Positions 1 through 46,870 of a stretch of DNA of 46,870 nt are shown here, in pieces. The notes beneath the pieces were generated by a model. That model made no database searches. It saw only the letters and a program-made list of their open reading frames with translations, and had not been told where the DNA came from. The DNA lies in the NCBI GenBank assembly GCA_020445945.1, contig JAGRFQ010000018.1:4089-50958 (forward strand). The letters are read 5' to 3'. The position numbers were made by a program, and so were the translations under genes. This stretch comes from Rhodocyclaceae bacterium. Its GTDB lineage: Bacteria; Pseudomonadota; Gammaproteobacteria; Burkholderiales; Rhodocyclaceae. Every line of letters begins with the position of its first letter. Within the stretch, counting starts at the first letter, position 1.

Positions 1-273
1 CGCCAGATCTGGGTCAATTTCGCCTTCCCCGACAACGGCTGGGTGCAGGTCATCGACACCCCGAGCCGCGAAGTGATTCGCACGCTCGCGCCCGGCAAGG
101 CCGTGCTGCACATGGAATTCACGCCGCGGGGCGAGGAGGTGTGGGTGTCGGCGCGCGACGACAACCGCGTCACCGTGTATGACACGGCCACCCTGGCGCC
201 GCGTACCGTGCTGAGCGCGGACGCGCCGTCGGGCATCTTCTTCTCGCACCGCGCGAGCCGGATCGGATTCTGA
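1..273 (+). CDS. nirF: NirF, C-terminal part (heme d1 biosynthesis)
   Basis: Only the last 90 residues are present; the reading frame is open from the window edge to the TGA at 271. The visible part is a beta-propeller of the cytochrome d1 type, with repeats such as GEEVWVSARDDNRVTVYD, and ends APSGIFFSHRASRIGF, the kind of tail I associate with NirF. Family knowledge: NirF is a periplasmic, usually membrane-anchored protein that binds a late heme d1 precursor and works with NirN. The gene is followed after 10 bases by nirDL, and the order nirF-nirDL-nirG-nirH supports the call. The N-terminus and any signal sequence lie outside the window. Confidence 0.88.
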   Translation, partial: RQIWVNFAFPDNGWVQVIDTPSREVIRTLAPGKAVLHMEFTPRGEEVWVSARDDNRVTVYDTATLAPRTVLSADAPSGIFFSHRASRIGF

Positions 274-283
274 GAGAGGGCTT

Positions 284-1318
284 ATGCTGCTAGATACTGC
301 GACCGCTTCATCGACGCACGCACCGGTGTTTGCCGATGAGTACGATTTTCGCCTGCTGAACAACTTCCAGCGCGACTTTCCGCTCATCACGCGCCCGTTC
401 CAGCGCGTCGCCAGCGAGCTCGGCTGCAGCGAGCGCACCGTGCTGGCGCGGCTCGCCGCATTGCACGAAGGCGGCTCGATCAGCCGCGTCGGAGCGGTGT
501 TTTCACCGCGCCGGGTCGGGGCGAGTACGCTGGCAGCGCTCCAGGCACCGCCAGAGCGGCTCGACGAGATTGCCCGGGTCGTCAGCGCACACCCCGAGAT
601 CAACCACAATTACGCGCGCGAGCACGCGTGGAACCTGTGGTTCGTGGCGACCGCACCGGACGCCGTGGTCCTTGCCCGGGTGTTGCGCGATATCCGCCGC
701 GACACCGGCTGCCCGGTCATCGCGCTGCCGCTGCGGGTCGAGTTCCATATCGATCTGGGTTTCGATCTGGCGACCCGAATGCGCGCCGCCTCGCACGTCT
801 CCTACGGGCCGAGCCGGCCGGAGCTGTTGTCGGCTGACGAGACCGCGCTGCTGGCGGCGATGCAGGGGGGCTTGCCGCTGCTGGTGCGCCCGTTTGCGCG
901 GATTGCCCGCGATGCCGGGCTGAGTGAATCGTTTGTGTTGCACACCTTGCGCGACTGGCTGGCGCGCGGAATCATCAAGCGTTTCGGGGTCGTGGTGCGT
1001 CACCACGAACTGGGTTTTCGGGCCAACGCGATGTGCGTCTGGGATGTGCCGGACGACGAGGTCGACGCGGTCGGCAAGCGCCTCGCCGCCTCGGACGATG
1101 TGAACCTGTGCTACCGGCGCGAGCGCGCCGAGCCCGGCTGGCGCTACAACCTGTACTGCATGATCCACGGTCACAACCGGGCAGCGGTGCGCGAGCGGCT
1201 GGCAACGATTGTCGAGCACTGTGCACTTGGCGCCTACGCGTCTGACGTGCTGTTCTCGACGCAGCGTTTCAAGCAGCAGGGCGCGCGCTATGCCGCCGGC
1301 GGGGCGCGCCGTGGCTGA
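284..1318 (+). CDS. nirDL: Siroheme decarboxylase NirDL fusion
   Basis: 344 residues made of two tandem AsnC/Lrp-like siroheme decarboxylase modules, each with a winged-helix part followed by a ferredoxin-like part. Module 1 (about 25-165) carries NHNYAREHAWNLWF at 107-120. Module 2 (about 185-335) carries NLCYRRERAEPGWRYNL at 274-290. Pseudomonas encodes NirD and NirL separately at about 150 residues each, so this is the fused arrangement known from some other denitrifiers. Family knowledge: NirDLGH remove two acetate carboxyl groups from siroheme (C12 and C18) to give 12,18-didecarboxysiroheme in the cytoplasm. The ATG at 284 has GAGAGGG just upstream. The gene overlaps nirG, suggesting translational coupling. 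Confidence 0.92.
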   Translation: MLLDTATASSTHAPVFADEYDFRLLNNFQRDFPLITRPFQRVASELGCSERTVLARLAALHEGGSISRVGAVFSPRRVGASTLAALQAPPERLDEIARVVSAHPEINHNYAREHAWNLWFVATAPDAVVLARVLRDIRRDTGCPVIALPLRVEFHIDLGFDLATRMRAASHVSYGPSRPELLSADETALLAAMQGGLPLLVRPFARIARDAGLSESFVLHTLRDWLARGIIKRFGVVVRHHELGFRANAMCVWDVPDDEVDAVGKRLAASDDVNLCYRRERAEPGWRYNLYCMIHGHNRAAVRERLATIVEHCALGAYASDVLFSTQRFKQQGARYAAGGARRG

Positions 1319-1781
1319 ACGTCAGGCGCCGGCCACGCTGTCCGACACGGACCGGCGCATCATCAACGCCTTGCAGGGCGGTTTCCCGCTCGGCGATACG
1401 CCCTACCGCGACGTGGCCGAAGGCCTCGGCATGACCGAGACGGCCTTGCTGGCGCGGCTCGAGGACATGCTGGCGCGGCGCGTGTTGACGCGCTTCGGGC
1501 CGATGTATCACATCGAGCGCATGGGCGGGCGCTTCGTGCTGGCGGCGATGGCGGTGCCGGAGTCGCGCTTCGAGGCAGTCAGCGCGCAGGTCAATGCCTT
1601 GCCGGAAGTGGCGCACAACTACCGCCGCGAGCACGCGCTGAACATGTGGTTCGTGCTCGCCACCGAAACCGTCGACGGCATTGACGCCGCCATCGCGCAG
1701 ATCGAATCGGAGACCGGGCTGAAGGTGTTTCCGTTTCCGAAGCTGAAGGAATACTTCGTCGAAATGAAGCTGCAGGCATGA
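1290..1781 (+). CDS. nirG: Siroheme decarboxylase subunit NirG
   Basis: A single AsnC-like decarboxylase module. It contains DRRIINALQGGFPL (winged helix), FGPMYHIERMGG and HNYRREHALNMWFV, the same His-containing motif as module 1 of NirDL. Product: one of the siroheme decarboxylase partners of the heme d1 pathway. The start is uncertain. ATG 1290 overlaps nirDL by 29 bases (163 residues); GTG 1311 overlaps by 8 bases (156 residues). Neither has a convincing ribosome binding site, and conserved sequence begins only after both. The end overlaps nirH by ATGA. Confidence 0.9.
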   Translation: MPPAGRAVAERQAPATLSDTDRRIINALQGGFPLGDTPYRDVAEGLGMTETALLARLEDMLARRVLTRFGPMYHIERMGGRFVLAAMAVPESRFEAVSAQVNALPEVAHNYRREHALNMWFVLATETVDGIDAAIAQIESETGLKVFPFPKLKEYFVEMKLQA

Positions 1782-2269
1782 CGCGACTCGAATCGCTCGA
1801 CCCGCGCGATCGCGCCCTCATCGTGGCCACCCAGGCAGGCTTGCCGCTGGTGTCGCGGCCGTATCACGCGCTTGGCGAGGCCCTCGGGATGCCCGCCGAC
1901 GAGGTGCAGCGGCGGCTGGCCGGCTTGCTTGAGCGCGGCATCATCCGGCGCATTGGCGCGGTGCCCAACCACTATGCGCTGGGCTACACGGCCAATGGCA
2001 TGACGGTGTGGGATGTGGACGACGCGCACATCGATGTGCTGGGCGCCAGGGTGGGGGCGCTGCCCTTTGTGACGCATTGCTACCAGCGCCCGCGTCACCT
2101 GCCGGACTGGCCGTACAACCTCTTCGCCATGGTGCATGCGCGCTCGCGCGATGACGTGGGTGCGCTGGTGGAGGCCATTTCCGGCGTGCTGGGCGAGGCC
2201 TTGCGCAGTCACGACGTGCTGTTCAGCTCGCGCATTCTCAAAAAGACCGGCCTGCGGATTCGCGACTGA
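1778..2269 (+). CDS. nirH: Siroheme decarboxylase subunit NirH
   Basis: 163 residues, a single AsnC-like decarboxylase module. Landmarks are the winged-helix segment, then RRIGAVPNHYALGY (typical of NirH/NirL-type subunits) and HCYQRPRHLPDWPYNLFAMV near the C-terminus. This subunit resembles module 2 of NirDL more than NirG, so the operon supplies two subunits of each type. The start codon overlaps the nirG stop (ATGA). It is the last gene of this run: an oppositely oriented gene ends 18 bases downstream, with no obvious hairpin between them. Confidence 0.92.
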   Translation: MTRLESLDPRDRALIVATQAGLPLVSRPYHALGEALGMPADEVQRRLAGLLERGIIRRIGAVPNHYALGYTANGMTVWDVDDAHIDVLGARVGALPFVTHCYQRPRHLPDWPYNLFAMVHARSRDDVGALVEAISGVLGEALRSHDVLFSSRILKKTGLRIRD

Positions 2270-2287
2270 GGCGCCGCCCCCGCCGCG

Positions 2288-3421
2288 CTACACGCCGCTG
2301 GTCGCGTAGTGATGCCAAGCGGCGGTGATGCGTTCGCGTTCGCTCTCGAAGGCCTGCACGCATTCCTTGTCGAGCTGGATGCCGGCCATCGACTTGATCA
2401 GCTCAAAGGCCTCGTCTACCGACCAGCGTTGCTTGTAGGCGCGCACATTGGTGAGCGCGTCGAAAATGTCTGAAATGGTGATGATGCGCGTCGCCAGCGG
2501 GATATCGTCACCGCTGCGCCCCTCGGGGTAGCCGCTGCCGTCAATGTATTCGTGGTGCCAGGCGACGATGCTGCGCAGGGTTTTGACGCGCGGGTTGCCG
2601 GCCAGCCCGAAGTCTTCGATCAGGCGGTCGATGAGGGCGCCGCCGTTGGCCGCGTGCGCCTGCATGCGTTCGCGCTCGTCGGGGTCGAATTTGCCGGGTT
2701 TGAGCAGGATTTCGTCGGGGATGCCGATTTTGCCGATGTCGTGCAGCGGCGCGTAGAGGGCGACTTCCTGCGCGAAACCCTCGTCAAGGCCGTGGGCCTG
2801 GCTCAGGCGCTCGGCCAGGATGCCGGCGTAGCCACCGATGCGCAGCTGGTGTTGCCCGGTTTCGGTGTCGCGCATCAGCGTGAAGTCGCGGGCAAAGCGG
2901 ATCGCGCCAAAGAGGCCGTGAATGGCGTCGATTTCGTGCACCAGCAGCGTCGCCATCATGGGCAGCCACGCCTGCAATTCTGCCTCGGCGGCAGGCGACA
3001 GCGTGGTGCCGAGGCGGTGCATGACGATCAGCGCGCCAAGCAGGTGCTCGCCACGCTGCAGCGGCAGGCACACGACCGGCTGGCAGGTGTCTTCGGCCAC
3101 CCAGGCGATGAGGCGGTCGTCGAGCGCCGGGCGGTGCACCGGTGCCCGGCTGCGCATGCACTGATGCAGCGTCGGGCTGTCGTCGACAAAGCGCGGGTCG
3201 TTTGGCGACGGCACCTTGCGCTGTCCGTTGGAGTCGATGCTGACCACCACCTCACGCATGTGCTTGTCCAGCCACAGGACGGCCAGCCGGCTCGGGTGGG
3301 TCAGGCGCTGGGCCAGCGTGCGTTGCAGCGGGGCGAGCACGTCGGGCAGGCCGTTCTGGACGAAGGTGTCCAGCAAGATGTGGTCGATGTGGTCGATGGG
3401 CGACAATCGCCGAGGATCCAT
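2288..3421 (-). CDS. GAF-like/HD-GYP domain phosphodiesterase
   Basis: 377 residues from ATG 3421; a TTG at 3436 would add five residues. The N-terminal half (about 25-170) looks like a GAF sensor domain. The C-terminal half is an HD-GYP domain with the metal-binding HDIGKIGIPDEILLKPG, then HHEYIDGSGYPEG and DIFDALTNVRAY. Family knowledge: HD-GYP proteins hydrolyse cyclic di-GMP. All signature residues are intact, so activity is likely. It is encoded antisense inside the nir cluster, between nirH and nirJ, and its start faces nirJ across a short region holding an FNR-type box. Whether it answers nitrogen oxides or oxygen is inference from position only; the GAF ligand is unknown. Confidence 0.88.
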   Translation of the reverse strand: MDPRRLSPIDHIDHILLDTFVQNGLPDVLAPLQRTLAQRLTHPSRLAVLWLDKHMREVVVSIDSNGQRKVPSPNDPRFVDDSPTLHQCMRSRAPVHRPALDDRLIAWVAEDTCQPVVCLPLQRGEHLLGALIVMHRLGTTLSPAAEAELQAWLPMMATLLVHEIDAIHGLFGAIRFARDFTLMRDTETGQHQLRIGGYAGILAERLSQAHGLDEGFAQEVALYAPLHDIGKIGIPDEILLKPGKFDPDERERMQAHAANGGALIDRLIEDFGLAGNPRVKTLRSIVAWHHEYIDGSGYPEGRSGDDIPLATRIITISDIFDALTNVRAYKQRWSVDEAFELIKSMAGIQLDKECVQAFESERERITAAWHHYATSGV

Positions 3422-3431
3422 GTCGGGGGCC

Positions 3432-3506
3432 GTCAAACTGTGGACGATTCGTTTTTATGAGTCGCGCTACGTTAGCACTGCTGCCGGCGTGTGACTACAG
3501 TTTGAC
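3432..3506. repeat. 10-bp inverted repeat with 55-base spacer
   Basis: GTCAAACTGT at 3432-3441 is matched exactly in reverse complement by ACAGTTTGAC at 3497-3506. The left arm covers the possible TTG start of the HD-GYP gene and the right arm runs into the FNR-type box. It may be a paired operator or chance. Confidence 0.35.
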
Positions 3507-3515
3507 CGCAATCAA
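3502..3515. promoter_or_regulatory. FNR/Dnr-type binding site upstream of nirJ
   Basis: TTGAC-CGCA-ATCAA matches the FNR/Dnr consensus TTGAT-N4-ATCAA at 9 of 10 fixed positions. Its centre lies about 65 bases before the nirJ ATG, which leaves room for a class II promoter (start near 3550) and a short leader. Family knowledge: FNR, Anr, Dnr and Nnr regulators switch on denitrification genes under low oxygen and nitric oxide. The site could also act on the divergent HD-GYP gene. Confidence 0.6.
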
Positions 3516-3573
3516 CGCGTCTGGCCGGGGCGCACGCAAGAATGCCCTCTGGCCGAAAAAGGAGTGTCGCCGG

Positions 3574-4773
3574 ATGTTTCGTTTGTCCCAATACATGCAC
3601 GAGCTGGCGCAGCCCACGGCGGTCGGGCCTCGTCGCGACCCGCCCGGCCCGGTGGTGATCTGGAACCTGATTCGGCGTTGCAACCTCACCTGCAAGCACT
3701 GCTACTCCATTTCCGCCGACACCAATTTTCCCGGCGAGCTCGACACCCAGGCCGTGTTCACGGTGATGGACGAGCTCAAGCGCAGCCGGGTGCCGGTGCT
3801 GATCTTGTCGGGTGGCGAGCCGTTGCTGCGGCCCGACATCTTCGAGATTTCGCGCCGCTCGAAGGACATGGGCTTCTATACCGCGCTGTCGTCCAACGGC
3901 ACCTTGATTACCCGCGACAACATCGACCGGATTGCACAGATCGACTACGACTACGTCGGCGTCAGCCTCGATGGCATTGAAGGCACGCATGATCGCTTCC
4001 GGCGCAAGGACGGCGCGTTCCAGGAGTCGCTGGCAGGGATCCGCCTGTGCCGCGATCTGGGCTTGAAGGTCGGGGTGCGCTTCACCATGACGCAGGACAA
4101 CGCAGCCGATCTGCCGGCGCTGCTCAAGTTGGTGGAAGACGAAGGCATCGATCGCTTCTATTTCTCGCACCTGAACTATGCCGGGCGCGGCAACAAGAAC
4201 CGCAAGGACGACGCGCAGCACCAGCTGACGCGCTGGGCCATGGATCTGCTGTTCGAGACCTGTCTGCGCGATCTGGAAGAAGGCCGGGTGCGCGAATTCA
4301 CCACCGGCAACAACGATGCAGACGGCGTTTACTTCCACCAGTGGATTGCGCGCCGCTTCCCCGAGCACGCCGAGCACATGCGCGCCAAGCTGGTGCAGTG
4401 GGGCGGCAACGCCAGCGGCGTGAATGTGGCCAACATCGACAATCTGGGCAATGTGCATCCCGACACCATGTGGTGGCACCACACGCTGGGCAACGTCAAG
4501 ACACGCCCGTTCGGCGAGATCTGGGCGGATGTGTCCGATCCGCTGATGGCCGGGCTGAAGGCGCGCCCGCGGCAGGTGAAGGGGCGTTGCGGGGCCTGTG
4601 CGCATTTCGACATCTGTGGCGGGAACACGCGGGTGCGGGCGCAGCAACTCACCGGCGACGCGTGGCAGGAAGACCCGGCGTGTTATCTGGATGACGCCGA
4701 GATCGGTCTTGCGCCAGACCTCGCCGGTGGCCCGCGGCTGGCCGTGACCCCCTATCCGCGACGCCGCGCCTGA
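3574..4773 (+). CDS. nirJ: Radical SAM protein NirJ (heme d1 biosynthesis)
   Basis: 399 residues from ATG 3574, chosen because AAGGAG precedes it; the frame stays open upstream but that stretch is not protein-like. The radical SAM motif CNLTCKHC (Cys36, Cys40, Cys43) follows a typical N-terminal strand, and ILSGGEPLLRPDI is the GGEP motif. A C-terminal cluster-binding set CGACAHFDIC (Cys339, 342, 348) plus Cys370 marks the second Fe-S site seen in NirJ and SPASM-like proteins. Family knowledge: NirJ acts on didecarboxysiroheme, replacing propionate side chains on the way to the oxo groups of heme d1. It lies 13 bases before nirN and probably starts a transcript from the FNR-type box. Confidence 0.93.
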   Translation: MFRLSQYMHELAQPTAVGPRRDPPGPVVIWNLIRRCNLTCKHCYSISADTNFPGELDTQAVFTVMDELKRSRVPVLILSGGEPLLRPDIFEISRRSKDMGFYTALSSNGTLITRDNIDRIAQIDYDYVGVSLDGIEGTHDRFRRKDGAFQESLAGIRLCRDLGLKVGVRFTMTQDNAADLPALLKLVEDEGIDRFYFSHLNYAGRGNKNRKDDAQHQLTRWAMDLLFETCLRDLEEGRVREFTTGNNDADGVYFHQWIARRFPEHAEHMRAKLVQWGGNASGVNVANIDNLGNVHPDTMWWHHTLGNVKTRPFGEIWADVSDPLMAGLKARPRQVKGRCGACAHFDICGGNTRVRAQQLTGDAWQEDPACYLDDAEIGLAPDLAGGPRLAVTPYPRRRA

Positions 4774-4786
4774 GTACGGACACGCA

Positions 4787-6346
4787 ATGCCAACCCTCAT
4801 CCACGTAATCGTTTTGCTCGCCGTGTCGCTGATTGTGGGGCACGCCTCGGCTGCAACGGCCGACCCCGGAGCGCTGTTTGCCCAGCACTGCGCCAGCTGC
4901 CATGGCGCGGACCGCCTCGGGCTGATGGGGCCGGCGCTGCTACCGGAGAACTTGTCGCGGCTGCGCCCTGCCGCGGCGCGCAAGGTGATCGAGCAGGGGC
5001 GCGAGGCAACCCAGATGCCGGCCTTCGGGCAGACGCTGGCAGCCGAGGAGATGGACGCGCTGGTCAAGTGGATCTATCGGTCGGCGCCGACGCCGCCGGT
5101 GTGGGACGCGGACAAGATCCGCGCCTCGCGCATCGTTCACGCCGATGAGGCAACGCTGCCGGCCAAGCCGAAGTTCGACGCCGATCCGATGAACCTGTTT
5201 CTGGTGGTCGAACAGGGCGACCACCATGTATCCGTGCTCGATGGCGACAAGCTCGAACGGATTCACCGCTTCCCCTCGCGCTTCTCGCTGCATGGCGGGC
5301 CAAAGTTCACGCCCGACGGGCGCTTCGTCTACTTCGCCTCGCGCGATGGTTGGGTGACAAAGTACGACATCTGGAACCTGACTCCGGTGGTCGAGGTGCG
5401 GGCCGGCGTGAATACGCGCAACGTGGCCGTCTCGGCGGACGGCAAGGTGGTGGCGGTGGCCAACTATCTGCCGCATACGCTGGTGCTGCTCGACGGCAAT
5501 CTCGAGCTGATCAAGATCATCGACGTGATGGACAAGGAGGGCGCGCACTCATCGAGGGTGTCGGCGGTGTACGACGCCGCGCCGCGCAAGAGCTTCGTGG
5601 CCGCGCTCAAGGACGTGCCGGAGGTCTGGGAGATCAGCTACGACCCCTCGGTCGAGGACATTCCGACCGGCATCATCCACGACTTCAAACTCAAGGAAGG
5701 CGAGTTCATTCGTGGCTACCTGAATCCGCGCCGCAGCCCGCTCGACGAGGTGCTGGACGATTTCTTCTTCACCCAGGATTATTCCGAGGTGATGGGCGCG
5801 GCGCGGCACGGCACGCTCGGTCAGGTGGTCAATCTGGACGCGCGGCGCAAGATCGCCGATCTGGCCATCGGCGGCATGCCGCACCTTGGTTCGGGCATCA
5901 CCTGGCAGTGGCAGGGGCGCACCGTGATGGCCTCGCCCAACCTGAAAGAGGGCAAGGTGACGGTCATCGACATGGCCGACTGGTCGGTGGTGAAGGAAAT
6001 CCCGACGCTGGGGCCGGGCTTCTTCATGCGCAGCCACGAGAACTCGAAGTACGCGTGGGTCGATTCGATGATGAGCCCCACCGGCCGCGACACCTTGCAG
6101 GTGATCGACAAGGCGACGCTGGAAGTGGTTGCCAGGCTGCGCCCGGCACCCGGCAAAACGCTGGCGCATGTCGAATTCACCCGCGACGGGCGCTACGTGC
6201 TCGCGAGCCTGTGGGAAGATGACGGTGCGATCATTATTTACGATGGCGCGTCACTCGAAGAGGTGAAGCGTTTGCCGGCCAGAAAGCCGGTCGGAAAATA
6301 CAATATCTACAATAAGGTTACCCGGTCTTCCGGGACAAGCCACTGA
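4787..6346 (+). CDS. nirN: NirN, c-type cytochrome with d1-type propeller
   Basis: 519 residues. A signal peptide (hydrophobic 5-20, cleavage near ASA at 20-22) is followed closely by a heme c motif CASCH (35-39) and a likely Met ligand in TQMPAFG. From about 130 to the end is an eight-bladed d1-type propeller, with LHGGPKFTPDGRFVYFASRD and GMPHLGSGITWQW. The tail PVGKYNIYNKVTR resembles cd1 proteins. NirS is longer (about 560-570 residues) with more sequence before its heme c; the compact N-terminus and the place after nirJ favour NirN. Family knowledge: NirN is a periplasmic dihydro-heme d1 dehydrogenase that completes the cofactor. nirS itself is not in this window. Confidence 0.88.
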   Translation: MPTLIHVIVLLAVSLIVGHASAATADPGALFAQHCASCHGADRLGLMGPALLPENLSRLRPAAARKVIEQGREATQMPAFGQTLAAEEMDALVKWIYRSAPTPPVWDADKIRASRIVHADEATLPAKPKFDADPMNLFLVVEQGDHHVSVLDGDKLERIHRFPSRFSLHGGPKFTPDGRFVYFASRDGWVTKYDIWNLTPVVEVRAGVNTRNVAVSADGKVVAVANYLPHTLVLLDGNLELIKIIDVMDKEGAHSSRVSAVYDAAPRKSFVAALKDVPEVWEISYDPSVEDIPTGIIHDFKLKEGEFIRGYLNPRRSPLDEVLDDFFFTQDYSEVMGAARHGTLGQVVNLDARRKIADLAIGGMPHLGSGITWQWQGRTVMASPNLKEGKVTVIDMADWSVVKEIPTLGPGFFMRSHENSKYAWVDSMMSPTGRDTLQVIDKATLEVVARLRPAPGKTLAHVEFTRDGRYVLASLWEDDGAIIIYDGASLEEVKRLPARKPVGKYNIYNKVTRSSGTSH

Positions 6347-6376
6347 TATTAAACGTAAATTCTGACTGTTTCTGCG

Positions 6377-6396
6377 GCGGCGCCGGCCGGCGCCGC
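6377..6396. repeat. Perfect 20-bp GC palindrome after nirN
   Basis: The two 10-base halves (left half GCGGCGCCGG) are exact reverse complements with no spacer, 31 bases after the nirN stop. No T-run follows on either strand, so it is not a standard intrinsic terminator. It may still end or stabilise the nirJN transcript. Confidence 0.4.
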
Positions 6397-6424
6397 AGGC
6401 GTGGAATTTATCCCGACATCCTCG

Positions 6425-6440
6425 TGTGATGTGCGTCACG
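6425..6440. promoter_or_regulatory. Candidate CRP/Vfr-like site
   Basis: TGTGA-TGTGCG-TCACG matches the CRP consensus TGTGA-N6-TCACA at 9 of 10 fixed positions. It lies 97 bases before the sugar transferase ATG. A -10-like TACAAT is at 6500-6505 but has no good -35, which would suit an activator-dependent promoter. The assignment rests on motif match only. Confidence 0.35.
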
Positions 6441-6536
6441 GGGGCTTCATGGCCGGTCAGGTATTGTTTCGTCCATAGAAGTTCAACCCGGTCGCGCGGT
6501 ACAATCCGCGCCGCCGAAGAAGAGCCGAGACGCGCA

Positions 6537-7919
6537 ATGCTGAAGATATTCAGTCACTACTTTCCCCTGCATACGCTGTACCAGATCGTGTTTGACGCGA
6601 TCGTGCTGTTTCTCGGTGTCGTTGGCGCGATTGTGCTGCAGCCGGAGGTTGGCGCCGCAGATTGGCGCACGGTTGTGCCGTCGGCCCTGTTCTTTGCCGT
6701 TGCGATGGTGATTCTCAATGGCGCCACGGGGTTCTACCGTCCGGTCGCCGGGCCGCGCATCAAGGATGTGATTGCCCGCGTGCTGGTCGGCGTGGTGGTC
6801 AGCATTCCGGTGGCGTATGGAGTGTTCCGGGTGCTGCCGTGGGGCGAGTTTGCCTCCGAGGCGGTCGAGGTGTCGGTTGTGCTGGTGCTTGGCCTGATTC
6901 TGGCGATGCGCGGTTTCTCCAATCGCGGCCGCCTCAGCGCCATGCTGACCCGGCGGGTGCTCGTGCTGGGTACCGGGGCCGAGGCCGAGTCCGTCGAGCG
7001 CGCCTTGCACGATCCGTCGCTGCGCGGCCTGCGGATTGTCGGTTTCCTGCCCCTGGGCAACGAGGAAAACGCGTCGGTTTCGGCCGACCGGGTGTTGAAC
7101 GAGCGCAACATTCTGGACGTTGTCGATCAACTCAATGTGAATGAAATCATCGTGGCGGTGCGCGAGCGCCGCGGCGGGATCCTGCCCCTGCGCGAGTTGC
7201 TCGATTGCAAGATGCGCGGCGTCAAGGTCTATGACCTGTCGTCGTTCTTCGAGCGCGCCCGCGGTCAGGTGCGCCTCGATTCGCTCAAGGCCAGCTGGCT
7301 GATCTACGGTGACGGTTTCCGCCAGGGGATGATGCGCACCTTCGTCAAGCGGTGTTTCGACCTCTTCGTGTCCTTCGTGCTGCTGGTGCTGGCCTTGCCG
7401 GTGATGCTGGTCGCGGTGATGGCGATCCTGCTCGAAGATGGCGGGCCGATCTACTATCGCCAGGTACGGGTAGGGCAGAACGGCCGCCAGTTCAATGTCA
7501 TCAAGTTCCGCAGCATGCGCACGGATGCGGAAAAGGACGGCCAGCCGAAGTGGGCGGTGGCCAACGATGATCGGGTGACGCGGGTCGGACGCATCATCCG
7601 CAAGTTGCGCATCGACGAGCTCCCGCAGCTGTTCAACGTCTTCATGGGCGATATGAGTCTCGTCGGACCGCGTCCCGAGCGCCCTTTCTTCGTCGATCAG
7701 CTGACCTCCGAAATCCCGTTCTACGCGGTGCGCCACTGCGTCAAGCCCGGTGTGACCGGATGGGCGCAGGTGCGTTATCAATACGGCGCCTCCGTCGATG
7801 ATGCGGTGCAGAAGCTGCAATACGATCTGTACTATGTCAAAAACCATACTCTGCTGCTCGACCTCGTCGTCCTCGCCGAGACGGTGCGGGTGGTGCTTAC
7901 CGGCGAAGGTGCGCAGTAA
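6537..7919 (+). CDS. PEP-CTERM system-type polyprenyl-P sugar transferase
   Basis: 460 residues from ATG 6537; the upstream open frame is not protein-like. The N-terminal 130 residues carry about four to five membrane segments. A nucleotide-binding-like region follows (VLVLGTGAEAESVERAL). A further membrane helix (FVLLVLALPVMLVAVMAIL) leads into a bacterial sugar transferase domain with IYYRQVRVGQNGRQF, IDELPQLFNVFMGDMSLVGP and KPGVTGWAQV. This is the WbaP/EpsB-like architecture of the family found with PrsK/PrsR/PrsT in exosortase-encoding genomes. Role: transfer of the first sugar-1-phosphate to undecaprenyl phosphate at the inner membrane, starting exopolysaccharide synthesis. prsK follows after 53 bases. 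The donor sugar cannot be read from the sequence. Confidence 0.88.
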   Translation: MLKIFSHYFPLHTLYQIVFDAIVLFLGVVGAIVLQPEVGAADWRTVVPSALFFAVAMVILNGATGFYRPVAGPRIKDVIARVLVGVVVSIPVAYGVFRVLPWGEFASEAVEVSVVLVLGLILAMRGFSNRGRLSAMLTRRVLVLGTGAEAESVERALHDPSLRGLRIVGFLPLGNEENASVSADRVLNERNILDVVDQLNVNEIIVAVRERRGGILPLRELLDCKMRGVKVYDLSSFFERARGQVRLDSLKASWLIYGDGFRQGMMRTFVKRCFDLFVSFVLLVLALPVMLVAVMAILLEDGGPIYYRQVRVGQNGRQFNVIKFRSMRTDAEKDGQPKWAVANDDRVTRVGRIIRKLRIDELPQLFNVFMGDMSLVGPRPERPFFVDQLTSEIPFYAVRHCVKPGVTGWAQVRYQYGASVDDAVQKLQYDLYYVKNHTLLLDLVVLAETVRVVLTGEGAQ

Positions 7920-7972
7920 CGCCGGAGTTCTTGGCCACGGCCCTAGAGGGGGTTCGCCGTTTCAGGTGACCG

Positions 7973-10051
7973 ATGATTCCTGATTTCACGCATGTGGCAG
8001 CCTGGGGCTATGTCCTGGCTGCCATTGCGTTTTTCCTCTTCAGTCTGTATGTCGCAGCCGCATCGCGAGGGCGGGGCGCTGGCGGTGCCTTGCTGCTCGC
8101 AACTGGCGCCAGCACGGCGTGGTGCGTTGCCTGTGCCGCCTTGATCGCCGAGGTGCCGTATGCCGGTGCGGTGTCGGCGCTGCTGTCGGTGGTGCGGGAT
8201 GCGGCCTGGCTGTGGTTTGTGCTGCGCCTGATCCTGCGCATCGACAGCGGAAAACGGCAGTGGCCGATGCAGGCCATGGTGCTGATTGTCGCGGTGCGCG
8301 CGATCATGGTTGTGCTGGTGCTGCTGGCCGTGCCGTTGCCGTTCAATGCGGCCAACGGGTCGATCTTTGCCCAGCTGCTTACCGCAGTGTTCTTCCTCGT
8401 GCTCACCGAGCAGCTCTATCGGTTGCTCCCCTCGGAGTCGCGCTGGGGGCTCAAGCCGTTTTGCCTGGCCCTGGCCGCGGCGTCGGTTTTCGATCTCTAC
8501 CTCTATGCCGACGCCTTCCTGTTCGGGGTCATCGATCGTGATATCTGGAGTATTCGCGGATTGGCTCACGCGCTGGTGTTGCCGCTGATTGCAATGTCGG
8601 CGGCGCGGGTGCCCGGCTGGGCGGTGCGTCTGTCGGTGTCGCGGGAGCTGGTGTTCCATTCGACCGCGCTGGCCGTGTCCGGGCTGTATCTGCTGATCGT
8701 CGCTGCGGCGGGCTATTACGTGCGCTATTTCGGCGGGGACTGGGGGCGCGCGCTTCAGGTCACGCTGCTGTTCGCGGCGCTGCTCTTGCTGGGTGTGGTC
8801 GTGTTTTCAGGTGCCCAGCGGGCGCGCCTGCGTGTGCTGCTCAACAAGCATTTCTTTCCCTATCGCTACGATTACCGGGCCGAGTGGTTGAAGTTTACCC
8901 GCGCGCTTGCCGCGCACGAGGATTACCAGGATTTGGGGCAGGCGGCGATCGCCGCCCTGGGCGATCTGGTGGAAAGCGCTGGCGGTGGCTTGTGGCTCGA
9001 CGACGGGCACGGCAGTTTCGTGATGCGTGCCCGTCTCAACACGCCAGAGGTGACGGCCCAGGAACGCGCGGACGGCGATCTGTGCCGCTTCCTCGCGGGA
9101 GAGGGGTGGGTGTTCAACCTCGAAGAATTCCGCATGCGTCCGAAAACCTATGGCGATCTGAAGCCGCCGCGTTGGCTGTCGGAGATGCCGGATGCGTGGC
9201 TTGTGGTGCCGTTGATTGCGGGCGAGGCAATGATCGGGTTCGTGGTCTTGCTGGCCCCGCGTACGCCGCTTGAGATCAACTGGGAAGTGCTCGACCTGTT
9301 GAAGACGGCGCAGCGTCAGGCGGCAAGCTATCTGGCACGCATGCAGGCGGCCGAAGCGCTGATCGAAGCGCGCAAGTTCGACGCCTTCAACCGGATGTCG
9401 GCCTTCGTCGTCCACGATCTCAAGAATCTGGTCGCCCAGTTGTCGTTGATGCTCAAGAATGCCGAGCGCTACAAGGATGATCCCGAGTTCCAGGCCGACA
9501 TGCTCGAGACCGTGGCGCATGTCGAGAAGAAGATGCGCGATCTGATGCAGCAGTTGCAGAAGAAAACCGCGATCGAGCGCGACCGGCCGGTCGAGCTGGG
9601 CGAAATGCTCGATCGGGTCTGCCGATCCCGCGCGCACATGAAGCCGTCGATTTCATTGACGCTGGCGGACGACGCGATATGGGTCCGTGCCAATGCCGAA
9701 CGCCTTGAGCGGGTGGTCGGCCACATCGTGCAAAATGCCCTCGACGCCACCAACGACGATGGTATGGTGACTGCATGTCTGCGCAGGGCCGGTGACGCTC
9801 AGGCGGTGATCCAGGTGAGCGATACGGGAAGCGGCATGAGCGCCGAGTTTGTCCGCGACCAATTGTTCAAGCCGTTCCAGACGACCAAGTCGAGTGGCAT
9901 GGGGATCGGCGTTTTCGAGGCGAGGCAATATCTGCGTGAGTTGGGAGGCGACATCCGGGTGACGAGCACGCTTGGCGCGGGCACCACCATGGACATTCTG
10001 CTCCCGGCGCCCCGACAACTGGGGCGCGAACGTTCCGATGCGAATTCATGA
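7973..10051 (+). CDS. prsK: PEP-CTERM system sensor histidine kinase PrsK
   Basis: 692 residues. About the first 290 form a multi-helix membrane region, followed by a GAF-like domain (about 310-460) and a kinase core. The phosphoacceptor is His481 in FVVHDLKNLVAQLSLML. The ATP-binding motifs are HIVQNALDATND (N box), VSDTGSGM (G1) and SSGMGIGVFEARQYLRELGG (G2 region). The layout and length match PrsK, the kinase co-occurring with EpsH/XrtA exosortases. The stop overlaps the prsR start by ATGA, making a coupled two-component pair. The signal sensed is unknown. In Zoogloea, PrsK/PrsR with RpoN have been linked to expression of PEP-CTERM proteins and floc formation. Confidence 0.92.
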   Translation: MIPDFTHVAAWGYVLAAIAFFLFSLYVAAASRGRGAGGALLLATGASTAWCVACAALIAEVPYAGAVSALLSVVRDAAWLWFVLRLILRIDSGKRQWPMQAMVLIVAVRAIMVVLVLLAVPLPFNAANGSIFAQLLTAVFFLVLTEQLYRLLPSESRWGLKPFCLALAAASVFDLYLYADAFLFGVIDRDIWSIRGLAHALVLPLIAMSAARVPGWAVRLSVSRELVFHSTALAVSGLYLLIVAAAGYYVRYFGGDWGRALQVTLLFAALLLLGVVVFSGAQRARLRVLLNKHFFPYRYDYRAEWLKFTRALAAHEDYQDLGQAAIAALGDLVESAGGGLWLDDGHGSFVMRARLNTPEVTAQERADGDLCRFLAGEGWVFNLEEFRMRPKTYGDLKPPRWLSEMPDAWLVVPLIAGEAMIGFVVLLAPRTPLEINWEVLDLLKTAQRQAASYLARMQAAEALIEARKFDAFNRMSAFVVHDLKNLVAQLSLMLKNAERYKDDPEFQADMLETVAHVEKKMRDLMQQLQKKTAIERDRPVELGEMLDRVCRSRAHMKPSISLTLADDAIWVRANAERLERVVGHIVQNALDATNDDGMVTACLRRAGDAQAVIQVSDTGSGMSAEFVRDQLFKPFQTTKSSGMGIGVFEARQYLRELGGDIRVTSTLGAGTTMDILLPAPRQLGRERSDANS

Positions 10052-11409
10052 CTGAAAAACAACGCACATTGATGGTGGTTGAGGACGATCCGGCGCTGCA
10101 AAAGCAGATGCGCTGGGCGTTTGGCGATTTCGAAACGGTGCTGGCCAGCGACCGGGAAAGTGCCATTGCCCAGTTGCGGCGCCATGAGCCGCCCGTTGTT
10201 ACCATGGACCTGGGCCTGCCGCCCGAGCCGGATGACGTGAGCGAAGGCTTCAAGCTGCTCGAGGAAATGCTTGCGCTGGCCCCCGATACGAAAGTCATCG
10301 TGCTCACCGGGCAGCACGACCGCGACAACGCCGTGCGTGCGGTCGGCCTCGGCGCCTACGACTTCTTCGCCAAACCGTTCGAGCCTGAATTGTTGACCCT
10401 GACCATCGACCGGGCCTTCCGGCTCTACGATCTGCAGCGTGAGAACGCGCGCCTCAAGGCAGAAAGCGGTGCCGCACTCGAAGGCGTGCTGACGCGCGAT
10501 GCCGGCATGCTCAAGGTGTGTCGCACGGTTGAAAAGGTCGCTTCGGCAAACAATGTGACCGTGGCCTTGCTCGGCGAGAGCGGGACCGGCAAAGAGGTGC
10601 TGGCGCGGGGGCTGCACATGTTGTCGGCGCGTGCCAAGCAGCGCTTCGTGGCGATCAACTGCGCGGCAATTCCCGACACGCTCCTTGAAGCCGAGCTGTT
10701 CGGTTACGAGAAGGGGGCATTTACCGGCGCCGTAAAGCAGACGCCCGGCAAGATCGAGACCGCCGACAAGGGCACCTTGTTCCTCGACGAAATCGGCGAC
10801 CTGCCCATGCCGCTGCAAGCCAAGCTGCTGCGTTTCCTGCAGGAGCGGGTGATCGAGCGGATTGGCGGGCGCAGCGAAATTCCGGTCGACGTGCGTGTTG
10901 TCTGCGCCACCCACCAGCACCTCAAACGCTTGATCGAAGAAGGCCGCTTCCGCGAAGATCTTTATTACCGGTTGGCCGAAATCGTGATCGACATCCCGCC
11001 GCTGCGCGATCGCCCCGGCGATGCCAGTCTTCTGGCGCATGCCTTCGTGCAGCGTTTCGCCGACGAAAACGGTCGCAGCAGCATGCGTCTGGCCGATGAC
11101 GCCGTCAGCGCAATCGAAGCGCATGGCTGGCCGGGCAATGTGCGTGAGCTTGAAAACTGCGTCAAGCGCGCAGTCATCATGGCCGACGGCAATCGCGTCA
11201 GCGCCGAGGACCTCGGTCTGGACGCGCAAGACGCGTCGCTCGACATGCTCAATCTGCGTCATGTGCGCGAAGCCGCCGAGCGCAGTGCGGTGAGCAGTGT
11301 ATTGTCCCGGGTCAATGGAAACATCGCGCGTGCGGCGGAAGTCCTCGGCGTCAGCCGCCCGACACTCTACGATTTGATGAATCGCTACGGAATCAAGAAG
11401 GAGGCCTGA
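10048..11409 (+). CDS. prsR: Sigma-54-dependent response regulator PrsR
   Basis: 453 residues, NtrC type. The receiver (5-125) has the phosphoacceptor Asp54 in VVTMDLGLPP. The AAA+ domain has Walker A GESGTGKE (176-183), the sigma-54 contact loop GAFTGA (223-228) and Walker B GTLFLDEIGDLP. The C-terminus is a Fis-type helix-turn-helix ending NIARAAEVLGVSRPTLYDLM. All parts needed for activating sigma-54 RNA polymerase are intact. The gene is coupled to prsK upstream and lies 2 bases before prsT. The sigma-54-like element before the PEP-CTERM gene at 32912-33898 is a natural candidate target, by inference. Confidence 0.94.
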   Translation: MTEKQRTLMVVEDDPALQKQMRWAFGDFETVLASDRESAIAQLRRHEPPVVTMDLGLPPEPDDVSEGFKLLEEMLALAPDTKVIVLTGQHDRDNAVRAVGLGAYDFFAKPFEPELLTLTIDRAFRLYDLQRENARLKAESGAALEGVLTRDAGMLKVCRTVEKVASANNVTVALLGESGTGKEVLARGLHMLSARAKQRFVAINCAAIPDTLLEAELFGYEKGAFTGAVKQTPGKIETADKGTLFLDEIGDLPMPLQAKLLRFLQERVIERIGGRSEIPVDVRVVCATHQHLKRLIEEGRFREDLYYRLAEIVIDIPPLRDRPGDASLLAHAFVQRFADENGRSSMRLADDAVSAIEAHGWPGNVRELENCVKRAVIMADGNRVSAEDLGLDAQDASLDMLNLRHVREAAERSAVSSVLSRVNGNIARAAEVLGVSRPTLYDLMNRYGIKKEA

Positions 11410-11411
11410 CC

Positions 11412-14207
11412 GTGCCCACTCGAAACGCCACGCTTCGCCCACATCGCTTGAGTCGCCTGATGACCGTGCTTCTGGCCGGCGCCTTGCTGGTCGGGTGCGG
11501 CAGCAACCCCGATGAGATGGTGGCCTCCGCCAAAGATTATCTGGCACAGAAGGACTACAGCGCAGCGACGATCCAACTCAAGAATGCCTTGCAGGAAAAG
11601 GGTGACCTCGCGGAGGCGCGATACCTGCTCGGGCGGGTCTACTTCGACCAAGGTGACTACGCAAGTGCCGAGAAGGAGTTGTCGCATGCCGCGCGCGTGG
11701 GATTCCGGCCGGATGAAGTGTCCCCGCTGCTGGCCCAGGCGATGCTCAAGCTCGGCAAGGCAAAGGCGCTGGTCGAGGCATTTGCCGATTCTGCGCCGAT
11801 GCTGACAGACACCAGCGCCAGAGCGCGTGTCCTTACCGCGCTCGGCGATGCACGGTTTGGCCAGAGCCGGGATGCAGCGACCAAAGACTATCGCGCGGCA
11901 CTTGAAGCGGATCCTGACAATGCGTTGGCTGCGCTGGGCCTGGCACGCGCGACGGCTGCGGATGGTAACCGGGAGGCAGCATTGGCGCAGGTAGACGCCA
12001 TCCTTGGTAAACATCCGGAGGTTTCCGAGGCGCACGTGCTGCGCGGGCAATTGCTGTTTTCGTTGAACCGCACCGATGATGGACTTGCCGCACTGGCCTC
12101 CGCGCTGCAACACAACCCGAAAGACCAGGTGACACACCTGTCATATGTCAGCACATTGCTGACAATGAAGCGGATTGAGGATGCCGAAGCCGGGCTAGCG
12201 GCCATGAAAAAGGGCGTTGGTGACACCCCGGTTGCACGCTACCTCCAGGCATATGTTGACTTCGCGAAGGGCAATGCCAAGGCTGCGCGTGACAGCTTGC
12301 AGACGGTACAAAACGTCATCCCGGATTTCATGCCCGCCAATCTGCTGGCCGGCGCAGTGTACTTTCGGCTGAACGACCAGACTCAGGCGCAGGCCAATCT
12401 GAATCGTGTGCTGTCGGTGGCGCCGGGGCACGTCGCGGCACGGCGCTTGTTGGTAATGTCCTATCTGGCGCAACGTGACGCTGTTCGCGCCAAAGACGCC
12501 ATTGCACCGTTGATTGCGCAGTACCCGGACAACGCGGAGGTCTTGTCCCTCGCCGGGCAGGTATATCTGCTTGCAGGGGATTTCGAGCAATCCTCCGCCT
12601 ACCTTGGCAAGCTGGTCACCCAGCAACCCGAGGATTCGCGTGCACGCACCCGGTTGGGGATTGCCCAGTTGGCGCAAGGCAACCTGGAGCGTGGTTTGGC
12701 GGACCTCTCCGTAGCCAGTGAACTCGATGAAACGCAAGGGTATGCCGACTTTGCGATCGTGACCACCTTGATGCGCAAGGGCGAGTTCGACAAGGCGCTC
12801 GCTGCAAACAAAGCGTTGGCAAAGAAGGTGCCCGACAGTCCGCTGGTGTTCAATCTCGAGGGGGGCATTCTGCTGGGCAAGGGCGACGTTGCCGGGGCCC
12901 GTTCGGCGTTTGAGAAAGCGCTGGAAATTCAACCGGATTTTCTGGCTGCGGCCACCAATCTGGCGCGGCTGGATCTTCGCGATAGCAAACCGGATGCAGC
13001 GAGTGCGCGCTTTGCCGGCATCCTGGCCAAAAATCCAAAGCATGTCGGCGCGCATTTGGCGCTGGCTGAACTGGCAATCGTCCAGAAAGGTGATCCGGCC
13101 GTGATTCGGTCGCATCTCGACAGTGCCATCGCCGCCGCGCCGGATGCGGTTGCGCCGCGGCGTCAGCTGATTGGCTACCTGCTGCAGACCAAGCAACCCA
13201 AGGACGCCTTGGGGGTCGCGCGCGAGCTCGAGGCCGTCGCACCCGACAACCCTGACACCATGCGCTTGTTGGCCATGGCACAGCTTGCCACGGGTGATTT
13301 CGAGCAGGCTGTGGCCAATATGAACCGGCTGGTTACGGTCATGCCGGGGCGTGCCGATGTGTTGCTCGATCTGGCGCGGGCTCAGCTTGCGGCCAGCGAC
13401 CCCCGTTCCGCCGTACAGTCGCTGGACAAAGCGCTCACCATTCAGCCGGAATTCATTGAAGCGCGGCGCCTGCGGGTCAGCCTGATGCTCAAGGAAAAGC
13501 AGTTTGACGCGGGTGTCGCGTCGGCGCGTGAATTACAAAAGCTTGCGCCGAAGGTGGCGGATGGGTTCGCGTTGGAGGGCGACGCCGAGGCGGCGCGGGG
13601 AGAATGGGCAAAGGCGCTGGGGCCCTTCCGTCAGGCCTTCACTTTGGCGCCGTCGAGTACGGCCGTCATCAAATTGCATGCAGCGCTGTCTCGGGTTGGC
13701 AAGCGTGGCGAGGCTGAGACTCTACAGAAAAAATGGCTCAAGGATTCGCCGGACGACTTGCCCGTCCTGACCTATCTTGCCGAGCAGTCCTTGGCCGCGA
13801 ATCAGTTGAAAGACGCAAAAACCTATTATCTGGCGGTGCTTCGCAGCGCGCCTGATTCCGCGGTGGTGCTCAACAACCTGGCCTGGGTTGCCGACAAATT
13901 GGGCGATCCTGAGGCGGAAGGCTACATCGCCCGGGCGCTGGCGTTGGCGCCCGAAAGTCCGGCAGTCCTGGATACCGCGGGGATGATGGAGATTCAGCGC
14001 GGCAAGATCGATACGGGGCTGGCCAAACTCGAAAAGGCGCACCAGTTGGCACCGGATGCTCTGGCTATCACGATTAATCTTGCCCAATCGTATCGCGCGG
14101 CAGGGAAGTCTGATGCAGCGCGGAAACTGTTGACCGACGCACGGGCGGCACTCCCGGCCGGGAGCCCCGCGATCGAGAAGCTCGATGCCCTGCTCGCCGC
14201 GAAGTAG
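11412..14207 (+). CDS. prsT: PEP-CTERM system TPR-repeat lipoprotein PrsT
   Basis: 931 residues, close to the family's usual size of about 900. GTG 11412 is chosen because AAGGAGG ends 7 bases upstream; an ATG at 11460 would cut the signal sequence short. The lipobox LVGC gives a lipidated Cys29, so the protein should sit in the outer membrane or the periplasmic face of a membrane. The rest is a near-continuous array of tetratricopeptide repeats, for example QKDYSAATIQLKNALQEKGD and TNLARLDLRDSKPDAASARF. Probable role: a scaffold for exopolysaccharide or PEP-CTERM protein export; the partner is not known from sequence. It follows prsR by 2 bases, so transcription with prsKR is likely. Confidence 0.92.
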   Translation: MPTRNATLRPHRLSRLMTVLLAGALLVGCGSNPDEMVASAKDYLAQKDYSAATIQLKNALQEKGDLAEARYLLGRVYFDQGDYASAEKELSHAARVGFRPDEVSPLLAQAMLKLGKAKALVEAFADSAPMLTDTSARARVLTALGDARFGQSRDAATKDYRAALEADPDNALAALGLARATAADGNREAALAQVDAILGKHPEVSEAHVLRGQLLFSLNRTDDGLAALASALQHNPKDQVTHLSYVSTLLTMKRIEDAEAGLAAMKKGVGDTPVARYLQAYVDFAKGNAKAARDSLQTVQNVIPDFMPANLLAGAVYFRLNDQTQAQANLNRVLSVAPGHVAARRLLVMSYLAQRDAVRAKDAIAPLIAQYPDNAEVLSLAGQVYLLAGDFEQSSAYLGKLVTQQPEDSRARTRLGIAQLAQGNLERGLADLSVASELDETQGYADFAIVTTLMRKGEFDKALAANKALAKKVPDSPLVFNLEGGILLGKGDVAGARSAFEKALEIQPDFLAAATNLARLDLRDSKPDAASARFAGILAKNPKHVGAHLALAELAIVQKGDPAVIRSHLDSAIAAAPDAVAPRRQLIGYLLQTKQPKDALGVARELEAVAPDNPDTMRLLAMAQLATGDFEQAVANMNRLVTVMPGRADVLLDLARAQLAASDPRSAVQSLDKALTIQPEFIEARRLRVSLMLKEKQFDAGVASARELQKLAPKVADGFALEGDAEAARGEWAKALGPFRQAFTLAPSSTAVIKLHAALSRVGKRGEAETLQKKWLKDSPDDLPVLTYLAEQSLAANQLKDAKTYYLAVLRSAPDSAVVLNNLAWVADKLGDPEAEGYIARALALAPESPAVLDTAGMMEIQRGKIDTGLAKLEKAHQLAPDALAITINLAQSYRAAGKSDAARKLLTDARAALPAGSPAIEKLDALLAAK

Positions 14208-14254
14208 ATTTGAGTGGGTTTGATTGTTCAACACGTAATTCAAGGAATTGTCCC

Positions 14255-15535
14255 GTGACTACCGTTGCCGTGATTGGCTTGGGCTATGTGGGTTTGCCGC
14301 TGGCCGTGGAATTTGGAAAGAAGTTCAAAACGATCGGTTTCGACCTGTCTGCGCAAAAGGTTGCGGCCTATCGCGACGGGTTTGACCCGACCGGCGAAGT
14401 GAGTCCGGAAGATCTCGCCGCGGCGACGCAGCTCACCTGCTCGACCGATCCGGCGATGATCGCCGAGGCGGATTTCATTGTGGTCGCGGTGCCGACGCCG
14501 GTCGATGAGGCCCACCAGCCGGATCTGACGCCGCTGGTGAAGTCTTCGGAGACGGTCGGCAAGCACCTCAAGCAGGGCGCGATTGTGGTGTACGAGAGCA
14601 CGGTGTATCCCGGCGCCACCGAAGATGTGTGCATTCCGATTCTGGAGAAGGTGTCGGGCAAGACGTGGAAGAAGGATTTCTTCGTCGGCTATTCGCCGGA
14701 GCGGATCAATCCGGGCGACAAGGAGCGCACCGTCACCAAGATCGTCAAGGTCGTGTCGGGCGACACGCCAGCAACCCTGGCCAAGGTCGAGGAGATGTAC
14801 GGCGCGGTGATTACTGCCGGCGTATATCCGGCCAGCGGCATCAAGGTGGCCGAGGCCGCCAAGGTGATCGAGAACACGCAGCGCGACCTGAACATTGCGC
14901 TCATGAACGAGCTGGCGCTGATCTTCCACAAGATCGGCATCGACACCATCGAAGTGCTTGAAGCGGCGGGGACCAAGTGGAACTTCCTGCCCTTCCGCCC
15001 GGGGCTGGTCGGTGGCCACTGCATCGGCGTCGATCCGTACTATCTGACGCACAAGGCCGAGATGCTCGGTCATCATCCGCAGGTGATTCTGTCCGGGCGC
15101 CGCATCAACGACACCATGGGCAAGTACGTCGCCGAGCAGACCGTCAAGCAGATGATCGAGGCGGGGCATTCGATCAAGGGCTGCGAAGTGATCGTGCTTG
15201 GACTAACCTTCAAGGAAAACTGCCCGGATCTGCGCAACAGCAAGGTGATCGACGTGATCCGCGAGTTGCAGAGCTATGGCTGCAGCGTGCGGGTGCATGA
15301 TCCTGCGGCAGACGCCGACGAAGCGCGCCACGAATATGGTGTCGAGCTCGTCGAATGGGACGCGCTGCCCAAGGCCTCCGCGATTGTTGCCACGGTGGCG
15401 CATGCCGCCTATGCCAACATGGCGACAGCGACGCTGACCGACAAACTGGCCGACAACGGGGTGTTTGTGGACGTCAAATCCTTCTTCGACCGCAAGGCGC
15501 TCACCGAAGCCGGTGTGCGCGTCTGGCGCCTGTAA
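14255..15535 (+). CDS. UDP-N-acetylhexosamine 6-dehydrogenase (TviB/WbpO-like)
   Basis: 426 residues from GTG 14255, supported by AAGGA nine bases upstream. The N-terminus is a Rossmann NAD site (VAVIGLGYVGLPLAVEFG). Family motifs follow: VPTPVDEAHQPD, YESTVYPGATED and YSPERINPGD. The catalytic Cys256 lies in GLVGGHCIGVDPYYL, and the C-terminal domain has LGLTFKENCPDLRNSKV. The enzyme oxidises a UDP-sugar at C6 to the uronic acid with two NAD+. The best-matching group uses UDP-GlcNAc or UDP-GalNAc, but UDP-glucose cannot be excluded by eye. The product would feed the exopolysaccharide begun by the sugar transferase of the same cluster. Confidence 0.88.
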   Translation: MTTVAVIGLGYVGLPLAVEFGKKFKTIGFDLSAQKVAAYRDGFDPTGEVSPEDLAAATQLTCSTDPAMIAEADFIVVAVPTPVDEAHQPDLTPLVKSSETVGKHLKQGAIVVYESTVYPGATEDVCIPILEKVSGKTWKKDFFVGYSPERINPGDKERTVTKIVKVVSGDTPATLAKVEEMYGAVITAGVYPASGIKVAEAAKVIENTQRDLNIALMNELALIFHKIGIDTIEVLEAAGTKWNFLPFRPGLVGGHCIGVDPYYLTHKAEMLGHHPQVILSGRRINDTMGKYVAEQTVKQMIEAGHSIKGCEVIVLGLTFKENCPDLRNSKVIDVIRELQSYGCSVRVHDPAADADEARHEYGVELVEWDALPKASAIVATVAHAAYANMATATLTDKLADNGVFVDVKSFFDRKALTEAGVRVWRL

Positions 15536-15547
15536 CGGAGCGGACAT

Positions 15548-16453
15548 ATGGGTCTTGGGCGGCGACTCCTGGCACTTCTGGCGACTTGCGTCGTCAGCGC
15601 CGGTGCGTGCGCCGAGGCCCCCAAGGCGCCGGTCGTGGTGGTCGCGTTCGAGCAGCACGCGGATTATCTGCGGGCCGCGGCAACCGCGCTCGAGCATGGC
15701 GAAGGGGTGGCCCGCGATCTTCCGCGCGCGGCGGCCTGCTATTGCGAGTCGGCGCGCCTGGGCAATGCCGAGTCGATGTTCGCGCTCGGCTGGATGTATG
15801 CCAACGGGCGCGGCATGGCGCGCGATGATGCCGTCGCTGGCACCTTGTTTGCGATGGCCGCAATGCTCGGCCACTCCCAGGCCGAACGCATGCAGCGTTT
15901 TACCGGCCCATACACCGGCGCCGTCCCGAGTTGCCTCGAAGCGCCCGCGTGGGAACGTTTCGACGGCGTGGTCGAACGCATGATGGCGCGGCTCAGCCCG
16001 GCGCGGCGCGGGGTGGTCAACATGGTTGCGACGCTGGCGCCCGACTACGGCGTCGAACCGCGATTGGCCTTGGCGATTGCGGCGGTCGAGTCGGGCTTCA
16101 ATCCCGACGCGGTGTCGCCCAAGAACGCGATGGGCGTGATGCAGCTCATTCCTGCCACGGCCGAGCGATTCAACGTCAGCAACGCCTACGATGCGCGCCA
16201 GAACGTCACCGGCGGACTGCGTTACCTGCGCTGGCTGCTGGCGTATTTCAAGGGCGATGTCCGCTTCGTGGCCGCGGCCTACAATGCCGGCGAGGGCGCG
16301 GTCGAGCGCTATCTGGGTGTGCCCCCGTATGCCGAAACCCGGGCCTACGTCGAGCGTGTGCTCGGCTATTATCGCCGGACCGAACACCCGTACGATGGCC
16401 GCGTCGTTGCCTCGTCGCCCATGCTCGAACGCTTGCGCATCGCAAGCCAATAA
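15548..16453 (+). CDS. Sel1-repeat lytic transglycosylase (SLT domain)
   Basis: 301 residues. A signal peptide (cleavage near residue 22, GACAEA) is followed by one or two Sel1-like repeats at about 35-115 (AESMFALGWMYANGRGMA). The SLT goose-lysozyme-like domain spans about 155-290, with the catalytic Glu181 in AAVESGFNPDAVSPKNAMG, then GVMQLIPATAERF and AYNAGEGAVERYLGVPPY. Role: cleavage of peptidoglycan glycan strands in the periplasm with 1,6-anhydro product, perhaps opening a path for the envelope-spanning export machinery. It follows the dehydrogenase by 12 bases, suggesting the same operon. Confidence 0.88.
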   Translation: MGLGRRLLALLATCVVSAGACAEAPKAPVVVVAFEQHADYLRAAATALEHGEGVARDLPRAAACYCESARLGNAESMFALGWMYANGRGMARDDAVAGTLFAMAAMLGHSQAERMQRFTGPYTGAVPSCLEAPAWERFDGVVERMMARLSPARRGVVNMVATLAPDYGVEPRLALAIAAVESGFNPDAVSPKNAMGVMQLIPATAERFNVSNAYDARQNVTGGLRYLRWLLAYFKGDVRFVAAAYNAGEGAVERYLGVPPYAETRAYVERVLGYYRRTEHPYDGRVVASSPMLERLRIASQ

Positions 16454-16464
16454 CAGGACCTGCC

Positions 16465-17238
16465 ATGCTGCCGCGATCGATTGCACGCCGACTTTTCATA
16501 CTGGCGGCGTGTGCCGTCGTGGCCGTGCCGGCATGGGCCGACCTGCCCGAAACGGTGCAGCGCATCAAGCCCGCGATCGTGGCCGTTGGCACCTACCTGC
16601 CCACGCGCAGCCCGGCCTTCCGCTTCCTCGGTACCGGCTTCGCGATCGGCGACGGACGGACCATCGCCACCAACGCCCACGTTGTTCCCACCATTCTGGA
16701 TACCGACAAGCGCGAAACGCTGGCCATCGTGATTCCGCAAGGGATGCGGGGCGACGTGCGCAGCGTGGTCAAGTTGCGTGCCGACCCCACCCACGATCTG
16801 GCGATTCTGCGCATCACCGCTGGCGCCCCGCTGCCCGCGCTCGCGCTCCAGGACACGACCATTGCCGAAGGCGAGTCGATCGCCTTTACCGGTTTTCCCA
16901 TCGGCAGTGCGCTTGGCCTCAAGCCCGTGACGCACCGCGGCATCGTCTCCGCGCTCACGCCCATCAGCATTCCCCGCGGCAACGCGCGCGAGCTCAACGC
17001 ACGTCAGATCCGCAGCCTCGCCAACAGCGCTTTCGAGGTGTATCAACTCGACGCCACAGCCTACCCCGGCAACAGCGGCAGCCCCATGTACGACCCCGAC
17101 ACCGGCAGCGTGGTCGGGGTGCTGAACATGGTGTTCGTGAAGGAAACCAAAGAGAACGTGCTGAGCAAGCCGTCCGGCATCAGCTACGCCATACCGGCGC
17201 GCTACCTGCAACAGCTGCTGGACGACGCCGGGCGCTGA
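16465..17238 (+). CDS. Periplasmic trypsin-like serine protease
   Basis: 257 residues from ATG 16465. The same frame is open far upstream, but that part overlaps the transglycosylase and is not protein-like. Signal peptide with cleavage after PAWA (about residue 25). The chymotrypsin/DegP-type triad is visible: His72 in IATNAHVV, Asp111 in THDLAILRI and Ser204 in YPGNSGSPMYD. There is no PDZ domain, so it is shorter than DegP or DegS. It lies 11 bases after the transglycosylase and is probably cotranscribed. Substrate unknown; a role in envelope maintenance or in processing exported proteins of the PEP-CTERM block is inference. Confidence 0.85.
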   Translation: MLPRSIARRLFILAACAVVAVPAWADLPETVQRIKPAIVAVGTYLPTRSPAFRFLGTGFAIGDGRTIATNAHVVPTILDTDKRETLAIVIPQGMRGDVRSVVKLRADPTHDLAILRITAGAPLPALALQDTTIAEGESIAFTGFPIGSALGLKPVTHRGIVSALTPISIPRGNARELNARQIRSLANSAFEVYQLDATAYPGNSGSPMYDPDTGSVVGVLNMVFVKETKENVLSKPSGISYAIPARYLQQLLDDAGR

Positions 17239-17271
17239 TCCGGCCTGTGCGCTGCCATACCCGCGCCGGCG

Positions 17272-17346
17272 TGGTCTCCCCGGCAGGAATCGAACCTGCA
17301 TCTAGCGCTTAGGAGGCGCTTGTTCTATCCGTTGAACTACGGAGAG
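17272..17346 (-). tRNA. tRNA-Arg (anticodon CCU)
   Basis: The complementary strand folds as a full cloverleaf. The acceptor stem CTCTCCG pairs with CGGGGAG (one G-U pair). The anticodon stem AGCGC/GCGCT closes the loop CTCCTAA with anticodon CCU at 17311-17313. The T arm is GCAGG-TTCGATT-CCTGC, and the CCA end is encoded at 17272-17274. It reads the AGG codon. No integrase or attachment repeat was seen beside it. Confidence 0.95.
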
Positions 17347-17453
17347 GGAGGGTGCGGGACCGGGGCGGAGTCTACCGTGAAATGTGCGTTTGCCGAAGGG
17401 ATCGCGGCGGCAAGGCGTAAAATGCGGCTTCTTTTCTGGTAGTGGATGGTGTT

Positions 17454-19352
<1,899 letters not shown>

Positions 19353-19363
19353 GGCGCGGTGCG

Positions 19364-20251
19364 TCAGCCGGTGGTCAGCCACAGCAGGGTGCCGGCGACG
19401 GCCAGCAGCGCGACGAAGAAAATCGCCGCCCAGCGCTGGTAGCGCTTGCCCAGTTGCTGCGGGTCGAGGTCCGAGATCAGGTACAGCCGGCGGCCGTCGG
19501 GCTGGCGCATCACGTGGGCGTCGGCGGCGGCGTGCAGTTCGGCTTGCTGGCGGCGCACTTCGCGCTTGGCTTCGGCGCGCGCCAGTTCCCATTCGCGGAT
19601 GTCGATCCGGCCGTCGCCGTCGAGGTCGAAGCGTTCGAGCAAGGTGGCGTGCCCGGCCTTCCACTCGGCGAGCAGCTCGCGCACCTGGCGGTGGGTGTCG
19701 TGGGCCACATCGATGCTGCCCAGCGTCGTGAAGTCGCCCATCACGTAGATCGGATCGTGCGCGATCAGGCACCACTGGGTGTAGCGCATGTCGCCGCGGG
19801 TGGTCACGTCGCGGCGCGAGATCAGCATCTCGGCGCCCTCGGGGTCGACCGCGCACTGGCCGCTGCCGTCGTCGAGCATGAACGAGGCGTCGCTTTCGTC
19901 GTCGCTGTGGACGACCCATTTGTCGCCGCTCTTGCGTTCGGTCTTGAGCCGGTACCACAGCACCGGCAGGCCGTTGAGCGGGGAGAGCAGCGGGGTGCCG
20001 CCCAGCGGCAGGCCGTGGCCGAACAGCTCGACATAGCCCTGTGCGGCGGAGGCGATGCGCGAGGTGGGGGTGTCGAGGATCAGGCGGCTGTGGTGCAGCG
20101 CGCGCAGCCAGCCAAACACCGCGCCGGCAAGCATCAGGCCGAGCATCCCGAGGCGCACGGCGCCACCGCTTTGCAGGGCGATGAAACCCAGCCCGGCCAG
20201 CCCGCCGGCGACAAGGCCGGCGGTGCGGTCGGGGCGCAGGGCGACCAGCAT
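19364..20251 (-). CDS. GIDE-type membrane protein with an EF-hand
   Basis: 295 residues. Two hydrophobic segments lie near the N-terminus (about 10-50). A GIDE-like (E3 ligase-associated) domain follows, with HSRLILDTPTSRIASAAQGY, LPVLWYRLKTERKSG and YVMGDFTTLG. A hydrophilic segment holds a canonical EF-hand loop, FDLDGDGRIDIREWELA, and leads into a charged helix. A last membrane helix (IFFVALLAVAGTLLWL) ends the protein. Despite the domain name there is no RING finger, so ubiquitin ligase activity is not expected. It lies 23 bases downstream of lemA on the same strand, a pairing I recall from other bacteria. The function is unknown. Confidence 0.75.
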   Translation of the reverse strand: MLVALRPDRTAGLVAGGLAGLGFIALQSGGAVRLGMLGLMLAGAVFGWLRALHHSRLILDTPTSRIASAAQGYVELFGHGLPLGGTPLLSPLNGLPVLWYRLKTERKSGDKWVVHSDDESDASFMLDDGSGQCAVDPEGAEMLISRRDVTTRGDMRYTQWCLIAHDPIYVMGDFTTLGSIDVAHDTHRQVRELLAEWKAGHATLLERFDLDGDGRIDIREWELARAEAKREVRRQQAELHAAADAHVMRQPDGRRLYLISDLDPQQLGKRYQRWAAIFFVALLAVAGTLLWLTTG

Positions 20252-20274
20252 GGCGCGCTTTCCGGGCGCTGCGC

Positions 20275-20850
20275 TCAGGCGCTGAAGAGGGCCTTCATGT
20301 CGACGTCGGCTTTCTCAGCGGTGGAGAATTCGAGCAGGGGCTGGGCGCTGAACTGGAACAGGCGGGCGACGATGAGATCGGGGAATTGCTCGATCCGCAC
20401 GTTGTGTACATTGACGCTTTCGTTGTACCACTCGCGCCGGTCGGCGATGCTGTTTTCCAGCGCGGTGATGCGGGTCTGCAACTGCATGAAGTGCTCGTTG
20501 GCCTTGAGCTCCGGGTAGGCCTCGGCGACCGCGAAGAGCTGCCCCAGCCCCATCCGCAGCATGCCTTCGGCGGCGCCGAGGGCGGGCACATCGTGGTCGG
20601 CGCGGGCGCTGGAGACGCGGGCGCGGGCCTCGATGACGCGGGTCAGCGTGGTTTCTTCGAACTGCTTGTACTGGCGGCACACCTCGACCAGCTTGGGCAG
20701 CTCGTCGTGGCGCTGCTTGAGCAGCACGTCGATGTTGGCCCAGGCCTTGGCGATGGCGTGCTTGAGGCGGACCAGATTGTTGTAGATGACGATGCCATAG
20801 AGCAGCGCGATGGCGATGAAGGCGAGCAGGGCGATGGCGGAGACGGACAT
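20275..20850 (-). CDS. lemA: LemA family protein
   Basis: 191 residues from ATG 20850, preceded by AGGAA at a suitable distance; a longer frame to 20886 is less likely. One N-terminal membrane helix (SAIALLAFIAIALLYGIVIY) is followed by the LemA helical domain with RLKHAIAKAWANIDVLLKQR, LPKLVEVCRQYKQFEE and the C-terminal YNESVNVHNVRIEQFPDLIV. The predicted topology is N-out with most of the protein cytoplasmic. LemA is widespread but its molecular role is not established. It forms a likely two-gene operon with the GIDE/EF-hand protein. Confidence 0.92.
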   Translation of the reverse strand: MSVSAIALLAFIAIALLYGIVIYNNLVRLKHAIAKAWANIDVLLKQRHDELPKLVEVCRQYKQFEETTLTRVIEARARVSSARADHDVPALGAAEGMLRMGLGQLFAVAEAYPELKANEHFMQLQTRITALENSIADRREWYNESVNVHNVRIEQFPDLIVARLFQFSAQPLLEFSTAEKADVDMKALFSA

Positions 20851-20918
20851 CTGCAGATTCCTGTGTGGCGGGGGCTGGCGGTTCAAGGCGCCATTGTAAG
20901 TGCGCGGCGATGACGGCG

Positions 20919-21788
20919 TTATGCCGGCGGGTCGGTGTCTTCGGGGAGCAGCCGTGCGGCGTCCTCTTCGGGGATGGCGAGATGGCGGATCAGCTGGTCG
21001 CGGTTGATGTGCAGCAGGCGGCCAATTGCGTCGAGGTCGTCGGGGATCGCGGGGTTGTCCCAGCCGCGTGCGTTGTGGCGTGCCAGTGCGGTGGCGAGCG
21101 CGATGGTGCGCACCCGCGGGTTGGCGTCATGGGCCGGATTCATCAGTGTGATCAGGAGTGGCGGCAGACGCCACGCTTCGGCGATGGCAAGCTGGATGTC
21201 GTTGGCCGGGAAACCGAACACTTCGCGCTGGGCGGCGGCGCTGCGCAGGCTGCGGTCGGCGCGCTGCATGGCGTAGACGCGCGCCGTGAGGGTGGGCGCA
21301 AAGGCCCAGCACAGGATGTCGGCGGCGTCGTGGAGCAGGGCCGCGACGGTGATTTCCTCGAGATCGAGATCGTGCCGGATGATCGCCCAGTCACGCGCGT
21401 AGTGGGCGGCGCGGCGCGCGCGCGCGATGACGCGCAGCACACCGACCAGCGCCTGGGGCGAATCGGCCAGTTGGTCTTCGAGCGTTGGCATGTTGTCGAA
21501 GATGCGGAAAAACGGGGTGACGCCGATCATCATGATCGCGCGGTCGATGGTGGTGATGTCGTGGTTCTGGCGTGCGCCGCGGTTGTGTGCGATATGGCTG
21601 AGCAGGCGCATCGTCATCAGCGGGTCGCCAAGCACCACGGCGGTAATCTGCTTGCCGCCGATGCGTTCTTCATTCTCTTTGAGCGCGGCCAGCTCGCGTA
21701 CGGTGCGACGCAGCACCGGCAGCGGCTCGGCAGAGAAGCTGGCGACGTAGGCGTCGAGCGAGTCGAGTGCGTGATCGATGCGGGTCAT
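20919..21788 (-). CDS. HDOD domain protein
   Basis: 289 residues, cytoplasmic. The HDOD fold covers about 15-215, with GKQITAVVLGDPLMTMRLLS, ITTIDRAIMMIGVTPFFRIF, ITVAALLHDAADILCWAFAP and FPANDIQLAIAEAWRLPPLL. The HD metal pair is mostly degenerate, as usual for HDOD, so enzymatic hydrolysis is not expected. HDOD proteins act as signalling adaptors in chemotaxis, c-di-GMP and stress pathways. It is divergent from the acrylyl-CoA reductase-like gene and seems to be transcribed alone. Confidence 0.85.
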   Translation of the reverse strand: MTRIDHALDSLDAYVASFSAEPLPVLRRTVRELAALKENEERIGGKQITAVVLGDPLMTMRLLSHIAHNRGARQNHDITTIDRAIMMIGVTPFFRIFDNMPTLEDQLADSPQALVGVLRVIARARRAAHYARDWAIIRHDLDLEEITVAALLHDAADILCWAFAPTLTARVYAMQRADRSLRSAAAQREVFGFPANDIQLAIAEAWRLPPLLITLMNPAHDANPRVRTIALATALARHNARGWDNPAIPDDLDAIGRLLHINRDQLIRHLAIPEEDAARLLPEDTDPPA

Positions 21789-21933
21789 GTCCGTACGTGT
21801 TCGGGATATGCGCGATTAACGACAAAAAGATGGACCAACTTGAGTGCCGGTACCGGCGCGGTGTGGCATGCACCGTTGCTGTGCGGGCCGACGCGCGGTG
21901 GTGCGCAAGGCAAGACGCGGCCGTCGATTTGGT

Positions 21934-21939
21934 TATAAT
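21934..21939 (+). promoter_or_regulatory. Candidate -10 element TATAAT
   Basis: A perfect TATAAT lies 33 bases before the GTG start at 21972. It is the only consensus -10 in the 183-base divergent gap 21789-21971. No clear -35 was found at 16-18 bases upstream, so the promoter may be weak or activated. Confidence 0.4.
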
Positions 21940-21971
21940 CTTTCGGGATTGGCGTAAGCACGGAGAAGTGT

Positions 21972-22970
21972 GTGGCAGCAAGCTTCAAAGCGTTTGTGAT
22001 CGAGCAGGGGGCGGACAAGTCCGTTGTGGCCGGGTTTCACACCCTGAGCCCGGCTGAGCTTGACGCTGGCGAGGTGCTCATTCGCGTGCGCTATTCGAGC
22101 ATCAACTACAAGGATGCGCTGGCGGCCACGGGCAAGGGCAAGATCATTCGGCGTTTTCCGTGCGTCGGCGGGATCGACCTGGCGGGCGAGGTCGTCGAGA
22201 GCGCTGACCCGCGTTTCGCCCCGGGCGATCCGGTGATCGCCACCAGCTTCGACATCGGCGTGGCGCACCATGGCGGCTACGCCGAATTCGCGCGCATTCC
22301 CGCGCAATGGGTGGTGGCGCTCCCCGACGGTCTCTCGCTGTTCGAAGCGATGGCGCTGGGCACGGCCGGCTTCACCGCCGCGCTGGGCGTGCTGCGCATG
22401 GAAGACAACGGTCTCCAGCCGGGCAACGGCCCAGTGGTTGTCTCCGGCGCCACCGGCGGCGTCGGCAGTCTCGCCATCGACATCCTCTCCGCGGCCGGCT
22501 ATTCGGTGACCGCGCTCACCGGCAAGGCCAGCGAGGCCGACTATCTGCATGCCCTCGGCGCGCACGAGATCCTGCTGCGCGAGTCCATCGATTTCAACGC
22601 GGTCAGGCCGCTCGAAGGCGCGCGCTGGGCCGGCGCCGTGGACAACGTGGGCGGCGCGGTGCTGCACTGGATGCTGGCGACCATGCAACAGGCCGGCACC
22701 GTGGCGAGTATCGGCAACGCGGCAAGTTTCGATCTGAACACCTCGGTTTTCCCCTTCATCCTGCGCGGCGTCAGCCTGCTTGGTGTGGACTCGGGCTACA
22801 TTGGTTTCCCGACCCGCCAGCAAGTGTGGAACCGGCTGGCGACCGACTTGCGCCCGAGGCATCTCGCGCAGGTCGCCCGAAGCATCGGTTTCGATGCCTT
22901 GCCCGGCGCCTTTGACGATTTCATTGCCGGACGCATTCGCGGGCGAACGGTGGTTTGCATTGACGCCTGA
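21972..22970 (+). CDS. YhdH/AcuI-type acrylyl-CoA reductase-like enzyme
   Basis: 332 residues from GTG 21972, with GGAG six bases upstream. It belongs to the medium-chain dehydrogenase/reductase superfamily. The N-terminal part has IRVRYSSINYKDALAATGKG. The NADPH-binding Rossmann part has VVSGATGGVGSLAIDILSAA, then ALTGKASEADYLHALGAHEI, typical of the YhdH/AcuI group. The zinc ligands of alcohol dehydrogenases are absent. Family knowledge: AcuI reduces acryloyl-CoA to propionyl-CoA with NADPH. Presence of prpE two genes downstream fits propionate or acrylate metabolism, but other enoyl-CoA or quinone substrates are possible. Confidence 0.82.
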   Translation: MAASFKAFVIEQGADKSVVAGFHTLSPAELDAGEVLIRVRYSSINYKDALAATGKGKIIRRFPCVGGIDLAGEVVESADPRFAPGDPVIATSFDIGVAHHGGYAEFARIPAQWVVALPDGLSLFEAMALGTAGFTAALGVLRMEDNGLQPGNGPVVVSGATGGVGSLAIDILSAAGYSVTALTGKASEADYLHALGAHEILLRESIDFNAVRPLEGARWAGAVDNVGGAVLHWMLATMQQAGTVASIGNAASFDLNTSVFPFILRGVSLLGVDSGYIGFPTRQQVWNRLATDLRPRHLAQVARSIGFDALPGAFDDFIAGRIRGRTVVCIDA

Positions 22971-22991
22971 GCGGCGCTGGAGAGACGCAGT

Positions 22992-24191
22992 TTGAGCGAC
23001 GAAGACATTCCGCTGCCGCGCGTCCTGATCGTTGATGACTCGCGCATGGTGCGGGCCTCGATCAGCAAGAATATCCGCGACCGTTTCGACGTGCGCGAGG
23101 AGGCCGATGGCGAAGACGGCTGGCAGGCCCTGCTGGTCGATCCGTCGATTCAGGTCGTGATCTCCGATCTGGGCATGCCCAACCTCGACGGCTACGGCTT
23201 GCTTGAGCGCATCCGCTCCTCGAAGCTGTCGCGCATCCACGAGTTGCCGGTGATCATCATCTCGGGCGAGGAAGACGACAACGCGCGGGTCAAGGCGCGC
23301 GAGCTCGGTGCGACCGACTTCATCACCAAGGGCATCGGCAATGTCGAGTTGCTCAGCCGCCTCGAGTCGCTCACCCGGCTCGCCCGGGCGACGCGCGAAC
23401 TCGAGGAGAGCCGCGAGGCGCTGGCCTCCGGCAGCCCGATCGACCCGCACTCCGGCCTCGCCACGCAGGCCTATCTCGAGTGGCACGGCAATCAGGAGCT
23501 CGCGCTGGCGCGGCGTCGCAATGGCGATCTGGCGGCGATGGTGATTCTCATCGATCACTTCGACACCCTGCTGGCCGAGTACGGGGTTCATGTCACCGAG
23601 CTGATCAATCGCAAGCTCTCCAAGATCCTGTCGTCCAAGGTCCGCAAGGAAGACACCGTGGCGCAGATGGCGCCCGGCCAGTTCGCGGTGCTGTGCCCGA
23701 GCACCGATCTGGATGGCTGCTCGGCATTTGCGCTGCGTCTGCAGCGGGCCATCGACAAGCTCGTGATGACCTACCGCGGTCGGCGCATTCGCATGCAGGT
23801 CACGGTCGGCATTGCCGCCGGGCGCGGTGCCAACGAGGCGCTCACGCTCAGCCAGTTGATCGGGCTGGCGGTACAGCGGGTACGCGCGGGCGTTGATGCC
23901 GGCGGCAATCGGGTCATTTCGGAAAGCGGTGAAATCAAGCCGGGCGAGTTGAGCCGGTTTGCGCGCCTGCCGGTCAGCATCGATCATGTGCTGATGCAGA
24001 TGCGTTCGGGCGCCACGGCGGAGGTGCAGTTGCGTCTGCCCGACGTGTTGCTCACACTGATGCCCTTGCTGGAATTAATCGAAACAGAATTTCGATGCGG
24101 TGTACCACTGGAGGCGCTGCGCCATGTGCAGCGTCACGGCGGTTCTCCACGCGAAGAAGGTCCCGTCGAGGGAACCACAACCAAGCTATGA
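22992..24191 (+). CDS. Response regulator with degenerate GGDEF domain
   Basis: 399 residues from TTG 22992, with GGAGAG eight bases upstream; a later ATG would delete the first strand of the receiver. The receiver (8-130) has VLIVDDSRMVRASI, phosphoacceptor Asp59 in VISDLGMPNLDG and the Lys in DFITKGIGN. The second domain (about 150-310) follows the GGDEF fold, but the active-site signature is replaced by APGQF (227-231) and the substrate-binding Asp/Asn motifs are poor. Diguanylate cyclase activity is therefore unlikely. The last 85 residues are unassigned. It starts 21 bases after the reductase gene. Confidence 0.8.
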   Translation: MSDEDIPLPRVLIVDDSRMVRASISKNIRDRFDVREEADGEDGWQALLVDPSIQVVISDLGMPNLDGYGLLERIRSSKLSRIHELPVIIISGEEDDNARVKARELGATDFITKGIGNVELLSRLESLTRLARATRELEESREALASGSPIDPHSGLATQAYLEWHGNQELALARRRNGDLAAMVILIDHFDTLLAEYGVHVTELINRKLSKILSSKVRKEDTVAQMAPGQFAVLCPSTDLDGCSAFALRLQRAIDKLVMTYRGRRIRMQVTVGIAAGRGANEALTLSQLIGLAVQRVRAGVDAGGNRVISESGEIKPGELSRFARLPVSIDHVLMQMRSGATAEVQLRLPDVLLTLMPLLELIETEFRCGVPLEALRHVQRHGGSPREEGPVEGTTTKL

Positions 24192-24255
24192 CCACATAGC
24201 GGACATTTTCGACAAACGTCGCTCACAATCGTAGGGAAACGGGAGAGGGATTGAC

Positions 24256-26148
24256 ATGACGACTTACAAGGAATTTCACCGCCGCTCAATCGAGGATCGT
24301 GATGGATTCTGGGGAGAGCAGGCCGGGTTGATCGACTGGAACAAAGCGCCGGAGCAGGTGTGCGACTACTCGCGCCCGCCCTTCGTCAAATGGTTCTCGG
24401 GCGGCGAAACCAACCTGTGCTACAACGCGGTCGATCGCCACGCCGCCAAGCGGCCGGATGACAACGCACTGATCTACATTTCCACCGAGACCAACGAAGA
24501 AGTGGTCTACAGCTTTGCCCAGCTGCAGCGCGAGGTCGAGCGCATGGCAGCCATTTACCAGGATCTGGGTGTCAAGAAAGGCGACCGCGTCCTGATCTAC
24601 ATGCCGATGATCGCCGAAGCCTGCTTCGCCATGCTGGCCTGCGCGCGCATCGGCGCGATCCACTCGGTGGTGTTCGGCGGCTTCGCCTCCGGCTCGCTGG
24701 CCACGCGCATCGACGATGCCAAGCCGGTGCTGATGGTCAGCTCCGACGCCGGCATGCGCAACGGCAAGCCGGTGCCCTACAAGCACCTGGTGGACGAAGC
24801 CTGCAAGCTGGCCGAGTTCCCGCCGGCCAAGGTGCTGATCGTCGACCGCGGTCTCGACAAGGGCTTCCCCCGGGTCGCAGGGCGCGACGTCGATTATGCC
24901 GAACTGCGCAGCAAGCACATGGACGCGCAAGTGCCGGTCGTCTGGCTCGAGTCCTCCGAGCCGAGCTACATCCTCTACACCTCCGGCACCACCGGCAAGC
25001 CCAAAGGCGTGCAGCGCGACACCGGCGGCTACGCCGTCGCCCTCGCCTCGTCGATGAAGCACATCCTCACCGGCGAGGCCGGCGACACCATGTTCGCCAC
25101 CTCCGACATCGGCTGGGTGGTCGGTCACTCCTTCATCATCTACGGCCCGCTGCTCGGCGGCATGGCCACGATCATGTACGAAGGCACGCCGCTGCGCCCG
25201 GACGCCGGCATCTGGTGGCAGATCGTCGAGAAGTACAAGGTCAGCGTGATGTTCTCTGCGCCCACGGCCGTGCGCGTGCTCAAGAAGCAGGACCCGGCCT
25301 TCCTCAAGAAGTACGACCTCTCAAGCCTCAAGCACCTGTTCCTGGCTGGCGAACCGCTCGACGAGACCTCGCACGAATGGATCATGAGCGAGCTCGGCAT
25401 CCCGGTCATCGACAACTACTGGCAGACCGAAACCGGCTGGCCGATGCTCGCAATTTGCCGCGGCGTCGAAGACAGCAAGATCAAGCTCGGCTCGCCGGCC
25501 TTCCCGGTGTACGGCTACGACCTGCGCCTGTTCCGCGAAGACGGCTCCGAAGCCGGTGCCAACGAGAAAGGCATCGTCGGCGTGGTGCCGCCGTTGCCGC
25601 CCGGCTGCCTGTCGACCGTGTGGGGCCAGGACGAGCGCTTCGTGTCGACCTACTTTACAACCTTCTCCGACCCGGTCATCTACTCCTCGGCGGACTGGGG
25701 CATTCGCGACGAAAACGGCTACTACACCATCCTCGGCCGCATGGACGACGTGATCAACGTCGCCGGACACCGTCTCGGTACCCGCGAGATCGAAGAGGCT
25801 GTGCAGTCCCACCCGGCAATTGCCGAAGTGGCGGTGGTGGGGGTTGCCGACCAGCTCAAGGGCCAGATGCCGATGGCCTTTGCGGTGGTCAAGGATGCCT
25901 CGGTGGTCGACTCCCCGGAGAAGCGTGCCGCGCTGGAAAAAGAGGTGATGAAGAAAGTCGACGCCTCGCTCGGTGCCATCGCGCGTCCGGGCCGGGTGCA
26001 CTTCATTGCCGGCTTGCCCAAGACCCGTTCCGGCAAGCTGCTGCGCCGTTCCATCCAGGCGCTGGCCGAAGGCCGCGACCCGGGCGATCTGACCACCATC
26101 GAGGATCCGTCCTCGCTGGAGCAGATCCAGGCCGCGCTCAAAGCCTGA
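24256..26148 (+). CDS. prpE: Propionyl-CoA synthetase PrpE
   Basis: 630 residues, the usual length of PrpE (about 628), and shorter than acetyl-CoA synthetase Acs (about 650). The N-terminal ACAS domain begins YKEFHRRSIEDRDGFWGEQA. The P-loop is YILYTSGTTGKPKGVQRDTG; the adenylate-binding motif is DNYWQTETGWP; the hinge region is GRMDDVINVAGHRLGTREIE. The catalytic, acetylation-regulated Lys594 lies in PKTRSGKLLRRS. Reaction: propionate + ATP + CoA to propionyl-CoA + AMP + PPi; acetate may be a secondary substrate. No prpBCD methylcitrate genes are nearby. A strong terminator follows 25 bases after the stop. Confidence 0.9.
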   Translation: MTTYKEFHRRSIEDRDGFWGEQAGLIDWNKAPEQVCDYSRPPFVKWFSGGETNLCYNAVDRHAAKRPDDNALIYISTETNEEVVYSFAQLQREVERMAAIYQDLGVKKGDRVLIYMPMIAEACFAMLACARIGAIHSVVFGGFASGSLATRIDDAKPVLMVSSDAGMRNGKPVPYKHLVDEACKLAEFPPAKVLIVDRGLDKGFPRVAGRDVDYAELRSKHMDAQVPVVWLESSEPSYILYTSGTTGKPKGVQRDTGGYAVALASSMKHILTGEAGDTMFATSDIGWVVGHSFIIYGPLLGGMATIMYEGTPLRPDAGIWWQIVEKYKVSVMFSAPTAVRVLKKQDPAFLKKYDLSSLKHLFLAGEPLDETSHEWIMSELGIPVIDNYWQTETGWPMLAICRGVEDSKIKLGSPAFPVYGYDLRLFREDGSEAGANEKGIVGVVPPLPPGCLSTVWGQDERFVSTYFTTFSDPVIYSSADWGIRDENGYYTILGRMDDVINVAGHRLGTREIEEAVQSHPAIAEVAVVGVADQLKGQMPMAFAVVKDASVVDSPEKRAALEKEVMKKVDASLGAIARPGRVHFIAGLPKTRSGKLLRRSIQALAEGRDPGDLTTIEDPSSLEQIQAALKA

Positions 26149-26173
26149 GTTTTCAGTCGTAACAGCAGTCTGA

Positions 26174-26198
26174 AGCCCGCCGCATGGCGGGCTTTTTT
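26174..26198 (+). terminator. Intrinsic terminator after prpE
   Basis: A perfect 8-bp stem AGCCCGCC/GGCGGGCT with loop GCAT is followed directly by six T. On the opposite strand no T-run follows, so it mainly serves prpE. Confidence 0.92.
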
Positions 26199-26217
26199 GT
26201 CTCCCTCGCCAGCGCGG

Positions 26218-26970
26218 TCAGCGCGGTGGGCTGCTGCTTGCGTTGATCTGTGCTTCTACCGCCCGCCAGATCGGCTTCACCATGAAGCGCAGCCCCTTGA
26301 TGATCGACTGGACATCCATCATCGACGGCACGCGAATTCCGCGGTGGTCGACCGGTCCGCCGATCTGGGTGAGATCCACGCCGAGTTTGGAGAAGTGCGA
26401 GGCGAGGCGCGGTTCGGTGAGTACAAACAAGGTATCGACGTCGTTGCGTACGGCCAGCGCCACGGCCCCCAGATACAGCCCAATGGGGATGTAGGGGAAG
26501 CGCGGTTGCTCGTCGCTGGCGTTGTAGTCGTCATCATTGATTGCGACCGCCACGTGCTTTTCTCCGCGCCGGCGCCGATACGCCGAACGCACCGCCAGGC
26601 GCGAGACCTCTGCGATACGCCGCCGGTCCAGTTTGGCCGGGTCGATGATCGAGCGATCGAGCGTCTTCGCGCAGGTTTCCTCAAAGGGCAGGGGGGCGGC
26701 GAGGTCGGCGGGGTTGGCCAGCACCAGGCGGGTACAGCCGACCGGCGGGTGCGGCGCCGAGGCGCCGCGTAGCAGGCAATGCACGCTATGTGAGTCGTAG
26801 CGATCAGTCTCGCGGCGGTCGGGGCGCTCGGGTTCGAACTTCAGTTCTTCGCAGTACACCTCGTGGCGCACCCGGAACACATCGTCGCGAACGCGTTCGT
26901 TGCTTGCGGCCTCAATCTGAAAATATTTCTTGAAGCCAGCACCCAGGTTGAAACGATCGAACAGTGACAT
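26218..26970 (-). CDS. PEP-CTERM/exosortase-associated acyltransferase
   Basis: 250 residues from ATG 26970, preceded by GAGGAG. An N-acyltransferase of the LuxI/FeeM-like fold. Visible landmarks are RVRDDVFRVRHEVYCEELKF (typical start of autoinducer synthase-like enzymes), DSHSVHCLLR, VGCTRLVLANP, RRRIAEVSRLAVRSAYRRRR and PYIPIGLYLGAVALAVRND. The match is to the family found only in genomes with exosortase and PEP-CTERM proteins. Likely reaction: transfer of a fatty acyl group from acyl-ACP or acyl-CoA to an amino acid or amine; the acceptor is unknown. It is 25 bases downstream of the second FtsX-type permease gene and probably cotranscribed with it. Confidence 0.85.
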   Translation of the reverse strand: MSLFDRFNLGAGFKKYFQIEAASNERVRDDVFRVRHEVYCEELKFEPERPDRRETDRYDSHSVHCLLRGASAPHPPVGCTRLVLANPADLAAPLPFEETCAKTLDRSIIDPAKLDRRRIAEVSRLAVRSAYRRRRGEKHVAVAINDDDYNASDEQPRFPYIPIGLYLGAVALAVRNDVDTLFVLTEPRLASHFSKLGVDLTQIGGPVDHRGIRVPSMMDVQSIIKGLRFMVKPIWRAVEAQINASSSPPR

Positions 26971-26995
26971 GATGACTCCTCGCGGTGGTTCCCGC

Positions 26996-28210
26996 TCAGA
27001 CGCCTTGGCGCAATGCGTCGACAATGGGCGTCTTCGCAGTCCGTCGTGCTGGAAAGACGGCGGCCAGCACTGTCGCGACCAGGCCGATGAAGAAGGCTGA
27101 TGCGACGGTTGCCGGTACGACCCGGATGAATGCGGTATAGCCGATATTGGCGTTTGGTGGTGGTGGCATCGGGATGCCGATGGCCGACACGGCGAGCGCA
27201 ATCCCGACGCCGGCAATGACGCCGAGCGTGGCGCCGATCAGACCCAGCAGCGCGTTTTCGATCAGGAGAAGCCGGAACACTTCGAGCGGGCGGTTGCCAA
27301 GCGCCTGCATCGTGCCGAACTCGCTTTGGCGCTCGAAGACGTTCATGTTGACGCTGTTGACGACGGACAGGAGAACCATCGCGAGGATGATGAATTGCAG
27401 GATGCCGAACTGGCGCTCATACAGTTGGACGGTTTTCTCGTAAAAATCTGAGAGTTGCCGCCAATGGCGTGCCTCGAGCGGGCGCTCGCCCAGGCGTGAG
27501 GCAATGGCCGCGTGGGCGCGGTCCGTATCCTCCGTTCGATGCAGTACGGCGACCAGGAGGTTGGCCCCAGAGGTGCCCATCAGTTGCTGGGCGGCCAATA
27601 GCGGAATGCGGATCGCGCGTGCGTCGAAGTCTTGCGAAAAGCTCTGGAAAACGCCGACGAGTTTGAATTCCATGGTGTTCAATGCGCCGGCGGCGGTATT
27701 CATCACCAATGTGACCCGGTCGCCCACCTTGAGGCCGAGGCTTTTGGCGACGCCTTGTCCAGCCATCATGCCGAACGCGTCGTCTGCATTGAGCGCACGG
27801 CCTTCGGAGATCTTCAGGTAGGCGCTCAGTGCAGCTTCTTTTTCTGCCTCAACGCCTTCGCCGATGATCGGCTGATCCCTGCGCCCGTTGTTGAGCAGGC
27901 CGGCAAAGCTGAGTCGCGCGGAAATTTGTTTGACGCCCGGCGTGCGGGCAAGCGCTGTGCTCAGGTTCTGCGCGTCGTCAATCAGAAATTTTTCAGGGTG
28001 ACGGGTGCCACGTTCGAAGAAGCCTTTTCGAAACACCTGAACATGGCCGGTCTGCGATTGAACGACGGCGTCGCCAAGCTGGATGAAGACGTCCTGGATG
28101 AAGCCGCCGGAGACAATCAGCCCGGCGACGCCGAAGACGATCGCCGCCAGGGTCATGGCGGTGCGCCCTTTCTGGCGGAAAACATTGCGAAGTGCGAGTT
28201 TCAGGAGCAT
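26996..28210 (-). CDS. FtsX/MacB-type ABC transporter permease (second)
   Basis: 404 residues from ATG 28210; an in-frame GTG at 28219 overlaps the stop of the upstream gene. Topology: one helix near the N-terminus (MTLAAIVFGVAGLIVSGGF), a large periplasmic MacB-like domain (about 45-275), then three helices with the FtsX signature FERQSEFGTMQALGNRPLEV, ending FPARRTAKTPIVDALRQ. Such permeases power extraction of lipids, lipoproteins or peptides from the outer face of the inner membrane, driven by a separate ATPase. No ATPase gene lies in this operon. The partner is the homologous permease 5 bases upstream. Confidence 0.85.
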   Translation of the reverse strand: MLLKLALRNVFRQKGRTAMTLAAIVFGVAGLIVSGGFIQDVFIQLGDAVVQSQTGHVQVFRKGFFERGTRHPEKFLIDDAQNLSTALARTPGVKQISARLSFAGLLNNGRRDQPIIGEGVEAEKEAALSAYLKISEGRALNADDAFGMMAGQGVAKSLGLKVGDRVTLVMNTAAGALNTMEFKLVGVFQSFSQDFDARAIRIPLLAAQQLMGTSGANLLVAVLHRTEDTDRAHAAIASRLGERPLEARHWRQLSDFYEKTVQLYERQFGILQFIILAMVLLSVVNSVNMNVFERQSEFGTMQALGNRPLEVFRLLLIENALLGLIGATLGVIAGVGIALAVSAIGIPMPPPPNANIGYTAFIRVVPATVASAFFIGLVATVLAAVFPARRTAKTPIVDALRQGV

Positions 28211-28215
28211 CAGGG

Positions 28216-29460
28216 TCACCGTTGGTGGCGCAGCGCGTCGACAACGTTCATGCGCGAGGCCTTCCATGCCGGAAAAATGCTCGCGGCAAGTGTTGTGACA
28301 ATCGCCAGGCTCAGCGCGTCGATGCTCAGTTCGGTCGATATCTGTATCTCGCCAAGGTAGCCGGTGGTCATGCCGGGTGGTGGTGGCATGGGAATGCCGA
28401 CCGCAGAGATGAGTTCGCCAAGCACGAGGCCAATGGCCGTGCCGCCGATACCGCCGACCACGCCGACCACGAGCCCTTCGAGAACAAACAGCCGCAAGAT
28501 GCTGCTGCGCCGAACGCCGAGGGCCATCGAGGTGCCGATTTCGTTGGTGCGCTCCATGACGGCCATGGTCATCGTGTTGGAGATGCTCAGAATGACGATG
28601 AGGGCGATGAGCAGCCGGACGATGCCGACCTGCTTGCCAAACAGCTCGACTGTCTTGTTGTAGAAGTCGGCCAGGTCGGTCCACGGAATGATCTCGAATT
28701 CTGCGGGATCGAGGTCCTGCCGGAAGCGGGTGACGGCGTCTGTTGTATGCTCCGTCTCGGCGAGCAAGATTGCCCATGACGTTGCGCCTTCGACGTCCAT
28801 CAGCGTTCTTGCCAGCGTGATGGGCGCCCGCAGCACGCTGTCGTCGTAGGCCTTGGCGACGGTGACGAAAATGCCCGCGACACGTGCCTCGACGGCGTTG
28901 ATGCGACCGTGTTGCGTTGTGGCGAGCAGTACCAGCGTGTCTCCGACATGTGCGTCGATGCTTGCCGCGAGCCCCTGTCCAAGCAGAAGCGAGTTTGGTG
29001 CGCTCTCGGTCAGGTCCTTGCCTTCGACGATGTTGATTTCGTCGGTGATCGGCGCCTCCTGGATCGGATCGATCCCCTCCCCGAGAAACGAGACGGTCGC
29101 GTCTGCTTTGCTCAGCAGACCGCTGAACGCAAGGCGGGGGGCAACGGTCTTCACGTCCGGGATGCGGCGGATTTGCTCGGCCTGCTGCGCAGCGGCGGGC
29201 AGAAGATGGTTGTAGGGGTCACCCAACCCTTCAGAAAAATAGCCCGGGCGCGTTATTTGTATATGTCCGAGCTGCGAATGAATGGTGGCTTCGCGCATAC
29301 TGACAAGGACCCAGTTGATGAAACCGCCGGCCAGCAAGAATGCAATCACGCCGCTACCGACGGTTGCCAGCGCGAGGAGCGAACGCCTCCGGTGGCGCAG
29401 CATGTTCCGCGTCGCGAGCTTGACATCCTGTATCAAAGAAGTGGAAGTAAGGCGCCACAT
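28216..29460 (-). CDS. FtsX/MacB-type ABC transporter permease (first)
   Basis: 414 residues. An N-terminal helix (SLLALATVGSGVIAFLLAGG) is followed by a periplasmic domain (about 55-290) and three helices with MERTNEIGTSMALGVRRSSI and FPAWKASRMNVVDALR at the C-terminus. It shares the motif GIPMPPPP between the last helices with its downstream partner, showing that the two are paralogues and likely form a heterodimer. It is the first gene of a leftward operon (permease, permease, acyltransferase) and is divergent from thiF across 68 bases. The ATPase must come from elsewhere. The substrate is unknown. Confidence 0.85.
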   Translation of the reverse strand: MWRLTSTSLIQDVKLATRNMLRHRRRSLLALATVGSGVIAFLLAGGFINWVLVSMREATIHSQLGHIQITRPGYFSEGLGDPYNHLLPAAAQQAEQIRRIPDVKTVAPRLAFSGLLSKADATVSFLGEGIDPIQEAPITDEINIVEGKDLTESAPNSLLLGQGLAASIDAHVGDTLVLLATTQHGRINAVEARVAGIFVTVAKAYDDSVLRAPITLARTLMDVEGATSWAILLAETEHTTDAVTRFRQDLDPAEFEIIPWTDLADFYNKTVELFGKQVGIVRLLIALIVILSISNTMTMAVMERTNEIGTSMALGVRRSSILRLFVLEGLVVGVVGGIGGTAIGLVLGELISAVGIPMPPPPGMTTGYLGEIQISTELSIDALSLAIVTTLAASIFPAWKASRMNVVDALRHQR

Positions 29461-29528
29461 GGTGGTGTTTTCATTGAATGGGCTTCCCTATGATAACGGC
29501 TTGGGGTCTAAGTAGTTGAGGGTTCCGA

Positions 29529-30416
29529 ATGGATATGGGCTTTGATTACAACACGGCGTTTTCCCGCAACATCGGCTGGGTTACAGAGGCGGAACAAGAC
29601 GCGCTGCGCCACAAAAAAGTGGCGATTGCAGGGCTCGGCGGCGTTGGCGGGAGCCATCTGCTGACCTTGGCGCGTCTGGGCGTTGGCGCGTTCAGCATTG
29701 CGGATTTCGACACCTTCGATGTCGTCAATTTCAACCGGCAGGCCGGCGCGATGGTGTCGACCTGCGGTCGCCCGAAGGTGGAAGTGCTGGCCGAGATGAG
29801 TCGTGATATCAACCCGTCAATCCGGCTCAATGCATTCCCGCAGGGCGTTACGCAAGAGAATCTGGCGGCGTTTCTGGACGGCGTTGACCTCTACGTGGAT
29901 GGCCTCGACTTCTTCGCATTCGATATACGGCGGGCCGTGTTTTCGGCATGTCATGAGATGGGCATTCCGGCGATTACCGCTGCGCCTTTGGGGTTGGGCG
30001 TCGCCTTCCTGTACTTTGACCCCGATGGAATGTCATTTGAGGAGTACTTCTGCATGGACGGTTGCGATGACGCAGAGATGGCGCTGCGTTTCATGCTCGG
30101 GTTGTCCCCGGCCATGCTTCAGCGCAACTATCTTGCCGACCCGTCCCGGGTTGATCTGGCAGGGCACAAAGGACCATCGAGTATCGCCGGATGCCAGCTA
30201 TGCGCCGGTGTCATCGCGGCCGAAGCCTTGAAGCTGTTGATCAATCGCGGCGACGTCATTGCCGCACCGCGCGGCTATCAGTTCGACGGCTACCGCAACC
30301 GGTTCACAAAAACCTGGCGGCCCGGCGGAAACCGCAACCCGCTGCAGCGCATTGGTTTGTGGGTGGCCCGGCGGCAGCTCGCCAAAATGCGTGGTGCCGC
30401 GAGGAGGGGGCAATGA
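29529..30416 (+). CDS. E1-like ThiF/MoeB-family adenylyltransferase
   Basis: 295 residues. The ATP-binding loop GLGGVGG (35-41) is followed by ADFDTFDVVNFNRQ (58-71), with the acidic residues and the Asn/Arg that E1-like enzymes use to bind ATP and magnesium. A C-terminal SIAGCQLCAGVIAAEALKLL (Cys222, Cys225) matches the family's late helix. Only one CxxC is present plus CMDGC near 176-180, so a classical zinc site is doubtful. The C-terminal 45 residues are basic. E1-like enzymes activate carboxylates, often the C-terminus of a ubiquitin-like protein. No ThiS, MoaD or other small carrier is encoded beside it, so it is not an ordinary thiamine or molybdopterin gene. It overlaps the next gene by ATGA. 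Confidence 0.85.
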   Translation: MDMGFDYNTAFSRNIGWVTEAEQDALRHKKVAIAGLGGVGGSHLLTLARLGVGAFSIADFDTFDVVNFNRQAGAMVSTCGRPKVEVLAEMSRDINPSIRLNAFPQGVTQENLAAFLDGVDLYVDGLDFFAFDIRRAVFSACHEMGIPAITAAPLGLGVAFLYFDPDGMSFEEYFCMDGCDDAEMALRFMLGLSPAMLQRNYLADPSRVDLAGHKGPSSIAGCQLCAGVIAAEALKLLINRGDVIAAPRGYQFDGYRNRFTKTWRPGGNRNPLQRIGLWVARRQLAKMRGAARRGQ

Positions 30417-31495
30417 GCCAACAGGAGACACTGCTCCGAATTCTCGAATTGGCGCGCTGGGCTCCGAGTGGGGATAACACGCAGCCGTGGCGGTTCGAGA
30501 TATGCGGCGATCTTCGCGTCGCTGTTCACGGGCTCGATACCAGCGATTGGTGTGTCTATGATTTTCGGGGGCACCCTAGCCACATGGCGCACGGGGCATT
30601 GCTTGAGACCATGCGTATTGCCGCAAGCGACGAGGGCTTGAAGATGCGCTGGTGCCTCCGTGAAGGGCAAGCGCAGAACGCGCCGATTTACGACGTCGAG
30701 TTCGAGCGCGATGGCAACATAACATCGGATCCATTGGTATCCTGCATTCGCCGCCGCGTCGTTCAGCGGCGACCGATGCGCACGACACCACTCACGCTCA
30801 GCCAGAGAGAAGCCCTTGCGAATGCCGCTGGGGACGACTACGAAGTCGATTTCCTGGAACGCCTGCCACAGCGCTGGGCGGTGGCGCGCGTCCTGTGGGG
30901 GAGTGCGTACCTGCGCTTGATCTGCCGCGAAGCATACGAGGTGCACCGACGGATCATCGAATGGGGCGTACAGCATAGCGAGGACAGAATTCCGGAAGCT
31001 GCCGTGGGTGTCGACGCGGCGACCGCGAAGTTGATGCGTTGGGCGATGGGAGACTGGAAGCGCGTTAGCTTCTTCAATCGCTACCTGATGGGCACTGTTG
31101 CGCCCAGGATCCAGCTGGACCTAATTCCAGCACTGGCATGTGCAGCGCATATCGTCATCAAACCCCGTTCGGGTTTGGACACGGCGGCCGACTTTGTTGC
31201 GCTGGGCTGCGCGATGCAACGCGTCTGGTTGACCGCCGCCCATATGGGCCTTCATATGCAGCCTGAAATGACGCCGGTCATCTTTCGCTGGTATGCGCGC
31301 ACTGGTGACCCCATTTCGCGCCAGGCAGAAGTTGAATCCGGTGTCCGCGATGTGGCGCGCGCATTCGAGACCCTTTTGGGCATCTCGGAATCTGACCCGG
31401 TCGGGTTTTTTTGCCGGATCGGTGTGTCACGGGGGCCGACTGCGCGTTCTTTGCGATTGCCGATTGATGATCTGATGCGGCAGCGAGCGGGCTAA
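30413..31495 (+). CDS. Nitroreductase-like FMN oxidoreductase (long form)
   Basis: 360 residues from ATG 30413, preceded by GAGGAGG and overlapping the thiF stop. The N-terminus LLRILELARWAPSGDNTQPW is the FMN-binding start of the nitroreductase fold. RRRVVQRRPMRTTPL and a later ALGCAMQRVWLTAAHMGLHM continue the fold. At 360 residues it is much longer than classical NfsB-type enzymes (about 200) and closer to the Acg-like group. The substrate is unknown. Translational coupling to the E1-like gene suggests the two act in sequence. I recall actinobacterial proteins annotated MoeY (Rv1355c) that combine ThiF and nitroreductase-like parts in one chain, which would support a joint function. Confidence 0.8.
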   Translation: MSQQETLLRILELARWAPSGDNTQPWRFEICGDLRVAVHGLDTSDWCVYDFRGHPSHMAHGALLETMRIAASDEGLKMRWCLREGQAQNAPIYDVEFERDGNITSDPLVSCIRRRVVQRRPMRTTPLTLSQREALANAAGDDYEVDFLERLPQRWAVARVLWGSAYLRLICREAYEVHRRIIEWGVQHSEDRIPEAAVGVDAATAKLMRWAMGDWKRVSFFNRYLMGTVAPRIQLDLIPALACAAHIVIKPRSGLDTAADFVALGCAMQRVWLTAAHMGLHMQPEMTPVIFRWYARTGDPISRQAEVESGVRDVARAFETLLGISESDPVGFFCRIGVSRGPTARSLRLPIDDLMRQRAG

Positions 31496-31499
31496 AGCG

Positions 31500-32714
31500 A
31501 TGGGTTCACGACCACTTCGCGTCCTTGTTTTTTGTGAAGGAGCAACGCTCGCACACATTACACGGCCGTTGGCATTGGCGGAATTGCTGCCAGATACCGA
31601 ATACGAGATTCACTTGGCTATCCCATCGTCTTTTGAGTGGGTCGCGCAAAAATTTGTTGGGACCAGGCACTACATTGAATGTCAGTCCAGTGAAGTTTTT
31701 GCGCGACGATTAGCCAAAGGTGCTCCCCTGTATGACTATGAGACGTTGGTCGGCTATGTTACCGACGATCTGGCGCTGATCTCCCGTGTTGTGCCCGATG
31801 CGGTTGTTGGCGATTTCCGCATTTCTCTGTCGGTCAGTGCGCGGCTTGCGCGAATTCCTTATCTTGCGATTTCTGATGCCTATTGGTCATCCGCGCACCC
31901 AACGCGTATGCCGATGCCCGTATTGCCGGGCACCGCGCGTGTACCGTTGGCGCTCAGTGGAGCCATTTTCAAGCTGCTGGCTCCTGCGGTAGTCAAGCTC
32001 CACACCTGGCCAATGAGCCAACTTCGAAAGAAATTCTCTCTCCCGCCACTGAGTGAAGGGCTGTCGCAGGTTTACCAAGATTCGGATTGCACGATGTTTG
32101 CAAATATCCCGTCCCTCTTTCCCGATGTAGTCTCTATCAACGAGGGGCGATTTGTTGGCCCGCTGTCCTATGCGCTGCCATGTGAGGTGCCGGACTGGTG
32201 GGACAGCATCCCTCCGCGTGAAGAGTGTACGTTTATTTGTTTGGGAAGTTCCGGCGACATTGGGGCATTGCAGTGTTTGACCGACGCGGTTTGCGCTTCT
32301 GGAAAGGCGGCGATTGTGGCGACTGCAGGGCGCGCGCATCTGCCGCATGCGCCCGAAAGGCGCAGGTACGTTGCGGATTATCTCCCAGGCGAAATCGCAT
32401 GCCGCGCAGCGTCACTGGTGATCTCCAACGGTGGAAGTCCGATGAGTCAATTAGCGCTGTCTTGTGGTGTTCCTGTGCTTGGCGTCCCAACCAATATGGA
32501 TCAGTTCCTCTGCATGTCGGCGATTGAGCGGGCTGGCATGGGCGCGTTAGTTCGTTCGGATCGGTGTTCTGCCGCAACGATCGGTGCGGCGCTCAGGCGC
32601 TTTTCCGCTTCGCCAGATCTGGCTCAACATGCGGCGACGGTGTATCGAGAGATGGATCGCGCTGCGTGTTACGCAAACCTTCACGCATCCATTGCTTCGC
32701 TGTGCGCTCAGTAG
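31500..32714 (+). CDS. GT-B glycosyltransferase (UGT/MGT-like)
   Basis: 404 residues. The N-terminal Rossmann-like domain starts LRVLVFCEGATLAHITRPLA. The C-terminal domain has the nucleotide-sugar-binding region SNGGSPMSQLALSCGVPVLG followed by PTNMDQFLCMSAIERAGMGA, the family 1 pattern with His replaced by Asn at the first position. There is no signal peptide. Such enzymes glycosylate small molecules, polyketides or lipids. It follows the nitroreductase-like gene by 4 bases. Base composition is visibly lower in G+C than its neighbours (28 of 60 in row 31621-31680), a possible sign of transfer. Donor and acceptor are unknown. Confidence 0.8.
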   Translation: MGSRPLRVLVFCEGATLAHITRPLALAELLPDTEYEIHLAIPSSFEWVAQKFVGTRHYIECQSSEVFARRLAKGAPLYDYETLVGYVTDDLALISRVVPDAVVGDFRISLSVSARLARIPYLAISDAYWSSAHPTRMPMPVLPGTARVPLALSGAIFKLLAPAVVKLHTWPMSQLRKKFSLPPLSEGLSQVYQDSDCTMFANIPSLFPDVVSINEGRFVGPLSYALPCEVPDWWDSIPPREECTFICLGSSGDIGALQCLTDAVCASGKAAIVATAGRAHLPHAPERRRYVADYLPGEIACRAASLVISNGGSPMSQLALSCGVPVLGVPTNMDQFLCMSAIERAGMGALVRSDRCSAATIGAALRRFSASPDLAQHAATVYREMDRAACYANLHASIASLCAQ

Positions 32715-32806
32715 GGCACGCGCTGGCAGGGGTGGGTGCGTGGTAGGAGGCAGTATTTCATGTGCGCGCTGCTTCTGGCTTTGAGCAGTGCGAGAGCCAA
32801 GGCAGA

Positions 32807-32838
32807 ACAAAGCCCCGGCCAGAAAGCCGGGGCTTTGT
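32807..32838. terminator. Bidirectional intrinsic terminator
   Basis: A perfect 13-bp stem ACAAAGCCCCGGC/GCCGGGGCTTTGT with a 6-base loop stands between two converging genes, the glycosyltransferase and the PEP-CTERM gene. The stem's A-run and T-run flanks let it work on both strands. Confidence 0.85.
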
Positions 32839-32911
32839 CAGCAGTCTGTAGCCCGCTACGAAGAAGGGCTTCAGGGTAACCGGCCAGATGCGCCGATTAC
32901 ACGACCACGTG

Positions 32912-33898
32912 TTACGACTTTTTGCGACGGACGGCGCCCGCTGCAAGAAGACCAAGGCCAACGAGTGCCATCGAGGTTGGCTCCGGTACCGGGAAGGCCG
33001 TTGTTGCACGGGTCTGGAACATGGTGTTGGTACCATTTACACCGTTGAAGCTGCCAATCGTGCCAAAGTCACTCGCAACGCCGCAGCCATTGGCAATGCC
33101 ATTGCCCGCGCCGGTGAAGTAAGCCGCGCCATCCCAGAAGCAGCTGGACGGATCCGTTTGCTGGTAAGGCAAATTCTGGAAGGTGTCCGTGACGATGTTC
33201 AGGGTCAGGAAGCTCAGGTCGGTGAGGAAATAGGTGTTGTCAAAGCTGTCGACCGTCACCGTGATGCTGCCGCCGCCCGTCCCCGAAACGGTCTTGTAGT
33301 CCGTATAGTTATTGGCGTTGAACTGATCCAGATCGTTATTCGGGTTGGCCGCCGAACTGTTGAAGCTTGTCTGGCCCGCGCCGGTCAAGGCGTTGAAATC
33401 CGCTATGGTACCGCTCAGGATCTTGATGGCGCCGCCATCCCCATTGAATCCCTTGCCCGACAGGTTCAGCGACGCGTCGCCGCCAACCCAGATTTCAAAA
33501 AAACTGGAGGCGCTGTTGGTGGTGCGGAAAACGCGGTTGCTTGAAGAGCCCGCGTCGGATGCGGTCGTGACCACTTCGTCAAAACCGAACACATAGGTCC
33601 AGTTGGCGGGGTTGGTGGCGACAAAGATATTGTTGCCATTCGCGTCGTTGAAGCCTTGCAATGCCGCATGGCCATAGGTACGGATGGTGTCGCCGGTAGC
33701 CGTGCCATTCACCGTACCGTTCGTCGTTTGCAGGGGGGTGGAGATGGCGTTGCCATTGTTCCAGCCCAAGGCTGAAACGTCGATCGCGTCGACGCCGCCA
33801 GCTCCATCCGGGTCGATCAAAAGGGCGTGGGCACTCCCTGCAGCCATGATGCCGGTGCTGGCGACTGCGAGGGCGATGAGAGATTTCTTGATGGTCAT
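32912..33898 (-). CDS. PEP-CTERM sorting domain protein
   Basis: 328 residues. Sec signal peptide (KKSLIALAVASTGIMAAGSA, cleavage near residue 25). The mature part is rich in Asn, Gly, Thr and Ser, as is usual for secreted surface proteins of this class. The last 25 residues are a complete PEP-CTERM tail: VPEP, a hydrophobic helix and RRKK at the end. Family knowledge: exosortase (XrtA/EpsH type) cleaves at the PEP motif and the protein goes to the surface or matrix. The central domain is not recognised and contains only two Cys (SSCFW and NGCGV). A sigma-54-type promoter and an IHF-type site precede it. AAGGAA serves as ribosome binding site. Members of this class are implicated in flocs and biofilm. 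Confidence 0.92.
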   Translation of the reverse strand: MTIKKSLIALAVASTGIMAAGSAHALLIDPDGAGGVDAIDVSALGWNNGNAISTPLQTTNGTVNGTATGDTIRTYGHAALQGFNDANGNNIFVATNPANWTYVFGFDEVVTTASDAGSSSNRVFRTTNSASSFFEIWVGGDASLNLSGKGFNGDGGAIKILSGTIADFNALTGAGQTSFNSSAANPNNDLDQFNANNYTDYKTVSGTGGGSITVTVDSFDNTYFLTDLSFLTLNIVTDTFQNLPYQQTDPSSCFWDGAAYFTGAGNGIANGCGVASDFGTIGSFNGVNGTNTMFQTRATTAFPVPEPTSMALVGLGLLAAGAVRRKKS

Positions 33899-33936
33899 TT
33901 GAGTTCCTTTGTATCAAGGTGGTTGCGCCCATCATA

Positions 33937-33954
33937 TAGCACGCTCTGTGCCAA
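33937..33954 (-). promoter_or_regulatory. Sigma-54 (-24/-12) promoter of the PEP-CTERM gene
   Basis: On the minus strand TTGGCACAGAGCGTGCTA matches the -24/-12 consensus TTGGCAC-N5-TTGCA, with the invariant GG and GC at the required spacing and G for T at the start of the -12 box. Transcription would begin near 33928, giving a leader of about 30 bases to ATG 33898. The sigma-54 activator PrsR encoded at 10048-11409 is the expected partner. Confidence 0.75.
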
Positions 33955-33972
33955 TTTTTATTTTGTTATTAA

Positions 33973-33985
33973 AATCAATGTGTTG
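33973..33985 (+). promoter_or_regulatory. IHF consensus site
   Basis: AATCAATGTGTTG matches the IHF consensus WATCAANNNNTTR at every fixed position. It lies about 45-58 bases upstream of the predicted sigma-54 start, in an AT-rich stretch. IHF commonly bends DNA there to bring a distant activator to sigma-54 polymerase. Confidence 0.55.
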
Positions 33986-34069
33986 ATCGATTGAGTTGAG
34001 CCGCAAATCCTTGATGTGTAAAGAATGTCGACAGCTCTTTCGGGCCGGCGGCTGGTGCATCTTGTTGCG

Positions 34070-36336
<2,267 letters not shown>

Positions 36337-36600
36337 TTATTCGGCGACCGGAACGATCGAAACGGTGCGACGCTTGTTCGCGCCCTTGATCGTGAATTCT
36401 ACCGTGCCGTCTTTGAGCGCGAACAAGGTGTGATCCTTGCCGATGCCAACGTTGTCGCCGGGGTGGAATTCGGTGCCGCGCTGGCGTACGAGGATGTTGC
36501 CCGCGGGAACGAGCTGACCGCCGTAACGCTTGACGCCGAGTCGTTTGGATTCTGAATCGCGGCCGTTGCGAGAACTGCCGCCGGCTTTTTTGTGTGCCAT
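36337..36600 (-). CDS. rpmA: 50S ribosomal protein L27
   Basis: 87 residues, full length. It starts [20 protein letters not shown], the conserved L27 N-terminal arm that reaches the peptidyl transferase centre. [20 protein letters not shown] is the core. There is no cleavable N-terminal extension of the Firmicutes type. It lies 15 bases downstream of rplU on the same strand. Confidence 0.98.
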
Positions 36601-36615
36601 GACGTACTCTCCTGA

Positions 36616-36927
36616 TTAGGCCGAAATCGCCTCGATGCGAAGTTCGGTGTAGTTCTGACGGTGGCCTTGATGCTTGATGTAGTGCTTGCGACGACGCATC
36701 TTGAAGATCTTGACCTTGTCGTGGCGACCCTGCGAAAGCACGGTGGCTTTCACCGTGGCGCCGTCAACCACGGGCGTGCCGATTTTCACCGACTCGCCTT
36801 CCCCGACCATCAGAATCTGATCGAGCGTGATTTCCGAGCCCACTTCTACCGGCATCTGTTCTACCTTGATCTTTTGGCCGGCGGACACGCGATACTGCTT
36901 GCCCCCGGTTTTTATGACCGCATACAT
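36616..36927 (-). CDS. rplU: 50S ribosomal protein L21
   Basis: 103 residues, full length. It starts [20 protein letters not shown] and ends with the 23S rRNA-binding segment [20 protein letters not shown]. It is the first gene of the rplU-rpmA-obgE-proB block. Only 57 bases separate it from the end of the SulP gene on the same strand, so its promoter must be in that gap or within the SulP 3' end. Confidence 0.98.
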
Positions 36928-36984
36928 GTGGTGTGCTCCAGTTAATCGGAAAATTGCGCGAAACAGGAGATTTTAGTCACCCCT

Positions 36985-38664
36985 TCATGTCTTGTCAAAG
37001 TGTTTGTGCGCTTCGAGCAGCGCGTCGATGGCGGCCTGCTCGTGGCGGTAGTGAGCGTGCGCAGCCAAGGTATGCCACTGGCCGTCGCGTTCGAGGCGGT
37101 CGATGACCTGCTTCTTGAGCCCGCACAGGGCGAGGGCCTGTCCGTCGGCGCTCAGCCGGGCGGTGGCGGCGCGCAGGGCGTCGAGGCCGGTGGCGTCGAT
37201 CGCGTTGATGCCCGCGGCCGACAGCAGCACCACGCGCACGCCGGGCTGGGCCTGGCGGGCCCAGTTGACCGCTTCGGTGAAGCGGGCCGCGTTGACGAAA
37301 TGCAGCGGTCCGTCAAAACGCAGCACCACCAGGGCAGGGTGCGGATGCGCGAGGCCGAAGCGGTCGAGGTCGCGGTAGGTGGCGTCGGGGTGCAGGCCGA
37401 GCAGGGCCACGCGGGGCTTCATGCTGCGCCAGATTAACAGCGACAGCGACAGCAGCAGACCGGTGAGAATGCCGTTCTGCAGCCGCGGGGCGAAGACCAG
37501 CGTGGCGACGAAGGTGGCGGTGGCGGCGAGGCCGTCGTCGGCGTCGATGCGCCATGCGCGGCGGAGGGTGTGGAAGTCGAGCAGGCGGACGATGGCGTGG
37601 ACGATGATCGCCGCCAGCACCGCATTGGGCAGGTGATACAGGGTGTGCGACAGACTCAGCGTGGCGGCGACAAGCACCGCGACGGCGATGACTTGGGCCA
37701 TACCGCTGCGCGCACCGGCGCTGTAGCTGAGCGCCGAGCGCGAGAACGAACCGCTGGTGGGCAGGGTGTTGGAGAAGGCCGCGGCCAGTTTGGCGAGGCC
37801 CTGGCCGATCAGCTCCTGATTCTCGTCCCAGCTCTGGCGGGTGCGTTCGGCAATCGGTTTGCAGCTCGACGCCGCTTCAAGAAAGCTCACCAGCGCCAGT
37901 ACGAATGCCGCCGGCAGCAGGCCGCTGAGCTGCGACCAGGCCGGCAGCGCCGGCAGCGACAGTGGCGGCAGGGTGGCCGGAATGTGGCCGACCACCGCGC
38001 CGCCGAGGCTTTCGAAACCGGTGTGCGCAGACACGAGCGTGCCGACCACCGCGACGATGAGCACCCCGGGCCAGCGCGGTGCGAACCGGGCGAACGCGAT
38101 CAGGGTGGCGAGGCTCAGTCCGCCGAAGGCGAGGGTCGGCAGGTGCGGCGCGCTCAGTGCCTGGCCGATGCGCGCGATCTCGTCGGAGATCGCAGCGGCG
38201 TGCGGTCCGCGGATGCCGAGCAGCGCGGGCAGTTGCGACAGGCAGATCAGCAGTGCCGCTGCGTTGATGAACCCCGCGAACACCGGACGCGACAGCAGGT
38301 TGAGCACCCAGCCCTGACGCAGCGCGCCGAGCGCGAGCTGGATGAGGCCGGCGAGCAGCGCCAGCAGCACCCCGAGCGCGATGAAGGCTTCGCTGCCGGG
38401 GGCGGCAAAGGGCGCGATGCTGGCCGCGGTGAGCATGCCGGTGAGCGCCACCGGCCCGGTCGACAATTGCGCCGAGCTGCCGAACAGGGCTGCCACCAGA
38501 GAGGGCAGCATCGCCGCGTAGAGCCCGTAGTGGGCGGGAAAGCCGGCCAGCTGGGCGTAGGCCAGCGACTGCGGAATCATCACCAGCGCCACGCTGACGC
38601 CGGCGAGGAGGTCGCCGCGCAGGCTGTCGCGCGTGAGCTGGTGGCGCCAGCGGAGAAAGGGCAA
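36985..38664 (-). CDS. SulP family anion transporter with STAS domain
   Basis: 559 residues. About 10-12 membrane segments (from residue 20 to 400) start with GDLLAGVSVALVMIPQSLAY and HYGLYAAMLPSLVAALFGSS, typical of SulP carriers. The cytoplasmic STAS domain (about 430-545) has LRFDGPLHFVNAARFTEAV and AIDATGLDAL, the conserved STAS loop. Substrates of the family include sulfate, bicarbonate and dicarboxylates; sequence alone does not decide. There is no fused carbonic anhydrase. It is divergent from the GntR gene and probably monocistronic. Confidence 0.9.
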   Translation of the reverse strand: MPFLRWRHQLTRDSLRGDLLAGVSVALVMIPQSLAYAQLAGFPAHYGLYAAMLPSLVAALFGSSAQLSTGPVALTGMLTAASIAPFAAPGSEAFIALGVLLALLAGLIQLALGALRQGWVLNLLSRPVFAGFINAAALLICLSQLPALLGIRGPHAAAISDEIARIGQALSAPHLPTLAFGGLSLATLIAFARFAPRWPGVLIVAVVGTLVSAHTGFESLGGAVVGHIPATLPPLSLPALPAWSQLSGLLPAAFVLALVSFLEAASSCKPIAERTRQSWDENQELIGQGLAKLAAAFSNTLPTSGSFSRSALSYSAGARSGMAQVIAVAVLVAATLSLSHTLYHLPNAVLAAIIVHAIVRLLDFHTLRRAWRIDADDGLAATATFVATLVFAPRLQNGILTGLLLSLSLLIWRSMKPRVALLGLHPDATYRDLDRFGLAHPHPALVVLRFDGPLHFVNAARFTEAVNWARQAQPGVRVVLLSAAGINAIDATGLDALRAATARLSADGQALALCGLKKQVIDRLERDGQWHTLAAHAHYRHEQAAIDALLEAHKHFDKT

Positions 38665-38823
38665 TAGGCGGTCGAGAATGACGGGGTGTCCGGAATGGCG
38701 TGGAGGGCTGGTCGAGGAATGTTAGCAAAACCTGTTATTTAAGCCCTATTGAATTCGAGTCGGGTGCATGCGGGTTTTCCGTAATTGGCGCGTTGCCGCA
38801 AGCATTTTATGATCGCTGTTAAC

Positions 38824-38834
38824 TTGTCTGACAA
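38824..38834. promoter_or_regulatory. GntR (FCD-type) operator
   Basis: TTGTC-T-GACAA is a perfect palindrome around a central base and resembles the operators of FadR/GlcC/LldR-type regulators. It lies 12 bases before the ATG of the adjacent GntR gene, in the place for autoregulation and control of the whole glc operon. Confidence 0.6.
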
Positions 38835-38846
38835 CCTGACGAATTT

Positions 38847-39581
38847 ATGCCGACCATTTCGCCCCTTTCACGTCCGTCCCAGCTCAGCGAAAGCGTTTCC
38901 AATACGATCGAGCAGTGGATTTGCGATGGCTCGATGGCGCCGGGTGTGAAATTGCCGACCGAAAAAGCGCTGTCCACCCAGTTTGGCGTGTCGCGTGCCG
39001 TGGTGCGCGAGGCGATTTCGCGTCTGAAGGCCGAGGGCTATGTGCACAGCCGCCAGGGAGCGGGGGCGTTCGTGATGGCGCGGCCGGGGCTGGAGAGCTT
39101 CCGGCTGGCCGGGCGGGGTGAGGCGGCGTCGGACGACGTGACGGCCGACATCTTCGAGCTGCGTTACATCGTCGAAACCGCTGCAGCGGCGCTGGCAGCA
39201 CGCCGCCGTACGCGGGACGATCTGGCGGTGATGCGCGAGGCGCTGGTGACGATGGGCGCACGGCTGGCGTGCCGCGGCGATGGCACCCAGGCCGATGACG
39301 ATTTTCACATTGCCATCGCGGCGGCCACGGGCAACCCGATGATCCAGCGCTTCGCGCGTTTCATGGGCAACCAGTTCTACGCATCGCGCGTGCCGACGTG
39401 GAACGAGGAAGGGCATGCCGAAGGCCGCGCGCAGGATGCGCAGGACGAACACCAGGCCATCTTCGACGCCATCGCGGCGGGCGATCCGATGGCCGCGCAC
39501 GCTGCTGCGCGCAATCACTTAGTTCAGGCCGCTCACCGCCTGGGAATGAAAACCGACCATTGGGACAAGGAGATACGGTGA
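38847..39581 (+). CDS. glcC: GntR/FCD transcriptional regulator of the glc operon
   Basis: 244 residues. The winged helix (15-80) has LPTEKALSTQFGVSRAVVRE and ISRLKAEGYVHSRQGAGAFV. The FCD ligand-binding domain (about 95-230) has IFELRYIVETAAAALAARR, DDDFHIAIAAATGNPMIQRF and DEHQAIFDAIAAGDPMAAHA; Asp and His residues form the usual metal site. Placed directly before glcD, which overlaps its stop by one base, it most likely responds to glycolate or another 2-hydroxy acid. The symbol glcC is given from context; an LldR-like lactate sensor would look similar. Confidence 0.82.
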   Translation: MPTISPLSRPSQLSESVSNTIEQWICDGSMAPGVKLPTEKALSTQFGVSRAVVREAISRLKAEGYVHSRQGAGAFVMARPGLESFRLAGRGEAASDDVTADIFELRYIVETAAAALAARRRTRDDLAVMREALVTMGARLACRGDGTQADDDFHIAIAAATGNPMIQRFARFMGNQFYASRVPTWNEEGHAEGRAQDAQDEHQAIFDAIAAGDPMAAHAAARNHLVQAAHRLGMKTDHWDKEIR

Positions 39582-41095
39582 TGACTGCCGAAGCGGCGAT
39601 GCTGCCGGAGAATGCCGTGAAGGATGCCGATTTTTCGGCGATCGACAAGGCGCGGGTAATCGAGGCCTTGTCGCGGGTGCTCCCCAAGACGTGCCTGATG
39701 CACGTGGACGAGGACTTGCGGCCCTACGAGTGCGATGGTCTGTCGGTGTATCGTCAGCTGCCGCTGGCGGTGGCCTTGCCGCACACCGAGGCGCAGGTGG
39801 CTGCGGTGATTGCCGCCTGCCGTGCCCTCGGCGTGCCGGTGGTGGCGCGCGGCGCCGGCACGGGCTTGTCGGGCGGTGCCTTGCCGCATGCCCACGGCGT
39901 GCTGCTGTCGCTGGCGCGGCTGAACCGGATCGTGTCGCTGGACCCGGTGGCGCGCACCGCGGTGGTCCAGCCGGGGGTGCGCAATCTGGCGATTTCCGAA
40001 GCGGCGGCGCCGCACGGGCTGTACTACGCGCCCGACCCGTCGTCGCAGATCGCCTGTTCGATCGGCGGCAACGTGGCCGAAAACGCCGGTGGGGTGCATT
40101 GCCTCAAGTACGGATTGACGGTGCATAACGTGTTGCGCGTGCGCGGCGTCACCATCGACGGCGAGATCGTCGAGGTGGGCAACGCGGCGCTCGATGCGCC
40201 TGGCTACGATCTGCTGGCGCTGATGCACGGTTCGGAGGGCATGCTCGCCGTGATCACCGAGATCACGGTCAAGCTCACCCCCAAGCCGCAGCTGGCGCAG
40301 TGCGTGCTGGCGGCCTTCGATGACGTGGTCAAGGCCGGCGAGGCGGTGGCGTCGGTGATCGCCGCCGGCATCATCCCGGCCGGGCTGGAGATGATGGATC
40401 AGCCGGCCACCGCGGCAGTCGAGGAGTTCGTGCATGCCGGCTACCCGCTCGACGCGAAGGCGATCCTGCTGTGCGAGTCCGACGGCACGCCGGAAGAGGT
40501 GGCCGAGGAAGTCGGCCGGGTGTGCGAGGTGCTCTCGGCGGCGGGCGCGACCGAAGTGCGGGTGTCGCAGACCGAGGAGGAGCGGCTGCGTTTCTGGGCC
40601 GGGCGCAAAGCCGCGTTCCCGGCGGCGGGGCGGATTTCGGCCGACTATTTCTGCATGGACGGCACCATTCCGCGCCGCCGGCTGGGCGAGATGCTGCTCG
40701 CCATTCAGGCCATGGAGCGCAAGTACCAACTGCGCTGCATCAACGTATTTCACGCCGGCGACGGCAATCTCCACCCCCTGATCCTGTTCGATGCCAACGT
40801 CGGCGACGAGCTGGCACGGGCCGAAGCCTTTGGTGGCGAGATTCTGGAACTGTCGGTCAGCCTTGGCGGCACCATCACCGGTGAGCACGGCGTGGGGGTC
40901 GAGAAGGTCGGGCACATGTGCGCGCAGTTCTCCGACCTCGAGCGCAACACCTTTTTTCGCGTCAAGGCGGCCTTCGACCCGGACGGCCTGCTCAACCCCG
41001 GCAAGGCCGTGCCGACCCTCAACCGTTGCGCCGAGTTCGGTCACATGCACGTCAAGGGCGGGCAGTTGCCGCACCCGGACATCGAGCGCTTTTAG
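39581..41095 (+). CDS. glcD: Glycolate oxidase FAD subunit GlcD
   Basis: 504 residues from ATG 39581, with AAGGAG ten bases upstream; E. coli GlcD has 499. The FAD-binding type 4 domain has ARGAGTGLSGGALPHAHG, PGVRNLAISEAAAPHGLYYA and IGGNVAENAGGVHCLKYG. The C-terminal oxidase domain has NVFHAGDGNLHPL and GGTITGEHGVGVEK, with the metal and substrate histidines. Role: oxidation of glycolate (or D-lactate) to the 2-oxo acid, with GlcE and GlcF passing electrons to the respiratory chain at the inner membrane. The gene is coupled to the regulator upstream. Confidence 0.93.
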   Translation: MTAEAAMLPENAVKDADFSAIDKARVIEALSRVLPKTCLMHVDEDLRPYECDGLSVYRQLPLAVALPHTEAQVAAVIAACRALGVPVVARGAGTGLSGGALPHAHGVLLSLARLNRIVSLDPVARTAVVQPGVRNLAISEAAAPHGLYYAPDPSSQIACSIGGNVAENAGGVHCLKYGLTVHNVLRVRGVTIDGEIVEVGNAALDAPGYDLLALMHGSEGMLAVITEITVKLTPKPQLAQCVLAAFDDVVKAGEAVASVIAAGIIPAGLEMMDQPATAAVEEFVHAGYPLDAKAILLCESDGTPEEVAEEVGRVCEVLSAAGATEVRVSQTEEERLRFWAGRKAAFPAAGRISADYFCMDGTIPRRRLGEMLLAIQAMERKYQLRCINVFHAGDGNLHPLILFDANVGDELARAEAFGGEILELSVSLGGTITGEHGVGVEKVGHMCAQFSDLERNTFFRVKAAFDPDGLLNPGKAVPTLNRCAEFGHMHVKGGQLPHPDIERF

Positions 41096-41110
41096 GCGCC
41101 CGATTCAATT

Positions 41111-41242
41111 ATGAGCACAGGGTGGACACAGTTTCTGCTGGTGGCGGTGCCGGTGTTGTCGTTGATCGGCACCTGGCTGGCGTTGCGCGCCCTGCCCGGA
41201 CGCAAGAGACCGCCGCGCGCGGCGGACAAGGATGAATCATGA
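41111..41242 (+). CDS. Small single-helix membrane protein in the glc operon
   Basis: 43 residues, starting MSTGWTQFLLVAVPVLSLIG with a membrane helix to about residue 25, then a basic tail GRKRPPRAADKDES. The stop overlaps the glcE start (ATGA), and the gene begins 15 bases after glcD. This tight packing supports it being translated. Charge distribution suggests N-out, C-in. It has no recognised family by eye. It might anchor or stabilise the GlcDEF complex at the membrane, by inference only. Confidence 0.6.
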   Translation: MSTGWTQFLLVAVPVLSLIGTWLALRALPGRKRPPRAADKDES

Positions 41243-42303
41243 GTGACATGCAACAGGTGTGGGTCGAGCGAATTCGTGCCGCAGCCGATACCGGCACGCA
41301 GCTGAGAATCCGCGGCGGCGGGAGCAAGGACTTCTATGGCCAGCACACCGAGGGCGCGGTGTTCGATACGCGCGAACACCGCGGCGTGATCAGCTACGAG
41401 CCGACCGAGCTGGTGATTACGGTGCGTGCCGGCACGCCCCTGGTCGAGCTCGAGGCCGTGCTCGCCGAGCGCGGTCAGATGCTTGGTTTCGAGCCGCCTC
41501 ACTTTGGCCCCGACGCCACCGTGGGCGGCTGTGTCGCGGCCGGGCTGTCCGGACCGCGCCGCGCCGCGGCCGGCGCGGTGCGCGACTTCGTGCTCGGCGT
41601 CACCCTGATCGACGGGCGCGGCGATGTGCTGCGCTTCGGTGGCGAGGTGATGAAAAACGTGGCGGGTTACGACGTATCGCGCTTGATGGTCGGCAGCCTC
41701 GGCACGCTCGGTGTGCTGCTCGACGTCTCGCTCAAGGTGTTGCCGGTGCCGGTTGCCGAGGCGACCCTGCGTTTCGAGGCCGACGAGGTCCGCGCGCTCA
41801 AGCAATTCAACGCCTGGGGCGCGCAGCCGCTGCCGATCACTGCCTCGTGCTGGTCGGCGGGGGCGATGTGTGTGCGTCTGTCGGGTGCTGCGGCGGCGGT
41901 CGAGGCCGCGGCGCGCCAGCTGGGCGGCGACCGTCTCGAAGATGCGGCCGCGACCGCGCACTGGGCGGGCATGCGCGAGCAGCGCAACGGTTTCTTTGGC
42001 GGCAACGCCCCGCTGTGGCGGGTGTCGGTGCCGTCGGTGGCTGCGCCGCTGGGGCTCGACGGCGCACAACTCATCGAATGGGGCGGCGCGCAGCGCTGGC
42101 TGCGCAGCGAGGCCGACGTACGCCGCATTCGCGACCGCGCGGCCGCGCTGGGCGGACACGCCACCTTGTTCCGCGGCAAGGACGCAGCCACGGCGGTGTT
42201 TCATCCGCTCGCGCCGGCCCTCAAGACCATTCATTCACGGCTCAAGGCCAGTTTCGATCCGGCGGGCATCTTCAACCCCGGTCGCCTCTACGACGGACTC
42301 TGA
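41239..42303 (+). CDS. glcE: Glycolate oxidase FAD-binding subunit GlcE
   Basis: 354 residues, usual size for GlcE. The FAD-binding type 4 domain has RIRGGGSKDFYG, PTELVITVRAGTPLVELEAV, FGPDATVGGCVAAGLSGPRR and GGEVMKNVAGYDVSRLMVGS. The C-terminal oxidase domain is reduced compared with GlcD, as normal for the family. It ends SFDPAGIFNPGRLYDGL. The gene starts within the stop of the small membrane protein gene and is followed after 3 bases by glcF, so translation is tightly coupled. Confidence 0.93.
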   Translation: MSDMQQVWVERIRAAADTGTQLRIRGGGSKDFYGQHTEGAVFDTREHRGVISYEPTELVITVRAGTPLVELEAVLAERGQMLGFEPPHFGPDATVGGCVAAGLSGPRRAAAGAVRDFVLGVTLIDGRGDVLRFGGEVMKNVAGYDVSRLMVGSLGTLGVLLDVSLKVLPVPVAEATLRFEADEVRALKQFNAWGAQPLPITASCWSAGAMCVRLSGAAAAVEAAARQLGGDRLEDAAATAHWAGMREQRNGFFGGNAPLWRVSVPSVAAPLGLDGAQLIEWGGAQRWLRSEADVRRIRDRAAALGGHATLFRGKDAATAVFHPLAPALKTIHSRLKASFDPAGIFNPGRLYDGL

Positions 42304-42306
42304 CTC

Positions 42307-43545
42307 ATGCAGACTCAACTCGCCGAATCGATCAAGGACACCGACGTCGGGCGCGAAGCCGACGCCATTTTGCGCAAGTGCGTGCATTGCGGTTTTTGCA
42401 CCGCCACCTGCCCAACCTACCAGCTGCTGGGTGACGAGCTCGACAGCCCGCGCGGCCGGATTTACCTCATCAAGCAAATGCTCGAAGGTCAGCCGGTGAC
42501 CGAAAAAACGCGCTTGCATCTCGACCGCTGCCTCACCTGCCGCGCCTGCGAGACCACCTGCCCGTCGGGCGTGGCCTATGGCCGGCTGGTCGATCTGGGG
42601 CGCCACATCGCCGACCAGCGGGTGCCGCGCCGCGGCGTGGACCGCAGCGTGCGCTGGCTGCTGCGCGAGTTCGTGCCGCGCGCCGGCCTGTTCGGCATGG
42701 CGATGCGTGCCGGGCGCATGGTGCGCCCGCTGCTGCCGGCGGTGCTCAAGGACAAGGTGCCGCTGGTGGCACCGGCCGGACAGTGGCCGGCGGCGCGCCA
42801 TGCGCGCAAGATGGTTACGCTGGCCGGCTGTGCGCAGCCGGCGATGGCGCCGTCGGTCAATGCCGCGACCGCGCGGGTGCTCGACGCGCTCGGCATTTCG
42901 CTGGTCGAGGCGAGCAAGGCCGGCTGCTGTGGCGCGGTGCGCCATCACCTCAACGACCACGCCGGCGGCAAGGCCGACGCGCGGCGCAATATCGACGCCT
43001 GGTGGCCGCTGATCGAGCGCGGCGAGATCGAGGCGATCGTGATGACCGCCTCGGGCTGCGGGGTGCAGGTCAAGGACTACGGTCATTTCTTGGCGAGCGA
43101 TCCGGTGTATGCCGAGCGTGCGGCCAAGGTGTCGGCGCTGACCCGCGACATCGCCGAAGTGGTCGATGCCGAACTGGCGCGTCTCAAGGCCATGCTGCCG
43201 GCGCCGGCAACGCCTCAGCCGCTGGTGTTTCACGCCCCGTGCACATTGCAGCACGGACTCAAGCTCAAGGGACGGGTCGAGGCGATCCTGACCGCGGCCG
43301 GCTTTGCGCTCACCCCGGTGAAGGATGCGCACCTGTGCTGCGGTTCGGCGGGCACCTATTCGGTGCTGCAGCCGGCACTGTCGAAAACCCTGCGCGACAA
43401 CAAACTCGCGGCGCTGCAGGCCGGTGGCGCGGGGTGTATCGCGTCGGCCAACGTGGGCTGCATGACCCATCTGCAGTCGGGCACTGGCACGCCGGTGCGT
43501 CACTGGATCGAACTGATCGACGCGCAGCTGGCAAAACACGCCTGA
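42307..43545 (+). CDS. glcF: Glycolate oxidase iron-sulfur subunit GlcF
   Basis: 412 residues. Two [4Fe-4S] ferredoxin motifs: CVHCGFCTATCP (Cys25, 28, 31, 35) and CLTCRACETTCP (Cys75, 78, 81, 85). Two CCG domains follow, with AGCCGAVRHHLNDH and, later, HAPCTLQHGLK and HLCCGSAGTYSVLQPAL. All expected cysteines are present. The subunit carries electrons from the flavin subunits towards quinone. It is the last gene of the operon; a 6-bp GC stem lies just downstream without a T-run. Confidence 0.95.
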   Translation: MQTQLAESIKDTDVGREADAILRKCVHCGFCTATCPTYQLLGDELDSPRGRIYLIKQMLEGQPVTEKTRLHLDRCLTCRACETTCPSGVAYGRLVDLGRHIADQRVPRRGVDRSVRWLLREFVPRAGLFGMAMRAGRMVRPLLPAVLKDKVPLVAPAGQWPAARHARKMVTLAGCAQPAMAPSVNAATARVLDALGISLVEASKAGCCGAVRHHLNDHAGGKADARRNIDAWWPLIERGEIEAIVMTASGCGVQVKDYGHFLASDPVYAERAAKVSALTRDIAEVVDAELARLKAMLPAPATPQPLVFHAPCTLQHGLKLKGRVEAILTAAGFALTPVKDAHLCCGSAGTYSVLQPALSKTLRDNKLAALQAGGAGCIASANVGCMTHLQSGTGTPVRHWIELIDAQLAKHA

Positions 43546-43939
43546 CCGGTGCCCCCGCGCGGTGCCGGGGGTGTGAAATAGTGCCGCTGCGGCGTGTATT
43601 CGCGCTCAAGTCGAAGGGGCGCGCGTCGTTACATGAGCATGCAGACCGTGCCCCGCCCGCGTCGCCCGGCATCGCCCGCCGCCGCGCGGATTATCGTTCC
43701 CCCGCATGCCATTGCGGTGACCGCGTGCGCCATCGCGGACGACAATGCCGCGATGTCTGCCGCCGGGCCGCATGCGCGTGTCGAAACGTGTTTCAATCCT
43801 CTTTGCGTTGAATCTGCGCGCCCGTTGCATCCCTGCGCCGGCGAATGTCATAAGATAGCCGGTGCCGGAGCGTGGCGTTTTGCGCACAGTGTTTTGCGCC
43901 GCTTCCAAACCAATAACAACAGTTTCGATACCCGACATC
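43546..43939. other. Intergenic region between glcF and the PP2C gene
   Basis: 394 bases with no convincing gene. A weak hairpin CCCCCG/CGGGGG (about 43553-43574) follows glcF. A -10-like CATAAG (43849-43854) lies 18 bases after TTGCAT (43825-43830), a plausible promoter for the phosphatase gene. A frame from 43633 is open but has Ala/Pro/Arg-rich, low-quality protein and no ribosome binding site. Confidence 0.5.
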
Positions 43940-44713
43940 ATGGCGCTGAAAGTTGAAACCTGCGTCGCCCGTCATTTGGGCGACCGTACCGAGCAACAGG
44001 ATCAGGTGGCGATTTTCGGCCACCCCGAGAAGGCCGGCATGCTGATGGCGGTGCTCGCCGACGGCATGGGCGGGCACACCGGCGGCGCGATGGCCGCCGA
44101 GCAGGTGGTGCTCAAGGCCAAGCAGAATTTCGAGGCCTTTGCCCCGCGCGACGAGACGCCCGAGCGGCTGCTGGCCGATGTGGTGAAAGAGTCGCATCTG
44201 GTGATCAAGCTCACCCGTTTTACGAGCGAGCAGGATCCGCACAGTACCGCGGTGGTGTTCCTGCTGCAGCGCGACCGTGCCGACTGGGTGCATTGCGGCG
44301 ATTCGCGCTTCTATCACTTCCGCGGCGACAAGCTGGTGTACCGCAGCGCCGACCATTCGCTGGTGGGCGAGCTACAGCGCAAGGGCCGGCTCAGCGACGC
44401 CGAGGCGCTGGTGCATCCGCATCGCAATGTGCTGCTGTCGTGTCTGGGCAGCGAGCGCGAGCCACGGATCGACCTCAACGGGGTGGCGCCGCTGATCGGT
44501 GGCGACAGCTTTTTGCTGTGTTCGGACGGCTTGTGGGCCTACTTCGAAGACGCCGAGATCGGTCAGGTACTGGCCACGATGAACGCGCGCGATGCCTGCC
44601 AGGCGCTGATTTCACGTGCCCGCGAACGCGCCGACGGTGAGGGCGACAACCTGTCGCTGGCGGTGATCCGGCTGGTCAACGTGGCCGACGAAGCGCCGCC
44701 TGTCCTGCACTGA
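43940..44713 (+). CDS. PP2C-family protein phosphatase
   Basis: 257 residues from ATG 43940, where family similarity begins; no good ribosome binding site is seen and an upstream ATG at 43862 is in frame. Motifs: DRTEQQDQ (first metal Asp at 21), AVLADGMGGHTGG (Asp41, Gly42), WVHCGDSRFYHFRGDKLVYR, SFLLCSDGLWAYF and GEGDNLSLAVIRL. All acidic metal-binding residues are present, so it should be an active Mg/Mn-dependent Ser/Thr phosphatase. It is soluble, without sensor domain or membrane helix. No partner Hanks-type kinase or FHA protein is adjacent, and the gene converges on corA. Confidence 0.9.
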   Translation: MALKVETCVARHLGDRTEQQDQVAIFGHPEKAGMLMAVLADGMGGHTGGAMAAEQVVLKAKQNFEAFAPRDETPERLLADVVKESHLVIKLTRFTSEQDPHSTAVVFLLQRDRADWVHCGDSRFYHFRGDKLVYRSADHSLVGELQRKGRLSDAEALVHPHRNVLLSCLGSEREPRIDLNGVAPLIGGDSFLLCSDGLWAYFEDAEIGQVLATMNARDACQALISRARERADGEGDNLSLAVIRLVNVADEAPPVLH

Positions 44714-44717
44714 GCGC

Positions 44718-45815
44718 TCAAGTGCGCTGGCGGCGTTCGCGTCGCCACAAAATGGCCGCGAGCAACACCGCGGTGGTCATCATCAGCCCGATCGACAGCC
44801 AGAAGCCATGCGTTGCGTGTGCCCACGGCAAGGTCTCGAAATTCATGCCGAAGATGCCGGCGATCAGCGTGGCCGGCAAGAACAGCATGGTCAGCACGGT
44901 GAGCACGCGGACTTCCTGGTTCAGGCGGTTGCTGACGCTCGACAGGTAGATGTTGAGCACGTCGCCGAGCAGGTCGCGCACGTCGTCGAGCAGTTCGACC
45001 ACGTGCAGGGTGTGGTCCAGTATGTCGCGCAGGTAGGGGCGCGTGGCTTCGCTGAAAATGCCGCCCTCGGTGCGCACCAGCGTGCCGAGCACTTCGCGCA
45101 GCGGCCACGCCGCGCGGCGCACCGTCAGCAGCTCGTGCTTGAGGTTGTTGATTCGCCGCAGAACCGCCGGTGCGGGTGATTCGGCTGCCTCGTCCTCCAT
45201 CGCCTCGGCCGCGCTGCCGAGCGCATCCACCAGCGTGAAGTAGCGGTCAACCAGGGTGTCGATCACGCCGTGGGCGAGGTGGTCGATGCCGCGGCTGCGC
45301 AACTGCGCGCCGGGGGTGCGCAGGCGTTGGCGCAGCGCTTCGAACAGGCCGGTGGGGCGCTCCTGGAAGGTGAGCACGAACTCGCGGCCGATGATGACGC
45401 TGATCTGGTCGGCTTCGACGCTGCGCGTGTTCTCGTGCCAGGTGAACATGCGGATCACGCAGTACAGATAGTCGCCGTAGTCGTCGATCTTGGGACGCTG
45501 GCCGGTGTTGAGGATGTCTTCCATCACCAGTGGGTGGAGTCCGAAGCGCTGCCCGATGGCGCGCATCAATTCGGCGTCCTGCAGCCCGTGGACGTTGAGC
45601 CACACGCGTGGGTGCGGGGCCTGCCACCGCGTCACCGCGGCAGCGTCGGGCAGGACGGCTTCGACCAGCGCATCGGTGTCGAAACTCATCACCTGCACGG
45701 CCGGTACCGGCGTGCGGATTTCGCCGACGTGGACCAGCGTGCCCGGTGGCAGGCCGGCTTTTTTGTTCGTCGTGGCGCGTTTGCGCGGGCTGTCGGTTTT
45801 TCGCTTGTGCTTCAT
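44718..45815 (-). CDS. corA: Magnesium/cobalt transporter CorA
   Basis: 365 residues from ATG 45815; a TTG at 45821 is also possible. The N-terminus is very basic. The cytoplasmic alpha/beta domain contains FGLHPLVMEDILNTGQRPKI and YLYCVIRMFTW. The long helix covers about 190-300. Two C-terminal membrane helices flank the selectivity motif GMN in AGIFGMNFETLPWAHATHGF. It forms a homopentameric Mg2+ channel in the inner membrane. The gene stops 4 bases from the converging phosphatase gene. Confidence 0.93.
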   Translation of the reverse strand: MKHKRKTDSPRKRATTNKKAGLPPGTLVHVGEIRTPVPAVQVMSFDTDALVEAVLPDAAAVTRWQAPHPRVWLNVHGLQDAELMRAIGQRFGLHPLVMEDILNTGQRPKIDDYGDYLYCVIRMFTWHENTRSVEADQISVIIGREFVLTFQERPTGLFEALRQRLRTPGAQLRSRGIDHLAHGVIDTLVDRYFTLVDALGSAAEAMEDEAAESPAPAVLRRINNLKHELLTVRRAAWPLREVLGTLVRTEGGIFSEATRPYLRDILDHTLHVVELLDDVRDLLGDVLNIYLSSVSNRLNQEVRVLTVLTMLFLPATLIAGIFGMNFETLPWAHATHGFWLSIGLMMTTAVLLAAILWRRERRQRT

Positions 45816-45998
45816 TTTCAATGGCTTGCCAGCGGATGAATTAGGGGTTTTCAGCGCTTGCGATGGCTGGCGCGTTTAGTATGATGCACCACGGGGGTTG
45901 CAGTCGCTCACAACGCCGGCATGGCGCGGGAGATCACGCCGCAGCAGAAGCGCACGCACCTGCCGGTTTTACACCAATCTCATTCAGGGAGGACGCCA

Positions 45999-46870
45999 AT
46001 GCCAGTGGTCATTGGAGTGCCATCGGAGACGGATTCCGGCGAACGCCGTCTCGCGGTCGTACCAGACGTTGTAAAAAGATACATCAGCCTCGGGGCGCAG
46101 GTTGTGATGCAGACCGGGGCGGGGTTGCCGGCGCATTTCCGTGACGATGCCTTCGGTGGCGTGACTTTCGTCGACACCGATGCCGAGGTCTGCGCTGCCG
46201 CCGACATCGTACTCGCCGTGCAGCCGCCGAGCGCGACGCGCATCGGGCGGATGAAGACCGGCGCCGTGCTGCTGGGCATGCTGCAGCCGTGGTCCGATGC
46301 CAACCGCATTGCCAAGCTGCACAAAAAGAACATCACCTCATTCGCGCTGGAGTTGCTGCCACGCATCACCCGCTCGCAGAGCATGGACGCGTTGTCGTCG
46401 CAGGCGGCGGTAGCGGGCTATGAATGCGCGCTGATTGCCGCCGACCATTCGCCCAAGTTCTTCCCCATGCTCACCTACGCCGCCGGCACCATCCGCCCGG
46501 CCAAGGTGCTGGTCATCGGCGCCGGTGTGGCCGGGCTGCAGGCGATCGCCACCGCGCGCCGGATCGGCGCGATGGTGGAGGCCTACGATGTGCGCCCCGA
46601 AACCCGTGAACAGGTCGAATCGCTGGGTGCAAAATTTGTCGACACCGGGGTGTCGGCGGCGGGCGAGGGCGGTTATGCGCGCGAGCTTACCGACGAGGAA
46701 AAGGCCAAGCAGGCCGAAAAGCTCGCCAAGGCGGTGGCGCAATGCGACGCGCTGATCACCACCGCCGCCATTCCGGGCCGCGAGGCGCCGAAGATCATCA
46801 CCGCCGCGATGGTCGCCGGGATGAAGCCCGGCGCGGTGGTGGTCGACATGGCCGCCGACAGCGGCGGCAA
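45999..46870 (+). CDS. pntA: NAD(P) transhydrogenase alpha subunit PntA, N-terminal part
   Basis: About 290 residues are present before the window edge. The start ATG 45999 has GGGAGGA seven bases upstream. The sequence begins MPVVIGVPSETDSGERRLAV, then FALELLPRITRSQSMDALSS, the NAD-binding VLVIGAGVAGLQAIATARRI and AKFVDTGVSAAGEGGYAREL, all typical of the alanine dehydrogenase/PntA domain I. Role: proton-driven hydride transfer from NADH to NADP+ at the inner membrane, together with PntB, which would lie beyond the edge. The 183 bases upstream (45816-45998) hold its promoter but no clear motif was identified. Confidence 0.94.
   Translation, partial: MPVVIGVPSETDSGERRLAVVPDVVKRYISLGAQVVMQTGAGLPAHFRDDAFGGVTFVDTDAEVCAAADIVLAVQPPSATRIGRMKTGAVLLGMLQPWSDANRIAKLHKKNITSFALELLPRITRSQSMDALSSQAAVAGYECALIAADHSPKFFPMLTYAAGTIRPAKVLVIGAGVAGLQAIATARRIGAMVEAYDVRPETREQVESLGAKFVDTGVSAAGEGGYARELTDEEKAKQAEKLAKAVAQCDALITTAAIPGREAPKIITAAMVAGMKPGAVVVDMAADSGG

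Follow-up and report, generated by a model that had tools for sequence, protein, structure and literature searches.

A probable acyl-oxazolone pathway with a dedicated envelope exporter and a link to exosortase in a Rhodocyclaceae bacterium

What is made by two densely packed, divergent gene runs that combine an N-acyl amino acid synthase, two permeases, a ThiF-type protein, a flavin oxidase and a glycosyltransferase, and how is the product tied to the exosortase system? The locus lies in a 46,870-nucleotide stretch of a Rhodocyclaceae genome (contig JAGRFQ010000018.1, GCA_020445945.1), called the window below.

The two-armed locus and its core enzymes

Six open reading frames were confirmed at 26218-32714, and the coordinates, strands and tight spacing given by a sequence-only reading of this DNA were all recovered. 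The leftward arm carries, in this order, the acyltransferase and two permease genes (gaps of 25 and 5 bases), while in the rightward arm the ThiF gene overlaps the oxidase gene by 4 bases and a 4-base gap separates the latter from the glycosyltransferase gene. Between the arms lie 68 bases (29461..29528) that presumably hold divergent promoters. A scan of this region for sigma-54 sites with a crude -24/-12 matrix gave nothing above 12 bits and thus no supporting site for a sigma-54 link of the arms to PrsK/PrsR. In relatives, 6 of 63 regions upstream of ThiF beat all 20 shuffles, little above shuffled sequence, and the values upstream of the permease (10/55) and the oxidase (8/64) were left uninterpreted.

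Gene neighbourhoods were counted in the best 80 of 488 confirmed relatives, a choice biased to near relatives, of which 48 have 6 kb on both sides of the locus, and in 25 sampled loci. For counting, we built HMMs from the sampled loci and applied a scoring rule under which weak acyltransferases are discarded; alignment A1 held 22 of the 25 relatives, L018, L021 and L028 being omitted for an internal stop in the matched stretch. A permease gene lies within about 10 kb of ThiF in 30 of the best 80 relatives, divergently adjacent to it in 18 of these, as also in 2 of the 25 sampled loci. Since this arrangement recurs in relatives, the pairing of the arms is not due to chance, in line with the earlier proposal that both belong together.

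The acyltransferase gene (26218..26970, minus strand, 250 aa) starts at the ATG at 26970, the 332-aa ORF call beginning too early. Its product is a PEP-CTERM/exosortase-type N-acyl amino acid synthase of the LuxI/FeeM fold: in the profile search it exceeded the curated cut-off of TIGR03694 (258 bits, cut-off 112), in a genome that also encodes an exosortase (contig C86, 247 bits), it matched Pfam FeeM (33.1 bits, cut-off 27), and its structure model (pLDDT 87.8) matched the folds of the AHL synthases BjaI, TofI and LasI and of FeeM (2g0b). Within about 10 kb of ThiF, a recognised synthase of this kind was found in 54 of the best 80 of 488 relatives; none was in reach in the other 26 (14 of the 48 with 6 kb on both sides), and with our HMMs the acyltransferase went unrecognised in 10 loci of Janthinobacterium, Duganella and Rugamonas among these 80. 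Family N2 of Janthinobacterium was considered as an overlooked acyltransferase and rejected, as two of three members scanned were PEP-CTERM proteins and the third had no Pfam match.

The oxidase (30413..31495, plus strand, 360 aa) is a nitroreductase-family flavin enzyme (PF00881, 42.5 bits) and a predicted alpha,beta-desaturase. Its model (pLDDT 90.7) has the Acg homologue 2ymv as top PDB fold match (E 7.5e-14; next 3.3e-5), placing it in the Acg/FDO type rather than among plain NAD(P)H nitroreductases. For TrzS, the closest structure is likewise 2ymv (PMC12856293). The ThiF-type protein (29529..30416, plus strand) was identified by NF006077/PRK08223 (466.8 bits, cut-off 266). The Rv1355c-family model gave only 68 bits for ThiF and, with its C-terminal part, 106 bits for the oxidase, both below its cut-off of 476, which applies to the fused protein. 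ThiF adjoins a flavin oxidase as in acyl-oxazolone synthetases, and the oxidase was found within about 10 kb of ThiF in 66 of the best 80 of 488 relatives, fused to it in 18, and out of reach in 14 (8 of the 48 with 6 kb on both sides).

Known acyl-oxazolone systems and the nature of the product

Judged by family, the core trio of TIGR03694 synthase, PRK08223-type ThiF protein and Acg-like flavin oxidase matches the acyl-oxazolone synthetase set OxzAB, TyzABC and TrzAS. The same three families make acyl-oxazolones experimentally as TyzA, TyzB and TyzC (PMC10404671), and so do TrzA and TrzS (PMC12856293). Similar to the window, the acyl-tyrazolone pathway has separate genes for a LuxI/FeeM-fold N-acyltransferase, a ThiF cyclase and a nitroreductase-superfamily flavin oxidase, with the acyltransferase on the opposite strand and a transporter gene (mmpL9) near; in contrast, it belongs to an actinobacterial envelope, and the accessible text mentions no exosortase, LolC/E-like permeases, LolA-like carrier, DUF1302 protein or glycosyltransferase (PMC10404671). 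OxzAB of Pseudoalteromonas rubra (de Rond et al. 2021, as described in PMC10404671) likewise joins N-acyltransferase, ThiF and nitroreductase functions to give acyl-oxazolones, but OxzB is a ThiF-nitroreductase fusion, whereas here the genes are separate and accompanied by permeases and a glycosyltransferase. The clusters for kyonggic acid, thalassotalic acid and stieleriacine hold the same trio of NasY, ThiF and nitroreductase, and that of Stieleria has a PEP-CTERM gene and EPS genes in or beside it, as here. Unlike here, Stieleria shows methyltransferase tailoring, and a Lol-like or MMPL export module is not mentioned for these clusters in the accessible parts of the papers (PMC12479983, PMC7293339). 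The PEP-CTERM/exosortase N-acyl amino acid synthases of Craig et al. 2011 are, as cited, of the same acyltransferase kind with the same genomic exosortase tie; that link concerns the synthase, while here the pathway also includes genes for a cyclase, an oxidase and export.

Overall, we think it probable that the locus encodes an acyl-oxazolone pathway which is associated with exosortase and has an envelope exporter of its own. The chemistry is of a known kind, and what is new is that it is coupled with exosortase and with an exporter dedicated to the lipid. In the open-licence PMC literature, we found neither a link of exosortase to acyl-oxazolone chemistry (one co-mention was unrelated) nor PEP-CTERM, ThiF and nitroreductase together, and for such lipids in combination with LolA- or MMPL-type export only the Tyz paper appeared relevant; as only this literature was covered, the exosortase link or the export module may have been published elsewhere, for instance in de Rond 2021 and Craig 2011.

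An alternative is that the final product is an open-chain N-acyl 2,3-dehydroamino acid of the kyonggic/thalassotalic/stieleriacine type, a secreted surfactant or signal, with the oxazolone a transient that enables desaturation and the exosortase link reflecting shared use in biofilms. It is consistent with the ThiF-oxidase pair in Janthinobacterium and Duganella, which share their family with Massilia, a producer of kyonggic acid. PMC12479983 also points this way, because NasY, ThiF and nitroreductase genes accompany N-acyl dehydrotyrosines there and no oxazolone was observed in producers of thalassotalic acid, kyonggic acid and stieleriacine, so that the end product here may be open-chain too, and oxazolones are readily hydrolysed (PMC12856293). 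However, the enzymes of this set described so far do release oxazolones (PMC10404671, PMC12856293), and an exporter with a LolA-like carrier and an outer-membrane partner is easier to reconcile with a lipid embedded in the membrane than with a soluble surfactant. We therefore regard an open-chain end product as possible, with a somewhat less than even chance.

Association with exosortase and PEP-CTERM genes

Genomes with a PRK08223-type gene were compared with 54 hand-picked genomes, spread over the 248 below the PRK08223 cut-off and chosen before exosortase was looked up. An exosortase exceeded its cut-off in 25 of 26 PRK08223 genomes (own genome counted; absent in G098) against 18 of 54 (Fisher p 3e-8, relatedness ignored), and in 24 of 25 against 18 of 54 when the own genome was left out (Fisher p 8e-8, relatedness ignored). 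The suggestion that the acyltransferase family is restricted to exosortase genomes proved too strong, since among the 80 genomes compared an exosortase exceeded the cut-off in 21 of 26 TIGR03694-positive ones; TIGR03694 was below its cut-off in 6 of the 26 PRK08223 genomes. PRK08223 tracks exosortase, and the broader suggestion of a PEP-CTERM-linked derivative of an N-acyl amino acid agrees well with the results.

XrtA/PEP-CTERM genes were also counted within about 10 kb of ThiF. A strict set of export, Wzz, BBP2, ATPase and kinase genes was represented in 17 of the best 80 of 488 relatives and in 11 of the 25 sampled loci. The PrsT model may match other TPR proteins, which is why PrsT was excluded from that count; with strong PrsT matches included the counts rose to 35 of these 80 and 17 of 25, and under the loosest rule to 44 of 80 and 18 of 25. 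In the window, no XrtA gene comes within 10 kb of ThiF, and the XrtA/PEP-CTERM genes present (TIGR03013 glycosyltransferase, PrsK, PrsR and PrsT; 6426..14207, plus strand) lie at least 12 kb from the arms as context. A PEP-CTERM protein (32912..33898, minus strand; PF07589, 28.9 bits) is encoded beside the pathway and is not one of its enzymes, and PEP-CTERM proteins near ThiF and oxidase also occur in L070, L071, L073 and L128. A Nitratidesulfovibrio plasmid encodes a 989-aa FeeM-ThiF-nitroreductase fusion between XrtA and PEP-CTERM genes. In LW13, two unrelated mutants shared one band defect, and complementation restored the phenotype (PMC11072679); because unrelated mutants share the defect, this band phenotype is not specific.

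Export, glycosylation and the proposed pathway

Both permeases, permease 1 (28216..29460, 414 aa) and permease 2 (26996..28210, 404 aa), are encoded on the minus strand and are LolC/E-like ABC exporter subunits (MacB_PCD + FtsX) by Pfam and profile matches; the 22 best matches to permease 2 that were listed for named relatives are 53-91% identical to it. On contig C86 of the same genome, which also carries the exosortase gene, LolD-like and DUF1302-type genes lie beside the XrtA operon, and the encoded ATPase and outer-membrane protein are likely the permeases' partners. An A4-type LolA-like carrier was not found in the own genome (87% complete), and C86 ends where relatives carry the carrier gene. 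Exporter partners were searched in ten relatives, of which L085 and L111 also supplied rows of the query alignments. In L085 the exporter genes form one compact cluster; some relatives have all exporter parts together, others an MMPL pump. Among the 30 permease loci of the best 80 of 488, a LolD-like gene is in reach in 14 and a LolA-like gene in 12, and no locus combined permease and MMPL pump (0 of these 80; 0 of 25 sampled). Two other candidates were rejected: the ABC protein at 17442-19352 of the window as the missing ATPase (a 636-aa duplicated protein of ABC-F type), and a LolA-like candidate on contig C17 (32 bits, cut-off 30), which adjoins an MMPL-like gene and barely matches the LolA model. 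The sequence-only reading had recognised neither the trio as the known acyl-oxazolone set nor the probable place of the exporter's ATPase and outer-membrane partner in the exosortase locus.

It is unlikely that the cargo is a protein, as in LolCDE, with the permeases exporting lipoproteins or lipid-modified proteins and the acyltransferase, ThiF protein and oxidase making the lipid modification of surface proteins. The best named models for the permeases and the ATPase are indeed LolC/E and LolD (below cut-offs), the carrier is LolA-like and PEP-CTERM proteins are encoded close by. However, the nearest LolC/E model gave 113 bits against a cut-off of 362, while a second LolCE match elsewhere in the genome reached 476 bits, and an MMPL pump replaces the permeases in other loci. 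MMPL pumps are known for lipids, and this replacement argues for a small lipid as cargo.

As for the ThiF protein, its alignment retains invariant nucleotide-binding glycines, R70, K83, D124 and D127. TcdA/CsdL is the best PDB sequence match of its profile, limited to profile positions 20-150 of 286; this tRNA t6A dehydratase performs an ATP-driven intramolecular cyclodehydration of a carboxylate, as would suit the ThiF protein, but acts on tRNA. That it is instead a sulfur-carrier or ubiquitin-like E1 (thiamine, molybdopterin), placed beside lipid genes by accident, is highly improbable despite its membership in the ThiF/MoeB superfamily, given 97 bits against the ThiF cut-off of 275, no fully conserved cysteine column (the three best reach 21/23, 15/23 and 20/23), its fusion to the oxidase in relatives and to FeeM in the plasmid protein, and the lack, across 26 genomes, of any listed ThiS/MoaD-family match closer than 20 kb to the PRK08223 gene (the nearest lies 26.6 kb away, in G223), which extends the earlier remark that a thiamine or molybdopterin partner gene is absent. 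A RiPP/azoline reading of E1 and nitroreductase was also considered; among the families annotated there was no YcaO or precursor gene.

The last gene (31500..32714, plus strand, 404 aa) encodes a GT-B, GT1-like glycosyltransferase with an EryCIII-like C-terminus (33.5 bits) and CalG1 as best PDB sequence match. Its family occurs in 6 of 26 PRK08223-positive genomes (own counted) against 0 of 54 others and in only 27 of the best 80 of 488 loci, and in the nearest relative an unrelated GT4 and a PIG-L deacetylase fill the same slot.

In our best reading, the locus makes an N-acyl dehydroamino-acid oxazolone, probably glycosylated, or the corresponding ring-opened acid, and exports it across the envelope to serve the exosortase/EPS system. 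Computation gave the protein families, the order and co-occurrence of the genes, the predicted folds and a natural protein in which the three core enzymes are fused; from these we infer the substrates, product, acceptor, sugar, cargo and direction of transport as follows. The TIGR03694 enzyme would use fatty acyl-ACP or acyl-CoA to acylate the amino group of a most likely aromatic amino acid, the ThiF protein would act as cyclase, and the flavin oxidase would desaturate the alpha-beta bond with O2, the order of these two steps being uncertain. The glycosyltransferase may then attach a sugar; with tyrosine as the amino acid, the phenol oxygen would be the probable site. The two permeases, driven by the LolD-like ATPase of the exosortase locus, would extract the lipid from the inner membrane, and the LolA-like periplasmic carrier and DUF1302-type outer-membrane protein would carry it outward, where the product or the ring-opened N-acyl dehydroamino acid may work alongside the exosortase/EPS machinery on the cell surface. 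Far more speculatively, and quite improbably, the glycosylated oxazolone lipid could be the missing exosortase partner at the surface, either as a lipid anchor for processed PEP-CTERM proteins or as a reactive azlactone that acylates amines of EPS or surface proteins and welds the matrix to the envelope.

The locus thus offers candidates for the next enzymes (cyclase, desaturase, sugar transfer) and for the exit route from the cell, and which lipid exosortase bacteria make, and whether it is needed for EPS formation, are now testable questions. Zoogloea, Thauera and Accumulibacter are among the best 80 of 488 relatives, which suggests that acyl-oxazolone chemistry may be common in floc- and biofilm-forming bacteria.

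Enzyme core of the two-armed locus

The six tightly packed open reading frames that the sequence-only reading had placed in two divergent arms were present: leftward, an acyltransferase (26218–26970) and two permeases (26996–28210 and 28216–29460), and rightward, a ThiF protein (29529–30416), an oxidase (30413–31495) and a glycosyltransferase (31500–32714), with 68 bases between the arms and, within them, adjacent genes 25, 5 or 4 bases apart or, in one case, overlapping by 4. Curated models identified the acyltransferase (TIGR03694, 258 bits, cut-off 112; Pfam FeeM, 33, cut-off 27), the ThiF protein as a member of the PRK08223 family (467 bits, cut-off 266), the oxidase as a nitroreductase-fold protein and the glycosyltransferase as GT-B. 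Both permeases were MacB_PCD plus FtsX proteins, closest to LolC/E yet far under the LolCE cut-off.

The acyltransferase structure model (pLDDT 87.8) matched acyl-homoserine-lactone synthases and FeeM (2g0b), and R35, E54, D59, R81, E121 and R124 were invariant in 21 aligned sequences including that of the window. For the oxidase model (pLDDT 90.7), the clear top match was the Acg homologue 2ymv, the structure named closest for TrzS in the available part of PMC12856293. The first PDB matches of the ThiF profile were the tRNA t6A dehydratase (TcdA), ThiF and MoeB, and the nucleotide-binding glycines, R70, K83, D124 and D127 were invariant (23 sequences). No cysteine column was fully conserved in the aligned sequences, which makes the protein unlike a zinc-type sulfur-carrier E1. 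In a class sample of 274 genomes, 26 (own included) carried PRK08223 over the cut-off, and all 26 had ThiS-family matches; among the matches listed, none was closer than 20 kb to the PRK08223 gene, and the shortest distance was 26.6 kb (genome G223). These listed matches agree with the suggestion that the E1-like gene has no thiamine or molybdopterin partner beside it.

The same three functions make acyl-oxazolones elsewhere. According to the available part of PMC10404671, TyzA N-acylates Tyr or Phe, TyzB (ThiF) cyclises with ATP and TyzC desaturates with O2, and OxzAB provides the same functions; a tryptophan version uses TrzA and a fused TrzS (PMC12856293, in part). From these parallels, the trio of acyltransferase, ThiF protein and oxidase is best read, by analogy, as a putative acyl-oxazolone synthetase of the three-gene type. 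For the dehydrotyrosine acids of Thalassotalea, Massilia and Stieleria, which likewise go with NasY, ThiF and a nitroreductase, the available part of PMC12479983 reports that no oxazolone was seen. We consider it very likely that the core serves a pathway to an acyl-oxazolone or a ring-opened dehydro-lipid.

Conservation of the neighbourhood

A GTDB genome scan yielded 488 relatives, of which the best 80 were kept as named loci, including Thauera, Azoarcus, Zoogloea, Nitrosospira, Janthinobacterium and Methylomonas. Among these best 80 of 488, the oxidase was found in 66 (fused to ThiF in 18), a recognised N-acyl amino acid synthase in 54 (detected by the window-type model in 41 and the FeeM-type model in 17), at least one permease in 30 and both in 25, while a permease was divergently adjacent to ThiF, as in the window, in 18. 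Within the DNA fetched around the other 25 PRK08223 genes of the class sample, the oxidase occurred in 16, the acyltransferase in 17 and the permease pair in 6. The order acyltransferase-permease-permease / ThiF-oxidase recurred elsewhere, for instance in Azoarcus and Thauera; Parazoarcus has it as well, with two genes separating ThiF from the oxidase. Together with the 18 loci in which a permease is divergently adjacent to ThiF, this upholds the proposal that the arms form a conserved neighbourhood. On Nitratidesulfovibrio vulgaris plasmid pDVUL01, one 989-aa protein unites three domains, FeeM (150 bits), ThiF (168) and nitroreductase (35); PEP-CTERM proteins are encoded on its flanks, as are XrtA genes for chain length, export and glycosyl transfer.

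Three Zoogloea loci (L079, L080, L088) kept acyltransferase and ThiF, with no oxidase found within about 10 kb, in which case the ring would stay saturated or the product would be another one; in L088 the gene after ThiF encodes a cation efflux protein. Near ThiF in L048 (5339–6583), a weakly TIGR03694-like domain is joined to a CRP-like cyclic-nucleotide-binding domain, comparable to published NAS-PilZ proteins; the family recurs in L045, L051, L101, L108, L117 and L126, the domains being established in L048 only. Could such fusions permit regulated lipid synthesis? The 48-kb Bdellovibrio plasmid pBdHAGR2 (L153) carries a ThiF relative (46% identical) with ABC ATPase, permease and hypothetical genes upstream.

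Candidate exporter and tailoring genes

In many loci the trio was accompanied by one of two alternative modules, either ABC (permease pair, LolD-like ATPase, LolA-like protein (PF17131) and DUF1302-type outer-membrane protein) or MMPL (MMPL pump, LolA-like and DUF1302-type). Permease and MMPL pump shared no locus among the best 80 of 488 or the 25 sampled. LolD-like and LolA-like genes occurred in 14 and 12, respectively, of the 30 permease loci among the best 80 of 488, and each in 6/6 sampled permease loci; in L085, XrtA operon genes share a single cluster with the trio and the ABC module. Next to the window's permeases there is no ATPase gene, and on contig C86 of the same genome, the contig that also bears the exosortase, a LolD-like frame and a DUF1302-type gene adjoin the XrtA operon; the permeases beside the oxazolone genes therefore appear to be completed by exosortase-locus genes. 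The LolD-like frame reaches the end of C86, the point at which a LolA-like gene starts in the nearest relative (L068); this LolA-like type was found in 10/10 relatives searched and not in the window's own 87%-complete genome. A housekeeping role for the permeases is argued against by a much better LolCE match (476 bits) elsewhere in the genome. Exporter genes near the trio have a parallel in mycobacterial tyz genes near mmpL9, whose substrate is given as not known in the available part of PMC10404671. Overall, this pathway probably exports a lipid.

Members of the glycosyltransferase family (E up to 1e-20) occurred in 6/26 PRK08223 genomes (own included) versus 0/54 others (p 8e-4; 2e-3 without own genome); in L098, L099 and L144 the gene comes immediately after the oxidase. 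In L068, this slot holds a GT4 glycosyltransferase of a different family and a PIG-L deacetylase. Nucleotide identity to L068 is about 78–82% across acyltransferase, permeases and ThiF, 66% in the oxidase, absent in the glycosyltransferase and PEP-CTERM gene (32912–33898, minus strand) and 82–97% further on; the oxidase-to-PEP-CTERM stretch differs as one unit. Identity falls at the ThiF/oxidase boundary and recovers past the PEP-CTERM gene, and window 30400–33900 may represent a recombination-like swap relative to L068. The glycosyltransferase has a GC of 0.561, lower than neighbouring genes. In 8 of the best 80 of 488 loci, ThiF has a methyltransferase of one particular family in its neighbourhood. 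A hexapeptide-repeat transferase family is likewise represented there in 10 of the same 80; its domain is established in L098 only (9372–10040), the family also occurs in L073, L099 and L144, and it is possibly a further tailoring enzyme. We read these genes as exchangeable tailoring of the product, with sugar transfer in this strain to an acceptor that is only inferred; the chances that the product is glycosylated are about even.

Link to exosortase and possible biological role

Exosortase (PF09721) was over the cut-off in 25/26 PRK08223 genomes versus 18/54 others, and TIGR03694 in 20/26 versus 6/54 (80 genomes; Fisher p 3e-8 and 8e-9, relatedness ignored). Among the PRK08223-positive genomes, only G098 (560 contigs) had TIGR03694 and lacked an exosortase match. 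At a distance of up to about 10 kb from ThiF, core XrtA/EPS genes were present in 17 of the best 80 of 488 and 11/25 sampled loci, rising to 35/80 and 17/25 when strong PrsT matches were added and to 44/80 and 18/25 under the loosest rule. The window has no core XrtA/EPS gene within about 10 kb of ThiF; TIGR03013, PrsK, PrsR and PrsT lie at 6426–14207, and the PEP-CTERM gene adjoins the glycosyltransferase. A good -24/-12 (sigma-54-like) site is predicted at 33938–33953 (minus strand), 40–55 bases upstream of the PEP-CTERM gene; this position would suit regulation of the gene, and not of the two arms, by PrsK/PrsR.

The general idea of an acylated small molecule or lipid locus tied to the PEP-CTERM system stands and is now specific. 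No report of the exosortase-oxazolone-exporter combination was found among the open-licence papers listed; one may exist elsewhere. The locus is best read as a pathway, linked to exosortase, to an acyl-oxazolone or to a dehydro-lipid with the ring opened; it would tailor its product and have an envelope exporter dedicated to it. In the available part of PMC11072679, complementation of the LW13 mutant restored both defects, a pair of unrelated mutants showed the same behaviour, and growth in planktonic culture was a little faster; in Stieleria, an N-acyl tyrosine cluster is accompanied by a PEP-CTERM gene and EPS genes (PMC7293339, in part). Given these mutant results and this gene company, it is plausible, by analogy, that the lipid acts at the surface or in the matrix.
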